DNA of 64,000 nt from Porphyrobacter sp. SLTP (GTDB lineage: Bacteria; Pseudomonadota; Alphaproteobacteria; Sphingomonadales; Sphingomonadaceae), in assembly GCF_009905735.1 (NCBI RefSeq), contig NZ_JAAALE010000006.1:62001-126000 (forward strand), written 5' to 3'. The notes under the pieces are model-generated. The model ran no database searches. It was given only the letters and a program-made list of their open reading frames with translations, and was not told the origin of the DNA. Shown piece after piece: positions 1 to 64,000 of the stretch. The position numbers and the translations under genes were made by a program. Within the stretch, counting starts at the first letter, position 1; each line of letters opens with the position of its first letter.

Positions 1-502
1 TCGAATATTCGCCCGTCGCGTGCATCTTGAGCAGCTCGCGCTGCTGGAGGTCGGAGAGTTTGGGCGGCTTGCCGCGGAGTTTCCCCTTGTCTCGGGCGAT
101 CTTCATGCCCTCGCGGGTGCGCAGGCGGATGAGGTCGCTCTCGAATTCGGCGAAGGTCGCGAGGATGTTGAAGAACATCCGGCCCATGGGATCATTGGGG
201 TCGTAAACCTGCTTGCCCAGCGCGAGGCTGACGCCGCGTTTCTCCAGTTCATCTGCGATCGCCCGCGCGTCCGGCACCGACCGGGCGAGGCGATCAAGCT
301 TCGGCACCACCAGAGTTTCGCCGGCCCGGACCGCGGCCAGTGCCTGGGCGAGGCCGGGGCGGTCGCGGTTGCGGCCGGTGAGGCCGCGGTCTGTGTAGAT
401 GCGGTCCTCGGGTACGCCGAGTTCGATCAGCGCCTGGCGCTGGACGGTGAGGTCCTGCTTGTCGGTGGAGCAGCGGGCATACCCGATGATAGTGACTGTC
501 AT
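1..502 (-). CDS. Serine recombinase (resolvase/invertase), 3' end outside window
   Basis: The reading frame starts at the ATG at 502 and stays open to the window edge, giving about 167 residues. The N-terminal part reads IIGYARCSTDKQDLTVQRQAL, the catalytic serine motif of small serine recombinases (Ser about residue 12). It is followed by GVPEDRIYTDRGLTGRNRDRPGL, KLDRLARS and FAEFESDLIRLRT, all typical of the resolvase core and E-helix. The C-terminal helix-turn-helix lies beyond the window. Such enzymes resolve Tn3-family cointegrates or invert DNA. It sits immediately past copG, where trbB would be expected in related elements, so it probably belongs to an inserted transposon. Confidence 0.88.
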   Translation of the reverse strand, partial: MTVTIIGYARCSTDKQDLTVQRQALIELGVPEDRIYTDRGLTGRNRDRPGLAQALAAVRAGETLVVPKLDRLARSVPDARAIADELEKRGVSLALGKQVYDPNDPMGRMFFNILATFAEFESDLIRLRTREGMKIARDKGKLRGKPPKLSDLQQRELLKMHATGEYS

Positions 503-546
503 TTCGTCCGATTAAGGCCCCTGTTTGAGAAATCAAAGCGTACCAT

Positions 547-584
547 CTTAATGAGAATTGCGGCAAGGACCTTTTCAGACGGGA
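547..584 (-). repeat. Possible Tn3-family 38-bp terminal inverted repeat
   Basis: Read on the minus strand this 38-bp stretch contains GTCTGAAAAGG near its outer side and ends CTCATTAAG, which resembles the layout of Tn3-type ends (GTCTGA near the outer end, TTAAG at the inner end). It lies 44 bp upstream of the resolvase. The usual outer GGGG is absent, no partner repeat is visible in the window and no target duplication could be tested, so this is only a candidate. The remaining bases between the resolvase and copG (503-708) show no gene. Confidence 0.25.
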
Positions 585-708
585 ATGGGGGTCTCTGGCG
601 CTTTCGAGTTTCCCGGGGTCAATGTGTCCGGTGAGCGATCCTTTTCGGGCAAACATCGCAATTGTCCGTCGACCGGAAGGCAACAATGTTGGAAATTGCT
701 CCCGTCCT

Positions 709-1098
709 CTAAAGTCGAAAATCGCCCAATCGGGCACGGCCCTCCAACCTTCGAGCGAGCGCCTCGACAAACCCTTCATACCGCTCCTTGCCCTGCGCTT
801 GCGCTGCGGCAAGGCCGCTATCCGGCAGCGGCGGATTGGCGGTAAGCCAGAACCGTACGAACAATGCCAATGCCTCGGTGGTGATCTCGGTTTGCTGATC
901 GAGCTGTCCAAGCCGCCGGTCGATGCGGTCAAGGCGGCGACTGAGCGCCGCTTCGAGCTGCTCAGGGTTGTCTGGCGACATGAATGACCTGAGAGCGGCC
1001 TCCACGACATCGGGCTGACCGACACGCCTGCGGATCGCGAACTCGGCAAGCTGGTCGATCACATCGGGTGGCAGTCGGAAAGTGCGCTTCAGCTTCAC
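709..1098 (-). CDS. CopG-family ribbon-helix-helix protein downstream of traG
   Basis: 129 residues. The N-terminus (KLKRTFRLPPDVIDQLAEFA) has the short strand and helix pattern of a ribbon-helix-helix DNA-binding domain. The rest is helical and charged, with a heptad-like LDRIDRRLGQLDQQ segment near residues 56-70. The start ATG overlaps the traG stop by 4 bp, so the two are translationally coupled. In related conjugative elements a protein of this kind sits between traG and trbB; here trbB is not next and a resolvase follows instead. It may regulate transfer genes, but that role is inferred. Confidence 0.8.
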   Translation of the reverse strand: MKLKRTFRLPPDVIDQLAEFAIRRRVGQPDVVEAALRSFMSPDNPEQLEAALSRRLDRIDRRLGQLDQQTEITTEALALFVRFWLTANPPLPDSGLAAAQAQGKERYEGFVEALARRLEGRARLGDFRL

Positions 1099-3083
1099 AG
1101 TTCGATCCCGTCGCCGAGGTCGAGCGAGGCCTGCCGTGCGCCGCGCTCCATCGTGCGCCGGATCCGCTCGTTGTTCGCGGCTGATTGGTCAGCGTCTGCG
1201 CTGTCAGCTTCGGCAAAGTCGAATTCCGCTACAGGAGACTTGGGCCGCGCAACCACTTCGACATGTTCGGGCAGGTCAGGCTCGCGCCGCAAGCCGCCAT
1301 TGGCGGGATCGATCCTACGGCTACCGTCTTCGGATGATTTGGGGTCTGGCTCAATCGGGGGCAGAGCGCTCCAGTCGTCGGTGGCGCGCGCATCCGCAGG
1401 CTGGCCGCAGTTCTCGGGGGCGGGCAACACTCGAGACTGCAACCGTCGGTCGGCATAATAGCGTGCCTTCTTGGCCTTGATCGGCGGCGACCCTGACAAG
1501 AGCACAACCTCGTCGGTCTGTGGCAGTTGAAGAATCTCGCCCGGCGTAAGGAGTGCGCGCGCCGTTTCAGAGCGTGAGATCATCAGGTGGCCAAGCCAGG
1601 GTGAGAGCCTGTGCCCGGCATAATTTTTCATCGATCGCTGTTCGGTGGTTGTGCCCAGCGCTTCGGAGACCCGCTTGGCTGTGCGCTCGTCGTTGGTCGC
1701 GAACGCAACGCGAACATGGCAATTGTCGAGGATGGCGTTGTTCTGTCCATAGGCGCGCTCAATCTGGTTCAGGGACTGCGCAATCAGAAAGGCCTTGAGG
1801 CCGTAGCCCGCCATGAAGGCAAGGGCGCTTTCGAAAAAATCGAGCCGGCCGAGGGCAGGGAACTCATCCAGCATTAGCAGCACACGCTGGCGCTTGGTCG
1901 CAGGATCGAATTCTTCGGTAAGGCGGCGGCCAATCTGGTTGAGGATCAGGCGGATCAGCGGCTTGGTGCGGCTGATGTCGGACGGCGGCACGACCAGATA
2001 GAGCGACGTAGGACGCCCGCTGACGAGATCGGCGATCCGCCAATCCGAATGGCTGGTGACCTTGGCGATGACCGGATCGCGATAGAGGCCGAGAAAGGAC
2101 ATTGCGGTCGACAGCACGCCCGATCTCTCGTTGTCAGACTTGTTGAGCAGCTCGCGCGCCGCGCTGGCAACGACCGGGTGCGGGCCCGCTTCACCGAGAT
2201 GCAGGGTGTCCATCATCGCATAAAGCGTGTTCTCAATGGTCTCGTCGGGGTTGGAGAGGAAAGCCGCGACGCCAGCGAGCGATTTGTCAGCGCCGGCGTA
2301 AAGCACATGAAGGATTGCGCCGACGAGCAGCGCGTGACTGGTCTTTTCCCAGTGGTTGCGCTTTTCGAGACTGCCTTCGGGGTCGACCAGAATATCTGCA
2401 ATGTTCTGCACGTCGCGCACCTCATTGAGGCCGCGGCGCACTTCAAGCAGCGGGTTGTAAGCGGACGATTCAAGACTGGTTGGATCGAAACACAGCGTAC
2501 GGCTGAACGTGCTGCGAAAACCGGCAGTGACATCCCAGTTCTCGCCCTTGATGTCGTGGACAATCGCCGAGCCCGGCCAGGTCAGCAGGGTCGGGATTAC
2601 CAGGCCGACGCCTTTGCCCGAGCGTGTCGGAGCAAAGCACAGAACATGTTCAGCCCCGTCGTGGCGAAGATAGTTGTTCTGGAACTGTCCGAGCACTACC
2701 CCGGTGTCGGCCAATAATCCCGCTTTGCGGATGTCATCGCGTGTCGCCCACCGAGCAGTGCCATAGGTGTTGGCGTTGCGGTTCTCGCGGCCGCGCCAGA
2801 CGGACATCGCGATGGCGACCACAATTGCCGCGAACCCGCCCGAGGTGGCGATCATCCCCCCGGTATCGAAAATCTTTGGAGCGTATGCGTCGAACGAGAA
2901 CCACCACCAGAACAGGTCATAGGGGCGGTAGACCGGATGGCCGAACAAGTGGAACCAAGGCACGCCGAGCTCTGGCTGGAAACCGAGCGCCGAGGCCGTC
3001 CATTGGGTTGCCGACCAGACGCTTGCAACAATGATGATCAGTACCGCGAGGATCTGACCCCACAGGATTTTGGCAGCCGACAT
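1095..3083 (-). CDS. traG: TraG/VirD4-family type IV coupling protein
   Basis: 662 residues, full length for the family. It is an inner-membrane ATPase that brings the relaxase-DNA complex to the mating pore. Two N-terminal membrane segments (about residues 8-28 and 76-96) precede a cytoplasmic domain with Walker A APTRSGKGVG (151-160) and Walker B VLLMLDEFPALG (about 401-412). The C-terminal tail from about 560 is acidic and low in order. It is followed by copG with a 4-bp overlap. The trb genes it should work with lie about 46-56 kb away on the same strand. Confidence 0.95.
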   Translation of the reverse strand: MSAAKILWGQILAVLIIIVASVWSATQWTASALGFQPELGVPWFHLFGHPVYRPYDLFWWWFSFDAYAPKIFDTGGMIATSGGFAAIVVAIAMSVWRGRENRNANTYGTARWATRDDIRKAGLLADTGVVLGQFQNNYLRHDGAEHVLCFAPTRSGKGVGLVIPTLLTWPGSAIVHDIKGENWDVTAGFRSTFSRTLCFDPTSLESSAYNPLLEVRRGLNEVRDVQNIADILVDPEGSLEKRNHWEKTSHALLVGAILHVLYAGADKSLAGVAAFLSNPDETIENTLYAMMDTLHLGEAGPHPVVASAARELLNKSDNERSGVLSTAMSFLGLYRDPVIAKVTSHSDWRIADLVSGRPTSLYLVVPPSDISRTKPLIRLILNQIGRRLTEEFDPATKRQRVLLMLDEFPALGRLDFFESALAFMAGYGLKAFLIAQSLNQIERAYGQNNAILDNCHVRVAFATNDERTAKRVSEALGTTTEQRSMKNYAGHRLSPWLGHLMISRSETARALLTPGEILQLPQTDEVVLLSGSPPIKAKKARYYADRRLQSRVLPAPENCGQPADARATDDWSALPPIEPDPKSSEDGSRRIDPANGGLRREPDLPEHVEVVARPKSPVAEFDFAEADSADADQSAANNERIRRTMERGARQASLDLGDGIEL

Positions 3084-3195
3084 GGCGCAACTCCGCTTCG
3101 TTCACGCCTAGGTCGGTGAGCTTTGGAGAAGTTGGCAAGGGGGGAGTTGGGGCTTGCAGCCTTTGGCGTAGAAACGGACAGGCTGGCGCAGATCG

Positions 3196-3897
3196 CTAGA
3201 TCGGCTCCCACGTATATACCGGCGTGCCTGACCAAGTCAGCCGAACCATCGCACCCTGCACCACCGACTGCACCACGTTTGGCCAGAGCGCAGCGATGCA
3301 GGTGCCGCCGGCGTGGCGTACCGAAGGATAAATGATGCCATTGTGGCCCTCGACGCGTGCCTGTGCGGCGAGAACATTGCCAGCGGCATATCCAGTTGCG
3401 GGGTCGGCATCGAGCGCCGGATGACCCGCTGCCTCGCGCAGGTCGACGAACACGCCGGCCATACTCGCCAGCATTTCGCCATATTCGACAACCGCGTTGA
3501 AATCGCCTGCGTCAGCGAGTGCCTTGGTCAGGTGATGCCCGACTTCGGCAATACAGGTTTCAACCGCGAGGGCGGCATACCATGCACCGCGGTCTGCAGG
3601 GTTGAAGCGCATCGGCTCACGCGGTTTGGCATAAGCGAAGCTGGCATTGATGAAGCGGGCATGGGGGACTCCGTGAACCAGTTCTTCGGGGCTGAGCGCG
3701 CCAAGCCCGCGTTCCTCCGCAACCAACCGCCCGCTGGTCGCGCCTTCGATCTCGGCGAGCAGCGCCAACTCGTCGGGATCGTCGGCCAGCGGCGCGAGCA
3801 CAGCTTCGCGCAGCCGCGCGCTGGCCACAAGCCTGATGGTGCGGGGGAATGCCTCACGCACCAGTGGCAGCGCGGAATCCGGTTCAGAGCCCGCCAC
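3196..3897 (-). CDS. RES-domain toxin
   Basis: About 233 residues. RES toxins degrade cellular NAD+ and are paired with Xre/DUF2384 antitoxins. Family hallmarks are present: RFNPADRGAWYAAL with the conserved Arg and Tyr, the Glu in AVETCIAEVGHHL, and the Ser in GIIYPSVRHAGG. The frame is open from a TTG at 3927, but GTG at 3897 gives a short overlap with the antitoxin stop (3884) and is preferred; neither has a clear ribosome-binding site, so coupling to the antitoxin is likely. On a conjugative element the pair probably acts as an addiction or phage-defence module. Confidence 0.88.
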   Translation of the reverse strand: MAGSEPDSALPLVREAFPRTIRLVASARLREAVLAPLADDPDELALLAEIEGATSGRLVAEERGLGALSPEELVHGVPHARFINASFAYAKPREPMRFNPADRGAWYAALAVETCIAEVGHHLTKALADAGDFNAVVEYGEMLASMAGVFVDLREAAGHPALDADPATGYAAGNVLAAQARVEGHNGIIYPSVRHAGGTCIAALWPNVVQSVVQGAMVRLTWSGTPVYTWEPI

Positions 3898-4321
3898 GCA
3901 GCGCGTCGATATACTGCCGGGTCTCAAGCATCCGGGGAATGCCGCCTTCGATCATCGCTTCGACCGGCGACTTCGCGCCGAACACCGGCGCACGGTTGGG
4001 CAGGCGCGGCCAGCGGTCGGCCATCGCGTCGGCAAACAGCAGATGCAGCCCCTTGAACACACCGATCAGGGCGGAGGCACGGGTCAGCTGATCCTGGCTC
4101 AAGGTGCCGTCCCATTTGCCGGCCTTGATCCGGTCCCACGTGCTCTCGGATACGCCGAGCAACGCGGCGCCTTCGGCATTGCTGCCACCCCAGGCATCGA
4201 CGAGCCGCAACACTGCCTTGACCGCCGCGCCGGTCAGACGCTTGCGGTCGCCGTCGCTCGAAAAGGTCTGCAGGCCTGCTGCTGCCGGGGCCGCTTGATG
4301 GGTGATTGCTGCGCTTGCCAT
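3884..4321 (-). CDS. Xre/MbcA/ParS-type antitoxin (DUF2384)
   Basis: About 145 residues. The start at 4321 is chosen because AGGAGAAACGACC directly precedes this ATG. The N-terminal half contains a Xre-like helix-turn-helix (LLGVSESTWDRIKAGKWDG), and the C-terminal half has the toxin-binding antitoxin region ending FGAKSPVEAMIEGG...YIDALRGGL, typical of RES antitoxins. It is first in the operon and overlaps the toxin gene. A consensus promoter with an imperfect palindrome in its spacer lies just upstream, as expected for autorepression. Confidence 0.9.
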   Translation of the reverse strand: MASAAITHQAAPAAAGLQTFSSDGDRKRLTGAAVKAVLRLVDAWGGSNAEGAALLGVSESTWDRIKAGKWDGTLSQDQLTRASALIGVFKGLHLLFADAMADRWPRLPNRAPVFGAKSPVEAMIEGGIPRMLETRQYIDALRGGL

Positions 4322-4340
4322 GGTCGTTTCTCCTGACGCG

Positions 4341-4370
4341 AATATACGCATCACATGGTGCGTTTGTCAA
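4341..4370 (-). promoter_or_regulatory. Promoter of the RES/Xre module
   Basis: On the minus strand a perfect -35 TTGACA (4370-4365) is followed after 18 bp by -10 TATATT (4346-4341), 19 bp upstream of the chosen antitoxin start. The spacer holds an imperfect palindrome (GCACCATGTGATGC), a plausible Xre operator overlapping the promoter. Confidence 0.75.
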
Positions 4371-4400
4371 GATTGGGCTGATACCGGTCAGCTTGACACA

Positions 4401-6146
4401 TCATATCTCGATCGACCTGCTTCGGCCCAGTGTCCATTCGATGCCACCACCAGACCGCGGCTGGCCGCTCACATATTGCCCGAGATGCCGGTCGAGCTGC
4501 TTTGACCAAGGGACAAGCGAAAACCCAAGGCCATCGTCGATCATCGCAAACCGGCCCGAAGCGAGCTGGATGCGCTGGCGATAAACGCCAGACACCTCAC
4601 CGGATGATCGGCTTTGGCGATGCGGCAGGCCGTGCTCACGCGAAAGTGCGGCACCAGCGTCGGCAAGGTCGCGCTCGCGCAATGTGCCAAGCAGATTGCG
4701 GGACAGGGCGAAGCGGTCACCGCGCCGCTGGGCAAGACCTTCGCTTTCCAGATAATCGAGCCGGCGCGTTTTCGCTGCTTCGATTTCGCTGCCAAAGCCT
4801 GGACCGAGCGGCAGCGGCTCGGATGCAATCAATTGCTTGTCGAGCCAGGTGGCTCCGCGGCTGCGCTCCTGGGTAGGAAGATCGCAATCGGAATGGGTCA
4901 GGAGCGAGGATTGTTCGCGATCGCGCCGGTCAGTCCAGGAGCGGAGCTCGACGATTGCACCCGAGGCAGCATCACCGGTCATGTCGATGTCGGAGAATTT
5001 GCAATGATGGACCCGGCCATCGGCGCCGTCGACCACGGCATAGGCCTCTCCCGTCAGTTCATTGTGCAGGCCGCGCTCGACCAAACGCCCGATGACAGGT
5101 TCGCCTGCCGCCCCATCATGCATCGCGAAGCGGCCGGACTCGGCGGCGAGACCTTGCCCCGTCATGGCCCGGTGCATCGTCTTGATGATATCGCGGCGGG
5201 TGCCAAGGTCGCGCAGCGTCTGCTCCAGCCCGGGCTTTAACCGCCAGCAGCCAGATGCAATCTTGTCCGCCAGTCCCATGCGTTCGAGTTTCGTGGCGCG
5301 GCCGATGAGATGCTGGTTGGCCGGATTGGCGATCCGCTGCGGATCCGGACGCAGGTCGACCACGCCGTCCAGCTTGTTGCCGATCGCGCGCAGCCGACGA
5401 TCGAGGCTGGTCCATCTGTCGGCATCGACCTCGCGCGCCAGCGCTCCGTCGATCTCCCGCTCAGTACGCGGGCCTAGCTCGAGGGATACCCGCTGCTCGG
5501 CACGAGCGCGCATGCCTTCGCGGATATAGTCCTTGTCGATCACCAGATCGTCGCCGGCATCGGCCTTGCCTCTCATCAGGATATGGATGTGAGGATTGTC
5601 GGTGTTCCAGTGATCGATCGCCACCCAGTCGAGCCGGGTGCCGAGATCCTTTTCCATGTCGGTCAGCAGTTCGCGGGTGAAGGTCCGGACATCGGCAAGT
5701 TCGGCAGCATCTTCAGGCGCGACAATGAAGCGGAAGTGATGCCGATCATCGGCGCAGCGTTCGGCAAAAGCATCGCCGTCGATAGGGCCATCGCCGTTGC
5801 CGAACAGCTCGGCATCCTTTCCGTCCCGGGTGACTCCGTCACGCTTGAGATAGGTCAGGTGCCGGGCGAGCGGCGCCGCGGCAAAGCGGTTTCCTTGATG
5901 CCGCACGATCCGCGCCTTGACGATCACGCGCCGCTGACTGGCGCGCGAGGTTGCGCGCAGGCTGGCGATCCGCCCCCGCGCGAGGCGACCCGTCCCGCGC
6001 CGAGATCCGGAAGCACTCGCCCTGCCGCCACGGCCAGACCGGTTGGCAAGAGCGCGCAACTGCGCCTTCAGAGTGCGCTCCTTGCTCTGGCCGGGGCCGC
6101 GATTGCGGATGCGGCCGGGCCGGATTTCGAAATCATCGTCGCTCAC
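4401..6146 (-). CDS. rlxS: DUF3363-type relaxase (VirD2/RlxS-like)
   Basis: About 581 residues. It would nick oriT and pilot the transferred strand. The N-terminus is Arg/Gly rich, then comes RHLTYLKRDGV (possible catalytic Tyr near residue 99) and the metal-binding motif NPHIHILMRG (about 184-193), followed by the long DUF3363 region. The frame opens at a TTG at 6164. GTG at 6146 (VSDDDFEIRPGRIR) matches the usual family N-terminus and is preferred, without a clear Shine-Dalgarno. The symbol follows the ICEMlSym R7A relaxase by analogy. Repeats upstream (6170-6288) could be oriT. Confidence 0.9.
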   Translation of the reverse strand: MSDDDFEIRPGRIRNRGPGQSKERTLKAQLRALANRSGRGGRASASGSRRGTGRLARGRIASLRATSRASQRRVIVKARIVRHQGNRFAAAPLARHLTYLKRDGVTRDGKDAELFGNGDGPIDGDAFAERCADDRHHFRFIVAPEDAAELADVRTFTRELLTDMEKDLGTRLDWVAIDHWNTDNPHIHILMRGKADAGDDLVIDKDYIREGMRARAEQRVSLELGPRTEREIDGALAREVDADRWTSLDRRLRAIGNKLDGVVDLRPDPQRIANPANQHLIGRATKLERMGLADKIASGCWRLKPGLEQTLRDLGTRRDIIKTMHRAMTGQGLAAESGRFAMHDGAAGEPVIGRLVERGLHNELTGEAYAVVDGADGRVHHCKFSDIDMTGDAASGAIVELRSWTDRRDREQSSLLTHSDCDLPTQERSRGATWLDKQLIASEPLPLGPGFGSEIEAAKTRRLDYLESEGLAQRRGDRFALSRNLLGTLRERDLADAGAALSREHGLPHRQSRSSGEVSGVYRQRIQLASGRFAMIDDGLGFSLVPWSKQLDRHLGQYVSGQPRSGGGIEWTLGRSRSIEI

Positions 6147-6169
6147 GGCTGAACGGCCAAGCAAATGAC

Positions 6170-6288
6170 GGCTGGCTCGCTGGGCGGCGGAAATGCGAGG
6201 ATTTCTCTAAATAGAGCCAGCCGGGTGATGTAGCAGCTGGCTCTGAAACCTGAGCAATTCTGCGGCCCCACACCCCAGCGGCTGGCTC
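6170..6288. other. Candidate oriT / relaxase-binding region
   Basis: The gap between the relaxase and transglycosylase genes contains the 9-mer GGCTGGCTC at 6170 and 6280, AGCTGGCTC at 6235, and the reverse GAGCCAGCC at 6214. The middle pair forms a perfect inverted repeat, AGAGCCAGC (6213-6221) and GCTGGCTCT (6236-6244), with a 14-nt loop. Inverted repeats beside the relaxase gene are the usual setting for oriT. I could not identify a nick site, so a relaxase operator is an alternative. Confidence 0.45.
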
Positions 6289-6393
6289 CGCTTTTATCTT
6301 GCCATCCTCTTGACCCATCCTTTCCTGTCACTCCGCTTCCGCACAATTTTGCGCCAGGCCACGCCATAACGTGCCAGATGGGTAGGGGGCCCT

Positions 6394-7095
6394 TCACTGG
6401 TCGCGGTTCCCCGAGACAGGGACGAACAGGCCGCCGTGCGGACGCAGCGAAGCAGACGGCGCAGCCGCTGTTTCTTCGCCGATGTCTGCGCTGGGCGCTG
6501 CCTCAGTTGCGGAAGTTCGCGCCGCGAACAGCCCGCTTTGCGTCCACGCAATGCGCACTTGCTGCACAGGCGACATGCTGGCGACGACATTTGCTGTGCT
6601 GTCCGATTGCAGGATAGGTGCGATCTTTGCGACATAAGCGCGGGTCTCGGCAGGAAGCGGGCGGCCGCGATCGCGCCACTCCTGATAGCGCCCGGGGCCC
6701 GCATTATAGGCGGCGAGCATGCCGTAGGCGCCGTAACTGTCGTACATTTCGCGAAGATAGCTGGTGCCTGCCAAGATGTTGTCGCGCGGGTCGAACGGGT
6801 CGCTGCCGAGACGGAAACGGGCGCGCTGGCGCGCCCACGTTCCGGGCATGAGCTGCATCAGTCCCATCGCTCCGGCCGACGATACCGCGCCGATGCGGCC
6901 GGCGCTCTCGGCCCGCATGACCGCATAGATCCATTGCTCCGGGATGCCGAAACGCAGCGATGCCTCAGCAACGTGCGCTGCAACGTCGATGGTGCGCGGC
7001 GCTGTCGGGTCGGCAGCGTCCTGCCCAAAGCCAGGTGCGGCACCGAACAAAGCGAGCGCAGCCAAGGCAGCGGAGCCCAAGCGGCGGAGCTGCAT
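6394..7095 (-). CDS. Lytic transglycosylase (VirB1-like, SLT domain)
   Basis: 233 residues with an N-terminal signal peptide (about 1-24, hydrophobic LAALALFGAAPGFG). The SLT/lysozyme-like domain has catalytic Glu63 in MRAESAG, followed by SSAGAMGLMQLMPGTW and AAYNAGPGRY, the standard family motifs. It would open peptidoglycan locally for the conjugation channel. The C-terminal 60 residues are Ala/Ser rich and unassigned. It lies just upstream of the candidate oriT, reading in the same direction as DUF736 and traF. Confidence 0.93.
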   Translation of the reverse strand: MQLRRLGSAALAALALFGAAPGFGQDAADPTAPRTIDVAAHVAEASLRFGIPEQWIYAVMRAESAGRIGAVSSAGAMGLMQLMPGTWARQRARFRLGSDPFDPRDNILAGTSYLREMYDSYGAYGMLAAYNAGPGRYQEWRDRGRPLPAETRAYVAKIAPILQSDSTANVVASMSPVQQVRIAWTQSGLFAARTSATEAAPSADIGEETAAAPSASLRPHGGLFVPVSGNRDQ

Positions 7096-7098
7096 GGC

Positions 7099-7428
7099 TC
7101 AGTTCGCCTTTTCGCGCCGCGACGGACGCGACCAAACCAAAACATGGCCGTTGTCATCGCCCTTAAACAGGCTGGCCCGCAGCGGCTGCAAGAATGAGGG
7201 ATCATCGATCTGCACGCTGACATAGTCGCCCGCTTTCTCCCCGACATGCTTCCAGCCTGCGCCGATTTCGCGCGCGTCTTCATCTTCGCCAGCAACCACA
7301 CGGAAGTCCGGAGCATTCTCGCTGTCCGACGGGTCTGCCGGGACGAGTGAGATCTCAATGCTAAGCGACAGCGTCCGCAGTTGCCCGCTGTAGCCGCCGT
7401 CGGCGGCACGAAAAGTTCCGATACGCAT
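7099..7428 (-). CDS. DUF736 family protein
   Basis: About 109 residues from the ATG at 7428, which has AAGGAG upstream; an in-frame extension to 7548 lacks a good site and runs into traF. It begins MRIGTFRAADGGYSG and contains SENAPDFRVVAGEDEDAREIGAGW and DYVSVQIDDPSF, the DUF736 pattern. The function of the family is unknown, but it is regularly carried by conjugative elements. A second member lies at 11691-12011. It sits directly between traF and the transglycosylase. Confidence 0.9.
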   Translation of the reverse strand: MRIGTFRAADGGYSGQLRTLSLSIEISLVPADPSDSENAPDFRVVAGEDEDAREIGAGWKHVGEKAGDYVSVQIDDPSFLQPLRASLFKGDDNGHVLVWSRPSRREKAN

Positions 7429-7432
7429 GGGT

Positions 7433-8011
7433 TCAATCTCCTTGGGTTGAGCGTAAGGAAGTGTCGGAGGCGCGCGGGTCGGCGAACCAGACATGGTCGC
7501 CATCGCCCGCTTCATCGGTCCAGACTGGGGTTGCGCGACCAATGACATGGGTCAGGCGCAGCACGCCGAAATAGCGCCCATCGAAACTGTCGGGCGCTGC
7601 CGGGTTCATCACGAATAGCTCGCCGGTGCGCAGCACATGGCAGCCGGCCCAGGTCGGCAGTGGGCGCCCCAGACTGTCCGACGGACGCGCCGCGCCGACA
7701 TATTGGCCGTCAATCGTAATGCTCAAAGCATCACGGCAGACGCGCTGACCGCGGACAGCCGCGATGCGCTTCAGCAGCGGGATGCCTGTCGGGAGGTAAT
7801 GCCGCTCGGCGAGCAATCGGCGCAGTTCGGGCGGCGGCTCAATGGCGATCCGCTCGCCGACGTGCAGGCTCGCCTTGCCACGGATGGCGTAGAGTCCGGT
7901 GGGGACCGAGGCAGTCGCATTCCACAAGGCGAAGCGCGCGACTGGCACGGCCAATGTCGTGAGCGTTGCGCAACCTACGATGGCTGCAAATATCATGCTG
8001 CGCCGCTTCAT
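7433..8011 (-). CDS. traF: TraF-type conjugal transfer signal peptidase (S26)
   Basis: 192 residues. An N-terminal membrane anchor (about 7-30) is followed by SVPTGLY with the catalytic Ser35 and LLKRIAAVRG with the catalytic Lys81, the Ser/Lys dyad of S26 peptidases. In RP4-like systems TraF processes and circularises the TrbC pilin, so its likely substrate here is the TrbC at 54323-54655. It overlaps DUF2840 upstream by 4 bp and is followed at once by DUF736, suggesting one transcript. Confidence 0.93.
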   Translation of the reverse strand: MKRRSMIFAAIVGCATLTTLAVPVARFALWNATASVPTGLYAIRGKASLHVGERIAIEPPPELRRLLAERHYLPTGIPLLKRIAAVRGQRVCRDALSITIDGQYVGAARPSDSLGRPLPTWAGCHVLRTGELFVMNPAAPDSFDGRYFGVLRLTHVIGRATPVWTDEAGDGDHVWFADPRASDTSLRSTQGD

Positions 8012-8697
8012 GGCCGAAGTGCCTTGCGCTGGAGCCAGGCTTGGTGCCGCGCGGGCGTGTAATCACGCGAAGTTAGTCGGCCCGCCATCCTGTTGTGGAT
8101 GTGTCTCCAATGTTCCGGAGCAACATCGCAGGGGTCTATGCCAGACGCTTCGATGGCATCGATTAGCCGGAAAACTTGCGCGACCTTGGGCCAGCCATGG
8201 ACCGAAAGCAGCAGCGCGCCGCCGGGGTCGACCTGCGGCACGGTTGCGCAATGCTCGCCTAAGCTGACAGCTTGTACGATGTCCAAGGTTGAACGGACGG
8301 TGCCATAATCGTTGGACGCCCAGCGGACCAAGGCGAACACCTGGCCCGCCATATAACTTTCGATCCGTTTGCTACGGCTGAAGATCCGTTCGGCAACGGG
8401 CTTACCGAATTTGATCCAATCCTCATGCTGGCCTTCGCGCCAGACCAGCGTCACATGGGTCAGCTGCGGGTCATCGCTGGTCTTCGTATCGGAAGGCCTA
8501 TCGGACGATCCGCCGCTATTTATCCACAGCCGCGCAGCCGTTAGCAAGAATCCGAAGGATTCTTTGTTAGGATAGTTAAGGGCGCAAATTGCTGAGGTTT
8601 TCCGGGGCTTTGGAAGGCGTTTCGGTTCCCGATAGTCCGAACTTCCGGTTCCTGATGGTCCGAGTGTGGCGGTTCCTGATAGTCCGTGCTGCATCAT
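8008..8697 (-). CDS. DUF2840 family protein
   Basis: Up to 229 residues. The conserved part begins near residue 80 (LTHVTLVWREGQHEDWIKFG) and ends RLTSRDYTPARHQAWLQRKAL. The function of DUF2840 is unknown; it is a standard neighbour of traF and repA in this element type. The first ATG (8697) overlaps the repA stop by 4 bp, giving translational coupling. However, the first ~50 codons would then be the repA-proximal iterons and AT-rich segment, and the true start may lie further downstream near 8460-8520, where I see no convincing ribosome-binding site. Confidence 0.75.
   Translation of the reverse strand: MMQHGLSGTATLGPSGTGSSDYREPKRLPKPRKTSAICALNYPNKESFGFLLTAARLWINSGGSSDRPSDTKTSDDPQLTHVTLVWREGQHEDWIKFGKPVAERIFSRSKRIESYMAGQVFALVRWASNDYGTVRSTLDIVQAVSLGEHCATVPQVDPGGALLLSVHGWPKVAQVFRLIDAIEASGIDPCDVAPEHWRHIHNRMAGRLTSRDYTPARHQAWLQRKALRP
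8520..8686. other. Candidate replication origin: three iterons and a DnaA box
   Basis: Three near-identical 17-mers, CGGTTCCYGATRGTCCG, start at 8623, 8646 and 8670, giving a 23-24 bp period (about two helical turns). A perfect DnaA box, TTATCCACA, lies at 8520-8528, with a relatively AT-rich stretch (8560-8600) between. All of this adjoins the 3' end of repA. Iterons, DnaA box and initiator gene together are the usual parts of an iteron-type plasmid origin. The iterons also fall inside the longest DUF2840 frame. Confidence 0.65.
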
Positions 8698-9587
8698 GAC
8701 ATATCCACAGGGTGACGGTTGGTGGTCCGCAGACCGAGACGGCGCATTGCGGCGTCGAACGGATCGGGCCGGACAGCGACAAAGTTCAGCCGTTCGCGGC
8801 CGAGCGCATGTTCGATGGTAAGCGTGTATCCCGGCAGCGCTTGGCGGCGGACGATGTCGCGCAGCTCGAATGCGAAGCGTTTGGGCGGGGAGAGCGCACC
8901 TGACTTCATGTGCAGATGCTGGAAGTCGAAGCTCCAGCCTCCGCGCTGCTTGCCGCCATGCTTGCGCACGAGGCGGTAAAGCCAGCGCTCCAGACCACCG
9001 GTCAGTGCGAAGTAGTCGGCATCAATGGTGAGCACGAGCGCCTGATTGATCACGCCTTCGTAGAACCAGTCAGGAATGATCATCTCGATCCCGAGCGCGC
9101 GTCCGAAATGGTCGAGACGCTCCTTCCATTCATTGATCCAAGAAAAGCGGTGCCGCCGCCGCGCGTCATGCTGGCGGATAGAGGTCGCGATGGTGGTGGA
9201 TTGCAGGCGATCCAGCCCGGCCTTCAGCCGCTCATAGCTGGCTTTGCCTGTGCCCCGCCGGGTGAAGGCAAGGATCTCGTGCGGGGTCGCGGCGATCAAT
9301 CGCGAGGTAGGCCGACCGGCATCGCGCGCTTCGACGATCTGGCTCGCCACCCAGATGAGGACGTCAGCGTCCCAGATGGTTGCCATGCCATGTTCGGCAG
9401 TTGCCTCGACGAGGATCGAAACATCGCCCATCCGGAAATCGATCGGACGGACCCGCTTCGATTTGGCGATGCTAAAGAACGGCCAGGCCATCAGGTCCTG
9501 CGCGTCGCGCGCGGCAATATCGCGGCCCTGGGACACGAACAGGTCAAGTTGCGCAGACTTGGCTGGGAAGGCGGACAGGTGTCGCAT
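8694..9587 (-). CDS. repA: Replication initiator protein A (RepA, RPA family)
   Basis: 297 residues. The sequence DLMAWPFFSIAKSKRVRPIDF near residues 31-51, the following IWDADVLIWVASQIVEA and TPHEILAFTRRGTGKASYERLKAGLDRLQST are characteristic of the replication initiator protein A family of alphaproteobacterial plasmids and ICEs. It would bind the iterons found at its 3' end and start replication. The start at 9587 is 9 bp from the end of the excisionase candidate (stop 9596), consistent with an operon. Confidence 0.9.
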   Translation of the reverse strand: MRHLSAFPAKSAQLDLFVSQGRDIAARDAQDLMAWPFFSIAKSKRVRPIDFRMGDVSILVEATAEHGMATIWDADVLIWVASQIVEARDAGRPTSRLIAATPHEILAFTRRGTGKASYERLKAGLDRLQSTTIATSIRQHDARRRHRFSWINEWKERLDHFGRALGIEMIIPDWFYEGVINQALVLTIDADYFALTGGLERWLYRLVRKHGGKQRGGWSFDFQHLHMKSGALSPPKRFAFELRDIVRRQALPGYTLTIEHALGRERLNFVAVRPDPFDAAMRRLGLRTTNRHPVDMS

Positions 9588-9595
9588 TGCGTGGC

Positions 9596-9868
9596 TCAGC
9601 GCCGGACCGGCGGAGTATAACCATCAAGCCGCTTGGCTGGGTGGACGATGCCTTTGCCGGGATCGCTGGTTGACCGCCGCAGCCCTTGCTCTGCCCATGC
9701 ATCTAGATCTGTCACCGCATAAACGATCCGGCCACCGAGCTTGCGATAGACCGGCCCCGTCCCGAAACAGCGGTGCTTTTCGAGTGTGCGAGCCGAAAGT
9801 CCGAGGTGCACTGCAGCATCAGGCGTCCGCAAAAATCGTGCAGTCACGGGGGTGGGTCTGGCATCCAT
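9596..9868 (-). CDS. AlpA/MerR-like helix-turn-helix protein, excisionase (RdfS) candidate
   Basis: About 90 residues from the ATG at 9868, preceded by GGAGCCTTGCC. It contains a winged-helix motif, RFLRTPDAAVHLGLSARTLEKHR...GPVYRKLGGRIVYAVTDLDAWAEQ, typical of AlpA-like excisionases and recombination directionality factors. In ICEMlSym R7A the small factor RdfS sits beside traF/repA-type genes and is activated by FseA; the neighbouring split activator here (9999-10773) fits that pairing. An in-frame extension to 9976 is poorly supported. Confidence 0.82.
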   Translation of the reverse strand: MDARPTPVTARFLRTPDAAVHLGLSARTLEKHRCFGTGPVYRKLGGRIVYAVTDLDAWAEQGLRRSTSDPGKGIVHPAKRLDGYTPPVRR

Positions 9869-9966
9869 GGCAAGGCTCCGGCGAAGGTTGGCAGCAGCAG
9901 CGGGCTGTTGCTGGGGTTCGCGAGCTTTGGCGGAGGATTGGCATGGGCAGGGAGTGACCGAATGCA

Positions 9967-9985
9967 GGTGACGCAATCTGTCACC
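9967..9985. promoter_or_regulatory. Inverted repeat, possible activator site for the excisionase gene
   Basis: A perfect inverted repeat GGTGAC-N7-GTCACC lies between the DUF2285 stop (9999) and the excisionase start (9868), about 100 bp upstream of that start. The position suits an activator or repressor site. No -35/-10 pair is obvious, so the role is inferred. Confidence 0.4.
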
Positions 9986-9998
9986 CCGGATGTCTCGG

Positions 9999-10502
9999 TC
10001 AGCGGTGTAAGAGAATATCGCGATATCCGCCGAAGACGAGGCTACGCGCTTGGGCGATCAGCCGAAGAACCTGCCGCCGCTCACTCGAGGCTTTCCAGGT
10101 CGCTCCGACAAGAGGACGGTGGTTGGGGAAGATCAGGCCGTAGGCGAGGTCACGAGAAGACGCACCCGCCCCGAGCGCATCGTGAATAGCAAGGAAGCGG
10201 CTCAACCGCAGCCGTTGATTGTGCGTGATGACGTGAGCGCCTTGGGATGTGGAGCTGGAGGCGCGCGTTATCAGATGCATACGCGTGACAGCTGCGATGC
10301 GCAGTTCATAGGTCTCATCGCACGGTATCGAGACGGCGGGAACGGGCAGGGCGGCTCGGTATCGAATGCAAAGTCGCAGCCTGCAGCTGCCCCTCGTATA
10401 AACGAGATATTTGCCGACTGATGTCGATATCTCTGCCAGCGGCTTCCAGCTCGACAGCCACATCAGCGGGAGGTCCGGTTTAGAAGTTTCGACGATGATC
10501 AC
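9999..10502 (-). CDS. DUF2285 half of a split FseA-like activator
   Basis: 167 residues from the first GTG (10502), but the same frame is open further upstream and there reads AHWSPSASPDVIIVE, which looks like the missing continuation of the DUF6499 protein encoded in the other frame. The C-terminal part (LRLSRFLAIHDALGAGASSRDLAYGLIF...SSERRQVLRLIAQARSLVFGGYRDIL) is a clear DUF2285 domain. In ICEMlSym R7A the equivalent two frames are joined by programmed +1 ribosomal frameshifting to make FseA, the excision activator. The same arrangement is likely here. Confidence 0.82.
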   Translation of the reverse strand: MIIVETSKPDLPLMWLSSWKPLAEISTSVGKYLVYTRGSCRLRLCIRYRAALPVPAVSIPCDETYELRIAAVTRMHLITRASSSTSQGAHVITHNQRLRLSRFLAIHDALGAGASSRDLAYGLIFPNHRPLVGATWKASSERRQVLRLIAQARSLVFGGYRDILLHR

Positions 10503-10773
10503 GTCGGGCGATGCGCTGGGCGACCAATGGGCCGGGCTCTGGCGCGGATTTGCTTGCGGATCGGTGGGGAAAGCTCAGGCCCCATCGCCGGGACAGGCCC
10601 TCCTTTTCATGGTGTTCGACCGATGGGAAGCGAGCAATGCGCTCTTTAGTTTCGGCATAATCGCGGCGGTAATCAGCATTACGGTGCAGGAATTCCTGCG
10701 CGAAGTCCGCATGGTCGTGATCGCGATATTGATACGCGGTCGATGGTGACCGCCATGACGAACCACCGGGCAT
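10480..10773 (-). CDS. DUF6499 half of a split FseA-like activator
   Basis: 97 residues. WRSPSTAYQYRDHDHADFAQEFLHRNADYRRDY is the DUF6499 signature, followed by RRWGLSFP. After about residue 70 the zero-frame product (LVAQRIARRDHRRNF) loses similarity to the family, while the +1 frame continues it. A shift at GAG-CCC-GGC (within 10528-10539), where tRNA-Pro could re-pair from CCC to CCG, would fuse it to the DUF2285 frame. The zero-frame stop is at 10480, so the frames overlap. Confidence 0.8.
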   Translation of the reverse strand: MPGGSSWRSPSTAYQYRDHDHADFAQEFLHRNADYRRDYAETKERIARFPSVEHHEKEGLSRRWGLSFPHRSASKSAPEPGPLVAQRIARRDHRRNF

Positions 10774-10930
10774 AAAGACCCCTGCAAAGCACAGGCAAAA
10801 AGGCCAAGCATCAAGTCTTTGTTAACCAACGGTAAGCCGCAAGTATCAAAATCTGGGGATGCTTATGCCCGGAGGCGCAGAAATTCTGACGGAGCGTTTA
10901 GGGCAAGGGGGCCGATCTGTGTCCGAGAAT

Positions 10931-11197
10931 TCAGCCTTTTTGTTCTTTCTCAAGCAGATGTCGGTAGCCGTGGGACGTCATCCAGCGTGCTCGGTCGAGG
11001 TGGGTCTCATGGACCTGATGCGCCCGGACCGGTTCCAGGGCAGGATCGATCCCAAAGACGATCTGCACAACTTCAGTCCATTCCGCGCCTTCGTCGGCGG
11101 CGTCAAGCAGCCGTAAATACGTGACAAAATGGCGTTCGTCATACGGCGTTACCGTATCCAAGAGGGGCGGGCTGTTTTCGAAAGAAGCAATCGTCAT
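10931..11197 (-). CDS. Small conserved ICE protein (YDERHFVTYLRLLDA type)
   Basis: About 88 residues from ATG at 11197; a longer frame starts at 11251. The segment YDERHFVTYLRLLDAADEGAEW, then VQIVFGIDP and HLDRARWMTSHGYRHLL, matches a small protein commonly found next to DUF2285/DUF6499 genes in alphaproteobacterial ICEs. I cannot give it a function; databases variably call such proteins DNA-binding. The gap to the DUF6499 gene (10774-10930) shows nothing recognisable. Confidence 0.72.
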   Translation of the reverse strand: MTIASFENSPPLLDTVTPYDERHFVTYLRLLDAADEGAEWTEVVQIVFGIDPALEPVRAHQVHETHLDRARWMTSHGYRHLLEKEQKG

Positions 11198-11369
11198 GGT
11201 CCGAGCCTTTGGTTCCGACTCGTTTCTGCATCCACAGTCTCTTAGCACCAAGACACACCAAAATGGGGAAAACTTGGCTTGTTCGACAACGGGCAGAGAA
11301 TTGTACCTTTTCGCGGATAACCCGTGCGCCTTGCAAGCCTGCTGAACTCAGCCGAATTCCAGTCGTGAA

Positions 11370-11394
11370 GAGTATACTCCGTGGTTAAATACTC
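11370..11394. promoter_or_regulatory. Operator-like palindromes upstream of the Xre regulator
   Basis: GAGTAT (11370-11375) and ATACTC (11389-11394) form a perfect inverted repeat with a 13-bp spacer, and AGTATACT at 11371-11378 is itself an 8-bp palindrome. They end 23 bp before the start of the small Xre gene, so autoregulation is likely. Confidence 0.5.
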
Positions 11395-11417
11395 TGCAAC
11401 GGTGGTGAGTTCGTGCA

Positions 11418-11642
11418 ATGAAATTGCGCGAGGTCCTGGCTGCGAATCTGAAACGCTATCGGTTGGCTGCTGGCCTGTCGCAAGAAGAGCTTGCACATCG
11501 GGCACATCTCGATCGAACCTATGTCAGCAGCCTTGAGCGTGGACGCTACAGTGCCTCGGTCGACAAGCTTGAGCATCTATCCACTGCGCTCGGGATTGAA
11601 GCGTCAGAACTCCTTGTGAGAGTGACGTCAGCAAACGAATGA
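11418..11642 (+). CDS. Xre-family transcriptional regulator
   Basis: 74 residues, almost entirely a Xre/Cro helix-turn-helix: REVLAANLKRYRLAAGLSQEELAHRAHLDRTYVSSLERGRYSASVDKLEHLSTALG. It resembles ICE control proteins and restriction-modification controller proteins in size. It is one of the few plus-strand genes in the left half and faces the DUF6499/DUF2285 block, from which it is divergent, so it may regulate the excision and transfer module through the palindromes at 11370-11394. That target is inferred. Confidence 0.9.
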   Translation: MKLREVLAANLKRYRLAAGLSQEELAHRAHLDRTYVSSLERGRYSASVDKLEHLSTALGIEASELLVRVTSANE

Positions 11643-11652
11643 GAATGCCGGA

Positions 11653-11682
11653 AGCCCCGCCCGGCAGGTGCCGGGCGGGGCT
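11653..11682. terminator. GC-rich hairpin between converging genes
   Basis: A perfect 13-bp stem (AGCCCCGCCCGGC / GCCGGGCGGGGCT) with a 4-nt loop lies between the convergent Xre and DUF736 genes. No long T-run follows on either strand, so termination is inferred from position and stem strength. A close relative lies at 12579-12607. Confidence 0.6.
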
Positions 11683-11690
11683 GGCTGTGG

Positions 11691-12011
11691 TCAGTCGCCG
11701 TTGGTGCGGCGGGCGCGCGACCAGATCAGATTGAAGCTCTTGCCGTCTTCGTCGTCGAAGAGGTTGGCGAAGATTGGGGCGGTGAAGCTGGGGTCGTCGA
11801 GCTTCACCGAGAGATAGTCGCGGCCTTCGTTCGAGGTCTTGGTCCAGGCGGCGCCGATTTCCGCGCGGCCGACGAATACCCGGTGCGACGGTGCGTTTTC
11901 GTTATCGCTGGTTTCGGGGACGATGCGGACGTTCTTCTGCTGCACCGACATAGTGACGATCTCGCCCTTGTATTCGTTGCCGGTCTTGGTGAAAGTTCCG
12001 ATGTTGGCCAT
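11691..12011 (-). CDS. DUF736 family protein (second copy)
   Basis: 106 residues from ATG at 12011, preceded by AAGGAAATCATC. It begins MANIGTFTKTGNEYKGEIVTM and contains DNENAPSHRVFVGRAEIGAAW and DYLSVKLDDPSF, the DUF736 pattern, ending in an RxRRTN tail. It is only partly similar to the copy at 7099-7428 (shared IGTF, ENAP, EIGA, DDPSF positions). An upstream in-frame extension to 12245 lacks a ribosome-binding site. Function is unknown. Confidence 0.9.
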   Translation of the reverse strand: MANIGTFTKTGNEYKGEIVTMSVQQKNVRIVPETSDNENAPSHRVFVGRAEIGAAWTKTSNEGRDYLSVKLDDPSFTAPIFANLFDDEDGKSFNLIWSRARRTNGD

Positions 12012-12512
12012 GATGATTTCCTTCAAGTTGGTCGAACCCGCGCCCATCGCGGCCTCGATGGCTGGTTCAAGGCAGGGGCTTGCGCCCGCTGCACCGGGAC
12101 GGCCGAAACGAAGTGGAGGACGGCGGCCAGACGGCTTTCTTGTTTCGCGAGGAATGGGCGGCACGCGCAGGGGAAGAAAGTCGGCGCAGACGGCGTTGCA
12201 GCAAGGGATCAAGCGGCGAAGCCATCCCCTGCCAACCAAAGCCATTGAAGAGGCGGCATTGGGTTCGGGTCATACTTGTCCGGGAGAAATGGCACTTCCC
12301 GTACTTTCAAGACCGAATTGCGATGAGAAAGGTGTCGTCACACGGGGTGCTTGCCGGGCGTCGCTGCAATCGCAGATACCGGCAACGGCCATGCGCCACT
12401 TCGCGCCTGATCGAGCTACGCCCAATCGGTCCACCACTGGCTAGCTTGAAACTGGCTGCGAATTCCCGGTCTCGCTCTGCCCCTGAAAACGCCCAGACCA
12501 ACCTGACCCAAG

Positions 12513-12557
12513 ACGAGGCAGGCAGAAACTGCCACTTGGTCACACCGCCTGCCTCGT
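12513..12557. repeat. Nested inverted repeat (hairpin) in an intergenic gap
   Basis: The gene-free stretch 12012-12622 contains ACGAGGCAGGC (12513-12523) and its exact reverse complement GCCTGCCTCGT (12547-12557). Inside lies a smaller hairpin, GGCAG-AAA-CTGCC (12521-12533), that shares bases with the outer stem, so the two would be alternative folds. The core TGCCTCGT also occurs just upstream of trbB (55640-55647). It could be a protein-binding site, a second transfer or replication structure, or part of an RNA. No gene was found in the rest of the gap. Confidence 0.45.
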
Positions 12558-12578
12558 ACCGGCTGAATCGGCCGTGCC

Positions 12579-12607
12579 AGCCCCGCCCGGTACCACTGGG
12601 CGGGGCT
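12579..12607. terminator. GC-rich hairpin downstream of a membrane-protein gene
   Basis: AGCCCCGCCC (12579-12588) and GGGCGGGGCT (12598-12607) form a perfect 10-bp stem with a 9-nt loop, 15 bp beyond the stop codon of the minus-strand membrane-protein gene. The stem sequence repeats that at 11653-11682. No T-run is present. Confidence 0.5.
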
Positions 12608-12622
12608 TGGAAAATGGCAAAG

Positions 12623-13027
12623 CTAAGGGCGGGCTCGGCTCCATTGCGTCCAGGATGCTGCCGCGATTATCGCAGCGCCAAGCAGTGATAAGGCAATTTG
12701 CCATGCGCTCGGCGGCATAGTCGCTGCAGCGATGCCATGGACTGCGTGATAGCCTGCAATTGCTGACGGCGCGGCAAAGGCGACGCCGACCGCGGCACGT
12801 GTCAAGTCGGACTTAGCGAACGCAAGTGCTAACCGGGCTGCAGCGAGCAGGATGATCGCCGATATGGCTGCGGCGGCGAGCGCAGCGAGAATGCCGCTGT
12901 CGGTGCGATAAGTCGCCGAACCGGCAAGAAACGCGACGAACAGCGGCAGGGCGTAGATCGAAAGGCGAAATAGAAGCGCGCAGCACAGAAATACTGCGAC
13001 GATTATTAGGGCAAAGCCGATCAGCAT
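12623..13027 (-). CDS. Small integral membrane protein of unknown function
   Basis: 134 residues from ATG at 13027, with a strong AAGGAGGACGCC site. It has about four hydrophobic segments: LIGFALIIVAVFLCCALLF, an Ala/Ile-rich stretch near 45-65, AAVGVAFAAPSAIAGYHAV and IALSLLGAAIIAAASW. No signature motif or catalytic residue is visible. Similar small membrane proteins occur in this part of sphingomonad elements, but I do not recognise a named family. Confidence 0.72.
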   Translation of the reverse strand: MLIGFALIIVAVFLCCALLFRLSIYALPLFVAFLAGSATYRTDSGILAALAAAAISAIILLAAARLALAFAKSDLTRAAVGVAFAAPSAIAGYHAVHGIAAATMPPSAWQIALSLLGAAIIAAASWTQWSRARP

Positions 13028-13171
13028 GGCGTCCTCCTTGGAACCAAGGGTAAGGGACGCGCTCTCCACCTCCACCGCAGCGCAATGTGCAGGAAATTAA
13101 TAGCAGAGATGCGCGACGGCTGGAATGCCTGAAGGACATCCAGCCATGCGGCGCAACGCGATTTGGCGCGG

Positions 13172-13336
13172 TCAGGGGTTGAACGGGTCATATTCATGGA
13201 TGACGCTGTCGGCATCGCCATCGAATTCGGCGGTGGGAACGGCGGCATAGCCATTACCGGCTTGGAACAGGGTAACGCAGACCATTAGTGTGCGGGCGAG
13301 GCTCCAAGCGTGACGCTGTGCGACGGTGAGTGACAT
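13172..13336 (-). CDS. Short secreted peptide, unknown
   Basis: 54 residues from ATG at 13336, which has AGGAGCTCGAAC upstream. It begins MSLTVAQRHAWSLARTLMVCVTL, a plausible signal sequence with a possible cleavage site near NGYAA. The short mature tail is acidic (FDGDADSVIHEYDPFNP). No family was recognised; the good ribosome-binding site is the main support. The 379 bp between it and the next gene (13337-13715) contain no gene that I can support. Confidence 0.4.
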   Translation of the reverse strand: MSLTVAQRHAWSLARTLMVCVTLFQAGNGYAAVPTAEFDGDADSVIHEYDPFNP

Positions 13337-13715
13337 GTTCGAGCTCCTGTCTCGGAGCAGGGACCATCCCCGCTCGACAGGCCCCGGACAGACGGCGCAA
13401 AGCCGCAATCACCACGAAGGTGCAGCCGCAGTGGCCGCACGCAGAGCGTAGCGGACCCTTTACGGGTTGATTGAAGGAGGCTTGGGGTCGGCCAACGGAT
13501 TGGCCTCAAAGAGCGGGGTGGATGTTGCGTTAAGGTAGTCGGCGAAATCACTGCGTCGCGAAAATGCGGAATATGCGGTGCTTAATCAGCGGTTAGACGT
13601 ATGCCGAATTGCCGAGGCCACTTGGGTATGCGTTTGCATAGGCAACGAAGTGATGATCGTGCTAGCGTAGCCTATAGAATCAATGCTTTCGGCTCGCTGT
13701 TGACTGGGTATTTAT

Positions 13716-13976
13716 ATGAGGCGTGTTAAGACAGGTTGGGTGGCGCAACGCGCGAATGGCCAGAATTGGGCCACCGACCAAGGCACAGCGGACGGCATTT
13801 ATGTTGTTGGAACAGCAGCACGAGCCATTTTTCACTTGGCAGGGTCTGTCGATGCAGAAGCAGGTCCGCTCTTCGATATCCCCACTGATCCGGTCTTGCT
13901 GCGCGAGCTAGCCACTTCTCTCAATGAACTCGCAGCTTGGAAAGAGCGCGGCGCGTGGGGCAAACTCCATTCCTAG
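13716..13976 (+). CDS. Hypothetical small protein, partner of the HEAGH peptidase
   Basis: 86 residues, no recognised domain. The sequence contains a conserved-looking start VKTGWVAQRANGQNWATDQGTADGIYVVG and a helical C-terminus (LLRELATSLNELAAWKERG). It is followed 18 bp later by the HEAGH peptidase gene on the same strand, so the two likely form an operon. The pair lies in a patch with lower GC than the surroundings, suggesting separate acquisition. It may regulate, be cleaved by, or inhibit the peptidase; none of this is shown. Confidence 0.6.
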   Translation: MRRVKTGWVAQRANGQNWATDQGTADGIYVVGTAARAIFHLAGSVDAEAGPLFDIPTDPVLLRELATSLNELAAWKERGAWGKLHS

Positions 13977-13994
13977 ATCGAGGTAGGTAACTGG

Positions 13995-14495
13995 TTGGAT
14001 ATCAAAAAAGAGGCGGCCTTTCATGAGGCTGGGCACGCAGTTATGGCATATCTTGCGACGTACCATGGTTTGGTCGCCGGGATCGATCTTAAGGATTATG
14101 GTGCTGGCGAAATCTATGTCGGTCTACTTAAGAGCAAATGCGTCTCTGCAGGAGTGCCCGCGACGGCAGAAACGGCGAAACTGCCCGAAGTCGCGATAGA
14201 TCTCGGGCGTGTTTTGGTCGCAGGCCTTTTGGCCGAATTAATTGCTGCCGAAAGAGACGAGTCGCTCACCCCAGACCCTACTTGTGCGCGGCCTGACCAC
14301 GACCTTATGCGTCAACAATTGATGAATGCCGGTCTTTCGAAAAAGTTCGATCGTTTGGAAGTAGCAACGCGTAGTACTCTTGAAGAAAACTGGTCGGCGG
14401 TGGATGAACTTGCTGAATTCCTATTGATCCATAAGTCCGCCGACATATCACAAATTGAAGCAATCATTGGCCCCAAGCTGTCCTGCAATAATTGA
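13995..14495 (+). CDS. Stand-alone M41-like (FtsH-type) zinc metallopeptidase
   Basis: 166 residues from a TTG start preceded by GAGGTAGG. KKEAAFHEAGHAVMAYL carries the HEAGH zinc motif (residues 10-14) of the FtsH protease domain, and IDLGRVLVAGLLAEL resembles the helix that precedes the third ligand; DHDLMRQQL could provide an Asp. There is no AAA ATPase or membrane segment, so unlike FtsH it cannot unfold substrates itself. It is preceded by an 86-residue partner gene and has a lower GC content than its neighbours. Proteolytic accessory or defence function is possible but inferred. Confidence 0.78.
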   Translation: MDIKKEAAFHEAGHAVMAYLATYHGLVAGIDLKDYGAGEIYVGLLKSKCVSAGVPATAETAKLPEVAIDLGRVLVAGLLAELIAAERDESLTPDPTCARPDHDLMRQQLMNAGLSKKFDRLEVATRSTLEENWSAVDELAEFLLIHKSADISQIEAIIGPKLSCNN

Positions 14496-14549
14496 TCGTT
14501 CATTCAACAATTAGCCGATAATTCAGCTTCCTGCAGGAACGGAAGGGCC

Positions 14550-15467
14550 TTACTCAATCGCCCATACCAAAACCCCCATCTTGCGCGCCTTGTCGACCAA
14601 ATTGGCATTGATGCCATTGCCCGGGCAGGCGACCACGGCCTTGGGCAGCGCTTCCAGCATCTGATCGTTGCGCCGGAATGGTGCCGCCTTCTTGAACCGA
14701 TTCCAGTCTGGCCGGAACGCGACATGTGTGATCTTGCGATTGCGCGCCCATAGCGAAGCGATGTGTTCGCCGCCGGTGGGATTGCCGCCGTGGAACAGGA
14801 CCATGTCTGGATATTTGGCGAGCACCTTGTCCAGGACGGCCCATATCCGGTTGTGGTTCTGGTAGTCAGGACCGGACGTAAACGCGATGCGCGTGCCCAC
14901 CGGAAGCAGCGGCTCAGTCTCTGAACGACGCTTCGCAGCGAGAAAATCCCGGCTGTCGATCATGGCGGCTGTCATAGTGCGATGATTTACGAGTGACCCG
15001 GTGCGCGGGGTCCAGGCCTTGCGGAAATGCAATTCGAACTGGTGTCCGGCGGCATCACGCATAAATTCCATCGCATTGCGGCGTTCGATCAGACCGATGC
15101 CTTCGCGAAGCAGGCGCTCAAGTTCGACCGATTTGACTTCCGAACCATCCTGCTCGCGCTGGCTGCGCTTCTGGGCATCTTCGTTGTCGTCGAGTTCGCG
15201 TTGGATCCGGCCTTCGGCGCGGTGGAAGAGGTTGGCGAGCGACCAGCACAGGTCCTCCAGATCGGGTTCAAGCCTGGTGTCTATCATGGTGGCGATGAGA
15301 GCATCGAACATGTCCGCGACGGCGCCAGCGGCGATGCGCTCTTCGGGGAGCGGTCGCGGGTCGGCTTCGTCGGAGAAGGGGCGATAGCCGTAGAGGGCGA
15401 TTTCATCGAGGAGATGGGCGGTGGCTGAGGTTTCGTGTTCGGGTTCTGAATCGGGCGTGATGGTCAT
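14550..15467 (-). CDS. DUF2493 (SLOG-fold) domain protein
   Basis: About 305 residues from ATG at 15467 (AAGGACCGACGCA upstream). The N-terminal half is helical and charged, with DLCWSLANLFHRAEGRI. The C-terminal 110 residues are a DUF2493 domain: GTRIAFTSGPDYQNHNRIWAVLD, VLFHGGNPTGGEHIASLWA and AVVACPGNGINANLVDKARKMGV. This YspA-like SLOG fold is thought to bind nucleotide-type ligands. It is a standard member of the maintenance block of these elements, next to toprim, strawberry notch and ParB. Its role in the element is unknown. Confidence 0.88.
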   Translation of the reverse strand: MTITPDSEPEHETSATAHLLDEIALYGYRPFSDEADPRPLPEERIAAGAVADMFDALIATMIDTRLEPDLEDLCWSLANLFHRAEGRIQRELDDNEDAQKRSQREQDGSEVKSVELERLLREGIGLIERRNAMEFMRDAAGHQFELHFRKAWTPRTGSLVNHRTMTAAMIDSRDFLAAKRRSETEPLLPVGTRIAFTSGPDYQNHNRIWAVLDKVLAKYPDMVLFHGGNPTGGEHIASLWARNRKITHVAFRPDWNRFKKAAPFRRNDQMLEALPKAVVACPGNGINANLVDKARKMGVLVWAIE

Positions 15468-15492
15468 TGCGTCGGTCCTTGGGGCCATGGGA

Positions 15493-15509
15493 CCGGGCAC
15501 CTTGCCCGG
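15493..15509 (-). repeat. Hairpin in the 5' leader of the DUF2493 gene
   Basis: A perfect 7-bp inverted repeat, CCGGGCA / TGCCCGG, with a 3-nt loop lies 26 bp upstream of the DUF2493 start. It would form a hairpin in the leader or act as an operator. The rest of the 304-bp gap (15468-15771) shows no gene. Confidence 0.4.
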
Positions 15510-15771
15510 CCTTCATGGGCGTCCCTCTGACCGGCTGCTGCGAGGCTGCATCCGCATGGACCGAAGCGCAGCGCAGGATGGCGGACGGGCGGCTATTTTG
15601 GTTCGCGATGGAAAGGCGCGGATGCGCCGCCGGAAAATAGCCGCATGACCGCCATTGCGGCCTCGCGGCAGCCGGTCTCTCGGACGCCGCTCGAAGAAGG
15701 CCGGGCTGGGCCAGGTCTTGGCTCAAGTCCTATGCACGCCGCCATCGCCCATCGTTCAACCCCGTATCGGC

Positions 15772-16830
15772 TCAGCCAATGTCGACGGAAAAGCGTGTCT
15801 GATCCTGCTCTCGGAGATGATGGCGGACCCGTTCCGCCAGTGCAGCAACGCCATGCTGGCGGAGGTCGTCATTGAGGTCAGCGAGGTCAGGCATAAGTGA
15901 TACGAGTTGGATCCCTGCTGCCTGGGTGCGCTCAGCGAGGACACCAAACGCTGCGTCGCCTGCAGCATCGCGGTCGCGCGCGACATAGAGTCGCCGGAGT
16001 GTCTGCGGGAACAAGATCGCTGCGAGGTGGGCTGACGATGTTGCGGCGACCATCGGCATGGTTGGCAGAACCTCGCGCAACGACAGCATGGTTTCGATGC
16101 CTTCGCCTGCGATCATGACATCACCCGCAGTTCCGAACCTTACGGCGTTGCCGAGGATGTTGCCCATCGCCCTCCGCGGCGATGCGACTTTGGCCTTCGC
16201 GCTGCCGAATGGATCGAGCCAGGTTCGATGGGTGCCGGTCTGCACGCCGTCGTTGTCGGTTACTGCTGCAATCAGTGCCGGGAAAGCGCTTGGTGTTGCT
16301 GGATCATCGTCCTCGTTCGGTTTGTAGTAGCATCGCGGATGAAAGCGCAGGGCTGGCAGGTCAGATACGCGTGTGATGCCACGTGATCGCAGGTAGGTGC
16401 TCGCCATTGATCCAGTCAGTGGTTTCGAGGCGGCAAACAGGCGTATGGCAGCGGTCGTGGATCCTGCGCGCGCCGGCTTGGCGAATGACGCGGCACTGCG
16501 CTGATCGTCCGAAGCCGAGGGCGGCAGGCTGAGGAAGCGTTCGGCTTCCTCAATGGTTTCGGACAGACGCCCATGCCGCTGGTTGAGCCGGATGAGATCA
16601 ACGAGATCGCCATGCTCACCGGTTGCGGCATCGACCCAATTTCCAATCGCGCCGCGTTCGGTTTCGAAGAGGCGAACGTAGAGACTGCGCCCGGGCGTTC
16701 CCGCGACATCGCCAACCATCCAGTAGCGGCCTTCGCGCCTGCCTGCGGGCAGATAATGGCGGCAGACGGCCTGCACGTTCTGCGCAAGGTGCTCGGACAA
16801 TTCTGCCGCACGCGTGGAGAGCTTTGCCAT
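15772..16830 (-). CDS. Toprim-domain (primase-like) protein
   Basis: About 352 residues from ATG at 16830, one base beyond the strawberry-notch stop. The N-terminal region (GRREGRYWMVGDVAGTPGRSLYVRLF...GNWVDAATGEHGDLVDLIRL) resembles the zinc-binding region of DnaG-like plasmid primases but lacks obvious zinc cysteines. The C-terminal toprim fold has the acidic motif VMIAGEGIETMLSL (Glu) and LYVARDRDAAGDAAF (DxD). It probably helps prime or process transferred or replicating DNA. It is co-transcribed with the upstream helicase gene. Confidence 0.87.
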   Translation of the reverse strand: MAKLSTRAAELSEHLAQNVQAVCRHYLPAGRREGRYWMVGDVAGTPGRSLYVRLFETERGAIGNWVDAATGEHGDLVDLIRLNQRHGRLSETIEEAERFLSLPPSASDDQRSAASFAKPARAGSTTAAIRLFAASKPLTGSMASTYLRSRGITRVSDLPALRFHPRCYYKPNEDDDPATPSAFPALIAAVTDNDGVQTGTHRTWLDPFGSAKAKVASPRRAMGNILGNAVRFGTAGDVMIAGEGIETMLSLREVLPTMPMVAATSSAHLAAILFPQTLRRLYVARDRDAAGDAAFGVLAERTQAAGIQLVSLMPDLADLNDDLRQHGVAALAERVRHHLREQDQTRFSVDIG

Positions 16831-16831
16831 C

Positions 16832-19800
16832 TCAGGCAGCCTTTCGATCAAGAATTCGGGCCAAGGGGTGCCGTTCAAACAGCCGCTCGAGCACAGCCGA
16901 CCCTGTCACCACGTCGTCAGGCACGAACAGACGCAGTTTCCAGCTGATGATCTCGGAAAACAGCCCCATGGCTTTGAGCCGGTCGACCGCCGAGGATCCG
17001 AACCCGGTGAGTTCGATCCGGTTCACCTGCATCAGCCGCGACCGGCGCAGTTGCAGCCCATCGGCAAGGTCGAGCATGGCTTGGCCTTCACGAAGCAATG
17101 CGAGTGCCTGTGGTGGCGAAAGCAAGGGTGCTTCGGGCTTGGCCGTCGTACCCGCTGCCCATGCTGCGGACACCCTGCGCCCGACAATGCGGGTGCCATC
17201 ATCGGCCTGGAGCCGGTAGACACGGGTCGATTCCTCGGGAAGCTGTTTCCAGATGGGGAGCAACAGGCCGGTGACGATGTGCAGTTCGCTTGTCGTGAAC
17301 TCATCGACTTGTGCCAGCTCGTCCTGCCAGATTGTCGCGAATGTCCGCTCGTCCACCTCCTCCCAGTGGGTCTCGGGAAGGTGGGTCAGGGCGAAGTTCA
17401 GCCGCTCCATCGGCCTGATCAGCCGGACACGGCGTTCAACCTCGCCATCGTCGAGCATGAGGCTGCGAGCCGGCAGCTGGACTGCAGCGCGCCGCGAGCG
17501 GGCATTGACCAACAGCCGCGCGCTGGGTTCACGCCGAAGTTTGAGCGCCTTTTCGAGCGATACGGGCTGATTGCGTTCCTGCATTGCAATCGTAAGCAAC
17601 CGGGTTTCTGCGCCGGTGGCCGGATGGACGTAGATCGGCTCGCTGGCTGTGATGGTGAAGCTTTCGGCTGTCAGCGTTTCCAGCCCGAGATCGTAACTGC
17701 CCGCCGCGATTGCGCTCTCGACCTTGGCGCTAAGCAACTGCTCGAATACCGTGAACAGCACGTTCTGCATGTCGATGGTGAGTGCCAGCAGCCGGTTCAG
17801 GAAAGTCGTGATCGGCGGCAACTCGTCTTTGAGGCACCCGCTGCTGTCGGTCAGCGACAGGCCGGTCATGCTCTCGAAGGTGGCGAGCGAGCACTGCTCG
17901 ACCTTGCCGGCATAGATCAGTACATAGAGCTGGCGCAGGGCATCGCGGGCATAGGGGCTTTCGAGATTGTCTTCGGGGCGGAACAGCCCCTGACCACCGG
18001 TCTGCCGCTGCCCGCGCGTGATTGCACCCAGAGTGTCGAGCCGGCGCGCAATGGTCGACAGGAAGCGCTTCTCGGCTTGCACATTAGTGGCCACAGGTCG
18101 GAACAGCGGCGGCTGCGCCTGATTGGTGCGGTTAGTGCGGCCCAAGCCCTGGATCGCGGTATCGGCCTTCCAGCCAGCTTCCAGCAGATAGTGATGGCGG
18201 AGCCGCTGGTTCCTCGCGCCCAGATCGGCATGGTAGCTGCGTCCTGTGCCCCCGGCATCGGAGAATACGAGGATTTGCTTGCGATCCTCCATGAACGCTT
18301 GCGCTTCGGCGAGGTTGGCATGAGCAGGCCGGTTCTCGACCGCGAGCCGGTCGCCATTCGCATCGACCTTGCGGACGATCCGGCGCGAACGGCCGGTCAC
18401 CTCGGCCACGATATCTGTCCCGAACCGCTGCACGATCTGGTCGAGTGCGCCTTGTACCGGTTCCATCGATGCCAATTGTTCGATCAGCCGATCCCGCCGC
18501 TGACAAGCCTCGCGGCACTGCACGACATTGCCATCCTCGTCATAGGCTGGCCTCGACGCGAGATTGCCGTCGCCTTCGGTGAAGCTCTCATGAAGCTGGG
18601 TCGGGAAGCTGTGGAGGAGGTAATCCAGAACATATTCGCGTGGTGTGATATCGACCTGAATGTCGTTCCACTCGCCCGGATCGATGTCGGCGAGGCGGCG
18701 CGACAGCAGCGCTTCCCCCGTCGAGACGATCTGCACCACAGCGGCGTGGCCATCGGCGAGGCCCTGCTCGATCGCGGCGATCAGCGTTGGCGTTTTCATC
18801 GCCGTAATGAGATGATTGAAGAAGCGCTGCTTGGCGGATTCAAACGCCGAACGGGCTGCTGACTTCGCCTGTGCGTTGAGCGTGCCCTCGCTGCTCGTGA
18901 CGTTGGCGGCCTCCAGCGCTGCGTCCAAGTTGTTGTGGATGACCTGAAACGCCCCGGCATAGGCATCGTAGATGCGAACCTGGTCAGCGGTGAGCTGGTG
19001 CTCGAGCAGCTCATATTCGATGCCTTCGTACGACAGCGAACGGGCTGCATAGAGACCGAGAGCTTTCAGGTCGCGGGCGAGCACCTCCATCGCTGCGACC
19101 CCGCCCGCTTCGATGGCCGCGACGAAATCGGTGCGTTTGTCGAAGGGAAAGTCAGCGCCGCCCCACAGGCCGAGCCGCTGAGCATAGGCAAGGTTCTCGA
19201 CCGTGGTCGCCCCGGTTGCAGAGACATAAACAATCCGGGCATTGGGCAGTGCATGCTGCAGGCGCAGTCCAGCACGTCCCTGCTGCGAGGGGGCGGAATC
19301 GCCCCGTTCGGATTTGCCGCCACCGGCATTCTGCATGGCATGGCTCTCGTCGAAAACAATGACCCCGTCGAAGTCGGTCCCCAGCCAGTCGACGATCTGC
19401 TGCACCCGGGAAACCCGGTTTTCGCGCGCGTCGGAGCGTAGCGTGGCATAGGTCGTAAAAAGAATGCCCTGCTCGAGCCGGATCGGCGTGCCCTGACGGA
19501 AGCGGGCGAGCGGGGTGACCAGCAAGGGCTCTTGCCCCAGAGCCTTCCAGTCGCGCTGGGCATCCTCGAGCAGCTTGTCGGATTTCGAAATCCAGACTGC
19601 GCGCGTTCGGCCCTTCAGCCAGTTGTCGAGCACAATCCCTGCCACCTGACGCCCTTTGCCGGCGCCGGTACCGTCGCCGAGGAACCAGCCCTTGCGGAAC
19701 CGGACGGCCGTGTCGCAGTCATCGGGCGCAGCTTCCACCCTGTCCCAGGTTGCATCGACGGACCAGCTGCCGGCGAGATGGTCGGCATGGGCTTCGCCTG

Positions 19801-21175
19801 CATAGATCACCGATTCCAGCTGAGCATCGGACAGCAGTCCCTGTTCGACGATGCCAGCGGGCAGATGCGGGCGATAGGTCGGCTTGGGCGGCGCGACCGA
19901 GGACATCGCGGCTGATTGCACCAGACGCGTCGGATGTGGCTCAGCGCCAGCGATGCGGATCGACTGGAGCGTGTAGGGCTCATAGAGCGTATTCGTGAGC
20001 TTGCCGTCGGTCGGAGCACACCAGTCGATCACATCATAGCCGAGCGGCACGCCGGATGTCGCAGCGATCGGGGCTGCAGCCTGTCTCGGCTTTGGGCTGG
20101 CTTTGATCGCTTTTGAATTCCGGGCAGCGACCAGTGGCTGAAGAGCTGATGCGGCGATGGGCTGACGTGGCGGGAGGCTGTCGGCCAACCAGCGCCGCAA
20201 GGTCGCAAGATCGGGAGCAATGCCTGGCGACGCCGGAAATTGCGCCGCATCGTCTGCGGGAACCTTGTCGATCACGGTCAGCCGGGTTTCGACCGTAGTG
20301 CCGTGCGGTGCGAACACGCTGCCCACAATGCTCGCGCTGAACACGACCCGGGCGTTGTTCTGCATCCGGACGAAACCATCACGCCATGCCTTGTGATCTG
20401 GCGCGCAGTTGGCCCCGGTGATCGCGACGAGCCGTCCACCGTCGGCAAGCCGCGCCACTGCCGATGACAGATGCCGGATGGCTGCGTCGGCCACACGGGC
20501 TTCGACATTCAGCGCTGCCGAGAACGGCGGGTTCATGATGATGCAGCTCGGCACGAGGCTGGCATCGAGCCGGTCGTGGATCTGTGCTGCGTCGTGCATC
20601 GACACGTGCGAGCCTGCAAACAGGCTGCCAAGCAGGGCGGCACGCACTTCGGCAACCTCGTTCACGGCCAATCTGCATCCGGCAAATTCAGCCTGTACCG
20701 CCAGCAGTCCCGTGCCCGCCGATGGCTCGAGCACCAGCTCGCCCGGGAGGAAGTCTGCAGCAAACCCGGCCACCCATGCCAGCCCCAGCGGCGTCGAGAA
20801 CTGTTGGTAGGCCTGCATTTCCTCACTGCGCCGGGTTTGCGTGGGGGCGAGCCGGGCAATCCGTTCGACCAGTTTCAGGCGTTCGAACGGATCGGCGGTC
20901 CTGGCATGGATTGCCAGGCCGTAGCGGCGCATGAACAGCAATTGCGCGACCTCGACGGCTTCGTAGGCGATCTTCCAGTCCCAGGCTCCTGTCGCATCGC
21001 TTGCGCCAAAGGCGGACTGCATGGCGGTGCGAATGGCGGGCGTGTCGATCCGGCGACCGGCGGCAAGGTGGCCGAGCAGGTCATGGGCTGCGGCGATGAT
21101 CGCGGTAGCGGTTTGCTGCGGGCAAGCAGCGGCAAGTGGGCGCGCGGAGGCACCCGCCAAAGGCGAGTTGGTCAT
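16832..21175 (-). CDS. Strawberry-notch family protein: N6-methyltransferase-like domain fused to SNF2-type helicase
   Basis: About 1447 residues; start at 21175 with AAGGAATTCCGAC upstream. The N-terminal part has SAM-binding EPSAGTGLL (150-158) and the catalytic IIMNPPF (213-218) of amino-methyltransferases. A superfamily-2 helicase follows, with Walker A GDGTGAGKGRQ (500-510), Walker B VFDESH (608-612), and the strawberry-notch C-terminal helicase lobe (GLGRTNRTNQAQPP). Such proteins are widespread in large plasmids and ICEs; joint methylation/remodelling or anti-restriction has been suggested but is unproven. It overlaps no gene and leads directly into the toprim gene. Confidence 0.92.
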   Translation of the reverse strand: MTNSPLAGASARPLAAACPQQTATAIIAAAHDLLGHLAAGRRIDTPAIRTAMQSAFGASDATGAWDWKIAYEAVEVAQLLFMRRYGLAIHARTADPFERLKLVERIARLAPTQTRRSEEMQAYQQFSTPLGLAWVAGFAADFLPGELVLEPSAGTGLLAVQAEFAGCRLAVNEVAEVRAALLGSLFAGSHVSMHDAAQIHDRLDASLVPSCIIMNPPFSAALNVEARVADAAIRHLSSAVARLADGGRLVAITGANCAPDHKAWRDGFVRMQNNARVVFSASIVGSVFAPHGTTVETRLTVIDKVPADDAAQFPASPGIAPDLATLRRWLADSLPPRQPIAASALQPLVAARNSKAIKASPKPRQAAAPIAATSGVPLGYDVIDWCAPTDGKLTNTLYEPYTLQSIRIAGAEPHPTRLVQSAAMSSVAPPKPTYRPHLPAGIVEQGLLSDAQLESVIYAGEAHADHLAGSWSVDATWDRVEAAPDDCDTAVRFRKGWFLGDGTGAGKGRQVAGIVLDNWLKGRTRAVWISKSDKLLEDAQRDWKALGQEPLLVTPLARFRQGTPIRLEQGILFTTYATLRSDARENRVSRVQQIVDWLGTDFDGVIVFDESHAMQNAGGGKSERGDSAPSQQGRAGLRLQHALPNARIVYVSATGATTVENLAYAQRLGLWGGADFPFDKRTDFVAAIEAGGVAAMEVLARDLKALGLYAARSLSYEGIEYELLEHQLTADQVRIYDAYAGAFQVIHNNLDAALEAANVTSSEGTLNAQAKSAARSAFESAKQRFFNHLITAMKTPTLIAAIEQGLADGHAAVVQIVSTGEALLSRRLADIDPGEWNDIQVDITPREYVLDYLLHSFPTQLHESFTEGDGNLASRPAYDEDGNVVQCREACQRRDRLIEQLASMEPVQGALDQIVQRFGTDIVAEVTGRSRRIVRKVDANGDRLAVENRPAHANLAEAQAFMEDRKQILVFSDAGGTGRSYHADLGARNQRLRHHYLLEAGWKADTAIQGLGRTNRTNQAQPPLFRPVATNVQAEKRFLSTIARRLDTLGAITRGQRQTGGQGLFRPEDNLESPYARDALRQLYVLIYAGKVEQCSLATFESMTGLSLTDSSGCLKDELPPITTFLNRLLALTIDMQNVLFTVFEQLLSAKVESAIAAGSYDLGLETLTAESFTITASEPIYVHPATGAETRLLTIAMQERNQPVSLEKALKLRREPSARLLVNARSRRAAVQLPARSLMLDDGEVERRVRLIRPMERLNFALTHLPETHWEEVDERTFATIWQDELAQVDEFTTSELHIVTGLLLPIWKQLPEESTRVYRLQADDGTRIVGRRVSAAWAAGTTAKPEAPLLSPPQALALLREGQAMLDLADGLQLRRSRLMQVNRIELTGFGSSAVDRLKAMGLFSEIISWKLRLFVPDDVVTGSAVLERLFERHPLARILDRKAA

Positions 21176-21216
21176 GTCGGAATTCCTTGTTTGAAGTTGG
21201 GGAGGTGGTGGCCGGA

Positions 21217-21432
21217 TCAGGCAGGCGGAATATAGGCCTCGTAGGGATCGCCCGGCGCGAGGTGCCCGAACGGTGTCATCACATATTCGCCGTCGTCGCG
21301 GCCAACGGCGCAAAGAACGTAGCGGGTTTCGCCGCTGGCAACCTCGGTACATTCCATCAACGCGAGATCGCCCGCTTGTGCGGCTTTCAGCAGCGTCTCG
21401 AAATTGGCGCGGGCATGGTCAGGAATTGCCAT
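21217..21432 (-). CDS. DUF6117 family protein
   Basis: 71 residues, ATG at 21432 with GAAGGAGCCTTGCC upstream. The sequence MAIPDHARANFETLLKAAQAGDLALMECTEVASGETRYVLCAVGRDDGEYVMTPFGHLAPG.. fits the DUF6117 small-protein family, which accompanies ParB and strawberry-notch genes on conjugative elements. The function is unknown. It lies 41 bp before the strawberry-notch start and is likely in the same transcript. Confidence 0.85.
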   Translation of the reverse strand: MAIPDHARANFETLLKAAQAGDLALMECTEVASGETRYVLCAVGRDDGEYVMTPFGHLAPGDPYEAYIPPA

Positions 21433-21503
21433 GGCAAGGCTCCTTCATCGGTGAGGGGGGAAAGACGCGCGGGGCGACCCGGGCCGCCCCGCGCGAGCGA
21501 AGT

Positions 21504-23576
21504 TCATTCGGCAGCGATTGCGAAGGCGTCGTCGGCGTCCGCCTGTTCGGCATCATCCGCGAGGAAATCGGGCAGGTCGGCGATTTCAGCTTCATCTGCT
21601 TCGATCACCGGCAACCGCAGGGGTTCCGGCAACCAACCGGTGCCGCTCAGCAGCCGTTCGGCCTCGCGTGCCATGTCACCCTTCTTGAGATGTTCGATCA
21701 GGATTGCGGTCGCATCGCCCTTCGCTTCGCGGACCGCTTCAATAATCCGGGGTTTGGTCACCCGCCCGAGGTAGTTGTCGACTGTTGGCGTCCAGCCAGC
21801 CTCGGCCATGTCGAGCCCGACGACTGCTGCCAGAGCATCGGCGGCGGCAATGCGCTGCGCCACACCGTGCGCTGAGATGCGTCCGTCATAGCCCTTGCTC
21901 GGCTCAAACAGCGCGTTGACGCCGTGACTGACACAGTGGGCGAGCAGCGCCATCTGTTCATCCTGCGGCATTGCGGCGAGGGCGTCCCACAGCGCCTGTG
22001 GTTCATCCGGCAGCCTTTCACCCCAATGTTCGTGCCGCGCCTGGATCGACTGGCTCCAGACACTCTCGCGCAAGTTCGGTGCGACATTGCCGAGCCAGGC
22101 CTGGGTGACGCCGATCTGCACACAACCATGAGTCCCGTGGGGACGGAACACCGACAGGACGAGCGCATGGAGAAGGGCGAGGAAAGCCGCCTGCGGAGCG
22201 TTGGCCAGTGCATCGCGCAGAGCGAGCGTGCGTTCAGCAGTGAGTTCGGAAACGAGCCTGTCAGGTAGCGGTTTGATCGCCTCGTCTTCGTCGTCGTCAC
22301 CGCCGGTCTGCGCCGCTTGCCCTGCCACGGTGACAGTCGGGCCATCGGACACGTCTGCGTTGGCATCGTGCGCACTGTCATTCTGGCCATCAGCGAGGGG
22401 TTCATCTTCAGGACGGACATAGCCGCGGTCGATCCGCAGGCGACCATCATGGGTCAGCGAAATGAACACGCCGGCGCGCGCCATGTCGTCTGGATCGTAA
22501 ACCGTGGGACGACTGTTCAGGGCGGTCAGTTCGGCATCGATTGCGGTCAGCCGCGCATCGACTTCGCCGGGAAGGTCGCTGCCATCGCCGTATTCGTCGC
22601 CAATGCGGTCATATTCCTCGACCAGCACATCGCGCCGTGCCTGCTCGTCGTCGGTCAACGGAACGGTCGTGCCGACGATCCGGCGTTTGCCGCGCTCGCA
22701 TCCATAGGGCAGGTCTATGGCGGCCTCGACCCATTTCCAGCCTTCGGCACCGATTTCCTGTGCGAGTTCCGAGAGCTTTTCGCTCACCAGCAATTCGACC
22801 AATGCGGGATCCTGCAACCATCCATCCTCGTCCGACGAAAACAGATCGCGCATCACATAGCCGCCAGCCTCGGTGTAGGCGTCAATGCCGATGAACCGGA
22901 CGCGGCGGTCGCTTGCGGAGATCGCGTCTTCGGTCAGCAAGCGGCGGATGTGGTAAGCCGGCACATGGTGCCCCTGATTGACCTGTTCCCAGACCTGCTC
23001 CTGGCGCGCGTGGTTGTCGGTGACCGAGAAGGCCATGAGCTGTTCGAGCGTAATGCCGTCCTCACCATAGATTTCGAGCAGGGTGGGCGAGACCGAGGCA
23101 AGCCGTAGGCGCTGGCGTACAGTCGACACCGATACAAAGAACCGCGCGGCGATGTCTTCCTCGGACAGGCCCGCTTCGATCAGCGCGCTGAAGGCACGGA
23201 ACTGATCGAGCGGATGCAGCGCAACGCGCATGACGTTTTCGGCGAGCGAGTCCTCTTCGGCGATCCCGGCTTCGCGCACGACGCAAGGGACCGGTTGATC
23301 CTTTGCCATCCGCTTGGTCTTCACCAGCAGTTCGAGGGCCCGGAAACGGCGGCCACCGGCCGGCACCTCGAACATGCCGGTTTCCTTGCCGTCGGCATCG
23401 AGCACGGGGCGGACGTTGATGCTCTGGAGCAGGGTCCGGCGGTAAATGTCCTCGGCCAGATCCTCGATCGAAAGGCCGGCCTTTACGCGGCGGACATTCT
23501 TCTGGCTCAGCACCAGCTGCGAAAACGGGATGTCGCGCGAGGCGCTAAGCACGAGCTTGGGCAATGTCTTGGTCAT
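21504..23576 (-). CDS. ParB/RepB/Spo0J-family nuclease-domain protein
   Basis: About 690 residues from ATG at 23576 (GGAGA upstream). The N-terminal ParB domain is clear: LSQKNVRRVKAGLSIEDLAEDI, FEVPAGGRRFRALELL, PCVVREAG and AEEDSLAENVMRVALHPLDQFRAF, then a helix-turn-helix (EEDIAARFFVSVSTVRQRLRLASV). The remaining ~450 residues are specific to this element-borne group, which is much longer than chromosomal ParB (about 300). No parA partner is present in the window, so a role in DNA maintenance or regulation rather than simple segregation is likely. It carries a structured leader like that of DUF932. Confidence 0.9.
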   Translation of the reverse strand: MTKTLPKLVLSASRDIPFSQLVLSQKNVRRVKAGLSIEDLAEDIYRRTLLQSINVRPVLDADGKETGMFEVPAGGRRFRALELLVKTKRMAKDQPVPCVVREAGIAEEDSLAENVMRVALHPLDQFRAFSALIEAGLSEEDIAARFFVSVSTVRQRLRLASVSPTLLEIYGEDGITLEQLMAFSVTDNHARQEQVWEQVNQGHHVPAYHIRRLLTEDAISASDRRVRFIGIDAYTEAGGYVMRDLFSSDEDGWLQDPALVELLVSEKLSELAQEIGAEGWKWVEAAIDLPYGCERGKRRIVGTTVPLTDDEQARRDVLVEEYDRIGDEYGDGSDLPGEVDARLTAIDAELTALNSRPTVYDPDDMARAGVFISLTHDGRLRIDRGYVRPEDEPLADGQNDSAHDANADVSDGPTVTVAGQAAQTGGDDDEDEAIKPLPDRLVSELTAERTLALRDALANAPQAAFLALLHALVLSVFRPHGTHGCVQIGVTQAWLGNVAPNLRESVWSQSIQARHEHWGERLPDEPQALWDALAAMPQDEQMALLAHCVSHGVNALFEPSKGYDGRISAHGVAQRIAAADALAAVVGLDMAEAGWTPTVDNYLGRVTKPRIIEAVREAKGDATAILIEHLKKGDMAREAERLLSGTGWLPEPLRLPVIEADEAEIADLPDFLADDAEQADADDAFAIAAE

Positions 23577-23660
23577 GGGGTTTCTCCATGACGGGCTGCC
23601 CGAAAGACTCTCTCTCAGGCTCGAACCCGTCACGAAGCGAAGCGCCGCCCTCTCACTCTG
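23577..23660 (-). ncRNA. Structured 5' leader of parB (copy 1 of a twin motif)
   Basis: In transcript orientation the leader has GAGTGAGAG, a CTTCG segment, CGTGACGGG, a GAGAGAGAG purine tract, then CCCGTCATGGAGA and the parB start. TGACGGG (23632-23626) pairs with CCCGTCA (23595-23589). An out-of-frame ATG lies 13 nt before the true start. The same blocks in the same order occur before DUF932 (24900-24981), so selection on the leader is likely. It could be a protein- or RNA-binding control element. Confidence 0.55.
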
Positions 23661-23705
23661 AGAAGGCAGCGCAACGCAAGAGTAACACGCTGGGCCCGGG
23701 GAGGC

Positions 23706-24899
23706 TTAGTGCAACCGGTCGAGCAACTTCTTGGCCTTGCCCTCCATGTCGAGCCGGGCGTCCTGATGGGCCTTGGACCGCGCCAATGCGGTGATGCCCT
23801 GCACGAAATCAAAGATCGATTCCGGCGGGCGGCCTTCCTCGGCGAGGACGGTCTCGATGATCCGGCCGGTTTCAGCCTTGGAGAATCCGCGCGCCCGGAG
23901 GAAATCCTGCCGGTCTTCGTCGCTACGGGCGACAATTCGCTCCCGCGCGGTCTTGATGCCGTTGATGAACGGCTGCGCCGACGAATTGGCAAAGTTCAGC
24001 AGCGCCGGCTCAGCTTCGTGGGCAAAGCGGTTCGCGGCATATTTGCTGTGGCGGATGCTGATCTCCTCGAAGTCCTCCACCCCCCACAGGTTGCGGTTCT
24101 GGCAGACCGCGCGCAGGTAGAAGCTCGCCATGCCGAGCGTCTTTGCGCCAACCTCGGAGTTCCAGCAGTAGAACCCGCGGAAGTAGAGATCGGGCGATCC
24201 GTCGGGCAGCCGCCCGGCTTCGATCGGGTTGAGATCATCGACCAGAAACAGGAATACGTCGCGATCCGACGCATAGAGCGTGGTCGTCTCCTTCGAGATG
24301 TCGACGTTAGGGTTGTAGACCCCGCTCGACCAGTCGAGCACGCCCGGAACCTTCCAGCGTGTGTCGCCGGTGCCGTTGCCAGCGATCTTCTGCACCGCTT
24401 CGACAAGCTCATGGTCGTAGATCCGGCCGTAGTCGGGGCCTGTCACTGCGCGCAGTTCGAGGCGGCCATTGTTGGTTTCGAGCGTCTTGATCTGCTCGGC
24501 TCGGTTGGAGGTCAGCCCGTATTGCAGATTGATCGCGGCGAGCGGCGCCGGAAGTTGGCGCAGATAGGCAGCAGGAGCGCCTACCTGGCTGGCCAATTGC
24601 CCAAAGCTCCAGTGAGTTGGCGTCACCGGTGCCTCGGCACCCGGCAACATGAGAGTCAGGCGTTCCGGATCATTGCGGTTTGCTTCGACATGGATCAGCG
24701 CCGTCTCGACCACGCGCGTCCGGCTCCGGTCAGACCGACCGCGCACTGATCGGGCCAGATCGCCCAGTGACAAAAACCTCTCGTCATCTGGGCGCGAGAA
24801 CCACTCCGACGACACCCGACCCACGCGCGAGCCGCGCGAGACATCGACCTTGTAACCGCCGCTTGAGTCGCGGCGCGTATCGAGAACCTGCATATCCAT
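23706..24899 (-). CDS. DUF932 family protein
   Basis: About 397 residues from ATG at 24899 (GGAGATTTACC upstream). The domain is recognised from FLSLGDLARSVRGR near the N-terminus, THWSFGQLASQVGAPAAYLRQLP, VYNPNVDISKETTTLYASDRDVFLFLVDD, and FYCWNSEVGAKTLGMASFYLRAVCQNR. DUF932 proteins are phage/plasmid-borne relatives of LGT-type proteins with unknown biochemical role. It lies between parB and the att site, and is preceded by a leader nearly identical in layout to that of parB. Confidence 0.9.
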   Translation of the reverse strand: MDMQVLDTRRDSSGGYKVDVSRGSRVGRVSSEWFSRPDDERFLSLGDLARSVRGRSDRSRTRVVETALIHVEANRNDPERLTLMLPGAEAPVTPTHWSFGQLASQVGAPAAYLRQLPAPLAAINLQYGLTSNRAEQIKTLETNNGRLELRAVTGPDYGRIYDHELVEAVQKIAGNGTGDTRWKVPGVLDWSSGVYNPNVDISKETTTLYASDRDVFLFLVDDLNPIEAGRLPDGSPDLYFRGFYCWNSEVGAKTLGMASFYLRAVCQNRNLWGVEDFEEISIRHSKYAANRFAHEAEPALLNFANSSAQPFINGIKTARERIVARSDEDRQDFLRARGFSKAETGRIIETVLAEEGRPPESIFDFVQGITALARSKAHQDARLDMEGKAKKLLDRLH

Positions 24900-24981
24900 G
24901 GTAAATCTCCATGACGGCTGGCCGGGAGCCTCTCTCTCGACCCTCATCCCGTCACGGCGAAGCCCGCCAGACTCTCACTCT
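24900..24981 (-). ncRNA. Structured 5' leader of the DUF932 gene (copy 2 of a twin motif)
   Basis: Transcript order is GAGAGTGAGAG, GGGCTTCGC, CGTGACGGG, TCGAGAGAGAGG, CCGGCCAGCCGTCATGGAGA, then the start codon. CGTGACGG (24949-24954 part) pairs with CCGTCA (24917-24912). Blocks and spacing match the parB leader, including an out-of-frame ATG 13 nt before the start. No gene was found in the remaining stretch to the att repeats (24982-25341), apart from a short hairpin CAGGGC-N5-GCCCTG at 25187-25203. Confidence 0.55.
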
Positions 24982-25364
24982 CCCCCCTCAACGCTTAAAA
25001 CCGCGCGAGCGGCCAGCGAGATCGCCAAAGTAAGAAACTGCACCCTGAACGAGGCGGAGCATCGCGTCATCGCTCGCGCAGGCGGAAAGCCGGGGCCTGT
25101 CGGCTTTCCTGGCTTGCGCTTTGGGCCATGTCCGCCGGATCAGAGTGCGTGCGGGGCCCCATGCGTCAGACACCGCGCCCTCAGGAGCAGGGCAGGCAGC
25201 CCTGCGGGACAGAGCGCGTCAGCAGCCCCACTCCTCGTTTCGGGGCGTTGCGGGGTGTCCCCGCTGAGGTGGGTGTGAAGAAGCCGCGCAGCGGCTTCGA
25301 CCAGGGAGGAAACGTCCTCCCGCACATCGAAAATCAAGCCTCTACGCCATGCTACGAAACACGT

Positions 25365-25386
25365 TGATTACGTGGCGATTACGTGG
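25365..25386 (+). repeat. Left copy of a 22-bp direct repeat flanking the att core
   Basis: This 22-mer beginning TGATTACGTGGC is exactly repeated at 25609-25630, on the other side of the tRNA fragment. It is itself made of two GATTACGTGG units. A related motif, CTACGCCA, also occurs on both sides (25342, 25521, 25585). Paired direct repeats on either side of a core are what is expected of integrase arm-type sites. Confidence 0.7.
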
Positions 25387-25441
25387 CTCTCGACAGCCCC
25401 TTGGGAGGGGTGTATATTCGCACCTAAGCCGTTGAGAAGTT

Positions 25442-25486
25442 TGGTGGACGCACTTGGGCTCGAACCAAGGACCCGCTGATTAAGAG
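25442..25486 (-). other. att core: 3' part of a tRNA-Lys(CTT) gene
   Basis: Read on the minus strand, 45 bases match the 3' part of a tRNA: anticodon loop CTCTTAA (anticodon CTT, Lys), TCAGC of the anticodon stem, T-arm CTTGG-TTCGAGC-CCAAG, acceptor strand TGCGTCC, then A and an encoded CCA. The 5' half of a tRNA does not follow; the sequence breaks off after the anticodon loop. This is the duplicated target of a tRNA-specific integrase, consistent with attP or an element end. Confidence 0.82.
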
Positions 25487-25608
25487 CGGAGCTTTGTGCC
25501 CTTTTCGTTCCTTTCCAATACTACGCCAAACTACGCTCAAGGGCTTGAAACGGTTGGAATAAATCCGCCGTGGATTACCCTTCGCTACGCCATCGTAATC
25601 CCGACATC

Positions 25609-25630
25609 TGATTACGTGGCGATTACGTGG
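25609..25630 (+). repeat. Right copy of the 22-bp direct repeat, at the integrase start
   Basis: Identical to 25365-25386. It lies 15 bp before the preferred integrase ATG (25645) and covers an alternative GTG start at 25627, so integrase binding here could also repress its own gene. Confidence 0.7.
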
Positions 25631-25644
25631 ACGAGCGCCAGATC

Positions 25645-26871
25645 ATGCCGAATCAGTCAATCACATTGCGAACAATCCAGTCCATCACACCGGACCCGCA
25701 CCGCGACATTTACGTGTGGGACCCCCGGTTAAAGGGCTTCGGACTCCGTATCACGCCAAGAGGCGCGCAGTCCTTTGTGTTCCAGTATCGGGTCGACGGC
25801 GGGCCTGCACGCCGCAAGACTATCGGCCCTGTCGGAAGTCCATGGACCCCAGCAACAGCGCGCAAAGAAGCCGAGCGGCTGCTGGTCCAAGTCTATCAGG
25901 GGATCGATCCGGTCGAAGCCAAGCGCGAAGCCAAGCGGAAAAAGGAGACGCTAAACTTTCGGACCTACAGCGAAAGGTTCGTAGAGCTCTATCTCAAGCC
26001 GAACTGGCGGGGGACGTGGGGCTCGGCGAATTGCACGATCAACAACGTGTTTATTCCCCGCTGGGGCAACCGTCCCGTCCATGAGATCACCCGCGCCGAT
26101 ATCGTGAAGGTGCTGGACGAGTATTCCGATCGCCCGGCGCGCCGCAAGGAGATCCACTCGCTCCTGCGCAAGTTATTCAACTGGGCGACCGACCGGCAGG
26201 ATATCGATGTCTCGCCGCTGGCCGGGATGAAGGCGCCAAAGGCCGTCCCCTCTCGCCGCAGGGTGCTGAGCGACGAGGAGATTGTCGCTTTGTGGAGGGC
26301 GACCGAGAATTCCGGTTGGCCGTGGGGGCCTTTTGTCCGGATGCTGATCCTGACAATGCAACGGCGCCAGGAAGTTGCCGAAATGGACTGGTCCGAAATC
26401 GACCTCGATGCGCGTCGATGGACCTTGCCAGCCGATCGGGCGAAGAATGACCAGGAACACGTCATACCGCTTACAAGCCTCGCGCTCGCAGAGCTCCAGC
26501 TGTTGGGTCCGAAGCGGAAGGGCCTCGTGTTCACCACGACCGGGACCACCCCTGTGTCGGGCTTCTTCAAGGGACGGGCGGCGCTCCACAAGGATATGAT
26601 CGCTTACCTGAAGGCCAAGCAGATCGAGGAGGGTGGAGATCCGGGGGACGTCGATGTTCCGAACTGGCGACTGCACGATATCCGCCGAACCGGGGCAACC
26701 CATCTCCAGTCGCTGAGAGTCCCGGTTGAGGTGACCGAAAGCGTGCTCAACCATATCAGCGGAACAAGGGCAGGGGTCGCCGGGATCTACAACCGTTACA
26801 GGTATGACGACGAGAAGCGGAGCGCTCTTGATGCATGGGATGCGAAGCTGCGGTCTCTCCTGTCGACATAG
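25645..26871 (+). CDS. int: Tyrosine integrase (P4/DUF4102 type)
   Basis: 408 residues from ATG 25645; a GTG at 25627 is possible. The N-terminal DUF4102 arm-binding domain is followed by a core-binding SAM-like domain and the catalytic domain. All catalytic residues are present: R about 241 (MQRRQEV), H344-x-x-R347 (HDIRR), H370 (NHISGTR) and Y382 (GIYNRYRY). It would integrate the element into the 3' end of tRNA-Lys(CTT). The att core and direct repeats lie immediately upstream. Confidence 0.95.
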   Translation: MPNQSITLRTIQSITPDPHRDIYVWDPRLKGFGLRITPRGAQSFVFQYRVDGGPARRKTIGPVGSPWTPATARKEAERLLVQVYQGIDPVEAKREAKRKKETLNFRTYSERFVELYLKPNWRGTWGSANCTINNVFIPRWGNRPVHEITRADIVKVLDEYSDRPARRKEIHSLLRKLFNWATDRQDIDVSPLAGMKAPKAVPSRRRVLSDEEIVALWRATENSGWPWGPFVRMLILTMQRRQEVAEMDWSEIDLDARRWTLPADRAKNDQEHVIPLTSLALAELQLLGPKRKGLVFTTTGTTPVSGFFKGRAALHKDMIAYLKAKQIEEGGDPGDVDVPNWRLHDIRRTGATHLQSLRVPVEVTESVLNHISGTRAGVAGIYNRYRYDDEKRSALDAWDAKLRSLLST

Positions 26872-27192
26872 GCCATTGCAAGGCGCGGTAAGGTTCGAGA
26901 CCATGGCTTGCTAAGGCTTTGAACCCGCGACGAACGCAGCGGAACAGGCGTGCTGCCTGGTTCTAGTTCTTCAACATTTGCCGCTGCACCGGATCAGGTT
27001 GCATCGCTGGCAATGTCCTGCTGCGACCTCGTATTCGCTTGCTGCGATGCGGCGATGAGCTGCTGCCCGTAAGCGAATGACCAGAGCATGAGGGCGGGCG
27101 TCCGGTCATTGACAGGGCGCTCGCTTTCCTTTGGACCGTGATCGCGCATCTGTCCTGCATCGAGCCTGAGGCACGCGAGGGCGATCTGGCTC
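26872..27192. other. Gap between the integrase and metal-resistance cargo
   Basis: No recognised gene. The minus strand has a short frame from ATG 27149 to a stop at 26994 (52 residues, ending AYGQQLIAASQQANTRSQQDIAS), which continues open upstream without another start; it could be a remnant. A transfer boundary between the integration module and the cargo is likely somewhere here, but I saw no inverted repeats. Confidence 0.4.
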
Positions 27193-27810
27193 CTAACCCA
27201 CTCGGCGAAACGTACTGAACTGAAATTGCTGAACCGAACCGCCAGGTGTCAGATGTTCGTGGCGCTGTTCGTTCACCAATTCAAAGTCGGAGCCAAGAAT
27301 AGTGGCGATACTCGCTGCGTCATGCCTCGCGACGGTCAGGCCGCTGCACCGCTCCGGGCCATCGGGCGCGAAAGTCCCGATGATAGCAATGCCATGACTT
27401 GCGAGAGCCGAACGCATCGCTTCCACATAGGCCTGTTGCTGCACGGGATCGGTGAGGAAATGGAACGCTGCGCGATCATGCCAGACATCGTATCGCGTGG
27501 TTGACCGCCACCGCGTAACATCGGCAATGATCCATTCGACCGAGTTGGACGCAGCCCCAAGCCTCGCCTTTGCAACGGCCAGCGCACTGGCTGACAAATC
27601 GAGAACCGCCACCGGTGCATATCCCGCATCGACGAGCGCGCCCGCTAGCCGTGACGCGCCGCCGCCAATGTCGATCACGCCGCCATGCCCCGGATAGGCA
27701 GCGGAAATCAGGTCAAGCGACAGCGCGGGTGTTTCCTCGAACCAGCTTACCTGCGCGGCATCTTTGGTTGCATACACGTTTTCCCAGTGGGAACTTGGCT
27801 CGTCGCTCAA
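27193..27810 (-). CDS. Class I SAM-dependent methyltransferase
   Basis: About 205 residues. The start is uncertain: TTG at 27810 has ATGAGGA upstream, and another TTG at 27846 overlaps ynfA. HWENVYATKDAAQVSWFEETPALSL is typical of small Tellurite/thiopurine-type methyltransferases; motif I is GVIDIGGGASRLAGAL, followed by VAVLDLSASALAVAKARL and DVWHDRAAFHFLTDP. The substrate is unknown. It is the last gene of a MerR-led operon with DUF3147 and ynfA, so it may modify a metal or metalloid compound. Confidence 0.85.
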   Translation of the reverse strand: MSDEPSSHWENVYATKDAAQVSWFEETPALSLDLISAAYPGHGGVIDIGGGASRLAGALVDAGYAPVAVLDLSASALAVAKARLGAASNSVEWIIADVTRWRSTTRYDVWHDRAAFHFLTDPVQQQAYVEAMRSALASHGIAIIGTFAPDGPERCSGLTVARHDAASIATILGSDFELVNEQRHEHLTPGGSVQQFQFSTFRRVG

Positions 27811-27823
27811 AGGCTTGTCCTCA

Positions 27824-28168
27824 TCATGCTGTCCGTCCCGGCCCAAAAAGGATCAATCCAGCCCCGGCGAGGCAAATTGTGGCTCCGATGACATCCCAAC
27901 GGTCGGGCCGGGCACCTTCCACCGTCCAGAGCCAGATCAGCGAAGCAGCAATGTAAACACCGCCATAGGCTGCGTAGGCGCGCCCCGCGACGGGCGTGTC
28001 AACGAACGTAAGAAGCCACGCGAACAGTGTTAAGGAGACGATGCCCGGAAACACCCACCACACGGGCTTGTCGAGGCGCAGCCATGCCCAGAAAGCGAAG
28101 CAGCCCGCGATCTCGGCTAGCGCGGCAAAGGCATAAATGATTGCCGTTGGCAGGTTGGGCATTGTCAT
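27824..28168 (-). CDS. YnfA family membrane protein (UPF0060)
   Basis: 114 residues from ATG 28168, which overlaps the DUF3147 stop by 4 bp. Four membrane segments are visible, with the family motifs [48 protein letters not shown] and [26 protein letters not shown]. YnfA proteins are small efflux-type proteins related in fold to SMR transporters. The gene is third in the MerR-led operon, so induction by metal ions is likely. Confidence 0.93.
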
Positions 28169-28515
28169 AGCTTCAATCCAAATCTCGGGCCGGCCCAGAC
28201 CAATGACGCATAGAGCACCATTGTCAGAACGCACCCCGCAAGCAGCGCGGGCCAGAATCCGACACCACGCTTGAGTAGGGCAGGGATGACGAGAAACATC
28301 GGGAGACTCGGGAGCACATACCAGAACGTCGCGGCGGAATGCTCGGCCAGTCGCGCCACGTCTTGAGTGTCTCTCCACAGCCAGATCATGCCGAGCACTG
28401 AAATCAGCGGCAATGAGGCGATCAGCGCCCCGGTACCGGGATTGCGCCGGGCGGTTTCTGAAACGATCACAATGATGATTGCTGATGCTACGGCCTTGAT
28501 GAGCAGATAATACAT
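28165..28515 (-). CDS. DUF3147 family membrane protein
   Basis: 116 residues from ATG 28515, which shares a base with the merR stop (TGATG). Four hydrophobic segments are seen, including [37 protein letters not shown] and [20 protein letters not shown], matching DUF3147. Members occur next to MerR and cation transporters in metal-resistance loci. Its biochemical role is not known; small size suggests an accessory or transport subunit. Confidence 0.88.
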
Positions 28516-28919
28516 CAAGCTGTGTCCTTTCTGCGCGGAGCCAAGGTCTCGATGATCTTGCAATCGGCCACGGTCCCGTGACGGCAGGAACCGATCACCC
28601 GGTCGAGTTCGCCGCGCAGCGCGCTCAGATCGGCGATCTTGCGGTCGATTTCGGTAAGGTGGACGCGCGCAATCCCGTCAATTGCATCGCAGGATTGGGC
28701 CTTGTCATCGGACAGCGTGAGCAGCTCGCGCACCGCTTCGAGCGTAAAACCGAGATCGCGGGCGCGGCGGATGAACGACAGGCGCGCCAGATGATCATGG
28801 CCGTATGCACGATAGTTGGCGCTTGTCCGCGCAGGCGCCGGCAACAGCCCGATCTTTTCATAATAGCGCACGGTCTCGACCTTGGTCGCCGTGGCGCTTG
28901 CCAGTTCGCCAATTTTCAT
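28515..28919 (-). CDS. MerR-family metal-responsive regulator (CadR/PbrR-like)
   Basis: 134 residues from ATG 28919. The N-terminal winged helix is typical ([27 protein letters not shown]), followed by a long dimerisation helix and a C-terminal metal-binding part with Cys residues in QSCDAI, GSCRHG and DCKIIE. These positions resemble the Cd/Pb/Zn group. The divergent promoter has a 19-bp spacer and a perfect 9-3-9 palindrome (28939-28959), the MerR operator layout. It likely controls both its own operon and the CDF gene at 29003. Confidence 0.9.
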
Positions 28920-28935
28920 CGCCAATCCTCCGGGC

Positions 28936-28966
28936 TTGACCCTGTAGTTGCTACAGGGTGTAGATA
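28936..28966 (+). promoter_or_regulatory. MerR-type promoter and operator for the CDF gene
   Basis: TTGACC (28936-28941) and TAGATA (28961-28966) are separated by 19 bp, the stretched spacing that MerR proteins correct. The operator ACCCTGTAG-TTG-CTACAGGGT (28939-28959) is a perfect 9-bp inverted repeat lying in the spacer. The CDF start is 37 bp downstream. Confidence 0.85.
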
Positions 28967-29002
28967 GAGGGCCGACTCGCAGATTGTCGAGGAGGCAAGA
29001 AG

Positions 29003-29629
29003 ATGGCTGATGATTGCTGCAAGGCCGCGTGCGGAACGACGGCAACGCTGAACGACCCGCGCTGGCGCAGGGCGTTGTGGATCGCGCTCGGCGTCAACGC
29101 CGGCATGTTCGCGGTGGAAATGGCGGCAGGGGCCGCTGCTGACAGCCGCGCATTGCAGGCTGATGCGCTCGACTTTCTGGGCGATGCCGCCAATTATGCG
29201 ATCAGCCTGCTGGTCGCCGGGATGGCGCTGGCATGGCGGGCCCGGGCCGCGCTGGCCAAGGGTTTCACCCTCATCGGTCTGGGTGGCTGGGTGATGATCA
29301 CAGCCATTCTGGCGGCATTGGGCGGGGCTGCACCCCAACCTGAACTGATGGGGATCATTGGCGCGCTCGCGCTGGCGGCCAACACCGGGGTCGCCATCAT
29401 GCTCTATCGCTTTCGCACCGGAGACGCGAACATGCGCTCGGTCTGGATATGCTCGCGCAATGACGCGATCGGCAATATTGCCGTTATGGCGGCCGCGCTC
29501 GGCGTGTTCGGCACTGGCACCGCCTGGCCCGATCTTATTGTCGCTGCGATCCTGGCCCTGCTCGGGATCAGCGGCGGCGTTCAGATTGTCCGGCAGGCAC
29601 GACGTGAGTTGGGGAGCGTGGCGGCATGA
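29003..29629 (+). CDS. Cation diffusion facilitator (CDF) efflux protein
   Basis: 208 residues, with a short Cys-rich N-terminus (MADDCCKAACG). Six hydrophobic segments; ALQADALDFLGDAANYAISLL and WICSRNDAIGNIAVM supply the paired acidic metal sites of CDF transporters. It lacks the long C-terminal cytoplasmic domain, as in small ZitB/CzcD relatives of this clade. It is induced through the MerR promoter just upstream, and overlaps the next gene by 4 bp. Confidence 0.9.
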   Translation: MADDCCKAACGTTATLNDPRWRRALWIALGVNAGMFAVEMAAGAAADSRALQADALDFLGDAANYAISLLVAGMALAWRARAALAKGFTLIGLGGWVMITAILAALGGAAPQPELMGIIGALALAANTGVAIMLYRFRTGDANMRSVWICSRNDAIGNIAVMAAALGVFGTGTAWPDLIVAAILALLGISGGVQIVRQARRELGSVAA

Positions 29630-30426
29630 AAGTTTCGCGTTCGACACATATCGCGCTCAAGCCGGAAACTGTCTGGGCAGAAGTCCAGAAGGCGGGCCTG
29701 TTGCAGCATATTGCTTGGCCGCTGGTGCGCTTCATCCCGGTCGACGACGCGGCGTTCGAAAGCTTTCGACCGGGCGGGCGCTGCGAGGTCAAGCTCCGCC
29801 TCTTTGGCATAATTCCGTTCGGGACACAGTGGATTGTGACGTCCATGCACGATGCTGACGGCACCGACTGGCCCAAACGACTGCGTGACAACGGGCACAG
29901 TGCCCTCATTTCCAGGTGGGATCATTGGATCACCGTCATGCCGGAACCAAACGGCGGGACGCATTACAGCGACGAGGTCGAAGTTTCGGCCGGAGCCCTG
30001 ACCCCGTTCATCTGGGCCTTCGCGCAAATCTTCTATTGGCACCGGCAGCGGCGCTGGCGGGGGCTTGCCAACAGCTTTGCTGCGCGGCGGGTGATCGCGG
30101 ATGAAATGGCGGCATACCGGTCAGCATTGGAAGAAGGCGACGAGGATCGTGCCTGGCACCATCTGGAGCGGGTGCATATCGTTTCGCAGCCCTATCTTGG
30201 CCCACATCTCGCCAGTCATGGCGCCATGCTGGGGTTTGCGATCCGACGGCGCGATTGGAGCGAAATGCTGGGCCAAGTCATCCGGATTTTGCTGGCTCCG
30301 CTGGGTTCGCTGACGGGCCGGTTGCCGGTGGGTAATTCCGGGCGATCTAATGTGAGCGCGTTTGCGCCGATGCCGATACCTCCCGATCTGGCGGAAGCGT
30401 TGCGCCAGCAGGAACTGATTTCGTGA
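29626..30426 (+). CDS. SRPBCC-domain protein fused to DUF3703
   Basis: 266 residues. The N-terminal ~150 residues are a START/Bet v1-like (SRPBCC) domain (KVSRSTHIALKPETVWAEV, FRPGGRCEVKLRLFGIIPFG, GGTHYSDEVEVSAG, IFYWHRQRRWRGLA). The C-terminal ~100 residues are DUF3703: YRSALEEGDEDRAWHHLERVHIVSQPYLGPHLASHGAMLGFA..NVSAFAPMPIPPDL. DUF3703 usually exists as a separate small protein in metal-resistance operons, so this fusion is unusual. It is translated together with the CDF gene (4-bp overlap). Function unknown. Confidence 0.82.
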   Translation: MKVSRSTHIALKPETVWAEVQKAGLLQHIAWPLVRFIPVDDAAFESFRPGGRCEVKLRLFGIIPFGTQWIVTSMHDADGTDWPKRLRDNGHSALISRWDHWITVMPEPNGGTHYSDEVEVSAGALTPFIWAFAQIFYWHRQRRWRGLANSFAARRVIADEMAAYRSALEEGDEDRAWHHLERVHIVSQPYLGPHLASHGAMLGFAIRRRDWSEMLGQVIRILLAPLGSLTGRLPVGNSGRSNVSAFAPMPIPPDLAEALRQQELIS

Positions 30427-30478
30427 CATCGCAGCTGTCAGATTGCTTGATTAACCCTTTCAAGCTAGTGCGGCCATA

Positions 30479-30817
30479 ATGGCGCGCGTGCTTCTTCTGT
30501 TTTGGCTGGCGGTTGGACTGGCATTCGGCGGCGTAGAATCGCCGTCGATGGCGCATGATGCCTTGCCTTTTAGTGCTGTCATTGCTTCGTCAGACGTAAG
30601 CGGCCATGCCGAAGCAGCGCATCGCGACCATGCTCCCGACGATGAAAATTCTCCCTGCCACGCCGTGGTTCATCACCATTGCAGCGTGGGTCTCAATGCC
30701 GGCGCGCCGGTCATGGTCGAAAGCCTGTCGCTGGCCCGTGTCGCGATGCGGCCACAAGACAGCGCCATCCTGAGCTCTTTGGCGCAAGCCCCGCCGCTTC
30801 AGCCACCTTCTGCCTGA
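30479..30817 (+). CDS. His-rich periplasmic protein upstream of czcC (CzcI-like)
   Basis: 112 residues with a signal peptide (LLLFWLAVGLAFGG, about 5-20). The mature part is His-rich: GHAEAAHRDHAPDDENSPCHAVVHHHCSVG, which suggests metal binding. No strong family match was recognised; the position before czcCBA is like that of CzcI/CopL-type accessory proteins. It is 70 bp from czcC on the same strand. Confidence 0.7.
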   Translation: MARVLLLFWLAVGLAFGGVESPSMAHDALPFSAVIASSDVSGHAEAAHRDHAPDDENSPCHAVVHHHCSVGLNAGAPVMVESLSLARVAMRPQDSAILSSLAQAPPLQPPSA

Positions 30818-30887
30818 ACTTGCACCGTAACGGCGCACGGACCTGTGGGTTCGCGCGACGAACGCATGCCAAGTTCAGGAGTCTTTC

Positions 30888-32105
30888 ATGCCCATATCCT
30901 TGCGCGCCGCCCTTATGGCTGCGGCGCTGGCCACTGCCTTTCCGGCCTTGGCCGAACCCATAACGCTCGAGACTGCGATCGAGCGTGCCATTGCAAGCCA
31001 ACCGCGCCTTGCTGCAGCTGCGGCGCGTGTCGACGCTGCCGAAGCGCGCGCACGTCAGGCCAATGTTGGTCCCAATCCGCAGGTCAGCCTCGAGGTCGAG
31101 GATTTCGCCGGAAGCGGTCCCTTCCGCGGCTTGGACAGCACACAAACAACGCTGGCGCTTAGCCAGCAGCTCGAGATCGGGGGTCAGCGAAGCGCCCGGC
31201 GGTCCGTTGCGGCAAGCGAGCGTGACGTGGTGGCCCTGGCCCTGCTGCGCGAGCGCATTGATCTGGTTCGCGACGTTGAACTGGCCTTTGCCGAGCTGGC
31301 AGCGGCGACGGATCAGGCAACGCTGGCGCGCGACAATGCTGCGCAAGCGTCATCGCTTGCCAACACCGCGCGCATTCTGGTCGAAGCGGGCCGCGATCCG
31401 CCGCTAAGGCAATTGCGTGCCCAAGCGGCGCTTGCCGAGGCCCGTGCCGCCGAGGTTGAAACATTCAGTCTCATGCTTGCCGCACGGCGGAACCTCGCAG
31501 TGCTGGTTGGGTCAGATGATCCGGATCTGACGGTCGCAGCCGGTTCGCCGCAGCCCCGACGAACAACCAACGATCCTGCCTTCATCGGCATCGACGAGCG
31601 GCTTGCCGAGGCGGAACGCCGCGTGGCTGCAGCGCGGGTGACGCTGGCGCAGTCGGCCGCTGTTCCTGATGTCACGGTCAGCGGCGGTCTGCGGCGTTTC
31701 AATGACGGGCGCGATACCGCGTTTGTTGCTGGCCTATCGCTGCCAATTCCGATCCGTGACCGCAATCGCGGCGGGATCGAGGCGGCGCGAGCGGACGAGA
31801 CCGCAGCCGAATATCAGGCAGAGCGTGTGCGAGCCGAGGCGCGGCGAGACAGGGCGCAGGCACAAATGCTGGTCGAAGCTGCCGAGACGCGCTTGGCCGC
31901 ACTTGAGGGGCCTGGCCTTGCCCAAGCCGAGGAGGCAGTGAGGCTGGGGCAGGTCGGCTACAATGCCGGGCGCTTCTCGCTGCTTGAATTGCTCGACGTC
32001 CAGGGCGCGCTGACGACGGCGCGCCGTTCCATCATTGAAGCCCGGCTTGACCGGGCCCGCGCGATTGCCGCGCTCAATCGCGCCTATGCGCGCGAGGAGA
32101 ACTGA
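30888..32105 (+). CDS. czcC: TolC-family outer-membrane channel of a CBA heavy-metal efflux system
   Basis: 405 residues with a signal peptide ending near ALAEP. Two related halves of the outer-membrane efflux domain are visible (ITLETAIERAIASQPRLAAAAARV...QVSLEVEDFAG and LAEAERRVAAARVTLAQSAAVPDVTVSGG...GRFSLLELLDVQGALTTAR). It is followed by czcB with 2 bp between them. It would form the outer channel that exports Co, Zn or Cd; metal specificity cannot be read from the sequence. Confidence 0.92.
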   Translation: MPISLRAALMAAALATAFPALAEPITLETAIERAIASQPRLAAAAARVDAAEARARQANVGPNPQVSLEVEDFAGSGPFRGLDSTQTTLALSQQLEIGGQRSARRSVAASERDVVALALLRERIDLVRDVELAFAELAAATDQATLARDNAAQASSLANTARILVEAGRDPPLRQLRAQAALAEARAAEVETFSLMLAARRNLAVLVGSDDPDLTVAAGSPQPRRTTNDPAFIGIDERLAEAERRVAAARVTLAQSAAVPDVTVSGGLRRFNDGRDTAFVAGLSLPIPIRDRNRGGIEAARADETAAEYQAERVRAEARRDRAQAQMLVEAAETRLAALEGPGLAQAEEAVRLGQVGYNAGRFSLLELLDVQGALTTARRSIIEARLDRARAIAALNRAYAREEN

Positions 32106-32107
32106 TC

Positions 32108-33307
32108 ATGACGATTGACCGAAAAATGCTGGCCCTGATCGGCGGGGCCGCGATCATTGCCCTTGTAGGTGGCGGCGCGGGCTATGTGCTGCGCGGCGAC
32201 GCTGCACAGAGTGATGAAGCTGCTAAAGGCGCTGAGTCTGGCGGCGATGCGGAGGCCGAGGTGGCGCCAGGGGAAGGCACCATCATGGTGACCGAAGCGC
32301 AGCTGCGCACAGCAGGGATCGTGGTTGCGGCAGTCGGAGAAGGCTTTGCCGGGGGCGAAGTGACAACGGCGGGCGTGCTCGTGCCGCCGACACAGTCGGT
32401 CGGTCATGTCACCGCACGCACGTCGGGCGTTGTCGTGCGGATCTTGCGCCAGCTCGGCGACCGGGTCGCGGTAGGTGATGCGCTCGCTGTCATTGACAGC
32501 CGCGAGGTTGCCGAGGCGCAGGGCGCATCGGCACGCGCACGGCGCGCAGCCGAAGCCGCACGCACTGTTCTTGCGCGAGAGGAAAGTCTGTTCCGCCAAC
32601 GTGTCACGGCACGTCAGGAATATGAAGCAGCGCAAGCCGCCTACGATGCGGCGCGAATTGATGCGCAGCAAGCCGAGCAAGCCTTGCGTGCGCTGGGTGC
32701 AGGGACGGGAGGAGGCACCACCCGGCTGATGACGCTGCGTTCGCCGGTTGCGGGTGAGGTTACTTCGGTGACCGTTACGCCGGGTGAATATGTTCCGCCC
32801 GAGCGCGAGCTGTTTCAGGTTGCCGATCCGCGCACGGTCTGGGCGGAATTGATGATCCCTGCGCGCGATATCCAGCGCGTTCGGGTCGGCCAGACGATGA
32901 TGCTTTCTGTTCAGGGTAGCGATCACCCGCACACGGGCCGTATCCGGTTCCTCTCTCCCGCTGTTGATCCGGCCACCGGGGCGGCCAAGGCGATCGCCAC
33001 CATCGACAATCGCGATGGCGACCTTCGTGTCGGCCAGAATGTCAGTGCGCGGGTCACGACGCCCGGGAGCGATGGCCAGCGGGTGCCAGTGGTGCCGCGC
33101 AGCGCGATCCAGGAGGTTGAGGGGCGCAGTGTTGTTTTCGTGCGCACGCCGCGCGGCTTTGTCGTGCGGCCGGTGACGGTGGGCACTGGCAGCGATTCCG
33201 CCGTGCCGATCATCTCGGGTCTGCGCGTCGGCGAACGCGTCGCGACCGTCAATGCCTTCGTCCTCAAAGCGGAACTCGGCAAGGCCGAGGCCGAACATGA
33301 TCATTGA
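32108..33307 (+). CDS. czcB: RND efflux periplasmic adaptor (membrane fusion protein)
   Basis: 399 residues. An N-terminal membrane segment (LALIGGAAIIALVGGGAGYVL) precedes an acidic linker, then a lipoyl/hairpin adaptor: VGHVTARTSGVVVRILRQLGDRVAVGDALAVI, a coiled-coil region (about 145-210), LRSPVAGEVTSVTVTPGEYVPPE and the beta-barrel. The terminal EAEHDH tail could bind metal. It ends 11 bp before czcA. Confidence 0.93.
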   Translation: MTIDRKMLALIGGAAIIALVGGGAGYVLRGDAAQSDEAAKGAESGGDAEAEVAPGEGTIMVTEAQLRTAGIVVAAVGEGFAGGEVTTAGVLVPPTQSVGHVTARTSGVVVRILRQLGDRVAVGDALAVIDSREVAEAQGASARARRAAEAARTVLAREESLFRQRVTARQEYEAAQAAYDAARIDAQQAEQALRALGAGTGGGTTRLMTLRSPVAGEVTSVTVTPGEYVPPERELFQVADPRTVWAELMIPARDIQRVRVGQTMMLSVQGSDHPHTGRIRFLSPAVDPATGAAKAIATIDNRDGDLRVGQNVSARVTTPGSDGQRVPVVPRSAIQEVEGRSVVFVRTPRGFVVRPVTVGTGSDSAVPIISGLRVGERVATVNAFVLKAELGKAEAEHDH

Positions 33308-33318
33308 GAGGACGAACC

Positions 33319-36300
33319 ATGATTGAAAAAATCCTCGCCTTCGCCGTCGAGCGAAGGGTGCTGGTGGTCCTCCTGACCGCGTTTGCCGCCATTTATGGTG
33401 CGACCCAGCTTGTACAACTGCCTGTCGATGCGGTGCCCGACATCACCAACCGGCAGGTGCAGATCAACGCCGTTGCGCCCTCGCTCGGGCCGACGGAAAT
33501 GGAACGCCAAGTCAGCTATCCTATTGAAACTGCCATGGCGGGCATGCCCGGCCTCGTTGAAACCCGCTCGATTTCGCGCAACGGGTTTGCGCAGGTCACG
33601 GTGATCTTCACCGATGATACCGATCTCTATTTCGCCCGCCAGCAAGTAGGTGAGCGCTTGACGCAGGCGGCGGGCACGTTGCCGCCGGGGGTGGATCCAC
33701 AGATCGGACCGGTATCTACCGGCCTTGGCGAAGTGCTGATGTGGACGGTCGACTTCGCGCATCCCGACGGGCGCGGGGCTCCGCGCGCGCGGGCCGGGCA
33801 GCCGGGCTGGCAAACTGACGGCAGCTATCTTACTCCTGAGGGACAGCGGCTGACGACGCCGGAAGAGCGGCTGACCTACCTGCGTACGGTCCAGGACTGG
33901 ATCATTCGGCCACAGATGCGTCAGGTTGCCAATGTCGCAGGGGTCGACGCCATCGGCGGTTTCGTGAAGCAATATGAAGTCGCACCTGATCCGGTGCGGC
34001 TCGCCGCCGCCGGTCTTTCGATGACCGATCTCGTCGACGCGCTCGAACGTGGCAATGTGTCGAGCGGTGCCGGCGTGGTCGAGCGCAGCGGGGAAGGACT
34101 GGTGGTTCGCGCCGATGCCCGGGTGTCACGCGGGTCTGAGATTGCCAATATCGTGATTGCCCAGCGGGGCGGGGCGCCGGTGCGGGTCATTGATGTGGCG
34201 ACCATTTCGTCGGGTCGCGAGGTCCGCACGGGTGCAGCCAGCGTCAATGGTCATGGCGCTGTGGTTGGCACCGCCCTGATGCTTGCAGGTGGCAACAGCC
34301 GCACGGTGGCGGCCGAATCCGCCGAGAAGCTCGATGAGATCGGCGCGGCCCTCCCGCCCGGTATTGTCGTGACGCCGGTGCTTGATCGTTCGGTGCTGGT
34401 TGATGCGACGATCAGCACGGTGGCCAAGAACCTGACCGAGGGCGCGCTCCTTGTTATTGTCGTCCTGTTTCTGCTGCTCGGCAATTTCCGCGCTGCCATC
34501 ATCACGGCGCTGGTGATCCCGCTGTCGATGCTGCTGGCGGCAATCGGGATGGTCAAAGGGGGTGTTTCAGGCAATCTGATGAGTCTCGGCGCGCTCGATT
34601 TCGGTCTGATTGTCGATGGTGCGGTCATCATCGTTGAAAATTGCCTGCGCCGTCTGGCCGAGCGTCAGCATCATGAAGACAGGTTGCTCAGTTTGCAGGA
34701 GCGGCTTCACGAAGTGATGGTTGCGGCGCGCGAGATGATCCGCCCATCGGTGTTCGGTCAGGCCATCATTATCCTGGTGTATCTGCCGCTGCTCGCGTTC
34801 GACGGGGTGGAAGGCAAGATGTTCGCGCCGATGGCGATCACCGTGATGCTGGCACTGACCGCAGCCTTTGTCCTCTCGCTGACCTTCGTACCAGCGATGG
34901 TGGCGCTGCTCGTGACTGGCAAGGTCGAGGAGAAGGAGCCGCGCGTGCTGGCGGCAACGCGGAGCCGTTATGAGCCATTGCTCGACAAGGCGCTTGCCCG
35001 GCCATGGGTGGCCATCGGCTCGGGAGCGGCGATTTTCCTTGTCGCGCTCGTCGCTTTCACCAGCCTTGGTCGCGAGTTCATTCCCCAGCTCGACGAGAAG
35101 AATTTCGCGCTCCACGCGATGCGGATCCCGTCGACGAGTGTCGAGCAATCGGCCTCAATGCAGTTGCAGGTTGAGCGGGTGATTGCTGGCTTTCCGGAGG
35201 TCGCGACGGTCTTTTCAAAGACGGGCACGGCGGAAGTGGCGACTGACCCGATGCCCGGCAATGTGTCCGACACTTTCGTGATCCTGCACCCACGAGAGGA
35301 GTGGACCGATCCGTCCGAAACAAAGGCCGCGCTGATTGCCCGGGTGGAAGCCCGGCTGAACACGCTGCTCGGCAACAATTATGAGTTGAGCCAGCCTATC
35401 CAGATGCGCTTTAACGAGCTGATTTCGGGCGTTCGATCCGATGTAGCGGTCAAGGTCTATGGCGATGATTTTGAAACACTCAATGCCACGGCGCAGCGCG
35501 TTGCAGCTGCGCTGCGCGCGGTCGACGGTGCTTCGGATGTCAAGGTTGAGCAGACCGAAGGATTGCCGGCGCTTGTGATCGATTTCGACCGGGCAGCGAT
35601 TGCAGCCTATGGTCTGTCGGTTGGCGACGTGACTGATGTGGTGCAGATCGCGCTCGGCGGCCGCGAGGCCGGGCTGGTGTTCGAAGGCGATCGGCGGTTT
35701 GATGTCGTGGTGCGCCTGCCCGAAGAGCAGCGGCGCGATCTCGATGCGCTTGCGGCCTTACCAGTTGCATTGCCATCGGCAGATGGCACGGCGCGGTCCG
35801 TGCAGCTTGGCCAGCTCGTTCGCTTCCGCATTGAAAACGGACCCAACCAGGTCAGCCGCGAAAACGGCAAGCGTCGGGTTGTTGTGCAGGCTAATGTGCG
35901 CGGGCGGGACTTGGGCTCGTTCGTTGCCGATGCGCAAGCCGCGGTCGCCAATGATGTGCAGATTCCTCCGGGTCTGTGGATCGACTGGGGCGGCCAGTTC
36001 GAGAATCTCGAACGTGCGCAAAATCGCCTCAGTATTGTGGTGCCACTTGTCTTCGCGGCGATCTTCGCCTTGCTTTACGCAGCGCTGGGGTCGGCAAGCC
36101 GTGCGGCGATGGTCTTCTCCGCCGTCCCGCTCGCGCTGAGCGGGGGCGTGCTGCTGCTATGGCTGCGTGGCATGCCCTTTTCGGTCTCTGCAGCGGTTGG
36201 CTTCATCGCTCTGTCGGGCGTGGCAGTGCTCAATGGGCTGGTCATGATGTCGAGCATCCTTGCGCTGCGTCAGAACGGCAAGGGCGTGCTGGAATCGGTG

Positions 36301-36561
36301 CGCGAAGGGGCGCTGATGCGTTTGCGACCCGTGCTGATGACGGCATTGGTGGCCAGTCTTGGTTTCGTGCCGATGGCGCTGGCGAGCGGCACAGGTGCGG
36401 AAGTGCAGCGACCGATCGCGACGGTGGTGATCGGCGGATTGATCTCGGCGACCTTGCTGACCTTGGTCGTCCTGCCGGCGCTGGCCCGGCTTGTGCTTGA
36501 CCGGGAAGCCAGGCGCTTTCCGGACGAAGAGCCTCAGCCGCTTTCGCCCGTGATGGCTTAG
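33319..36561 (+). CDS. czcA: HME-family RND heavy-metal efflux pump
   Basis: 1080 residues, the normal length. Start at 33319 has GAGAGGACG upstream. It begins MIEKILAFAVERRVLVVLL, typical of CusA/CzcA inner-membrane proton antiporters, with two large periplasmic loops and about twelve membrane helices. The TM4 signature LDFGLIVDGAVIIVEN (from residue 426) contains the two Asp of the Zn/Co-type group (DFG...D), and favours a CzcA-like rather than CusA-like pump. It is the third gene of the czcCBA operon. Confidence 0.95.
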   Translation: MIEKILAFAVERRVLVVLLTAFAAIYGATQLVQLPVDAVPDITNRQVQINAVAPSLGPTEMERQVSYPIETAMAGMPGLVETRSISRNGFAQVTVIFTDDTDLYFARQQVGERLTQAAGTLPPGVDPQIGPVSTGLGEVLMWTVDFAHPDGRGAPRARAGQPGWQTDGSYLTPEGQRLTTPEERLTYLRTVQDWIIRPQMRQVANVAGVDAIGGFVKQYEVAPDPVRLAAAGLSMTDLVDALERGNVSSGAGVVERSGEGLVVRADARVSRGSEIANIVIAQRGGAPVRVIDVATISSGREVRTGAASVNGHGAVVGTALMLAGGNSRTVAAESAEKLDEIGAALPPGIVVTPVLDRSVLVDATISTVAKNLTEGALLVIVVLFLLLGNFRAAIITALVIPLSMLLAAIGMVKGGVSGNLMSLGALDFGLIVDGAVIIVENCLRRLAERQHHEDRLLSLQERLHEVMVAAREMIRPSVFGQAIIILVYLPLLAFDGVEGKMFAPMAITVMLALTAAFVLSLTFVPAMVALLVTGKVEEKEPRVLAATRSRYEPLLDKALARPWVAIGSGAAIFLVALVAFTSLGREFIPQLDEKNFALHAMRIPSTSVEQSASMQLQVERVIAGFPEVATVFSKTGTAEVATDPMPGNVSDTFVILHPREEWTDPSETKAALIARVEARLNTLLGNNYELSQPIQMRFNELISGVRSDVAVKVYGDDFETLNATAQRVAAALRAVDGASDVKVEQTEGLPALVIDFDRAAIAAYGLSVGDVTDVVQIALGGREAGLVFEGDRRFDVVVRLPEEQRRDLDALAALPVALPSADGTARSVQLGQLVRFRIENGPNQVSRENGKRRVVVQANVRGRDLGSFVADAQAAVANDVQIPPGLWIDWGGQFENLERAQNRLSIVVPLVFAAIFALLYAALGSASRAAMVFSAVPLALSGGVLLLWLRGMPFSVSAAVGFIALSGVAVLNGLVMMSSILALRQNGKGVLESVREGALMRLRPVLMTALVASLGFVPMALASGTGAEVQRPIATVVIGGLISATLLTLVVLPALARLVLDREARRFPDEEPQPLSPVMA

Positions 36562-36674
36562 ACGAATGACCAAGAAAATAGACCAAAGCTCAGGAGAGAC
36601 GCAATGAACAGCAGCGGTAAGCGAAGTGCATCGGCTCTTGGCGGCCCTTGCAATGGCTCCTTGGTGGCAAGCTG

Positions 36675-37595
36675 ATGGGCGCGGGTCATGATCATGGCAA
36701 TGCCGGTCACCAGGGCCATAGCCATGGCGCTGGTGCCAGCACCCGGCGCCTTGCCATTGCGCTCGGACTGACGACGACCTTCCTGATCGCCGAGTTGGTC
36801 GGGGCCTTTGTCTTTGACAGCCTGGCGCTGCTTTCTGACGCTGCGCATATGTTTACTGACAGTGCGGCGCTGGCGATTGCGCTGGCGGCGGTCAAGATCG
36901 GTCAGCGTCCGCCCGATGATCAGCGTACCTTCGGCTATCGGCGATTCGAGATATTGGCTGCTGCCTTCAACGCGATCCTGCTGTTTGCGGTCGCCGGATA
37001 CATTCTGATCGAGGGGATTGGGCGGTTCTTTGCACCGCAGCCCGTTGAATCGGTCGGGATGCTGATTGTCGCAACGCTCGGGTTGCTCGTGAACCTTATT
37101 GCCATGCGGATCCTTGCTGGTGGCAAGGACGACAGCCTCAATATCAAGGGGGCGTATCTCGAGGTGTGGGCTGACATGCTCGGCTCGCTTGGCGTCATTG
37201 GTGCGGCCATTGCAATCTATTTCACCGGCCTCAACTGGATCGACCCGATCGTCGCGATCGCGATCGGTCTCTGGGTGCTGCCGCGCACGTGGATATTGCT
37301 GCGCGACACCATGCATATCCTCCTACAAGGCGTGCCGCGTGGGTTTGACCTCAAAGCCATCCGCACGGCGATGGCCGAGATGCAGGGCGTGAACGGGGTT
37401 CACGACCTGCATCTGTGGTCGGTCGCGGGCGACGACGCTAGCCTGACCGCGCATGTTGCGATTGATGGCGGGGAGGATGCAGAAGTAGTGCGGCGTGATG
37501 TGGCAGACATGCTGGCAGCGCAGTTCGCGATCCATCACGTCACAATCCAGACAGAAACTGTTCCATGCACCGATGAGACGGTATTGCATCGCTAA
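36675..37595 (+). CDS. czcD: CzcD-type cation diffusion facilitator
   Basis: 306 residues from ATG 36675. The N-terminus is His-rich (GHDHGNAGHQGHSHGAG), as in CzcD/ZitB. The family motif SLALLSDAAHMFTDSAALAIAL (His and Asp of the metal site) and EVWADMLGSLGVI in TM5 are present. The cytoplasmic C-terminal domain (GVNGVHDLHLWSV) is intact. It follows czcA by 113 bp and likely exports Zn, Co or Cd. It converges on the glutaredoxin-MauE gene, leaving 16 bp between. Confidence 0.95.
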   Translation: MGAGHDHGNAGHQGHSHGAGASTRRLAIALGLTTTFLIAELVGAFVFDSLALLSDAAHMFTDSAALAIALAAVKIGQRPPDDQRTFGYRRFEILAAAFNAILLFAVAGYILIEGIGRFFAPQPVESVGMLIVATLGLLVNLIAMRILAGGKDDSLNIKGAYLEVWADMLGSLGVIGAAIAIYFTGLNWIDPIVAIAIGLWVLPRTWILLRDTMHILLQGVPRGFDLKAIRTAMAEMQGVNGVHDLHLWSVAGDDASLTAHVAIDGGEDAEVVRRDVADMLAAQFAIHHVTIQTETVPCTDETVLHR

Positions 37596-37611
37596 ATTGG
37601 CGATTTCCACC

Positions 37612-38349
37612 CTACGTCATCATCCACACTGCCATGCCGATCATCATTAGGTTTTCTGTCAATGAGACAAAGCCCAGCGGCACATTGCTGTCACCGCCGA
37701 CGCAGGCGCATTTGAGTTCGCGCTTGTCGATATAGACTGCCTTGAAGACCGAGATGGCACCGATTGTGCCGATGAACAGCGCCACCGGTATCGAGAGCCA
37801 ATGCAGCTGGCCGGAAACCATCAGCACGCCGGCCAAGCCCTCGGCGAAGGGATAGAGGGTCGCATAAGGCACCCAGCGCTTTGCCAACAGGTCGTAATTG
37901 AGGAACATCGTTGCGAACTTGTCGACATTCTGGAGCTTGAGCAGCGCCAGCACGCACATGCTGAAGGCAATAAACCACTCCGCAACGCGAACGCTCAGAG
38001 CCGTGCCATCGACCGCGATGCCAGCTGCCATCGCCATCGCTGCGGTCATGGCGAAGAGCGCGATTATCGGGCGGTAGCTGGTCGCATTGGGATCGGGGAC
38101 CTTGATCCCGAAGTATCGCCGCAGGTCGTCATGCCCTCCAATACGCTCACCGTCGATGAAGGTCTGAGGTGTGGTTGCAACCCCGTGTTCAGCCTTGAAC
38201 GCGTCGGTCTGTTCGCGCGTGGTGAGATGCCGATCATCGACCTTGTAGCCGCGCGTTTCGAGCAGATGCTTGGATTTCAGGCCATAAGGGCAGGTGTGAT
38301 TGGGCATGACCATGCGGTGGAGCACCGCGGTTTTGGTGGGTGAGGGCAT
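37612..38349 (-). CDS. Glutaredoxin domain fused to MauE/DoxX-like membrane domain
   Basis: About 245 residues from ATG 38349. Residues ~9-80 form a glutaredoxin with a single-Cys site (HTCPYGLKSK), then TTPQTFIDGERIGGHDDL. The rest is a MauE-like membrane domain with four or five segments. A Cys-x-Cys (LKCACVGGD) lies near the C-terminus. A MerR-type divergent promoter (38384-38414) drives it. Such fusions often sit in metal- and thiol-stress loci; reduction of a membrane or periplasmic target is inferred. Confidence 0.85.
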   Translation of the reverse strand: MPSPTKTAVLHRMVMPNHTCPYGLKSKHLLETRGYKVDDRHLTTREQTDAFKAEHGVATTPQTFIDGERIGGHDDLRRYFGIKVPDPNATSYRPIIALFAMTAAMAMAAGIAVDGTALSVRVAEWFIAFSMCVLALLKLQNVDKFATMFLNYDLLAKRWVPYATLYPFAEGLAGVLMVSGQLHWLSIPVALFIGTIGAISVFKAVYIDKRELKCACVGGDSNVPLGFVSLTENLMMIGMAVWMMT

Positions 38350-38383
38350 TGGTGAATTCCTTTGAATCGATGCAATACCACCC

Positions 38384-38414
38384 ATATAAGTTCCGTACCA
38401 TGGTACGGGATCAA
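38384..38414 (-). promoter_or_regulatory. MerR-type promoter and operator for the glutaredoxin-MauE gene
   Basis: On the minus strand TTGATC (38414-38409) and TTATAT (38389-38384) have a 19-bp spacer containing the perfect palindrome CCGTACCATGGTACGG (38393-38408). This is the MerR arrangement, next to a divergent merR-like gene. Confidence 0.83.
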
Positions 38415-38422
38415 GGCTCAAA

Positions 38423-38830
38423 ATGAAAATCGGTGAGTTTGCCCGCGCAGGCGGGGTCAATGTCGAGACGATCCGCTATTATCAGCGGCGCGGATTGCTG
38501 GCGCAGCCTGCGCGGCATGAGGGGCCACGCCGCTATACGCGCATCGATCTTGGCCGTTTGCAATCGATCCGCTCGGCGCAGATTGCGGGCTTCACGCTTG
38601 ACGAGATCGCGACCCTTCTTGCTCTCGATACGGGCGATCGCACAGCGGCGCAGAATCTGGCACGCGTTAGGATCGCGGCTCTCGATGAGAAAATCGCGAC
38701 GTTGCAAACCATGCGGGGAGCCCTCGTCAGGCTCGCCGATAACTGTGCGTCGGAACAATCCGGACCCTGTCCCATCATCGATGCTTTCAGCTTTGCGCAA
38801 GAAAATGCAGGATCGAAGGTGGCAACATGA
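38423..38830 (+). CDS. MerR-family regulator (HMRTR-like)
   Basis: 135 residues. The winged helix MKIGEFARAGGVNVETIRYYQRRGLL and long dimer helix are typical; the metal-binding end has DNCASEQSGPCPIID, a Cys pair as in mercury-type MerR. No merA, merT or merP is in the window, so the inducer may be another thiophilic metal. The gene sits divergent to the glutaredoxin-MauE gene and shares its operator. Confidence 0.9.
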   Translation: MKIGEFARAGGVNVETIRYYQRRGLLAQPARHEGPRRYTRIDLGRLQSIRSAQIAGFTLDEIATLLALDTGDRTAAQNLARVRIAALDEKIATLQTMRGALVRLADNCASEQSGPCPIIDAFSFAQENAGSKVAT

Positions 38831-38876
38831 GGGGTTTTTGCCGCGCCCGCGTATACTACGTCGAAGGAGCTTCTTG

Positions 38877-39134
38877 ATGGACCTCGACACAAATCTCGCC
38901 CGACTGGCTAGGCTTCCCGTTCCGGATCTTTCCGCCCTTGACGGCGGAAGGCTGGCGGCCCGCGCGCAGAACGAGGTGCGGCAGACGCGGGCGATGCTCG
39001 GATTGGGGCTTGTGATGTCGCTTGGGATAGGGGTCGTCGGCGGGCTCCAAGTGCCGGCACGCGCCGAGGTGCCCCTGGCTGCCTTCGGTCCGCCTTCTTC
39101 GCTTACGCCCTTGATTGCACTGGGTCAGGAATGA
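38877..39134 (+). CDS. CnrY-like anti-sigma candidate (single-pass membrane protein)
   Basis: 85 residues, ATG 38877 with GAAGGAGCTTCTTG upstream. A cytoplasmic N-terminal part (about 1-38) is followed by one membrane segment (MLGLGLVMSLGIGVVGGL) and a short outside tail. It overlaps the next gene by 4 bp. Position and topology resemble CnrY/NccY, which hold the CnrH sigma factor at the membrane. Sequence identity to CnrY was not checked, so the call rests on context. Confidence 0.6.
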   Translation: MDLDTNLARLARLPVPDLSALDGGRLAARAQNEVRQTRAMLGLGLVMSLGIGVVGGLQVPARAEVPLAAFGPPSSLTPLIALGQE

Positions 39135-39568
39135 ACCTCCGTCGTATCGCCTTGGCGGCAGGCCTGATCATTGCGCTCGCGCTGGTCGGGGTGTGGCTTG
39201 GGCGCATGCTTCAACCCGCACCGCACCATGGTGGGGCTGAACTCCATGCCTTGATTCATGGTGAGCTCGACCTTGATCCGGCCCAGGAACAAGAACTGAC
39301 CGCACTGGAGCGCCAGTTTGCTGCGCGGCGCGAGGCGCTGGAAGACCGGCTCAGGCGAAGCAATGCACTCCTCGGCGACGCCATCGCCGCCGAACATGAA
39401 TATGGTCCCCGCGTTTCTGCGGCGGTGGACGATACGCATGATGCTATGGGGGATCTCCAGAAGGCGACGCTCGAGCATGTTTTCGCGATGCGGGCCATTC
39501 TTCGTCCCGATCAACAGGCGCGGTTCGATGCGGTGGTTAGCAAGAGCCTCGCTACACAGCCGCAGTGA
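39131..39568 (+). CDS. Periplasmic heavy-metal sensor (CnrX-like)
   Basis: 145 residues. The N-terminal membrane anchor (IALAAGLIIALALVGVWLG) is followed by a soluble helical domain with HHGGAELHALIHGELDLDPAQEQELTALERQF and HDAMGDLQKATLEHVFAMRAIL, characteristic of the Metal_resist/CnrX group; the His residues are the likely ligands. It ends in a GTGA overlap with the sigma factor gene. It would sense metal and release the sigma factor. Confidence 0.82.
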   Translation: MNLRRIALAAGLIIALALVGVWLGRMLQPAPHHGGAELHALIHGELDLDPAQEQELTALERQFAARREALEDRLRRSNALLGDAIAAEHEYGPRVSAAVDDTHDAMGDLQKATLEHVFAMRAILRPDQQARFDAVVSKSLATQPQ

Positions 39569-40137
39569 CCTCAGACAATCTGGATGTGGCGCTTATACGC
39601 GACGCGCGGGCTGGCCTGTCGGGCGCGCAACGTGCTCTCGTCGAGCGCTACCGTGAGACCGTGTACCGGCTTGCGCGCTCCGCGACGGGTGATCCTGAGG
39701 AAGCCTTCGATATCGCGCAGGAAACGTTCGTCGCGGCATTTGCTGCGCTGAACCGTTATGATCCCGAGCGACCTTTCAAGGCATGGATCAGCGCCATCAC
39801 GCTCAACAAATGCCGGGACTGGGCTCGTCGCCGCGCGGTCAGGCGGTTTATCGGTCTGCCGATGCCCGAGCACACGGCGGACTGGATTGCTGATGATGCG
39901 CCTTCGGCGGAAACACTTGCTGCAGACCGCGCCGAGCTTGCCGCCACCGCCCGTGCGATCGCCGAGCTTCCAGCCATGCTGAAAGAGGTGTTGATTCTGT
40001 GCACGGTTGAGGGCCTGAGCCAGCAGGAGGCAGCAATGACGCTGGGCATCAGTGTCAAGGCGGTCGAGACGCGGCTTTCTCGCGCGCGTCAAAAATTGGT
40101 GGGCATTGTGAGGGGTAGCACGGACGCGCGCGTATAG
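39565..40137 (+). CDS. ECF-type RNA polymerase sigma factor (CnrH-like)
   Basis: 190 residues starting with GTG, overlapping the sensor stop. Region 2 (VYRLARSATGDPEEAFDIAQETFVAAFAAL, RPFKAWISAITLNKCRDWARR) and region 4 (LPAMLKEVLILCTVEGLSQQEAAMTLGISVKAVETRLSRARQKL) are clear. With its two upstream partners it makes a CnrYXH-like module. copA begins 7 bp downstream, so metal sensing probably drives the copper operon as well as its own genes. Confidence 0.9.
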   Translation: MTSDNLDVALIRDARAGLSGAQRALVERYRETVYRLARSATGDPEEAFDIAQETFVAAFAALNRYDPERPFKAWISAITLNKCRDWARRRAVRRFIGLPMPEHTADWIADDAPSAETLAADRAELAATARAIAELPAMLKEVLILCTVEGLSQQEAAMTLGISVKAVETRLSRARQKLVGIVRGSTDARV

Positions 40138-40143
40138 AAGCGT

Positions 40144-42006
40144 ATGAACAGTCCGAACCTTACACGACGTCACCTCATCGCCGCCCTTGGTGCGGGATCA
40201 GCCTTCGCTGCCATGCCGGCCTGGGCGCAGGGTCACAGCGTCCACCGCAGCGGCAGCCATGGGCGCGGCGGCCCGCGTATTCCTGCAGGCTTTGGCGAGC
40301 TATCAGGCGATGTCATCGACCTGACCGTTGGCAGCGGCCACCGCATTGTCGAAGGGCGGCGCGGCCCGGGCATTGCCGTCAATGGCAGTGTCCCCGGCCC
40401 GCTGATCCGGCTGCGCGAAGGGCAGAATGTCCGCCTGAATGTCACCAATAACCTGGAGACCGACACATCGGTCCACTGGCACGGCTTCCTTGTGCCGTTC
40501 CACATGGATGGGGTGCCCGGCATCAGCTTTCCCGGTATCAAACCGGGCCAGACCTTCACCTACGAGTTCCCCATCCGCCAGTCGGGCACCTATTGGTATC
40601 ACAGCCATTCGGGTCTGCAGGAGCAATCCGGCCATTACGGCCCAATGATCATTGATCCGGCAGGGGCCGAGCCGGTGCAGTTTGATCGCGATTACATCCT
40701 GCTGCTGAGTGACTTCACCGTGCTCGACCCGCATTTCATCATGAGTCGGTTGCGCACAGGCGAAGGCTATTTCAACCGGCAGCTGAGCACTTGGACCGAC
40801 CGATATCCGATGTCGGGCGAAGAACGGCGGATGTGGGCCGAAATGCGGATGATGCCGACCGATATCATGGATATTGGCGCGCCGACCTACACCTTCCTCG
40901 CCAACGGGCGCGGCCCGTCCGAGGGGATGGAATATCTGTTCCGCGCCGGAGAACGCGTGCGGCTGCGCATCATCAACGGATCGGCGCAGAGCTTCTTCAA
41001 TGTTCGCATTCCGGGCCTGCCAATGACGGTCATCGCTGCCGATGGCCAGAACGTGCGACCGGTCGAGGTTGATGAGTTCCAGATCGGCACTGCCGAGATC
41101 TACGATGTGATCATTACGCCGGGCAGCGACGAAGCCTATGCCATCGTGGCTGAGTCCATGGATCGTTCCGGCATGGCGCTGGCGATGCTGGCCAGTCGCC
41201 CCGGCGCGCGCGCTACGGTTCCGGCCTTGCGCGATCCGCCGCTGCTGACGATGGGCGATATGGGCATGAACCATGGTGCCGGTGGGATGGACCACGGCAT
41301 GATGGATCACGGCGTGCATGCTGGCAGCGCTGCCGACGCTGCGGGAGCGGCGGATCATGCCGCCATGGGGCATGGTACAACCGCAGCGCCGGGTGACGAC
41401 GCGATGGACGGGATGGCGATGGGCGGAATGAGCATGGACGGCATGATGATGCGAGACACCACGCTGCTGCCGCCTGACGTTGCGATTGGTCCGGGGATCG
41501 ACATGGTGTCGATGGCACCGACGGACAAAATGGGCGATCCCGGCCTCGGCCTGCGCGATATGCCGCACCGCGTGCTCAACTATCGGATGCTCACCGCGCT
41601 TGAGCCCAATCGGGACCCGCGCGAGCCATCGCGATTGCTCGAACTCCACCTCACCGGCAATATGGAACGCTACATGTGGTCGTTCGATGGACGGATGTAT
41701 TCTGCCGTCAGCGATGTGCCGATCCGCTTTGCCTGGAACGAGCGGGTGCGGGTGAAGCTCATCAACAACACCATGATGGCGCACCCCATCCATCTGCACG
41801 GCATGTTCTTCGAGCTGGTTAACGGGGAAAGCGCTGCACATCAGCCGCGCAAGAACGTTGTGATCGTGCAGCCCGGCGCCAGCGCGCAATTTGATCTCAC
41901 CGCCAACGAGCCGGGCGACTGGGCGTTCCACTGCCACCTGATGTATCACATGCATGGCGGGATGATGCAGACCGTGACCGTGGTCGGTCCGGGCGACGGA
42001 GCATGA
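40144..42006 (+). CDS. copA: Multicopper oxidase, copper resistance protein CopA
   Basis: 620 residues with a Tat-type signal peptide (TRRHLIAALGAGSAFA). All copper ligands are visible: HWHG, WYHSHSG, HPIHLHGMFFEL and HCHLMYHMHGGM. A Met/His-rich insert lies around residues 370-440 (MNHGAGGMDHGMMDHG, MDGMAMGGMSMDGMMM), typical of CopA/PcoA. It oxidises Cu(I) in the periplasm. It overlaps copB by 4 bp. Confidence 0.95.
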   Translation: MNSPNLTRRHLIAALGAGSAFAAMPAWAQGHSVHRSGSHGRGGPRIPAGFGELSGDVIDLTVGSGHRIVEGRRGPGIAVNGSVPGPLIRLREGQNVRLNVTNNLETDTSVHWHGFLVPFHMDGVPGISFPGIKPGQTFTYEFPIRQSGTYWYHSHSGLQEQSGHYGPMIIDPAGAEPVQFDRDYILLLSDFTVLDPHFIMSRLRTGEGYFNRQLSTWTDRYPMSGEERRMWAEMRMMPTDIMDIGAPTYTFLANGRGPSEGMEYLFRAGERVRLRIINGSAQSFFNVRIPGLPMTVIAADGQNVRPVEVDEFQIGTAEIYDVIITPGSDEAYAIVAESMDRSGMALAMLASRPGARATVPALRDPPLLTMGDMGMNHGAGGMDHGMMDHGVHAGSAADAAGAADHAAMGHGTTAAPGDDAMDGMAMGGMSMDGMMMRDTTLLPPDVAIGPGIDMVSMAPTDKMGDPGLGLRDMPHRVLNYRMLTALEPNRDPREPSRLLELHLTGNMERYMWSFDGRMYSAVSDVPIRFAWNERVRVKLINNTMMAHPIHLHGMFFELVNGESAAHQPRKNVVIVQPGASAQFDLTANEPGDWAFHCHLMYHMHGGMMQTVTVVGPGDGA

Positions 42007-43115
42007 GCGTGCGGTCTATCCTGTCAGCGGCCCTCCTCGGGAGCGCGTTGATCTCTGTCCCGGCCTTCGCGCAGCATCAAGGGCATGTGATGCCCGCGCC
42101 AGCGCCAGAGCCGACACCTGCTCCGGCTCCCGGCGATCCCCATGCCGGGCAAGGCATGCCGGCGGCGCCAACCGCGCCTGATCCTGCCGATCAGCACGCG
42201 GGGCACGTCATGCCTGAGCAGTCTGCGACTCCTGAGCCAATCGACCCTCACGCAGGACATGACATGACGGGTGAGGCGGCTGCACCTGCCGATCCGATGG
42301 CTGGCATGGACCACAGCACCATGGATCATGGCATGATGGACGACGCAGCGTCGGCATCTCCTGGACCTGACATGGAAACCCCGCCGCCACCTGAGGCCGG
42401 AAGCGGTCCACCGCGCGCTGCCGATGCCATTTGGGGTGCCGACGCGATGCGGGCCTCGCGCGAGGATCTGCAACGTACCCATGGCGATTTCCCGGTCTTC
42501 TGGTTTCAGGGAGATCGTTTCGAGACGCAGGTGCGCGACGGCCGCGAGGGCTATCTGTGGGATCTTCAGGGCTATTATGGTGGCCCGACGAGCCGGCTGT
42601 GGTTCAAGAGCGAAGGTGAAGGCACGTTCGGCGAACCGATTGAACAAGCCGAGGTTCAGGCGCTCTACGCGCGGGCCATTGCGCCCTTCTGGGATCTGCA
42701 GGCGGGCGTGCGGCAAGACCTCGGCGGACCCGACACCACACATGCAGTGATCGGCGTGCAAGGGCTTTCGCCCTATATGTTCGAAGTCGACGCCGCATTG
42801 TTTCTGTCACAGCGCGGCGATCTCACGGCGCGGATAGAGGGTGAGGTCGACCAGCGGATCACGCAGCGTCTGATCTTGCAACCGCGCACCGAGGTGAACC
42901 TGTCGGCGCAGGACATTCCGCGCCTCGGCATCGGGTCAGGCATCGACTCGGTCGAGGTCGGCGTGCGGCTGCGCTACGAATTCATTCGCGAGTTTGCCCC
43001 CTATATCGGCATCGAACAAAGCTGGCGCCTCGGCGGCAGCGCCGATTACGCCCGCGCACGCGGCGAGGATCCCAGCGTTACCAACTATCTCGTCGGCATC
43101 CGTTTCTGGTTTTGA
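42003..43115 (+). CDS. copB: Copper resistance outer-membrane protein CopB
   Basis: 370 residues with a signal peptide (SAALLGSALISVPAFAQ). The N-terminal third is Met/His/Pro rich (GHVMPAPAPEPTPAPAP, MAGMDHSTMDHGMMDD), then the conserved CopB barrel: WFQGDRFETQVRDGREGYLWDLQGYYGG, SEGEGTFGEPIEQAEVQALYARAIAPFWDLQ, ending VGIRFWF at the C-terminus as in outer-membrane barrels. It likely sequesters copper outside the inner membrane. copA and copC flank it. Confidence 0.94.
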   Translation: MSVRSILSAALLGSALISVPAFAQHQGHVMPAPAPEPTPAPAPGDPHAGQGMPAAPTAPDPADQHAGHVMPEQSATPEPIDPHAGHDMTGEAAAPADPMAGMDHSTMDHGMMDDAASASPGPDMETPPPPEAGSGPPRAADAIWGADAMRASREDLQRTHGDFPVFWFQGDRFETQVRDGREGYLWDLQGYYGGPTSRLWFKSEGEGTFGEPIEQAEVQALYARAIAPFWDLQAGVRQDLGGPDTTHAVIGVQGLSPYMFEVDAALFLSQRGDLTARIEGEVDQRITQRLILQPRTEVNLSAQDIPRLGIGSGIDSVEVGVRLRYEFIREFAPYIGIEQSWRLGGSADYARARGEDPSVTNYLVGIRFWF

Positions 43116-43131
43116 AGCAAAGGAATACCTC

Positions 43132-43521
43132 ATGAAATTCGCACCTCTCCTCGCCGCAATTGCCATGATCGCTGCGCCGCTTGCGGCCCCGTCGGCGGCG
43201 CTCGCACATACGCGCGTCGTGGCTTCGACTCCTGCTGAGGGCGCAACCGTTGCGCGCCCGCGGGCGGTGACCCTCACATTCAGCGAAGCTCTGTTGCCGC
43301 CGACCGCCGCCGCCAGCATCGTTATGACCGCGATGCCCGGGATGGCGAACCACGGCGAGATGGTGATCCGCAATTTCACGACGGCCTGGAGCAATGGCAA
43401 CAAGACCATGACGCTCGCTCTGCGGCAGCCGCTGCGCGCCGGAACCTATGAGGTGCGCTGGCAGGCCGCCGGAGCTGATGGGCATCGCATGAACGGCACC
43501 GTCAACTTCATCGTTAGCTGA
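43132..43521 (+). CDS. copC: Copper resistance protein CopC
   Basis: 129 residues from ATG 43132; the preceding in-frame extension lies in copB. A signal peptide ends near ALAHT. His at the mature N-terminus and HTRVVASTPAEGATVARPRAVTLTFSEALLPP, with MPGMANHGEMVI and GTYEVRWQAAGADGHRMNGTVNFIV, are the CopC/YobA pattern of a periplasmic copper carrier. It is followed by copD 7 bp later. Confidence 0.94.
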   Translation: MKFAPLLAAIAMIAAPLAAPSAALAHTRVVASTPAEGATVARPRAVTLTFSEALLPPTAAASIVMTAMPGMANHGEMVIRNFTTAWSNGNKTMTLALRQPLRAGTYEVRWQAAGADGHRMNGTVNFIVS

Positions 43522-43528
43522 TCACAGC

Positions 43529-44452
43529 GTGGGGGGTCTGGCCGAACAGGGGTTGCGCCTTGCGCATTATGGTGCGCTGCTTGGCCTGTTCGGTTGGACG
43601 GCGTTTCGATTGCTGAAGCTGCGCCACCCGGAGTGGGTGTCGCAGGGTGAGGACAGGGCTGCTCTGACCCTCGTCTCCATTTGTGCGCCGCTGTTGTCAA
43701 TCGCGCTGATGCTGGTGTCTATTGCAGCGATGATGGGCGCGCCGATTGCTTCGCTCGACTGGCCAATGATCGAAGCGATGATCATTGGCACCGAGATGGG
43801 CATGGCGTTTTTGATACGCTTGGCCCTGCTGATTATCGGCCTTTGCGCACTGCTGGCAAGCCGAGCAGGTAGGCCAACTTCGTTGATCGCGGCCTTGTGC
43901 TTCGCTGGCGCATTGCTGACGCTCAGCTGGAGCGGCCATGCCGCTGCAACCGAAGGTGGATTAGGCCTGTTCCACCGCTTGAACAATGGCGTCCATCTGT
44001 TGGCGACCAGCCTGTGGCTGGGCGCAATATGTTGGTTCCTGATGCTTACGGTCAAAGCCCATCGGCAGCGCGAGCTCATCCCTGCCTTGCGGCTGCTTCG
44101 CGTGATGCACGCGTTCGCGCCGCTAGGCGTCGGCCTGGTCGCTGCAGCTGCACTGACGGGCGTGATCAACGCGCAGTTGATCTTTGGACTGGAGAACAGC
44201 GTGGCGGTTTTGAGCACGCCTTATGGCATCTTGCTGATCGTTAAAGTCACGTTGGTTGGCATGATGCTGGCGTTCGGCGCGCATAACGCCTCGATCGGAC
44301 GCCGGGAGGTTCTCGACCAACGCCGCGAGAGTGCGGAGCCCTTAAACGCATTGTCGCGCCTTCGCAGAAGCCTTGCAGGCGAGCTGCTCCTGGCCGGCGG
44401 TGTAATCGGTCTGGTTGCCGTGCTGGGCATGATGTCGCCAATGATGATGTAA
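43529..44452 (+). CDS. copD: Copper resistance inner-membrane protein CopD
   Basis: 307 residues from GTG 43529. About eight membrane helices. The CopD domain is seen in SWSGHAAATEGGLGLFHRLNNGVHLLATSLWLGA and in GVINAQLIFG...YGILLIVKVTLVGMMLAFGAHN. It would move copper across the inner membrane together with CopC. It ends with a Met-rich tail (LGMMSPMMM). Confidence 0.93.
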   Translation: MGGLAEQGLRLAHYGALLGLFGWTAFRLLKLRHPEWVSQGEDRAALTLVSICAPLLSIALMLVSIAAMMGAPIASLDWPMIEAMIIGTEMGMAFLIRLALLIIGLCALLASRAGRPTSLIAALCFAGALLTLSWSGHAAATEGGLGLFHRLNNGVHLLATSLWLGAICWFLMLTVKAHRQRELIPALRLLRVMHAFAPLGVGLVAAAALTGVINAQLIFGLENSVAVLSTPYGILLIVKVTLVGMMLAFGAHNASIGRREVLDQRRESAEPLNALSRLRRSLAGELLLAGGVIGLVAVLGMMSPMMM

Positions 44453-44483
44453 ATGCAAAGGAGACACAGGGAGAAACAAGGTC

Positions 44484-45011
44484 ATGCTCAAAGGTGAAGG
44501 GGGTCAATCGGCAGGGCGACGAGTGGCGCGTAACGCTGCTATCGCGGCGATCGGGCTAAGTCTGACGGCTGCGCATCCCGGGGCGCACGATGCGCCGCGA
44601 ATGCCAGTCTGGGAAGCGCCGAGCGCCGCTATCGACGCGGCAACACCGGTCGGTACTGTCATGGCCTTCCACGCTGCACTTGCCAGCGGCGTTACGGACG
44701 CAGCGCTGATGCACCTTTCTGAAGACGTCGTTATTTTCGAATCTGGCGGCGTTGAAAACAGCCGCGCCGAATATGCCAGCCATCATCTGGAAGCCGATGC
44801 TGCCTTCAGCGCCGCAGTGCCGCGAACCCTGGTCCGCCGCACGCATGGTATGCAAGGCGATATGGCCTGGGTCATGAGTGTCGAAACGGTGACCGGAACG
44901 TACCGCACGCGTGCGATCAACAGCCGGTCGGTCGAGACGATGATGCTCCGGCAAGTGAATGGGCAATGGCGTATCGTACACATTCACTGGTCGTCGGCCG
45001 ATATATCCTGA
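44484..45011 (+). CDS. Exported NTF2-like (SnoaL/DUF4440) protein
   Basis: 175 residues. A Met start has AAGGAGACACAGGGAG upstream, followed by an N-terminal hydrophobic segment (NAAIAAIGLSLTAAHPGAH), so it is probably exported. The domain is NTF2-like: MAFHAALASGVTDAALMHLSEDVVIFESGGVENSRAEYASHHL, and a C-terminal MMLRQVNGQWRIVHIHWSS. Such a gene is a frequent last member of copper operons in sphingomonads; its function is unknown. It follows copD by 31 bp. Confidence 0.85.
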   Translation: MLKGEGGQSAGRRVARNAAIAAIGLSLTAAHPGAHDAPRMPVWEAPSAAIDAATPVGTVMAFHAALASGVTDAALMHLSEDVVIFESGGVENSRAEYASHHLEADAAFSAAVPRTLVRRTHGMQGDMAWVMSVETVTGTYRTRAINSRSVETMMLRQVNGQWRIVHIHWSSADIS

Positions 45012-45218
45012 ACTGACCTTCGTTTCACATCGGGCAGGAAATCTGAGGTCTCGAGCGAGATGACCCATAGTGGATTAATGGGTGCGGAGAGCACGAATAC
45101 GCGCTTGTAGCGGCAGCGATCTTGCCCGCTGGTTATTGAAGACATTGGAAAAATTTGGGTGATCCTGATTATTGGTGATAATGCGGCCGGGGAGAAGATG
45201 ATAAAGGTCGCGTAGCCT

Positions 45219-46112
45219 ATGATCGAAGTGCGTCAGCTCAGGTTTGCTGTTGCGACAGCCGATGCCCAGAATTTCTCACGCGCCGCCGAAGCAATGCGGA
45301 TCAAGCAATCGACCTTGAGCAGACGGATCGCCGCCTTGGAAGCCCGCCTCGGGATCAAGCTCTTCGAACGCAGCACACGCGGCGCAATACCAACTGAGCA
45401 GGGCAAGGCGTTCCTGAGCGTTGCCCGGCGCATTCTCACCGACATTGACAATCTTCAGACGACAGCCCGCGCCGTCAGCTATGGCGAGGAGGGCAGAATC
45501 GCGGTCGGGTTTTCGGCGTCGCTGATGGCCGGCAACATGCGCGCGACCATTGGCGAGTATATGCGGCGTCACCCCGACATTCAGTTTGACGGGATCGAAG
45601 CCGATCCCGAGCGGATGCTCAGCGATCTGAAAGCCCGGATCATCGACGTCGCGCTGATGCCGTCGGATGCGCACGACGCCGGCATCTCGCGGCGCTCGGC
45701 ATGGTCGGAGCGATTGCTTGTCGCCTTGCCAAAAGACCATCAACTGGCCACATCAGACCGGGTTCACTGGAGTGATTTTCGCCGACAGGTCTTCGTGCTG
45801 CCCAGTCAGGGCGTGGGACCCGCGATGGCGCGCACGCTGAAGCGCCGATTATCGGATCAGGGCTATCGTGCGAACCTGATCATGCAGGACACAAGCCTCG
45901 AGAGTGTCCTGAGCACGGTCCCGTTCGGCCGGTACATCACGCTGGCCACTGAAGCCTCGATCGGGGTGCAATGGCCGGAACTGACGTTCCTCGAAATCAT
46001 CGATCAAGGCGGTGCTGCGCGCCTCGATTATGCTTTCTATTGGCGCGAGGATAACGATAACCCAGCGCTGAAGCGTTTCTTCGAACTGATCAGCGAACGC
46101 TACCCAGCCTGA
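45219..46112 (+). CDS. LysR-family transcriptional regulator
   Basis: 297 residues. An N-terminal winged helix (IEVRQLRFAVATADAQNFSRAAEAMRIKQSTLSRRIAALEARLGIKLFERS) precedes a periplasmic-binding-like effector domain. It converges on DUF2274/trbI, overlapping the DUF2274 end by 13 bp. A LysR gene in this place is common in the trb-type elements and probably regulates transfer or nearby genes; the ligand is unknown. The preceding gap 45012-45218 shows nothing distinct. Confidence 0.93.
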   Translation: MIEVRQLRFAVATADAQNFSRAAEAMRIKQSTLSRRIAALEARLGIKLFERSTRGAIPTEQGKAFLSVARRILTDIDNLQTTARAVSYGEEGRIAVGFSASLMAGNMRATIGEYMRRHPDIQFDGIEADPERMLSDLKARIIDVALMPSDAHDAGISRRSAWSERLLVALPKDHQLATSDRVHWSDFRRQVFVLPSQGVGPAMARTLKRRLSDQGYRANLIMQDTSLESVLSTVPFGRYITLATEASIGVQWPELTFLEIIDQGGAARLDYAFYWREDNDNPALKRFFELISERYPA

Positions 46113-46327
46113 CCCGAGCGCCGTAATTTGGCGAAGGACCGGTCGGTCGCAATGAACCGCTCGATCATCGGCGGGATCAGTCGCTCGGGTGTGGGAGCAT
46201 TTTTGGTATCGCCGCCGTTGATCGCCAAGCCATAGGCAAGCAGGTCGCGGTGAAGTCGGGAGGAGAGCTCGACGGTTACCTTGACCGGCTTTTCGTCGGC
46301 CAGATCGGCCAATTTCAATCGGGTCAT
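46100..46327 (-). CDS. DUF2274 family protein
   Basis: 75 residues. The sequence LKLADLADEKPVKVTVELSSRLHRDLLAYGLAIN and RLIPPMIERFIATDRSFAKLRR is the DUF2274 pattern, a ribbon-helix-helix-like small protein following trbI. The start overlaps the trbI stop by 4 bp. It closes the trb operon and may be a regulator. Confidence 0.9.
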   Translation of the reverse strand: MTRLKLADLADEKPVKVTVELSSRLHRDLLAYGLAINGGDTKNAPTPERLIPPMIERFIATDRSFAKLRRSGQAG

Positions 46328-47496
46328 GACCCTCCTCCCAATACCAGATCACGGGTAACCAGCACACGCACGGGAAAACCCGGACGGATGGTCAATGTTG
46401 GCCGCACATCGAGCTCGCGGCTGACCACCTGTTCGCCCGCGCGGCCGATACTGTCCTGCGAGCCGCGACGCAGCGCGCGGGTGAGATTGTCGTCATTGCC
46501 AGCGCCAAGCTCGCCGCCAACACCCAGCAGGGTCGAAACCAGCGCCGCGCGCAGAACGCCGCCCCAATGGAAGTCCACGCCGTCCTGCAGTCCGGCAAAG
46601 CCGGATGGGTCGCCGCCGGGTTGGCGTTCGAGCACGATCGACCGGCCATCGGGCAGAATCAGGCGGTTCCATGCGAGTTGGACCCGGCGCTGGCCGAAGG
46701 ACACGTCGGCATTATAGTCGCCGATCAGCCGTGACCCTTGGGGGATGAGTAGGATGCGGCCGGTGACGCTGTCATAGACAGGTTCGGTCACCTGCGCAGT
46801 GACCTGACCTGGAAGATCGGAGCGGATGCCGGTGATGAGGGCAGCAGGAATGATGCTGCCCGCCTGCAAGACATGGGTGCCCGCAGGTGGCTCGATCCGG
46901 CTGGCTGATACCGTCCGGCGCTCGGCGGGGCGGTCGGCAAAGGCGGGACGCTGAGCCGCTGCTGCAAGCTGCGGCACCGGCGGCCCACCGCCGGCATCGG
47001 CAACTTCCGATCCGTCACCGACAGCAGCTGCCCCCGCACCGCCACCAAAGAACAGGCGGCTTTCGCGAGCGGCGCTGCGTTCCTGCACAAGCCGCTGGCG
47101 TTCGGTCTCGGCTGCCGTTTGCGCAGGCGTTGGCGCAGCGCCATTGGGCGGCGCAGCGCCTATTGGCGGAAGCTCGGCCACATCGCCGCGCTGTTGTGCC
47201 GCCAGGATCGGCGCGCCGAGATCGCCGGGCAGGGGCGGGCCCAGCTTGGGAACATCACCATAGTCGCGAGGGGCATCGGCCAATGCATCGGGGCGCGCTG
47301 CGCCTTCGGTGTTGAGCAGCTCCTCGCGCTCGGCCTGGCTCGCTGGCTGCAGGGCATAGATAAGCGCACCGCCGACAAGGGCAAAGCCGCAGGCCGAAGC
47401 AATACCGATGGCCTTGCGCGACAGCCGCATGACGCGCGGCGGATCGCCGCGCAGTTTGACCGCCTCTTCTGGCGTTTGAGCAGCTTCGTCGCTCAT
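46324..47496 (-). CDS. trbI: TrbI/VirB10-type mating-pair formation protein
   Basis: 390 residues. One membrane segment near residues 28-50 (AIGIASACGFALVGGALIYAL), a long Pro-rich periplasmic stretch, then the conserved VirB10/TrbI domain (VLQAGSIIPAALITGIRSDLPGQVTAQVTEPVYDSVTGRILLIPQGSRLIGDY and PDGRSIVLERQPGGDPSGFAGLQDGVDFHWG). It bridges inner and outer membranes in the pore. It overlaps trbG by 4 bp. Confidence 0.95.
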   Translation of the reverse strand: MSDEAAQTPEEAVKLRGDPPRVMRLSRKAIGIASACGFALVGGALIYALQPASQAEREELLNTEGAARPDALADAPRDYGDVPKLGPPLPGDLGAPILAAQQRGDVAELPPIGAAPPNGAAPTPAQTAAETERQRLVQERSAARESRLFFGGGAGAAAVGDGSEVADAGGGPPVPQLAAAAQRPAFADRPAERRTVSASRIEPPAGTHVLQAGSIIPAALITGIRSDLPGQVTAQVTEPVYDSVTGRILLIPQGSRLIGDYNADVSFGQRRVQLAWNRLILPDGRSIVLERQPGGDPSGFAGLQDGVDFHWGGVLRAALVSTLLGVGGELGAGNDDNLTRALRRGSQDSIGRAGEQVVSRELDVRPTLTIRPGFPVRVLVTRDLVLGGGS

Positions 47497-48458
47497 GACG
47501 GCGTCCTCCGGCGTTCCTTGCGGATCTCGACGCGCTGCTGCGAACGGCGGTCGCCCAGGCGCAGTTCGGCGCGCTCGAGCAGCCGGTCGACGATCATGAA
47601 GCGGCCTGACACGCGGTAGTTGAGGAGCTCGGCCTGATTGCCTTCGCCAAGCCCGAACAAAGGCGGCATCTGACCTTGCGCAACGCTTTCGGGGAATTCG
47701 ATAAAGGTCTGCCGCCCGTCATCGAACACGCGCACCGGTCGCCACGCAGGCCGGTCGCCCGACAGGCGGTAGGCAAAATTGAGCGCCTCGATCGGGATAT
47801 TGGCGGCAATTGGTGCTGCGCGCGTCTCGGCTTCCTGCGCCTGTTGCAAGGCGATCAACTCGTCTTGCGGATAGGTCCAGGAGACCGACGCCATGTAGAC
47901 CGACGGATTGGCGCGCAGCTCGATATGATAGGTGCGCCGGTCGGTGTTGATGACGAGGTTGGTGGTGATGTCGGAGCGGACCGGCTTTACCAGAATGTGG
48001 ACGCGGGCACTGGCCCCGCGCCCGCTTACGGTGTCGCCGATCAGCCAGCGCACGGTATCGCCGGCAGCGACAGGTCCGGCGCCAACCAGCTGCTCGCCTT
48101 CCTGCAGCGCAATGTCGGTCACCTGTCCCGGCGCGGCATAGACCTGATAGAGCGCGCCGGGCGCCCAGGCATAGTTCTGGATCGCGTTGATGAACTGCTC
48201 GCCCTCGGGCTGCACGCGCGCGGCGGCGTTTGCCGCTCCCACCCGATCCCGGGGCAAGGAAGGGTGGGAGCGGCGCGCGGCGTGGGAGGGGGTCCGCCGC
48301 GGTTCGGATTGCGTCTGCATTGTTGCGGTGGTCCCTGCATCGACGACCGCTGACGCCGGCTCTGAGGCGACCACTTGAGCTGAAGCCGGACAGGCCGTTG
48401 TTCCAAGCAGGACGGGCAGGAGGGTCACCGCAAGGCGACCGTGAATGGGCGAGATCAT
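47493..48458 (-). CDS. trbG: TrbG/VirB9-type outer-membrane pore protein
   Basis: 321 residues with a signal peptide (LAVTLLPVLLGTTACPASAQ). The VirB9 domain is seen in AVHQ-type motifs: YAWAPGALYQVYAAPGQVTDIALQEGEQLVGAGPVAAGDTVRWLIG, HILVKPVRSDITTNLVINTDRRTYHIEL, and AWRPVRVFDDGRQTFIEFPESVAQGQMPPLF. It forms the outer-membrane complex with TrbI and possibly TrbF. It overlaps trbF by 4 bp. Confidence 0.94.
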   Translation of the reverse strand: MISPIHGRLAVTLLPVLLGTTACPASAQVVASEPASAVVDAGTTATMQTQSEPRRTPSHAARRSHPSLPRDRVGAANAAARVQPEGEQFINAIQNYAWAPGALYQVYAAPGQVTDIALQEGEQLVGAGPVAAGDTVRWLIGDTVSGRGASARVHILVKPVRSDITTNLVINTDRRTYHIELRANPSVYMASVSWTYPQDELIALQQAQEAETRAAPIAANIPIEALNFAYRLSGDRPAWRPVRVFDDGRQTFIEFPESVAQGQMPPLFGLGEGNQAELLNYRVSGRFMIVDRLLERAELRLGDRRSQQRVEIRKERRRTPS

Positions 48459-49138
48459 GAGCCAAGTTCCTTTGACCAGTTGATGGCATTGACGAAAATG
48501 CCGAGCGGGTTCTTGCGCAGGGCATCGGGGGTGCGCGGGGTCTGGACGGTGATCGTCAGGATGGCGGTCCAGCGACTGGTCTCGGCGAGGCTCCCATCGC
48601 GGTAGCGACGTTCGACCCAGGCAACGCGGAAGCTGGTCGGCGACGCGCGGATGACGCTGGTGACATCGATCCCGACCTGCTCGCGGCCTACGGCCGCGAA
48701 GGGATCATTGGTCCGCGCATAATCGTTGAGCACCAATGCGCCGCGGTCGGTGACAAAGTCATAGGCGCGCAGCCAGTTCTGGCGGACGATGATCGGATCG
48801 TCGGGAATGCTGCGCACCTGCTCGATAAACCGCGCCAGGTGGAATGCGATCTGCGGGTCGCTCGGATCAAAGTCGCTGACCGCAGGGGCGACGGCCTGGG
48901 CTTCGCCAAGCTTGTCGACCTGCACCACCCAGGGAATGATCGAGCCCTGCGAACCCTGCCAGACGATCCCCGCGGTGAGGCAGGCGGACAGGCCAAGCGC
49001 GCCGAAAAAGGCATAGCGCCAGCTTCGCGCCTGTATCCGCGCCGAGCCGATGCGCTCGTCCCAGACCTGGGCTGCGCGCTGGTAGGGCGTTTCCGGCTCG
49101 GGGGTCTTGCCGTAGCGGATCGAAGGTCGTCGGAACAT
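48455..49138 (-). CDS. trbF: TrbF/VirB8-type mating-pair formation protein
   Basis: 227 residues. A cytoplasmic N-terminus (FRRPSIRYGKTPEPETPYQRAAQVWDERIG), one membrane segment (AFFGALGLSACLTAGIVW) and a VirB8-like periplasmic domain (DPQIAFHLARFIEQVRSIPDDPIIVRQNWLRAYDFV, SPTSFRVAWVERRYRDGSL) are present. It would nucleate pore assembly. Confidence 0.94.
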   Translation of the reverse strand: MFRRPSIRYGKTPEPETPYQRAAQVWDERIGSARIQARSWRYAFFGALGLSACLTAGIVWQGSQGSIIPWVVQVDKLGEAQAVAPAVSDFDPSDPQIAFHLARFIEQVRSIPDDPIIVRQNWLRAYDFVTDRGALVLNDYARTNDPFAAVGREQVGIDVTSVIRASPTSFRVAWVERRYRDGSLAETSRWTAILTITVQTPRTPDALRKNPLGIFVNAINWSKELGS

Positions 49139-49143
49139 GTGTG

Positions 49144-50469
49144 TCAGTCCTTTTCTGAGGTGTCGACCGAGGCGCCGCCGCCATGGCTGTCGCCCGATTT
49201 GAGCGTGTGCGCGGCGATGCTCGCGCCGTGGGAAATCGTCTGCCGGTCCTTCATCGCCTTGGCCCAGGCTGGCTGGTCGGCACCGGAATCTGACGGCGCA
49301 GGCGGCGATGGCGGGGGCGTGTTAGGTCCGGGTGTGATGCTGCCGCCCGTCTTGGTGATGGCGTCGCGGCTGCCCTCGCGGAAGGATTGCTTCACGCCGT
49401 CACCAGCCTTCCTTAGCGGCGATGTCACGGCGCTGGCGGCATATTCGCCGACGGCACGCGCGCCGCCTGCCACTGCTGCGCCGCCTGACTTGCCGGCAGA
49501 GCCGAGGGCGTAGGCCATGGTTGCGCCGCCTGCCGCGCGCGATGTGCCCTGCGCGACATTGGAGGCCGCACTGGCGACCGCGCCGCCCGCCAGTTTGGCA
49601 CCGGCGACAGCGCCTGCGGCAGCGCCGCCAGCGAGCAGCGCGGTGCCGGCTGCGGCGCCGGCGCCAAGCTGCGGTCCGCCCGAAACAATGCCATTGGCGA
49701 TCCCAGGACCGAAGATGCCAAGGCCGAGCAGCGCCAGGCTCGCCAGCACGATCGACAGTGCGTCTTCAATCGTGGGTTCGCCCGCAATCGCGGTTGTGAA
49801 CTCGGAAAAGATGGTCGAGCCGATACCGACGATCACCGCGAGCACCAGCACCTTGATGCCCGATGAGACGACATGGCCGAGCACGCGCTCGGCCATGAAG
49901 GCGGTCTTGCCAAACAGCCCGAACGGGATCAGCACGAAGCCGCAAAGCGTTGCCAGCTTGAATTCGATGAGGGTGATGAACAGCTGGATCGACAGGATGA
50001 AGAAGGCGATGATGACGATCGCCCAGGCGACCAGCAGGATCACGATCTGCAGGAAATTCTCGAAGAAGCTGACAAAGCCGAGGAGCTCGGAGATCGACTC
50101 CAGTAAGGGATAGGCGGCGTCAAGCCCCACTTGCGCGACCCGGCCCGGCTGCAGCAGTTCGGCAGCCGTAAACCCGGTGCCACTGGCCTTGAGGCCCAGC
50201 CCGGCGAAACTTTCGAACACGATGCGCGCGAGGCTGTTCCAGTTGCCGATGATATAGGCAAAGATCCCGACAAAGAGCGTCTTCTTGACCAGGCGGGCAA
50301 GAATGTCGTCCTGCTCGCCCCAAGACCAGAACAGCGCTGCCAGCGTGACATCGATGACGATCAGCGTGGTTGCGATGAAGGCGACTTCGCCGCCCAGCAG
50401 ACCAAAGCCGCTGTCAATGTAGCGCGAAAAGATGTCGAGGAAGCGGTCGACGACGCCGGTGCCACCCAT
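49144..50469 (-). CDS. trbL: TrbL/VirB6-type inner-membrane channel protein
   Basis: 441 residues with about six membrane segments in the first 260 residues (VAFIATTLIVIDVTLAALFW, FVGIFAYIIGNW and others), then a long Ala/Gly-rich stretch (260-330) and a charged, Ser/Pro-rich C-terminal tail. This matches TrbL. The tail is likely cytoplasmic and variable. It lies between trbK and trbF. Confidence 0.93.
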   Translation of the reverse strand: MGGTGVVDRFLDIFSRYIDSGFGLLGGEVAFIATTLIVIDVTLAALFWSWGEQDDILARLVKKTLFVGIFAYIIGNWNSLARIVFESFAGLGLKASGTGFTAAELLQPGRVAQVGLDAAYPLLESISELLGFVSFFENFLQIVILLVAWAIVIIAFFILSIQLFITLIEFKLATLCGFVLIPFGLFGKTAFMAERVLGHVVSSGIKVLVLAVIVGIGSTIFSEFTTAIAGEPTIEDALSIVLASLALLGLGIFGPGIANGIVSGGPQLGAGAAAGTALLAGGAAAGAVAGAKLAGGAVASAASNVAQGTSRAAGGATMAYALGSAGKSGGAAVAGGARAVGEYAASAVTSPLRKAGDGVKQSFREGSRDAITKTGGSITPGPNTPPPSPPAPSDSGADQPAWAKAMKDRQTISHGASIAAHTLKSGDSHGGGASVDTSEKD

Positions 50470-50470
50470 G

Positions 50471-50797
50471 TCAGCGATCCCTCGCCATATCGAAGGTGGG
50501 ATCCCCGCTGTTGTCAGTCACAGGGGGCACGACCGCCGCATCAGCCTCGGCCTGCCCCAGAAACCGCCGGCGTTCCGCTGCCCATGCTGCGGTGCAGATA
50601 TCGACCGATGCCGCCTCAAGGCCGAGCGCTGCGCAATAGGCGAGGGTGGCCTTTGCATTGTCTCCGGATACATCCGCCGCAGCTATCGCAGCGCTAGGCG
50701 GCGGCGCAGGCTCTTCGCGCAATTCGAGCACGGCCATGGTGATGGCAATGGCGACGAACGCGCCGGCCCCAATCCGCGCAAAGAGCTTGCTGTCCAT
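50471..50797 (-). CDS. trbK: TrbK-type putative entry-exclusion protein
   Basis: 108 residues from ATG 50797. MDSKLFARIGAGAFVAIAITMAVLE is a membrane or lipoprotein-like N-terminus, followed by a Cys-containing region (LAYCAALGLEAASVDICTAAWAAERRRFL) that is the recognised TrbK-alt pattern. In related systems TrbK limits uptake of the same element. It follows trbJ closely, with the two genes nearly abutting. Confidence 0.83.
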   Translation of the reverse strand: MDSKLFARIGAGAFVAIAITMAVLELREEPAPPPSAAIAAADVSGDNAKATLAYCAALGLEAASVDICTAAWAAERRRFLGQAEADAAVVPPVTDNSGDPTFDMARDR

Positions 50798-50801
50798 CGC
50801 T

Positions 50802-51560
50802 TCAGTTCCCGAACAGCTGGGCATTGGCCGGGACATAGGGACGGCGATCGCCGAGGAATCGCCGCAGCTGTTCGCGTGCCTGCGCCTTGGCGGCCGCTTG
50901 TGCAGCGGCGTCGAGCGATTGTGCCCGCGCCAGCGAGGCGACCGTGGCGGTCAGGTCCGCGAGTTGCTGCGCCTGCACCGCCAGCAGCTGATTGCCAGCC
51001 TGGGCGGCCTGAAGCGCGCCGGTTGCCGACTGGCTTGAGCCAACGAGGCTGTCGATAGCGCCGCGCGTGCCGTCGATATTGCCGACCACGCCGGCCTGAA
51101 CCCGCAGGGCATCCTCGAACGCGCCGACACTATTCTGCCACCGGGCCTCGGCACCCTGGACCAGCAAGCGCTGCGGCCCGGTCATCGCGCCCGCGCGATA
51201 ATTGTTCTGGAACTCGCGCTCGATCTGCCGAACATCATAGGCAACGCGCTGTGCCTGTCTGAGCAAGGCCTGCGTCTGCCGAATCTGCGCCTGCAGCGGC
51301 TCGAGCACGGTCAGGGGCAGCGATTGCAGGTTGCGCGCTTCGTTGACGAGCGAGGTGGCCTGATTCTGGAGCTGCCGGATCTGGTTGTTGATCTGCTCGA
51401 GCGTGCGGGCGGCGGTCAGGATGTTCTGCGCATAGTTGCGCGGGTCGAACACCACGCCGCCGATCTGTGCGCTGGCAGCCGCCGGCAGCATGGCGCTGAC
51501 GCTGAGCGACAGGACTGCGGCACTGGCAGCAAGCATCGAGACGAATTTACGGGCTTTCAT
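50802..51560 (-). CDS. trbJ: TrbJ/VirB5-type mating-pair formation protein
   Basis: 252 residues from ATG 51560, overlapping the trbE stop (ATGA). The signal peptide (FVSMLAASAAVLSLSVSAMLPAAASA) is followed by VVFDPRNYAQNILTAARTLEQINNQIRQLQNQATSL and a long coiled-coil body, ending RRPYVPANAQLFGN. This fits TrbJ, probably a minor pilus component. Confidence 0.93.
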   Translation of the reverse strand: MKARKFVSMLAASAAVLSLSVSAMLPAAASAQIGGVVFDPRNYAQNILTAARTLEQINNQIRQLQNQATSLVNEARNLQSLPLTVLEPLQAQIRQTQALLRQAQRVAYDVRQIEREFQNNYRAGAMTGPQRLLVQGAEARWQNSVGAFEDALRVQAGVVGNIDGTRGAIDSLVGSSQSATGALQAAQAGNQLLAVQAQQLADLTATVASLARAQSLDAAAQAAAKAQAREQLRRFLGDRRPYVPANAQLFGN

Positions 51561-54043
51561 GGGCACGACTCCTGGGTTTGGTCCGACCGGGGACCGGGTT
51601 GGGGAAGGGGACTGGGAGCGGGCAGCAGCTCGGCTGCCCAGGCAAGACCGCGATGGCGCAGCCAGCGCGCCGCAAAGTCAGCGCTGCCGTGCGCGCCCGT
51701 GATCGCATCGATGGCGAGCTGGTCAGTCTTTGATGATGTGGCGGTGAAGGCGAGCGCGACTTCGCCGAGGCCAAGTTCGAACAATCGGTTACCGCGCGCC
51801 GACTGACAGTAATAATCGCGTTTGGGCGTAGCCCGCGCGATGATCTCGATCTGCCGGTCATTGAGGCCGAAGCGGCGATAGATCGCCAATATCTGCGGTT
51901 CGACCGCGCGTTCGTTGGGGAGGAAGATGCGGGTGGGGCAGCTTTCGATGATCGCAGGCGCAATCGCGCTGGTCTCGATGTCGGCGAGGCTTTGCGTTGC
52001 GAAAACCACGCTCGCATTCTTCTTGCGCAGCGTCTTGAGCCATTCGCGCAGTTGTGCGGCAAAGGCCGGGCTGTCGAGGACAAGCCAGCCCTCGTCGATG
52101 ATGATCATGGTTGGCGAGCCATCGAGCCGGCCTTCGATGCGGTGGAACAGATAGGACAGCACGGCAGGGGCTGCGGCCGAGCCGGTCAGTCCTTCGGTCT
52201 CGAAGGCCTGAAAGCTGGCCTCGCCCAGATGTTCGCTCTCGGCATCAAGCAGCCGCCCGAACGGCCCACCGATGCAATAGGGCGCGAGCGCCTGCTTCAA
52301 GGCCTGCGACTGGAGCAGGACGGCCAGCCCGGTGAGCGTGCGCTCGGCCATGGGCGCGGTGGCAAGCGAGGTCAGCGCCGACCAGAGATGCTCCTTGGTG
52401 GCGGGATCGATGGTCATGCCTTCGGCAGTGAGGATCGCCTGGAGCCATTCGGCCGCCCAATTGCGTTCCGCCGGTTCGTCGATCCGGGCCAGTGGTTGCA
52501 ACAATACCGCGCCAGCGCTGTCCTCGGCCAGGCCAGAGCCGGTCAACGAATTGCCGAGGTCCTGCCAGTCCCCGCCGCAGGCCAGCGCCGCTGCCCGGAT
52601 TGATCCGCCGAAGTCGAAGGCAAAGACCTGGGCTTGGGTATACCGCTGAAACTGCAGCGCCATCAGCGCCAGCAGCACCGACTTGCCCGCCCCCGTTGGC
52701 CCGACGATCAGCGTATGGCCGACATCGCCGACATGGAGAGAGAACCGGAACGGGGTCGAACCTTCGGTCCGCGCATAGAATAAGGGGGCGGCTTTGAAGT
52801 GATCGTCCCGTTCCGGCCCGGCCCACACGGCAGACAGGGGGATCATATGGGCAAGGTTCAATGTGGAGATCGGGGGTGTCCGGACATTGGCGTAGACATG
52901 GCCGGGAAGCGATCCGAGCCAGGCTTCGACCGCGTTCATGCCTTCGACGATCACGGTAAAGTCGCGGCCCTGGATGACCTTCTCGACCAGACGCAGCTTC
53001 TCCGCTGCCAGCGCCGCGTCTTCGTCCCAGACAGTCACCGTCGCGGTGACATAGGCCTGGCCGACAAAATCCGATCCGAGCTCCTGCAGCGCGGCATCGG
53101 CATCGGCGGCCTTGTTCGAGGCGTCGCTGTCGAGCAGCGTCGAAGCCTCGTTGGTCATCACCTCCTTGAGGATGCTTGCGACCGATTTGCGCTTGGCGAA
53201 CCACTGCCGCCGGATTTTGGCGGTCAGCTTGGTGGCATCGGTCTTGTCGAGCATCACGGCGCGGGTCGACCAGCGATAGGCAAAGGCGAGCCGGTTGAGT
53301 TCGTCGAGCAGGCCCGGGAAGGTGCTGCTGGGAAAGCCGACCACGGTCAACGTGCGCAGGTGCGCGCGACCAAGGCGCGGTTCAAGCCCGCCGGTCAGCG
53401 GCTCATCGACCAGCAACGCATCAAGATGCATCGGGGTTTCGGGAACGCGCACGCGGTGACTGCGGGTCGAAACGCAGCTGTGCAGATAGGTCAGCGTCTC
53501 GCCGTCATCGAGCCACGCGACCTCGGGCACAAAGCCATCGATCAGACGCAAGAGGCGCTCGGTGCGGTCGACGAAGAGGTCGAGCAGCTCCTTGGGATTG
53601 ATGCCCTTTTCGGCCTTCCCCTCGTAGAGCCAGCTTTCGGCGCGCGCCGCGTCTTCGGCGGGCGGCATCCACAACAGGGTCAGGAAATAGCGGCTCTCGA
53701 AATGTGCGCCTTCCTCGGCAAATTGCGCGGCGCGCTCGCGCTCGACCAGCGCCGAGGCCGGATCGGGAAAATCGCTATCGGGATAGTCCTGTGCCGGGCG
53801 GCGCACCGCCTCAACGAATATGGCCCAACCTGAACCCAGTCGCCGCAGCGCGCTGTTGAGCCGCGCGGTCGTCGCTATCAGCTCTGCAGGCGTCGCGCTG
53901 TCAAGATCGGGACCGCGGAAACGGGCCGAGCGCTGGAAGCTGCCGTCCTTGTTGAGCACCACGCCGGGGGCAACCAGCGCGGCCCAGGGCAGGAAGTCGG
54001 CAAGCCGGTCGGCCTTGTTCCGGTATTCGCGAAGCGAAAGCAT
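51557..54043 (-). CDS. trbE: TrbE/VirB4-type ATPase
   Basis: 828 residues, full length. An N-terminal CagE/TrbE domain is followed by Walker A VGPTGAGKSVLLALMA (about residue 445) and Walker B TMIIIDEGWLVL. It energises pore assembly and substrate transfer in the inner membrane. The C-terminal motif FATQSLADIE and ILAIYRRFGLNDRQIEII are typical. trbD ends 4 bp before it. Confidence 0.96.
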   Translation of the reverse strand: MLSLREYRNKADRLADFLPWAALVAPGVVLNKDGSFQRSARFRGPDLDSATPAELIATTARLNSALRRLGSGWAIFVEAVRRPAQDYPDSDFPDPASALVERERAAQFAEEGAHFESRYFLTLLWMPPAEDAARAESWLYEGKAEKGINPKELLDLFVDRTERLLRLIDGFVPEVAWLDDGETLTYLHSCVSTRSHRVRVPETPMHLDALLVDEPLTGGLEPRLGRAHLRTLTVVGFPSSTFPGLLDELNRLAFAYRWSTRAVMLDKTDATKLTAKIRRQWFAKRKSVASILKEVMTNEASTLLDSDASNKAADADAALQELGSDFVGQAYVTATVTVWDEDAALAAEKLRLVEKVIQGRDFTVIVEGMNAVEAWLGSLPGHVYANVRTPPISTLNLAHMIPLSAVWAGPERDDHFKAAPLFYARTEGSTPFRFSLHVGDVGHTLIVGPTGAGKSVLLALMALQFQRYTQAQVFAFDFGGSIRAAALACGGDWQDLGNSLTGSGLAEDSAGAVLLQPLARIDEPAERNWAAEWLQAILTAEGMTIDPATKEHLWSALTSLATAPMAERTLTGLAVLLQSQALKQALAPYCIGGPFGRLLDAESEHLGEASFQAFETEGLTGSAAAPAVLSYLFHRIEGRLDGSPTMIIIDEGWLVLDSPAFAAQLREWLKTLRKKNASVVFATQSLADIETSAIAPAIIESCPTRIFLPNERAVEPQILAIYRRFGLNDRQIEIIARATPKRDYYCQSARGNRLFELGLGEVALAFTATSSKTDQLAIDAITGAHGSADFAARWLRHRGLAWAAELLPAPSPLPQPGPRSDQTQESCP

Positions 54044-54047
54044 GGGC

Positions 54048-54323
54048 TCAGACCCTCAGAAACGTGGGAAAGCGCAGATGCCGCCGCGCGACATCGACGA
54101 ATTGCGGATCGCGCCGAGCGGCCCAGACCGAGACCATGTGGCCGAGCGCGAAGATTACGACACCGGCGATCCACAGGCGCAGGCCAAGCCCGATCGCGGC
54201 CGCCAGCGTCGCATTGGCGATCGCCAACCCGCGCGGGGCGCCGCCAAGCAGGATATGCTCGGTCAGCGCGCGGTGAACCGGTACGACAAAGCCGGGCACG
54301 GCTTCAGGTGATGCAGTCTCCAT
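54048..54323 (-). CDS. trbD: TrbD/VirB3-type membrane protein
   Basis: 91 residues (METASPEAVPGFVVPVHRALTEHILLGGAPRGLAIANATLAAAIGLGL), two membrane segments in LAIANATLAAAIGLGLRLWIAGVVIFALGHMVSVWA, then a conserved ARRDPQFVDVARRHLRF tail. The ATG at 54323 shares a base with the trbC stop. It is a VirB3-like inner-membrane component. Confidence 0.92.
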   Translation of the reverse strand: METASPEAVPGFVVPVHRALTEHILLGGAPRGLAIANATLAAAIGLGLRLWIAGVVIFALGHMVSVWAARRDPQFVDVARRHLRFPTFLRV

Positions 54324-54655
54324 CACACCAAAGCCCCGCCGCCGAACGAGAAGAACGACAGGAAGAAGGAGGAGGCCGCAAAGGCGATCGACAGGCCGAA
54401 CACGATCTGGATCATCCGGCGTGCACCGCCCGAGGTGTCGCCGAACGCCAGCGCCAGACCGGTGGCGATGATGATCATGACCGCCACGATCTTGGCGACG
54501 GGGCCCTGGATGGACTCGAGGATCGACTGGAGCGGCGCTTCCCAAGGCATCGACGAGCCCGCCGCATGAGCAGGCCCCGCGATGGCAAGAGCAACAAAGC
54601 CACCGAGCATGGCAGCGGAGAGGCGGGCGCGGGCGCGCGATAGGGTACGGATCAC
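54323..54655 (-). CDS. trbC: TrbC/VirB2-type major pilin
   Basis: 110 residues. A signal sequence with positively charged start and LSAAMLGGFVALAIAGPAHAA is followed by the two-helix pilin: EAPLQSILESIQGPVAKIVAVMIIIATGLALAFGD and RRMIQIVFGLSIAFAASSFFLSFFSFGGG. Processing by TraF (7433-8011) is expected. It overlaps trbB by 4 bp. Confidence 0.93.
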   Translation of the reverse strand: MIRTLSRARARLSAAMLGGFVALAIAGPAHAAGSSMPWEAPLQSILESIQGPVAKIVAVMIIIATGLALAFGDTSGGARRMIQIVFGLSIAFAASSFFLSFFSFGGGALV

Positions 54656-55635
54656 GATGAAACTCCTGTGGCTGGGGGTGTGATGGGGAGGATCTGATAG
54701 TCGCCGTGGGCATCGAGGCCGGTGACCTCAGCGAGTTCGGCAAGCCGCCGCCCGGTCCCGTCGCGGACCAGGACGGCGATCACATCAATGGTCTCGGCAA
54801 TCAGCGCGCGCGGCACGGTGACGACGCTTTCCTGAATGAGCTGCTCCATGCGCCGCAGGACCCCAAGCGCGGATCCTGCGTGGATCGTGCCGACGCCGCC
54901 GGGATGCCCAGTGCCCCAAGCCTTGAGCAGGTCGAGCGCTTCGGCACCTCGCACCTCGCCGATCGGGATGCGGTCGGGGCGCAAGCGCAGGGCCGAGCGG
55001 ACCAGGTCGGAGAGCGTGGCAACGCCGTCCTTGGTGCGCAGCGACACGAGATTGGGCGCGGCGCATTGCAGCTCGCGCGTATCCTCGATCAGGACCACGC
55101 GGTCGACACTCTTGGCGACTTCAGCCAGGAGCGCGTTGGTGAGGGTGGTCTTGCCGGTCGACGTGCCGCCAGCGACCAGGATGTTCTTCCGGGCCGCAAC
55201 GGCGCGAACCAGCGCGTCGGCCTGCCATGGAGACATGATCTGCGCCGCGACATAATCAGCAAGCGTAAACACCGCGACGGCCGGCTTGCGGATCGCGAAG
55301 ATCGGCGCTGCCACCACCGGTGGCAGCAGACCTTCGAAGCGCTCACCCGTATCGGGAAGCTCGGCCGACACCCGCGGCGCCCTGGCATGAACCTCGGCTC
55401 CGACATGATGCGCCACCAGCCGGATGATCCGCTCGCCATCGGCAACGCACATCCCGCTCCCCGTATCGGCGATCCCGGCTCCGAGCCGGTCGATCCACAG
55501 CCGCCCGTCAGGATTGAGCATGACCTCGATGACCGAGGCATCTTCAAGCCAGGCGGCAATCTCCGGCCCGAGCGCAGTGCGCAGCATACGCGCTCCGCGC
55601 GACGATGCTTGCGACGGGATGGGGATGACGCTCAT
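54652..55635 (-). CDS. trbB: TrbB/VirB11-type hexameric ATPase
   Basis: 327 residues from ATG 55635 ([10 protein letters not shown]). A longer frame starts at 55668, whose first codons overlap the inverted repeat at 55640-55659. Walker A is [15 protein letters not shown] (155-169); [17 protein letters not shown] and [31 protein letters not shown] give the Asp and His boxes of VirB11 ATPases. It powers pilus and DNA transfer and is first in the trb operon. In related elements CopG and TraG lie upstream; here a gap and an HNH gene follow. Confidence 0.95.
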
Positions 55636-55638
55636 GAA

Positions 55639-55687
55639 CTGCCTCGTGTCGGCGAGGCAACCGATCATCGGCTGCGCTCGTGAGGCA
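55639..55687. promoter_or_regulatory. Inverted repeats at the head of the trb operon
   Basis: TGCCTCG (55640-55646) and CGAGGCA (55653-55659) are a perfect inverted repeat with a 6-nt loop, and GAGGCAG recurs at 55681-55687. They lie directly before the trbB start, so an operator or leader structure is plausible. TGCCTCGT is shared with the hairpin at 12547-12557. Confidence 0.45.
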
Positions 55688-56207
55688 GATCAAAGAGACA
55701 TTGGAATGCTTATACGCAACAGCTTGTTGCAATCATGGTAGTCTAGCGAAAAGGCAGAAATCGTGGCGCAAATGTATGATGATCCCTACGCCTCGGCCGC
55801 GTCCAGCTCATTGATCGCGACTCCCGTGCGAGCAAGGATTTTGCCGACTAGAGCTGCTCTTTCAGGCATGGCAGCCAGCGTGCTCAGATCTATCGACCGG
55901 AATGTCTTCCAACGGTTTTAGTCGGCGATGTGTGCCTCCAGCAACGTCTCCTTTAAGGCACCGCTCACATCTAATTCGCTCTATAAATCAGATAATTGAC
56001 TGACGCTGCTAGTTGCGAAAGCGGCGCTCAAAGAATTGGTTTCGCTAAGCTGGGCCATCGCTTCGGCGGAGTAGGCAATCCGGTTCGATCGGACCAAATC
56101 TGGAGGGTTCTGAGACGCGAGACAGGCTGTTCGGCTGCCCGCTGTCGACCGGCCGGTGCCCTAAGGAATAATGCGCTGGCCTGCAAAGAACGCTATAGCT
56201 GTTGGTG
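55669..56207. other. Gap between trbB and the HNH gene, with a gene remnant
   Basis: The 539 bases hold no intact gene. The minus strand has a short open stretch ending at 55786-55788 (stop) that reads WKTFRSIDLSTLAAMPERAAL then ILARTGVAINELDAAEA, which looks like the C-terminal remnant of a protein; its family is not recognised. The GC content is uneven, as expected of a junction where cargo has been inserted between copG/traG and trbB. Confidence 0.45.
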
Positions 56208-57236
56208 ATGACTTCGAACGACAAGGCGCTCCGTTTCTACGAGACCCGCTACGACCAGATTGCGGCTTGGCTGGTACGTCCCGGTGACAAGGTCATGCTC
56301 GGCGATCCGGCGAGGCGGGTCTGCCGTTTCTGTGGCCAGAAGCCGCCGGCGGTGAAGTTCAAGAAGGTCGCCCACGCGATTCCCGAAGCGATCGGTAACA
56401 AGAGTATCGCTAGCGCTTATGAGTGCGACACCTGCAACGAGGACTTCGGCTCTGGTATCGAGAACGACCTTGGCAACTGGTCGAAGCCGATGCGGACGAT
56501 GTCGCGCATTCGCGGCAAGAATGGTGTTCCGACCCTGAAGCAGGGTGGCAACAAGCCGGGCTGGCGAATCGAGCATGGCGACAAGGGCTTCGAAATCAGC
56601 TCCTATGAGGGTGACCCGGTCTATGTCCTCGACGAAATAGCCAAGCGTGTCACCTTCACACTCAAGCGTGATCCCTACACGCCGGTCGGCGTCCTCAAGG
56701 CGTTTATGAAGATCGGTCTAACCTTGCTGCCCGAGGAAGAGGTCGTCAGCTTTCCGCATCTGATGACTTGGATCAAGGACGCAGACCACGCGCGGGCTTT
56801 CGCCGACCGCTTTCCGCTCATTTACACCTTCACGCCCGGCCCCCGCCCCAACGACGTAATCGCGGCGACGCTGCTCAGGCGAAAGCCCGGCTTCACCGAC
56901 ATCCCCTATATGTATCTGGTGTTGGGCTATGGTCAGGAAGCCTTCCAAGTTCAGCTTCCATCCGAGCAGCACGACGCCGCAATGAATGGCAAGCCGATCA
57001 CGGTTCCTGCGTTCCCGGTCCCCGGCTCACCCGATCCGGAACGTTACGGAAAGCCGCGCACCGGCCTGCTTGAACTGACCGGTCGGCAAGTGGTGCGCGG
57101 CGATACCGTCACGATCAGGGTCGGTTACGAACGCAGCCACCACAAGGATTTTCGGCCTTGGCCCCTGCGCATTCGACCCGCGCTTAAAGCGGCCTGGCGC
57201 TGCGCGCGATCGGTGCTAATGCGCCGCCGCGGCTGA
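56208..57236 (+). CDS. HNH endonuclease-like protein (HNH_5 type)
   Basis: 342 residues from ATG 56208 (upstream in-frame GTG/TTG also exist). Two Cys pairs, C39-x2-C42 (CRFC) and C73-x2-C76 (CDTC), frame an HNH-like core KKVAHAIPEAIGNKS..ECDTCNEDFGSGIEND. The C-terminal ~200 residues have no recognised domain. The gene is convergent with the ABC-3C cluster and is probably part of the same accessory or defence island, or an independent nuclease. No methyltransferase is beside it. Confidence 0.8.
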   Translation: MTSNDKALRFYETRYDQIAAWLVRPGDKVMLGDPARRVCRFCGQKPPAVKFKKVAHAIPEAIGNKSIASAYECDTCNEDFGSGIENDLGNWSKPMRTMSRIRGKNGVPTLKQGGNKPGWRIEHGDKGFEISSYEGDPVYVLDEIAKRVTFTLKRDPYTPVGVLKAFMKIGLTLLPEEEVVSFPHLMTWIKDADHARAFADRFPLIYTFTPGPRPNDVIAATLLRRKPGFTDIPYMYLVLGYGQEAFQVQLPSEQHDAAMNGKPITVPAFPVPGSPDPERYGKPRTGLLELTGRQVVRGDTVTIRVGYERSHHKDFRPWPLRIRPALKAAWRCARSVLMRRRG

Positions 57237-57476
57237 GCAATTCGCGGCGCGCATCGCGCTTGTGGCGTGGCGGCCGCGAGCGAATTGCGCAGCCAGAGGG
57301 TGCACATCTTAATTGAGTCGTATGGGCGACTTTCTGCCCGTCTGCTTCGAAACATGCCATCCGCGGCATCTGTTAGAAGCATTCGTTCCCAGCGACTTAT
57401 CGAAACGATAGGCGGTCGTCTGCTACCGGAGGATAAGCCCTGCGCACCTGAAGATCGGTCAAGATCGAGGCAAGGA

Positions 57477-59435
57477 TCAGCTTCGCATTGGCCAATCGAG
57501 CGGTATCAATGCTTTGCCCGAACTGCGCGTCCAGCGCTCGCGGGTAGCGGCCACATAGCGTACATCGTCTTCAAAATAGGCATGCTCGATCAAAAGTACT
57601 TGAAGCCCATGTTGACGCTCAACTTCCTTGAAAAGGAAATCTATGTGGCGACGCATCGCCATGATATCTTCATCCTCCTCGCCGCCAGATATGGCCTTTT
57701 CATCTTCATCCGCTGATTGGGCCGGAAAGTAGGGACGGCTTATCTGGTCGAGTACGAGGATACCGGGCACCGGTGCATCCACCTCACCGAAGTAACGTTG
57801 TAGTCCGAAAGCGAGTGCAATGTGGATAGCGAGATAATTCTGATCCGACCCCACGTCTGGCATTCGCAGCATCGTGCCTTTACCGTCGCCTTCAATTACT
57901 CGGACTTCAGGTTCTTTCGACGAAAAATAGAGCTCCGAACCAACACAGGGTGCTACGGTGGGAAGGAAAGCAAGCGCCTCCGACGCGTACTGTGAAATTT
58001 TGCTCTCCGCGCGCTTTAGGCGGATATCTCTGCTCTCACGATCGACCCGTGCCTCCAACTGAATGATCTCATCTCGAAGCACCGCCAGATCAGGGCCCAG
58101 CTGTTTCGGTTCTTCTGCGCTGGTCTGCAAAAAGAAGGCAATTTTTCCCTGCAGATGTGCTCGCGCCTGTGCGACGCTGGCAAGACGCCGGGTCTCATCA
58201 GTCTGACGAAGCCAACTCGTGATCTTCTCATCCGTCTCTCGCAGATCCCGGTTGAGGCGATTGATTTCGGAGGTCAGAGTGTCGTCAAGCTCGACAAGCT
58301 GGGGGCGGACACGCTCTACAGCGATGCTTTCATCTCGAACCTTGGCCAATGTACGTGCAAGCGCTGCAGCGGTCTCGTGTCCGCGCTCGGATGGGGCATC
58401 ACAGAGCGGACAGAGATGCGCAGCTTCGCCGAGCTTCAAATGTTCTGCAAGATTCAGCTTGTTTCGCTGCCGGGTGACGGCTCCTTGAAAACCCGAGGCA
58501 TCTGCAAGCGCCAAACGCGCAGCCTGGCGCTTCCGCCTAGCGGCCGTGAGACCGGCCAATATCTCCTTTCTGGTAGCATGGAGGTAACCAATCTCCCCCT
58601 CACTTGGGTAACTGGTGGGATCATCTTCGGTCTCGGCGATCGCCTTCAACTGCACAAGCAGTTCGCCTTCGTCCGCATCGCTGTTTGGTTGGTCCGCGAG
58701 TGAAAAGCGATGTGCTTCGTTGATTAGTCCGACGGCGCGCTGCTTCAGTGCCGTCTCAGCCGCCCGTCGGCTGCGCTCTCGGCCTTCCTCTACTGCAAGC
58801 GCGCGCCGAATCTGACGGAGCTTGCGTTCCGCCATTGCGCTTTCTTCATCCGTCGCCCGCAAGAAATATGGCATGGTTGCGACGATGTCTTTGGCCTTGT
58901 CGGGCTGCTCCATGCCATGCAGGAGCACTGTCTCGCTATCGATCACTTCTTTGGTAACGAACAGATAGGGCGTGACGTGGCGAACGCTAGTTCGGCCCTT
59001 TGTCTCGCCAGCGTCGTCCGGCAAATGGCTCAAGTCGCCAATGCCGAAAGCTCTCTGAATGAAGCTCTTTGCCGCATCGAGCGTGGTGGCGCCGTCGAAG
59101 TCGTCGAGGCTGGTCGGGAGGAGTAGGTTCTTTCCTGCCGTCGCGAACATTCGTGTGCTGGTCGCTTGGCCATCGGGTGGGATAAGCCGACCGACGATCA
59201 TTTCCTCCTCGCCTGTCACCCATTTCACGCCCACCGCAATCGCGTGCCGCCGAATATGGACCGGTAATTCGCATTTGCTTGAGCCAAGACAGTAGTCGAT
59301 CGCCTTGATCAGTGCTGATTTTCCGGTCCCTGATGCGCCGGTAATGATGTTGACCGCGCCAGGGATGAATGAGATCTCCTGCCGACGCCCCGACATTCCG
59401 AGGAAAAACACATTGGCGATGTTCCAGCGGGTCAT
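57477..59435 (-). CDS. ABC-3C system ATPase, Rad50/SMC-like (DUF3732) with zinc hook
   Basis: 652 residues from ATG 59435, which overlaps the middle-component stop (ATGA). Walker A is GASGTGKSA (33-41), a central coiled coil surrounds a zinc-hook motif CPLC (342-345), the signature-like VGSDQNYLAIH is near 528-538, and Walker B GILVLDQ is near 558-564. The C-terminal half has FLFKEVERQHGLQVLLIEHAYF. The family is the DUF3732 ATPase of ABC-three-component systems, thought to detect or bind nucleic acid. It is last in the cluster. Confidence 0.9.
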   Translation of the reverse strand: MTRWNIANVFFLGMSGRRQEISFIPGAVNIITGASGTGKSALIKAIDYCLGSSKCELPVHIRRHAIAVGVKWVTGEEEMIVGRLIPPDGQATSTRMFATAGKNLLLPTSLDDFDGATTLDAAKSFIQRAFGIGDLSHLPDDAGETKGRTSVRHVTPYLFVTKEVIDSETVLLHGMEQPDKAKDIVATMPYFLRATDEESAMAERKLRQIRRALAVEEGRERSRRAAETALKQRAVGLINEAHRFSLADQPNSDADEGELLVQLKAIAETEDDPTSYPSEGEIGYLHATRKEILAGLTAARRKRQAARLALADASGFQGAVTRQRNKLNLAEHLKLGEAAHLCPLCDAPSERGHETAAALARTLAKVRDESIAVERVRPQLVELDDTLTSEINRLNRDLRETDEKITSWLRQTDETRRLASVAQARAHLQGKIAFFLQTSAEEPKQLGPDLAVLRDEIIQLEARVDRESRDIRLKRAESKISQYASEALAFLPTVAPCVGSELYFSSKEPEVRVIEGDGKGTMLRMPDVGSDQNYLAIHIALAFGLQRYFGEVDAPVPGILVLDQISRPYFPAQSADEDEKAISGGEEDEDIMAMRRHIDFLFKEVERQHGLQVLLIEHAYFEDDVRYVAATRERWTRSSGKALIPLDWPMRS

Positions 59436-59917
59436 ACGGTAAGTCCTAAGATCCCGAAGATATTGCGGGTCGATCCAGCCATTGCAAACCAAGTCCCCAG
59501 TCTTCCGGCCCGGCGGATCACACCGGCCGAGATGGTGTCGAGCTTGGTGATCGCCGTTCCCCTCACCTTCGTCGAACCGAGCCTAATGCGCCCATCTGGT
59601 CCAAGAACAAGCAATTGTGCGAAACAGCCATAGCGGACGGCCGGTGTGACAATCTCGAGGCTAGCATTGACGCGCTCGGCCAGGGCGACCGACATTTGTG
59701 GGGTCCGTTCTAGCCACTGCAGCAGGCCAGTTTTCTTGTTGGTTCCCTCGAAAGAGCCAGCAAGGTCATCGGAGAGCGCAATTGGCAAGGCAAGATAGGC
59801 GAGTGGCAGATCCGCGCCGGTCTCGTCGACCTCGGTAAAGGCCTTCAGAAACTCTGCCAGAGCATATGTGCAGAATGCCGGATTGGTTTCGGCGTAGAGG
59901 TCATGTGCGAGGATCAT
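59432..59917 (-). CDS. ABC-three-component system middle component
   Basis: 161 residues. The start MILAHDLYAETNPAFCTYALAEFLKAF, then PLAYLALPIALSDDLAGSFEGTNKKTGLLQWLERTP and ITKLDTISAGVIRRAGRLGTWFAMAGSTRNIFGILGL, is the conserved pattern of the middle component. It overlaps both neighbours by 4 bp, so the three ABC-3C genes are translationally coupled. The component bridges the ATPase and effector in predicted ABC-3C systems. Confidence 0.88.
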   Translation of the reverse strand: MILAHDLYAETNPAFCTYALAEFLKAFTEVDETGADLPLAYLALPIALSDDLAGSFEGTNKKTGLLQWLERTPQMSVALAERVNASLEIVTPAVRYGCFAQLLVLGPDGRIRLGSTKVRGTAITKLDTISAGVIRRAGRLGTWFAMAGSTRNIFGILGLTV

Positions 59918-61131
59918 TCACCGTCCTCGAGAAGGTTCTTGAAGTCAGGATGCCAGCCCACTTCGAGATCGATAGCCAGCACCTGATAGCTGCCTCGCAC
60001 ATAATAGGCGGCGCCGAAGCCCTCTTGGATCGGCCTGACGGCCATTGGCGCATCATTGTGGGTCCAGCGAAGAAGATCGAGACCCGACTTGCATTTCCCA
60101 TCCTCCTCGAAGTCCCCGCATTCCTCTACCATTTGGGCGTGCCTGTCGGACCAATGCTCGGTGAGGACCGCATCATAATCATGGATCTTGCTTGCCAGCG
60201 CTGGGTTCTCAGTTGCCCAACGGGCGCGCTGTGCGCGGGCGCGCCATTCTTCTCGAATGGCCTTATCAATGTCAGCATTGCCGCCTTTTACCAGCGCGAT
60301 CTGGCGCGTGAGCATGCCATTGGGCTGATAGTCGAGCGGCTTCTGCAGGGTTTCGAAGTCAGCCGACAATCTGCCTTGATCTAGCTCGCCCACAATTTCG
60401 CTAATTTGCGCCTGTACTTCGGGTCGGGCGATGACCCTCTCACGCTTGTTGCAGAGGCTGTAGACGATCTGCCGGTCCCACCATTCGATCAGTTTTCTGG
60501 CGACCAGCGCACGTTGCCCAGCAGGTAGCAAAGTCAAGCGGCCTTCGATCTTCCCCTCGATTTCGCCTACGGTGGGGCTATCAACCCTAAGTGTTATCCG
60601 ACGTATCAGATTTAGCTGCATCATTGGCGGCAGTGACAAGAATGCCTTACATCCGTCCTTTCTGTCGGAGTAAGGAAGCGGAGATTTCCCGTCTGCTTTG
60701 GCTTTAGCCCGCTCGTCCAGTACGCGCTGCGCTTCCTCGACCATGGCGTTCGCCAAAGCTTCCCGGTTGTCGTCCGCATCGGCAAGTGCCTTAAGCGGAT
60801 CGTTCTTCACAATTCCGCCTACCGTCACGAGGTGAAGGCTGGTTTCCGCTAGGCTCAAGTTGGGGAGAGCATCTATCCACACCTTGATCGTGCGCCAGAG
60901 CGATCGAGATTTGATTCCAACAGGGGAAGGTTTGGCTGCAATTGAATGTTTCAGTTGATAGAGCAGGTCACGACCATCAGCCTTGATTGCGATGTCATCG
61001 AGCTGCTCAATTCCGACTGCAGCGTCATCTGAGACCTGCTCCAGAAGGATCAGCAGTGCGTAGAGGGACTGATACCAAAACCCTAGGGCGGAACCCTCGG
61101 CGGCATGACTTGTCCCGTTTTTTTCCTTCAT
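59914..61131 (-). CDS. ABC-3C effector/C-terminal component with nuclease-like N-terminus
   Basis: 405 residues. The N-terminus AAEGSALGFWYQSLYALLILLE, GIEQLDDIAIKADG and YQLKH (Glu42, Asp45/46, Gln59-x-Lys61) fits the E-D-QxK pattern of Cap4-like restriction-endonuclease folds. The central and C-terminal part (LPAGQRALVARKLIEWWDRQI, FAAYYVRGSYQVLAIDLEVGWHPDFKNLLEDGE) is the ABC-3C-specific domain. It is the likely effector, cleaving DNA. The 122 bp between it and drmB may hold its promoter. Confidence 0.85.
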   Translation of the reverse strand: MKEKNGTSHAAEGSALGFWYQSLYALLILLEQVSDDAAVGIEQLDDIAIKADGRDLLYQLKHSIAAKPSPVGIKSRSLWRTIKVWIDALPNLSLAETSLHLVTVGGIVKNDPLKALADADDNREALANAMVEEAQRVLDERAKAKADGKSPLPYSDRKDGCKAFLSLPPMMQLNLIRRITLRVDSPTVGEIEGKIEGRLTLLPAGQRALVARKLIEWWDRQIVYSLCNKRERVIARPEVQAQISEIVGELDQGRLSADFETLQKPLDYQPNGMLTRQIALVKGGNADIDKAIREEWRARAQRARWATENPALASKIHDYDAVLTEHWSDRHAQMVEECGDFEEDGKCKSGLDLLRWTHNDAPMAVRPIQEGFGAAYYVRGSYQVLAIDLEVGWHPDFKNLLEDGE

Positions 61132-61253
61132 TCTGACAACTTAGCCGTTATCATGCCTGTTCGGCAATGGCAGACCGACCGCGTTAGCGCAACAGCCCCA
61201 TAACTCTTGCCTGTGCCTCTGCACGGAGGCCCCGAGGACCGGCCCAATTATAT

Positions 61254-63125
61254 CTACATATCGAAGAAGGCGCACCCGGAGGACGATAGGGTGCTGCTCA
61301 CGAGAGCTCTATCCAGAAACAAGTTTCGAGATTCGCAGCTGGTTTCTGGTATGAGAAGACAACTATGACAGGCCGCTCCGTGGACGGCACGATCATCGGA
61401 ATGGTTTTCCGGGCTGTTTTCAGAACAAATTGGATCGCTTGAGCAAATTCTAAGCTTGTCCAGCGTTCGCAAAACGATCTCCGCAAGCCGCGGGGTAATC
61501 GCGAGCAATCCTCCCAGTGTGCCCTGAGCTCCAGCAGTAGCTGTGTATAGCAGAAGGCCGTAATGGTTCACCCCGTTTTGACCGGGCAGCGCGTAGATCC
61601 GTTCCTTCAACGCTGTTGTTGGGTAGCCGCATTCCAAGGCCATTTCGCTCATCAGTGAATGGCTGAAGGCGTGGAGCATGAAATAGGCGGTGCCAGGATA
61701 GTCCGGAAGCTTGGGGCGGCTTTGGAAGCGTCGCTCGGCCCATTTATCGAAGCCTTTGCGCAGTGTTTCCTCCCGAGCCTGAACGCCCGGGCTGGCAAGC
61801 CATTGCGCTACCCGACCAGCGTCAAACGTGAGGAAGATTCCTTCGCCAAACTGCTCGATTGCAGGCAGCCAGGAGAGTTCGCTTGCCAGCGAAGCCCCGT
61901 CGACCGAGATATTGATTTCTTCTATGTCGCCATCGATCGCTGTCGGTGCCGCCTCAAAGCGGGTGAAGCCGTAGAGACAGGATACCTCTCGTAACCGATG
62001 GACCTTGACCACGGATGAGATCCCAGAGAGGCGGATTTCATTCCCGCCCCACTCATGGCGATCGAGAGTTTCTGCGTGGAGCTTTGCATCGCTCCGATTT
62101 TCTCCGATCACCTTACGGCCCGAAGACAGCATTTCGAATTCCGCGTACTTGGGCTTCTTGTCGAGGCTTTGGAGTACGTTCTTCTCGTGGCGCTCGATTG
62201 CATAGAATAGTTGATCGTCCGCGATGCCTTTGAAGGTTTCGGCGATCAGATCATCGAACATTCGAAGAGCTGCTATCAGCTCTCGGCTCGTCACTTTGCG
62301 GAGCTTGTCCCAATGCTCCTGAACCTGGCGGGTCAGCTCATCTTCGGCCGCCGGGAGGGAGATAACCGTCAAGACCTGCGGGAAATAGGCGTTCGTCGCG
62401 CTGCGCGTTAAAAAGCGCAAGGTCTCAGTACATCCGCCCTCAGCGTCGCGATCGAGCCACGGTTGCTTCCCGCGGCAACGGCCGAAGCGACCAGAAACTT
62501 GCGCGTTTTCGAGGGAAATGCTGCGACCGCAGCCACAAACAATTCGGATGTTTCTCGGGTCGCCTGTCGTACCCTTTTCTTCAAGCCAGAGAGGCTCGGC
62601 GCACTTTTCTCCGACGTGAATTTGCCAGGGCCAATCGATATCCTGAATGTGGCCCTTCTTGCATGCAGCAACGAAGCGGATCGGGGTTACATCGATCTTT
62701 TTACCCTTGTCGGACATGAACTTGTTCCGACCACTGGACGGATCGAGGTGCTCCCAATGCACCAGACGCCGTCTTCGCCCGCCTAGAATTTGCTCATCCT
62801 CGTTTACGATGAACCAGCAAGGGAATATGGTCGCGGCAATTCCCGGCGGTTCCCGTCCCGGAAGCTTTGGATCTACTGGGGGGGACCGCAGCGAAAGCTT
62901 GGTTCCTGGCGCGATTGGTCCGCCTTCTTGGCTCAATCGCTCTTCCAGCAATTGCACCGCGCGAGGTTCACTGATCGAGTTCCAGCTACCCTTGGTGCTC
63001 ATATCCCACCGATCGAGGCCGCCGATGATAACGGAACGGGACGGCAAGTCGACCATAGCACCAGGGCCGTAGGTTGTGATGACCTGAGAGAGGCGAAGCT
63101 CGGATTTTGCAGAGGATTGGCTCAT
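61254..63125 (-). CDS. drmB: DrmB-family protein (DUF1998)
   Basis: 623 residues. The N-terminus has VITTYGPGAMVDLPSRSVIIGGLDRW, a DrmB hallmark; zinc-ribbon-like Cys groups include CACKKGH-type AACKKGH, CGCGRSI and RCRGKQPW. The C-terminal AACHSCLLIPETSC followed by NLFLDRALV is the DUF1998 motif. DrmB is a core DISARM protein and pairs with the DrmA helicase. Its start overlaps the drmA end by 4 bp. Confidence 0.9.
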   Translation of the reverse strand: MSQSSAKSELRLSQVITTYGPGAMVDLPSRSVIIGGLDRWDMSTKGSWNSISEPRAVQLLEERLSQEGGPIAPGTKLSLRSPPVDPKLPGREPPGIAATIFPCWFIVNEDEQILGGRRRRLVHWEHLDPSSGRNKFMSDKGKKIDVTPIRFVAACKKGHIQDIDWPWQIHVGEKCAEPLWLEEKGTTGDPRNIRIVCGCGRSISLENAQVSGRFGRCRGKQPWLDRDAEGGCTETLRFLTRSATNAYFPQVLTVISLPAAEDELTRQVQEHWDKLRKVTSRELIAALRMFDDLIAETFKGIADDQLFYAIERHEKNVLQSLDKKPKYAEFEMLSSGRKVIGENRSDAKLHAETLDRHEWGGNEIRLSGISSVVKVHRLREVSCLYGFTRFEAAPTAIDGDIEEINISVDGASLASELSWLPAIEQFGEGIFLTFDAGRVAQWLASPGVQAREETLRKGFDKWAERRFQSRPKLPDYPGTAYFMLHAFSHSLMSEMALECGYPTTALKERIYALPGQNGVNHYGLLLYTATAGAQGTLGGLLAITPRLAEIVLRTLDKLRICSSDPICSENSPENHSDDRAVHGAACHSCLLIPETSCESRNLFLDRALVSSTLSSSGCAFFDM

Positions 63126-64000
63126 AGGTTCAAATCTCCTGCGTTACCGATCGGCCGCCCGTCAGGCCCCTTTGGCTTCAATCGCACAGCCGGCTCGACG
63201 TCACGCATGCTCCATCCTGCCGTGAACTTGTGATACTCTTGGCTTAGTTCACTGAGTTCTTTCGCCAAGGGGGGGTGGAGCAGCCCGCTTGCGTCTCGTT
63301 TGTCGTAAGAGAAGGAGCCACCTGCGATGGTCTGCTGTTCGACCAGCGTTTCCCAATCGGCGAACAATTCCCTGACCTTTTGACGAAGTGCGGATGCCCC
63401 ACCAACGACTGCATCACCGGAACGCTCGCAAAGGTAATCAGCTATCCGTGTCTGCAGGTCCGCGTTGTCAGCGATCTCACGGGCTGCAAATGATGGCGTC
63501 AAGTTCGGTTGCAAATGCCTGGCTAAGGCTACGACGATCGCCGCGAGTGCGCGATCCATGGCGCGCGCGGACCAAGGTGTAACGCTTGTGGCTTCTACCG
63601 CTCGATAGAAGCTCTCGTGGAAATGGGTGAATTGTTCGAAGTGCATCCGATCACGGGGCTTATGCAGATTCAACACCGCAAGAACGAGGCCTGGGCGCTT
63701 CGGGTCTCGGCCGACCCGGCTCGTAGCCTGGATGTATTCGGCCGCCGTCTTCGGTTGGCCTTGCATAAGCATTAACCCCAAGCGGGTGATATCCAGGCCT
63801 ACCGAAATCATGTTGGTGGCCAGAGCAACATCGACATGTTGCGAAGAGTCGGAAAAGGGCCTCTCGAGGCGCTTTTTCGCTTCAGCAACTTCATCAGTTG
63901 AGACCCGAGAGGTCAGCTCTAGCGGTTCGCCAATGCTCCGATTTGAGAAGGGCTGGGCATTAGGCAAGATGCGGCGGCGCTGATCCCCGTAATTGGACAA
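63122..64000 (-). CDS. drmA: DrmA-type helicase, C-terminal part (5' end outside window)
   Basis: The visible 292 residues include the second helicase lobe: HVDVALATNMISVGLDITRLGLMLMQGQPKT and motif VI QATSRVGRD (91-99). This sequence, with the Met at the window edge, is the end of a longer protein. Pairing with DUF1998/DrmB makes DrmA the natural call, a DISARM core helicase. Whether the DISARM methyltransferase or DrmC genes lie further right cannot be seen. Confidence 0.87.
   Translation of the reverse strand: MSNYGDQRRRILPNAQPFSNRSIGEPLELTSRVSTDEVAEAKKRLERPFSDSSQHVDVALATNMISVGLDITRLGLMLMQGQPKTAAEYIQATSRVGRDPKRPGLVLAVLNLHKPRDRMHFEQFTHFHESFYRAVEATSVTPWSARAMDRALAAIVVALARHLQPNLTPSFAAREIADNADLQTRIADYLCERSGDAVVGGASALRQKVRELFADWETLVEQQTIAGGSFSYDKRDASGLLHPPLAKELSELSQEYHKFTAGWSMRDVEPAVRLKPKGPDGRPIGNAGDLNL

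Follow-up and report, generated by a model that had tools for sequence, protein, structure and literature searches.

Structured RNAs lying before radC and antirestriction-type genes are represented in the proteobacteria by the radC RNA motif (RF01754). This motif, which has a table row in the survey PMC2864571, is described by a 149-position model, against about 97 positions in the leaders described here. The STAXI motif (RF01728), which the text devoted to it in the same survey places near ssb, integrase and antirestriction genes, is likewise comparable in its surroundings but consists of repeated pseudoknots. As switches of establishment genes, the literature passages used for comparison describe repressors of transcription, promoters active in ssDNA, and EGeRS1, whose mode of action is unexplained. 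The Frpo/ssi ssDNA promoters, as portrayed in the sections of PMC11541004 that concern them, likewise fold back on themselves ahead of genes of the leading region, anti-defence genes among them; they work as DNA on the template strand, whereas here it is the mRNA-sense strand that folds.

Within these passages, the closest described arrangement is EGeRS1 of the pLS20-family plasmids, a conserved inverted-repeat region found directly before the RBS of several establishment operons of one element, that of ardC among them (PMC8708921, in the part dealing with EGeRS1). No promoter was found in EGeRS1, its mechanism is unexplained, and its authors judged it not to be an ssDNA promoter. Compared by description, it differs in belonging to Bacillus plasmids and in its length, the conserved region upstream of the RBS covering 420-750 bp as against 97 model positions here; in the present case, moreover, single genes own a leader and the Shine-Dalgarno itself lies in the stem.

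Two leaders in the window

The DNA analysed, referred to as the window, is a stretch of 64,000 nucleotides from Porphyrobacter sp. SLTP. It carries a DUF932-like and a parB-like gene, both on the - strand, as are all features in this section, and each is preceded by a leader of about 97 nt reaching the start codon. The DUF932-like gene (23706..24899, start ATG 24897-24899) was recognized by homology to plasmid genes annotated DUF932, from which the name is taken over, and by a PHROG 1362 match; the protein itself has no Pfam or NCBIfam match. The parB-like gene (21504..23576, start ATG 23574-23576) encodes a protein with Sigma70_r4_2 and HTH_ParB above the Pfam cut-off, ParB_N just below it, and a match to PHROG 7783. 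Its leader starts 35 nt past the DUF932 stop.

The DUF932 leader occupies 24895..24992 and gives a 78-bit match to model R1, to whose own alignment both window leaders belong. In it are found the GA-rich conserved upstream motif GAGAGTGAGAG (24972..24982), the 5' arm of a stem, P1, with the sequence CGTGACGGG (24948..24956, from sequence and pair counts), a hairpin, P2, whose 5' arm and loop contain GAGAGAGAG (24920..24942), and the 3' arm of P1, CCGTCATGGAG (24907..24917, from pair counts), which contains the Shine-Dalgarno GGAG at 24907-24910. The parB leader (23572..23670; R1 match 77.6 bits, fold z-score -6.3) has the GA-rich motif AGAGTGAGAG at 23650..23659, within an upstream hairpin of the predicted fold, followed by CGTGACGGG at 23626..23634, P2 with GAGAGAGAG at 23599..23619 (sequence and predicted fold) and CCGTCATGGAG at 23584..23594, the last containing the GGAG at 23584-23587. 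The computed probability that the Shine-Dalgarno is unpaired is 0.005 for parB and 0.27 for DUF932, where it is less hidden. The DUF932 leader folds no better than its shuffles (z -0.01), and P1 is absent from its minimum-energy fold and appears only in the centroid; it is predicted to be the weaker fold of the two.

A preliminary description of this DNA had reported that the two leaders share the order and spacing of their sequence blocks, and this proves to be so: the offsets are nearly identical (GAGTGAGAG 12/12, CTTCG 30/28, CGTGACGGG 36/36, GAGAGAGAG 54/54 and CCGTCATGGAGA 75/76), and the local alignment of the two scores 73, versus a maximum of 31 in 1000 dinucleotide shuffles. When the DUF932 leader was compared with 100-nt windows (step 25, both strands, its own place excluded), scores above 25 were seen only in those overlapping the parB leader. 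CGTGACGG alone is near chance, with 6 matches in the window against 3.7 expected, and GAGAGAGAG alone has 2 against 0.44; CCGTCATGGAGA has five copies in the genome, four of them in the two leaders and their duplicates and the fifth, on contig C8, without the other blocks. It is the combination of blocks, rather than any single one, that chance makes unlikely. R1 finds both window leaders twice each in the genome, because the region is duplicated there; the match ranked after these scores no better than chance would allow (E 0.63).

Conserved structure and compensatory changes

Two covariance models of 97 positions, R1 built from 51 leaders and R2 from 106, were used to widen the set; their E-values are rough, the calibration having been short. 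Comparison of the leaders establishes a common core: AGAGnRAGAG, then P1 (CUUCGUGACGGG/CCCGUCAUGGAG type), which runs from CUUCGUGACGGG to CCCGUCAUGGAG and encloses P2, a seven-pair hairpin whose 5' arm and loop contain GAGAGAG. The complementary arms noticed earlier are present and longer than had been claimed, since the 3' strand of P1 takes in the Shine-Dalgarno GGAG.

Absence of compensatory changes in homologues had been named in advance as a result that would refute the proposed shared target. Two-sided changes were in fact found in 13 of 20 pairs in alignment A3, 17 of 20 in A4 (106 leaders, taken from 54 chosen sources at an E of 1e-6 or less) and 16 of 20 in A6 (62 leaders from 43 best-match loci, best matches first, of genomes sampled by class and phylum and not selected for DUF932), numbers that in each alignment were reached by 0 of 500 shuffles that leave the relatedness of the leaders in place. 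All seven P2 pairs show two-sided changes in A6, where 55 rows are new with respect to A1, A3 and A4 and seven repeat an earlier row exactly. Alignment A1 (51 rows out of 116, at a similarity limit of about 90%), for which the pattern used fixes most of P1, has two-sided changes in 6 of 20 pairs, as many as in 6 of 500 shuffles, and further pair types no more often than the shuffles (19 vs 20.2). Across all four alignments the structure pairs in 94-95% of cells, versus 30-55% for slid versions of it. P1 occurs as GACGAG/CTCGTC, GACGGA/TCCGTC and GTGGCGG/CCGCCAC, and, since these variants differ among genes and lineages, several independent compensatory events are likely. The leaders thereby show what marks a cis-acting mRNA leader that sequesters the Shine-Dalgarno, a compensatory stem that includes it; at the pairs with GGAG itself the variation is mostly one-sided, and the pair at its A has 25 (A4) and 13 (A6) unpaired cells.

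Because of the two-sided changes in A3, A4 and A6, a shared RNA target behind the leaders, as had been suggested, is well supported. The further suggestion that it serves two maintenance genes was too narrow: the target is not limited to two genes, and "maintenance" is not the best term for a set that has ArdC, ArdB/KlcA, a strawberry-notch helicase and RadC.

A longer outer stem around the Shine-Dalgarno (GGAUC/GAUCC type) was seen by eye in some DUF932 leaders and is not general. None of four sites resembling intrinsic terminators in 23500-25500 falls on a leader, and the reading of the leader as such a terminator is thus not supported.

Acting strand and position on the Shine-Dalgarno

If the element were recognized as double-stranded DNA, or on its complement, A-C cells should be as common as G-U cells or commoner. 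The counts are the contrary, G-U cells outnumbering A-C cells by 363 to 27 in A3, 347 to 30 in A4 and 196 to 16 in A6, all three alignments being fitted to models that allow G-U but not A-C pairs, and 22 of the 27 A-C cells of A3 sitting in one P2 pair. In 61 of 62 A6 leaders, moreover, the predicted fold of the mRNA-sense strand is more stable than that of its complement, RNA parameters being used for both strands. As G-U exceeds A-C and the sense strand folds better, the leader evidently acts as RNA, not as a DNA operator or a template-strand promoter.

The arms do form inverted repeats common to several genes, as the operator of a repressor binding double-stranded DNA might, but G-U and A-C mismatches should then be equally frequent, which they are not, and the fixed distance of 7-10 nt to the start codon also speaks against an operator; we regard this as extremely improbable. 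A Frpo-like ssDNA promoter that works on the strand entering the cell was also considered: such promoters drive anti-restriction genes of F and ColIb-P9, among others (PMC8708921, in its remarks on them), and occur in anti-defence leading regions (PMC11541004, in the sections noted above). It would nevertheless require the template (transferred) strand to fold, while the strand asymmetry seen here, with G-U about 12 to 1 over A-C and the complement worse in 61 of 62 leaders, runs the other way; the element ends at the Shine-Dalgarno, and a consensus scan of the window sequence found no sigma-70-like site on the - strand of 23500-25500. This explanation is very unlikely.

A readable GGAG and ATG are present in 163 of 168 leaders, and in all 163 a spacing of 7-10 nt separates the GGAG from the start codon. 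Structure prediction places the conserved fold on this site: in the 161 leaders with enough flank to fold, the median probability of an unpaired Shine-Dalgarno is 0.03. For 166 control ORFs from loci L011-L090, each of 200 aa or more and with GGAG preceding its ATG, the corresponding value is 0.27 (p = 1.5e-15). An out-of-frame ATG 13 nt before each start, noted earlier, is indeed present in both window leaders, and might open a short upstream reading frame, beginning at the ATG of CCGTCATGGAG, that controls the gene. The triplet at this position, however, is ATG in 64 of 163 related leaders and GTG in 8, and these 72 use all three frames (35, 19 and 18). With ATG so infrequent and the frames mixed, it was dropped as a selected feature, and control by such a frame has next to no probability. 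The strand asymmetry and the ATG and frame counts together disfavour the upstream frame, the operator and the ssDNA promoter.

Comparison with known RNA families

Searches with Rfam 15 gave no match at the gathering score in the window, nine loci and five further loci. At E up to 10 on 23200-25300 there were five weak matches, and only that to Streptomyces-metH (17.5 bits against a cut-off of 50, E 4.7) overlaps the parB leader. Twenty of the 43 leader loci, searched with E up to 2, gave four, none at a leader position. The leader family is without a credible Rfam 15 match. The radC motif scored over its 40-bit cut-off in none of 12 records, with 26 weaker matches, none at the listed leader positions, and the STAXI motif, a tandem array of pseudoknot repeats, had no match in the Rfam scans of the window and loci. 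Among the papers listed by the literature searches, none on this leader was seen. ParB, DUF932 and antirestriction were not found mentioned in two ncRNA surveys, and for antirestriction and radC a third (PMC2864571) yielded nothing beyond its text on STAXI and the table row of the radC motif.

Genes and genomes carrying the leader

Comparison also defines the set of genes that carry the leader; in A4 and A6 their names come from resemblance to one of seven reference proteins rather than from a Pfam search of every gene. A readable ORF follows 58 of the 62 A6 leaders (ParB 29, ArdC 16, DUF932 11, a 120-128 aa ORF 2), the remaining four being at the end of a locus. The 106 A4 leaders precede ParB (49), DUF932 (44), ArdC (6), an uncharacterised 182-187 aa protein (4) and RadC (1), the remaining two being unclear. 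A compact conserved structure before the start codon could suggest a riboswitch, a small molecule or ion binding the leader and thereby opening or closing the stem, but the gene set concerns DNA entry rather than a metabolite, and two simple stacked hairpins with short conserved motifs leave little room for a pocket; we think this improbable.

Among the best matches listed, the 80 genome loci L011-L090, which are the closest relatives by design, all have a type I leader upstream of DUF932 and a second leader match downstream of it, and in 79 of them a ParB match begins within 200 nt of the end of the second; L059 has no ParB match on that strand. More distant relatives are often without the leader: R1 has no match in L005 (a relative at 73%), L008, L092, L093 and L094, and three of three Rhizobiaceae plasmid DUF932 genes examined (72-74% identity) lack a type I leader, while L163 and L165 carry it. 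Judging from these relatives, and from the window's own helicase gene, before which no such leader was seen by eye, the leader is not indispensable. R2 matches at least 27 of 385 genomes of the class and at least 32 of 398 of the phylum (even sampling, strict filters; the window's own genome is counted in both samples, which share some genomes), and all 32 of the latter belong to the same class. The family is widespread in the Alphaproteobacteria. Locus L061, labelled Thauera, comes from a metagenome bin and may be misplaced.

Two leaders (L187:1971-2066 and L189:1945-2040) stand before the uncharacterised 120-128 aa ORF, which starts MHDRDYSADIA. The 182-187 aa proteins follow leaders at L148:7950, L149, L150:6924 and L157, with no Pfam match in the two tested; in L148 the gene lies between ParB and a strawberry-notch helicase. 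The Rhizobiaceae DUF932 genes (L160:17992, L161:7992, L164:7968) are preceded by another GC-rich inverted repeat, then a T-rich stretch, then AGGAG. A GC-rich inverted repeat of the type GCGGGG-n-CCCCGCAACGCCCC recurs just upstream of many DUF932 leaders, about 60-110 nt before the DUF932 start in L045, L049, L050, L055 and L058; one resembling it is found at about 25242-25264 of the window, some 250 nt upstream of the DUF932 leader.

A second type of leader

A second leader, type II, has the same GA motifs with a different stem, which ends in CUCUC before the Shine-Dalgarno. Its first copies were weak R1 matches, and the others were found by a pattern requiring the GA motifs. It precedes strawberry-notch helicases (a cluster of 25 proteins, one of them checked with Pfam) and ArdB/KlcA proteins (Pfam Antirestrict in two of two tested), and is found once before an uncharacterised protein (L151) and once before a gene annotated toprim (L164). 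Covariation is weaker here: in alignment A5, for which 44 pattern matches were reduced to 35 non-redundant leaders and then to 34 by omitting that of the toprim gene, two-sided changes occur in 9 of 26 pairs, a number reached by 14 of 500 shuffles.

By eye, the ardB gene beside DUF932 in L160 and L161 has a type II-like leader, and none was seen before the window's own helicase gene. PADLOC weakly matches one strawberry-notch protein (L057:11646-15995) to mads_2, at 39 bits and E 1e-10, but gives no match for the helicase of the window.

Proposed function

On balance, the leaders are probably a translational switch, set by a shared factor, for establishment genes of mobile elements. They would be copies of one cis-acting RNA element placed in the 5' or intercistronic regions of such element-borne genes. 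On the transcript, the Shine-Dalgarno would be taken up by a stem of as many as 13 pairs closed around the second hairpin, and translation would for that reason be low by default. A factor common to all copies, most likely a protein and possibly an antisense RNA, would read AGAGnRAGAG and GAGAGAG and lock or open the stem, setting the translation of ParB, DUF932, ArdC and others together; the proteins would probably be made in a burst as the element enters a new cell. The translational control, the shared trans-acting factor and the timing are what we infer from the conserved structure and gene set.

Hairpins keep translation low in the transposase mRNAs of some insertion sequences, and the leader hairpin might likewise be a passive fail-safe that only holds translation down, for example from read-through transcripts, without a regulating factor. 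The strong pairing of the Shine-Dalgarno agrees with this, as a stable hairpin there could simply mean weak translation; so do the position of the parB leader, 35 nt after the DUF932 stop and in a region where the sigma-70 scan drew a blank on the - strand, and the fact that no factor was found in this analysis. The GA motifs, though, are conserved beyond the needs of pairing. AGAG-n(1-3)-AGAG is present in 48 of the 62 A6 leaders and the second GA-rich motif in 54, versus means of 0.14 and 2.7 after mononucleotide shuffling, as measured on leaders chosen by a model that includes these motifs. They are partly paired, in the arm of P2 and, in parB, in the upstream hairpin as well, and they recur in the type II leader with another stem. 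Both arguments are softened by the choice of leaders with a model or pattern that includes the GA motifs, but a purely passive hairpin still seems rather unlikely.

Several leader-bearing genes are thought to act on incoming DNA, and for this reason a switch in which the common Shine-Dalgarno-hiding leader coordinates their translation, perhaps at entry, is the most likely reading. ArdC of R388 is required in the recipient and not in the donor (PMC7213743, in the part concerning ArdC). A more specific form of the switch, offered tentatively, would be zygotic induction at the RNA level: one RNA-binding factor, encoded by the element or the host, would read the GA motifs of every copy and silence translation of an anti-restriction and establishment regulon in cells that hold the element, and, being absent from a fresh recipient, would allow all the proteins to be made at once on entry. 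A compact shared RNA element before such genes in Alphaproteobacteria would make the gene set definable from sequence alone; the leader could also serve as bait for finding the putative factor, and it marks new candidate entry genes such as those for the 182-187 aa proteins and the MHDRDYSADI ORF.

The host element

The window lies on a contig of 203,926 bases and contains the junction of two tandem units, each 76,442 bases long, at a tRNA-Lys gene. The copies (window 25380-25626 and 1-25486; G000:C32:11000-163928) are identical where compared, over window positions 1-25486 and 60001-64000, and the arrangement may be a real array or a product of assembly. The attachment site is present three times, the last at an intact tRNA-Lys(CTT) gene. 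In the window the right-hand unit opens with an integrase gene (25627), and the final gene detected in the left-hand unit, ahead of its attachment site, is DUF932. With TraG, an RlxS-like relaxase (under its cut-off), TrbB, TrbE, TrbL and an RPA-type replication gene encoded in the window, the unit resembles an integrative and conjugative element that carries genes for metal resistance and defence-like genes as cargo. The metal-resistance cargo (33304-42006, + strand) includes a CusA/CzcA-type efflux pump and a multicopper oxidase, and the defence-like cargo (57477-63125, - strand) a DrmB-family protein, an ABC-three-component CTD7 protein and a DUF3732 protein.
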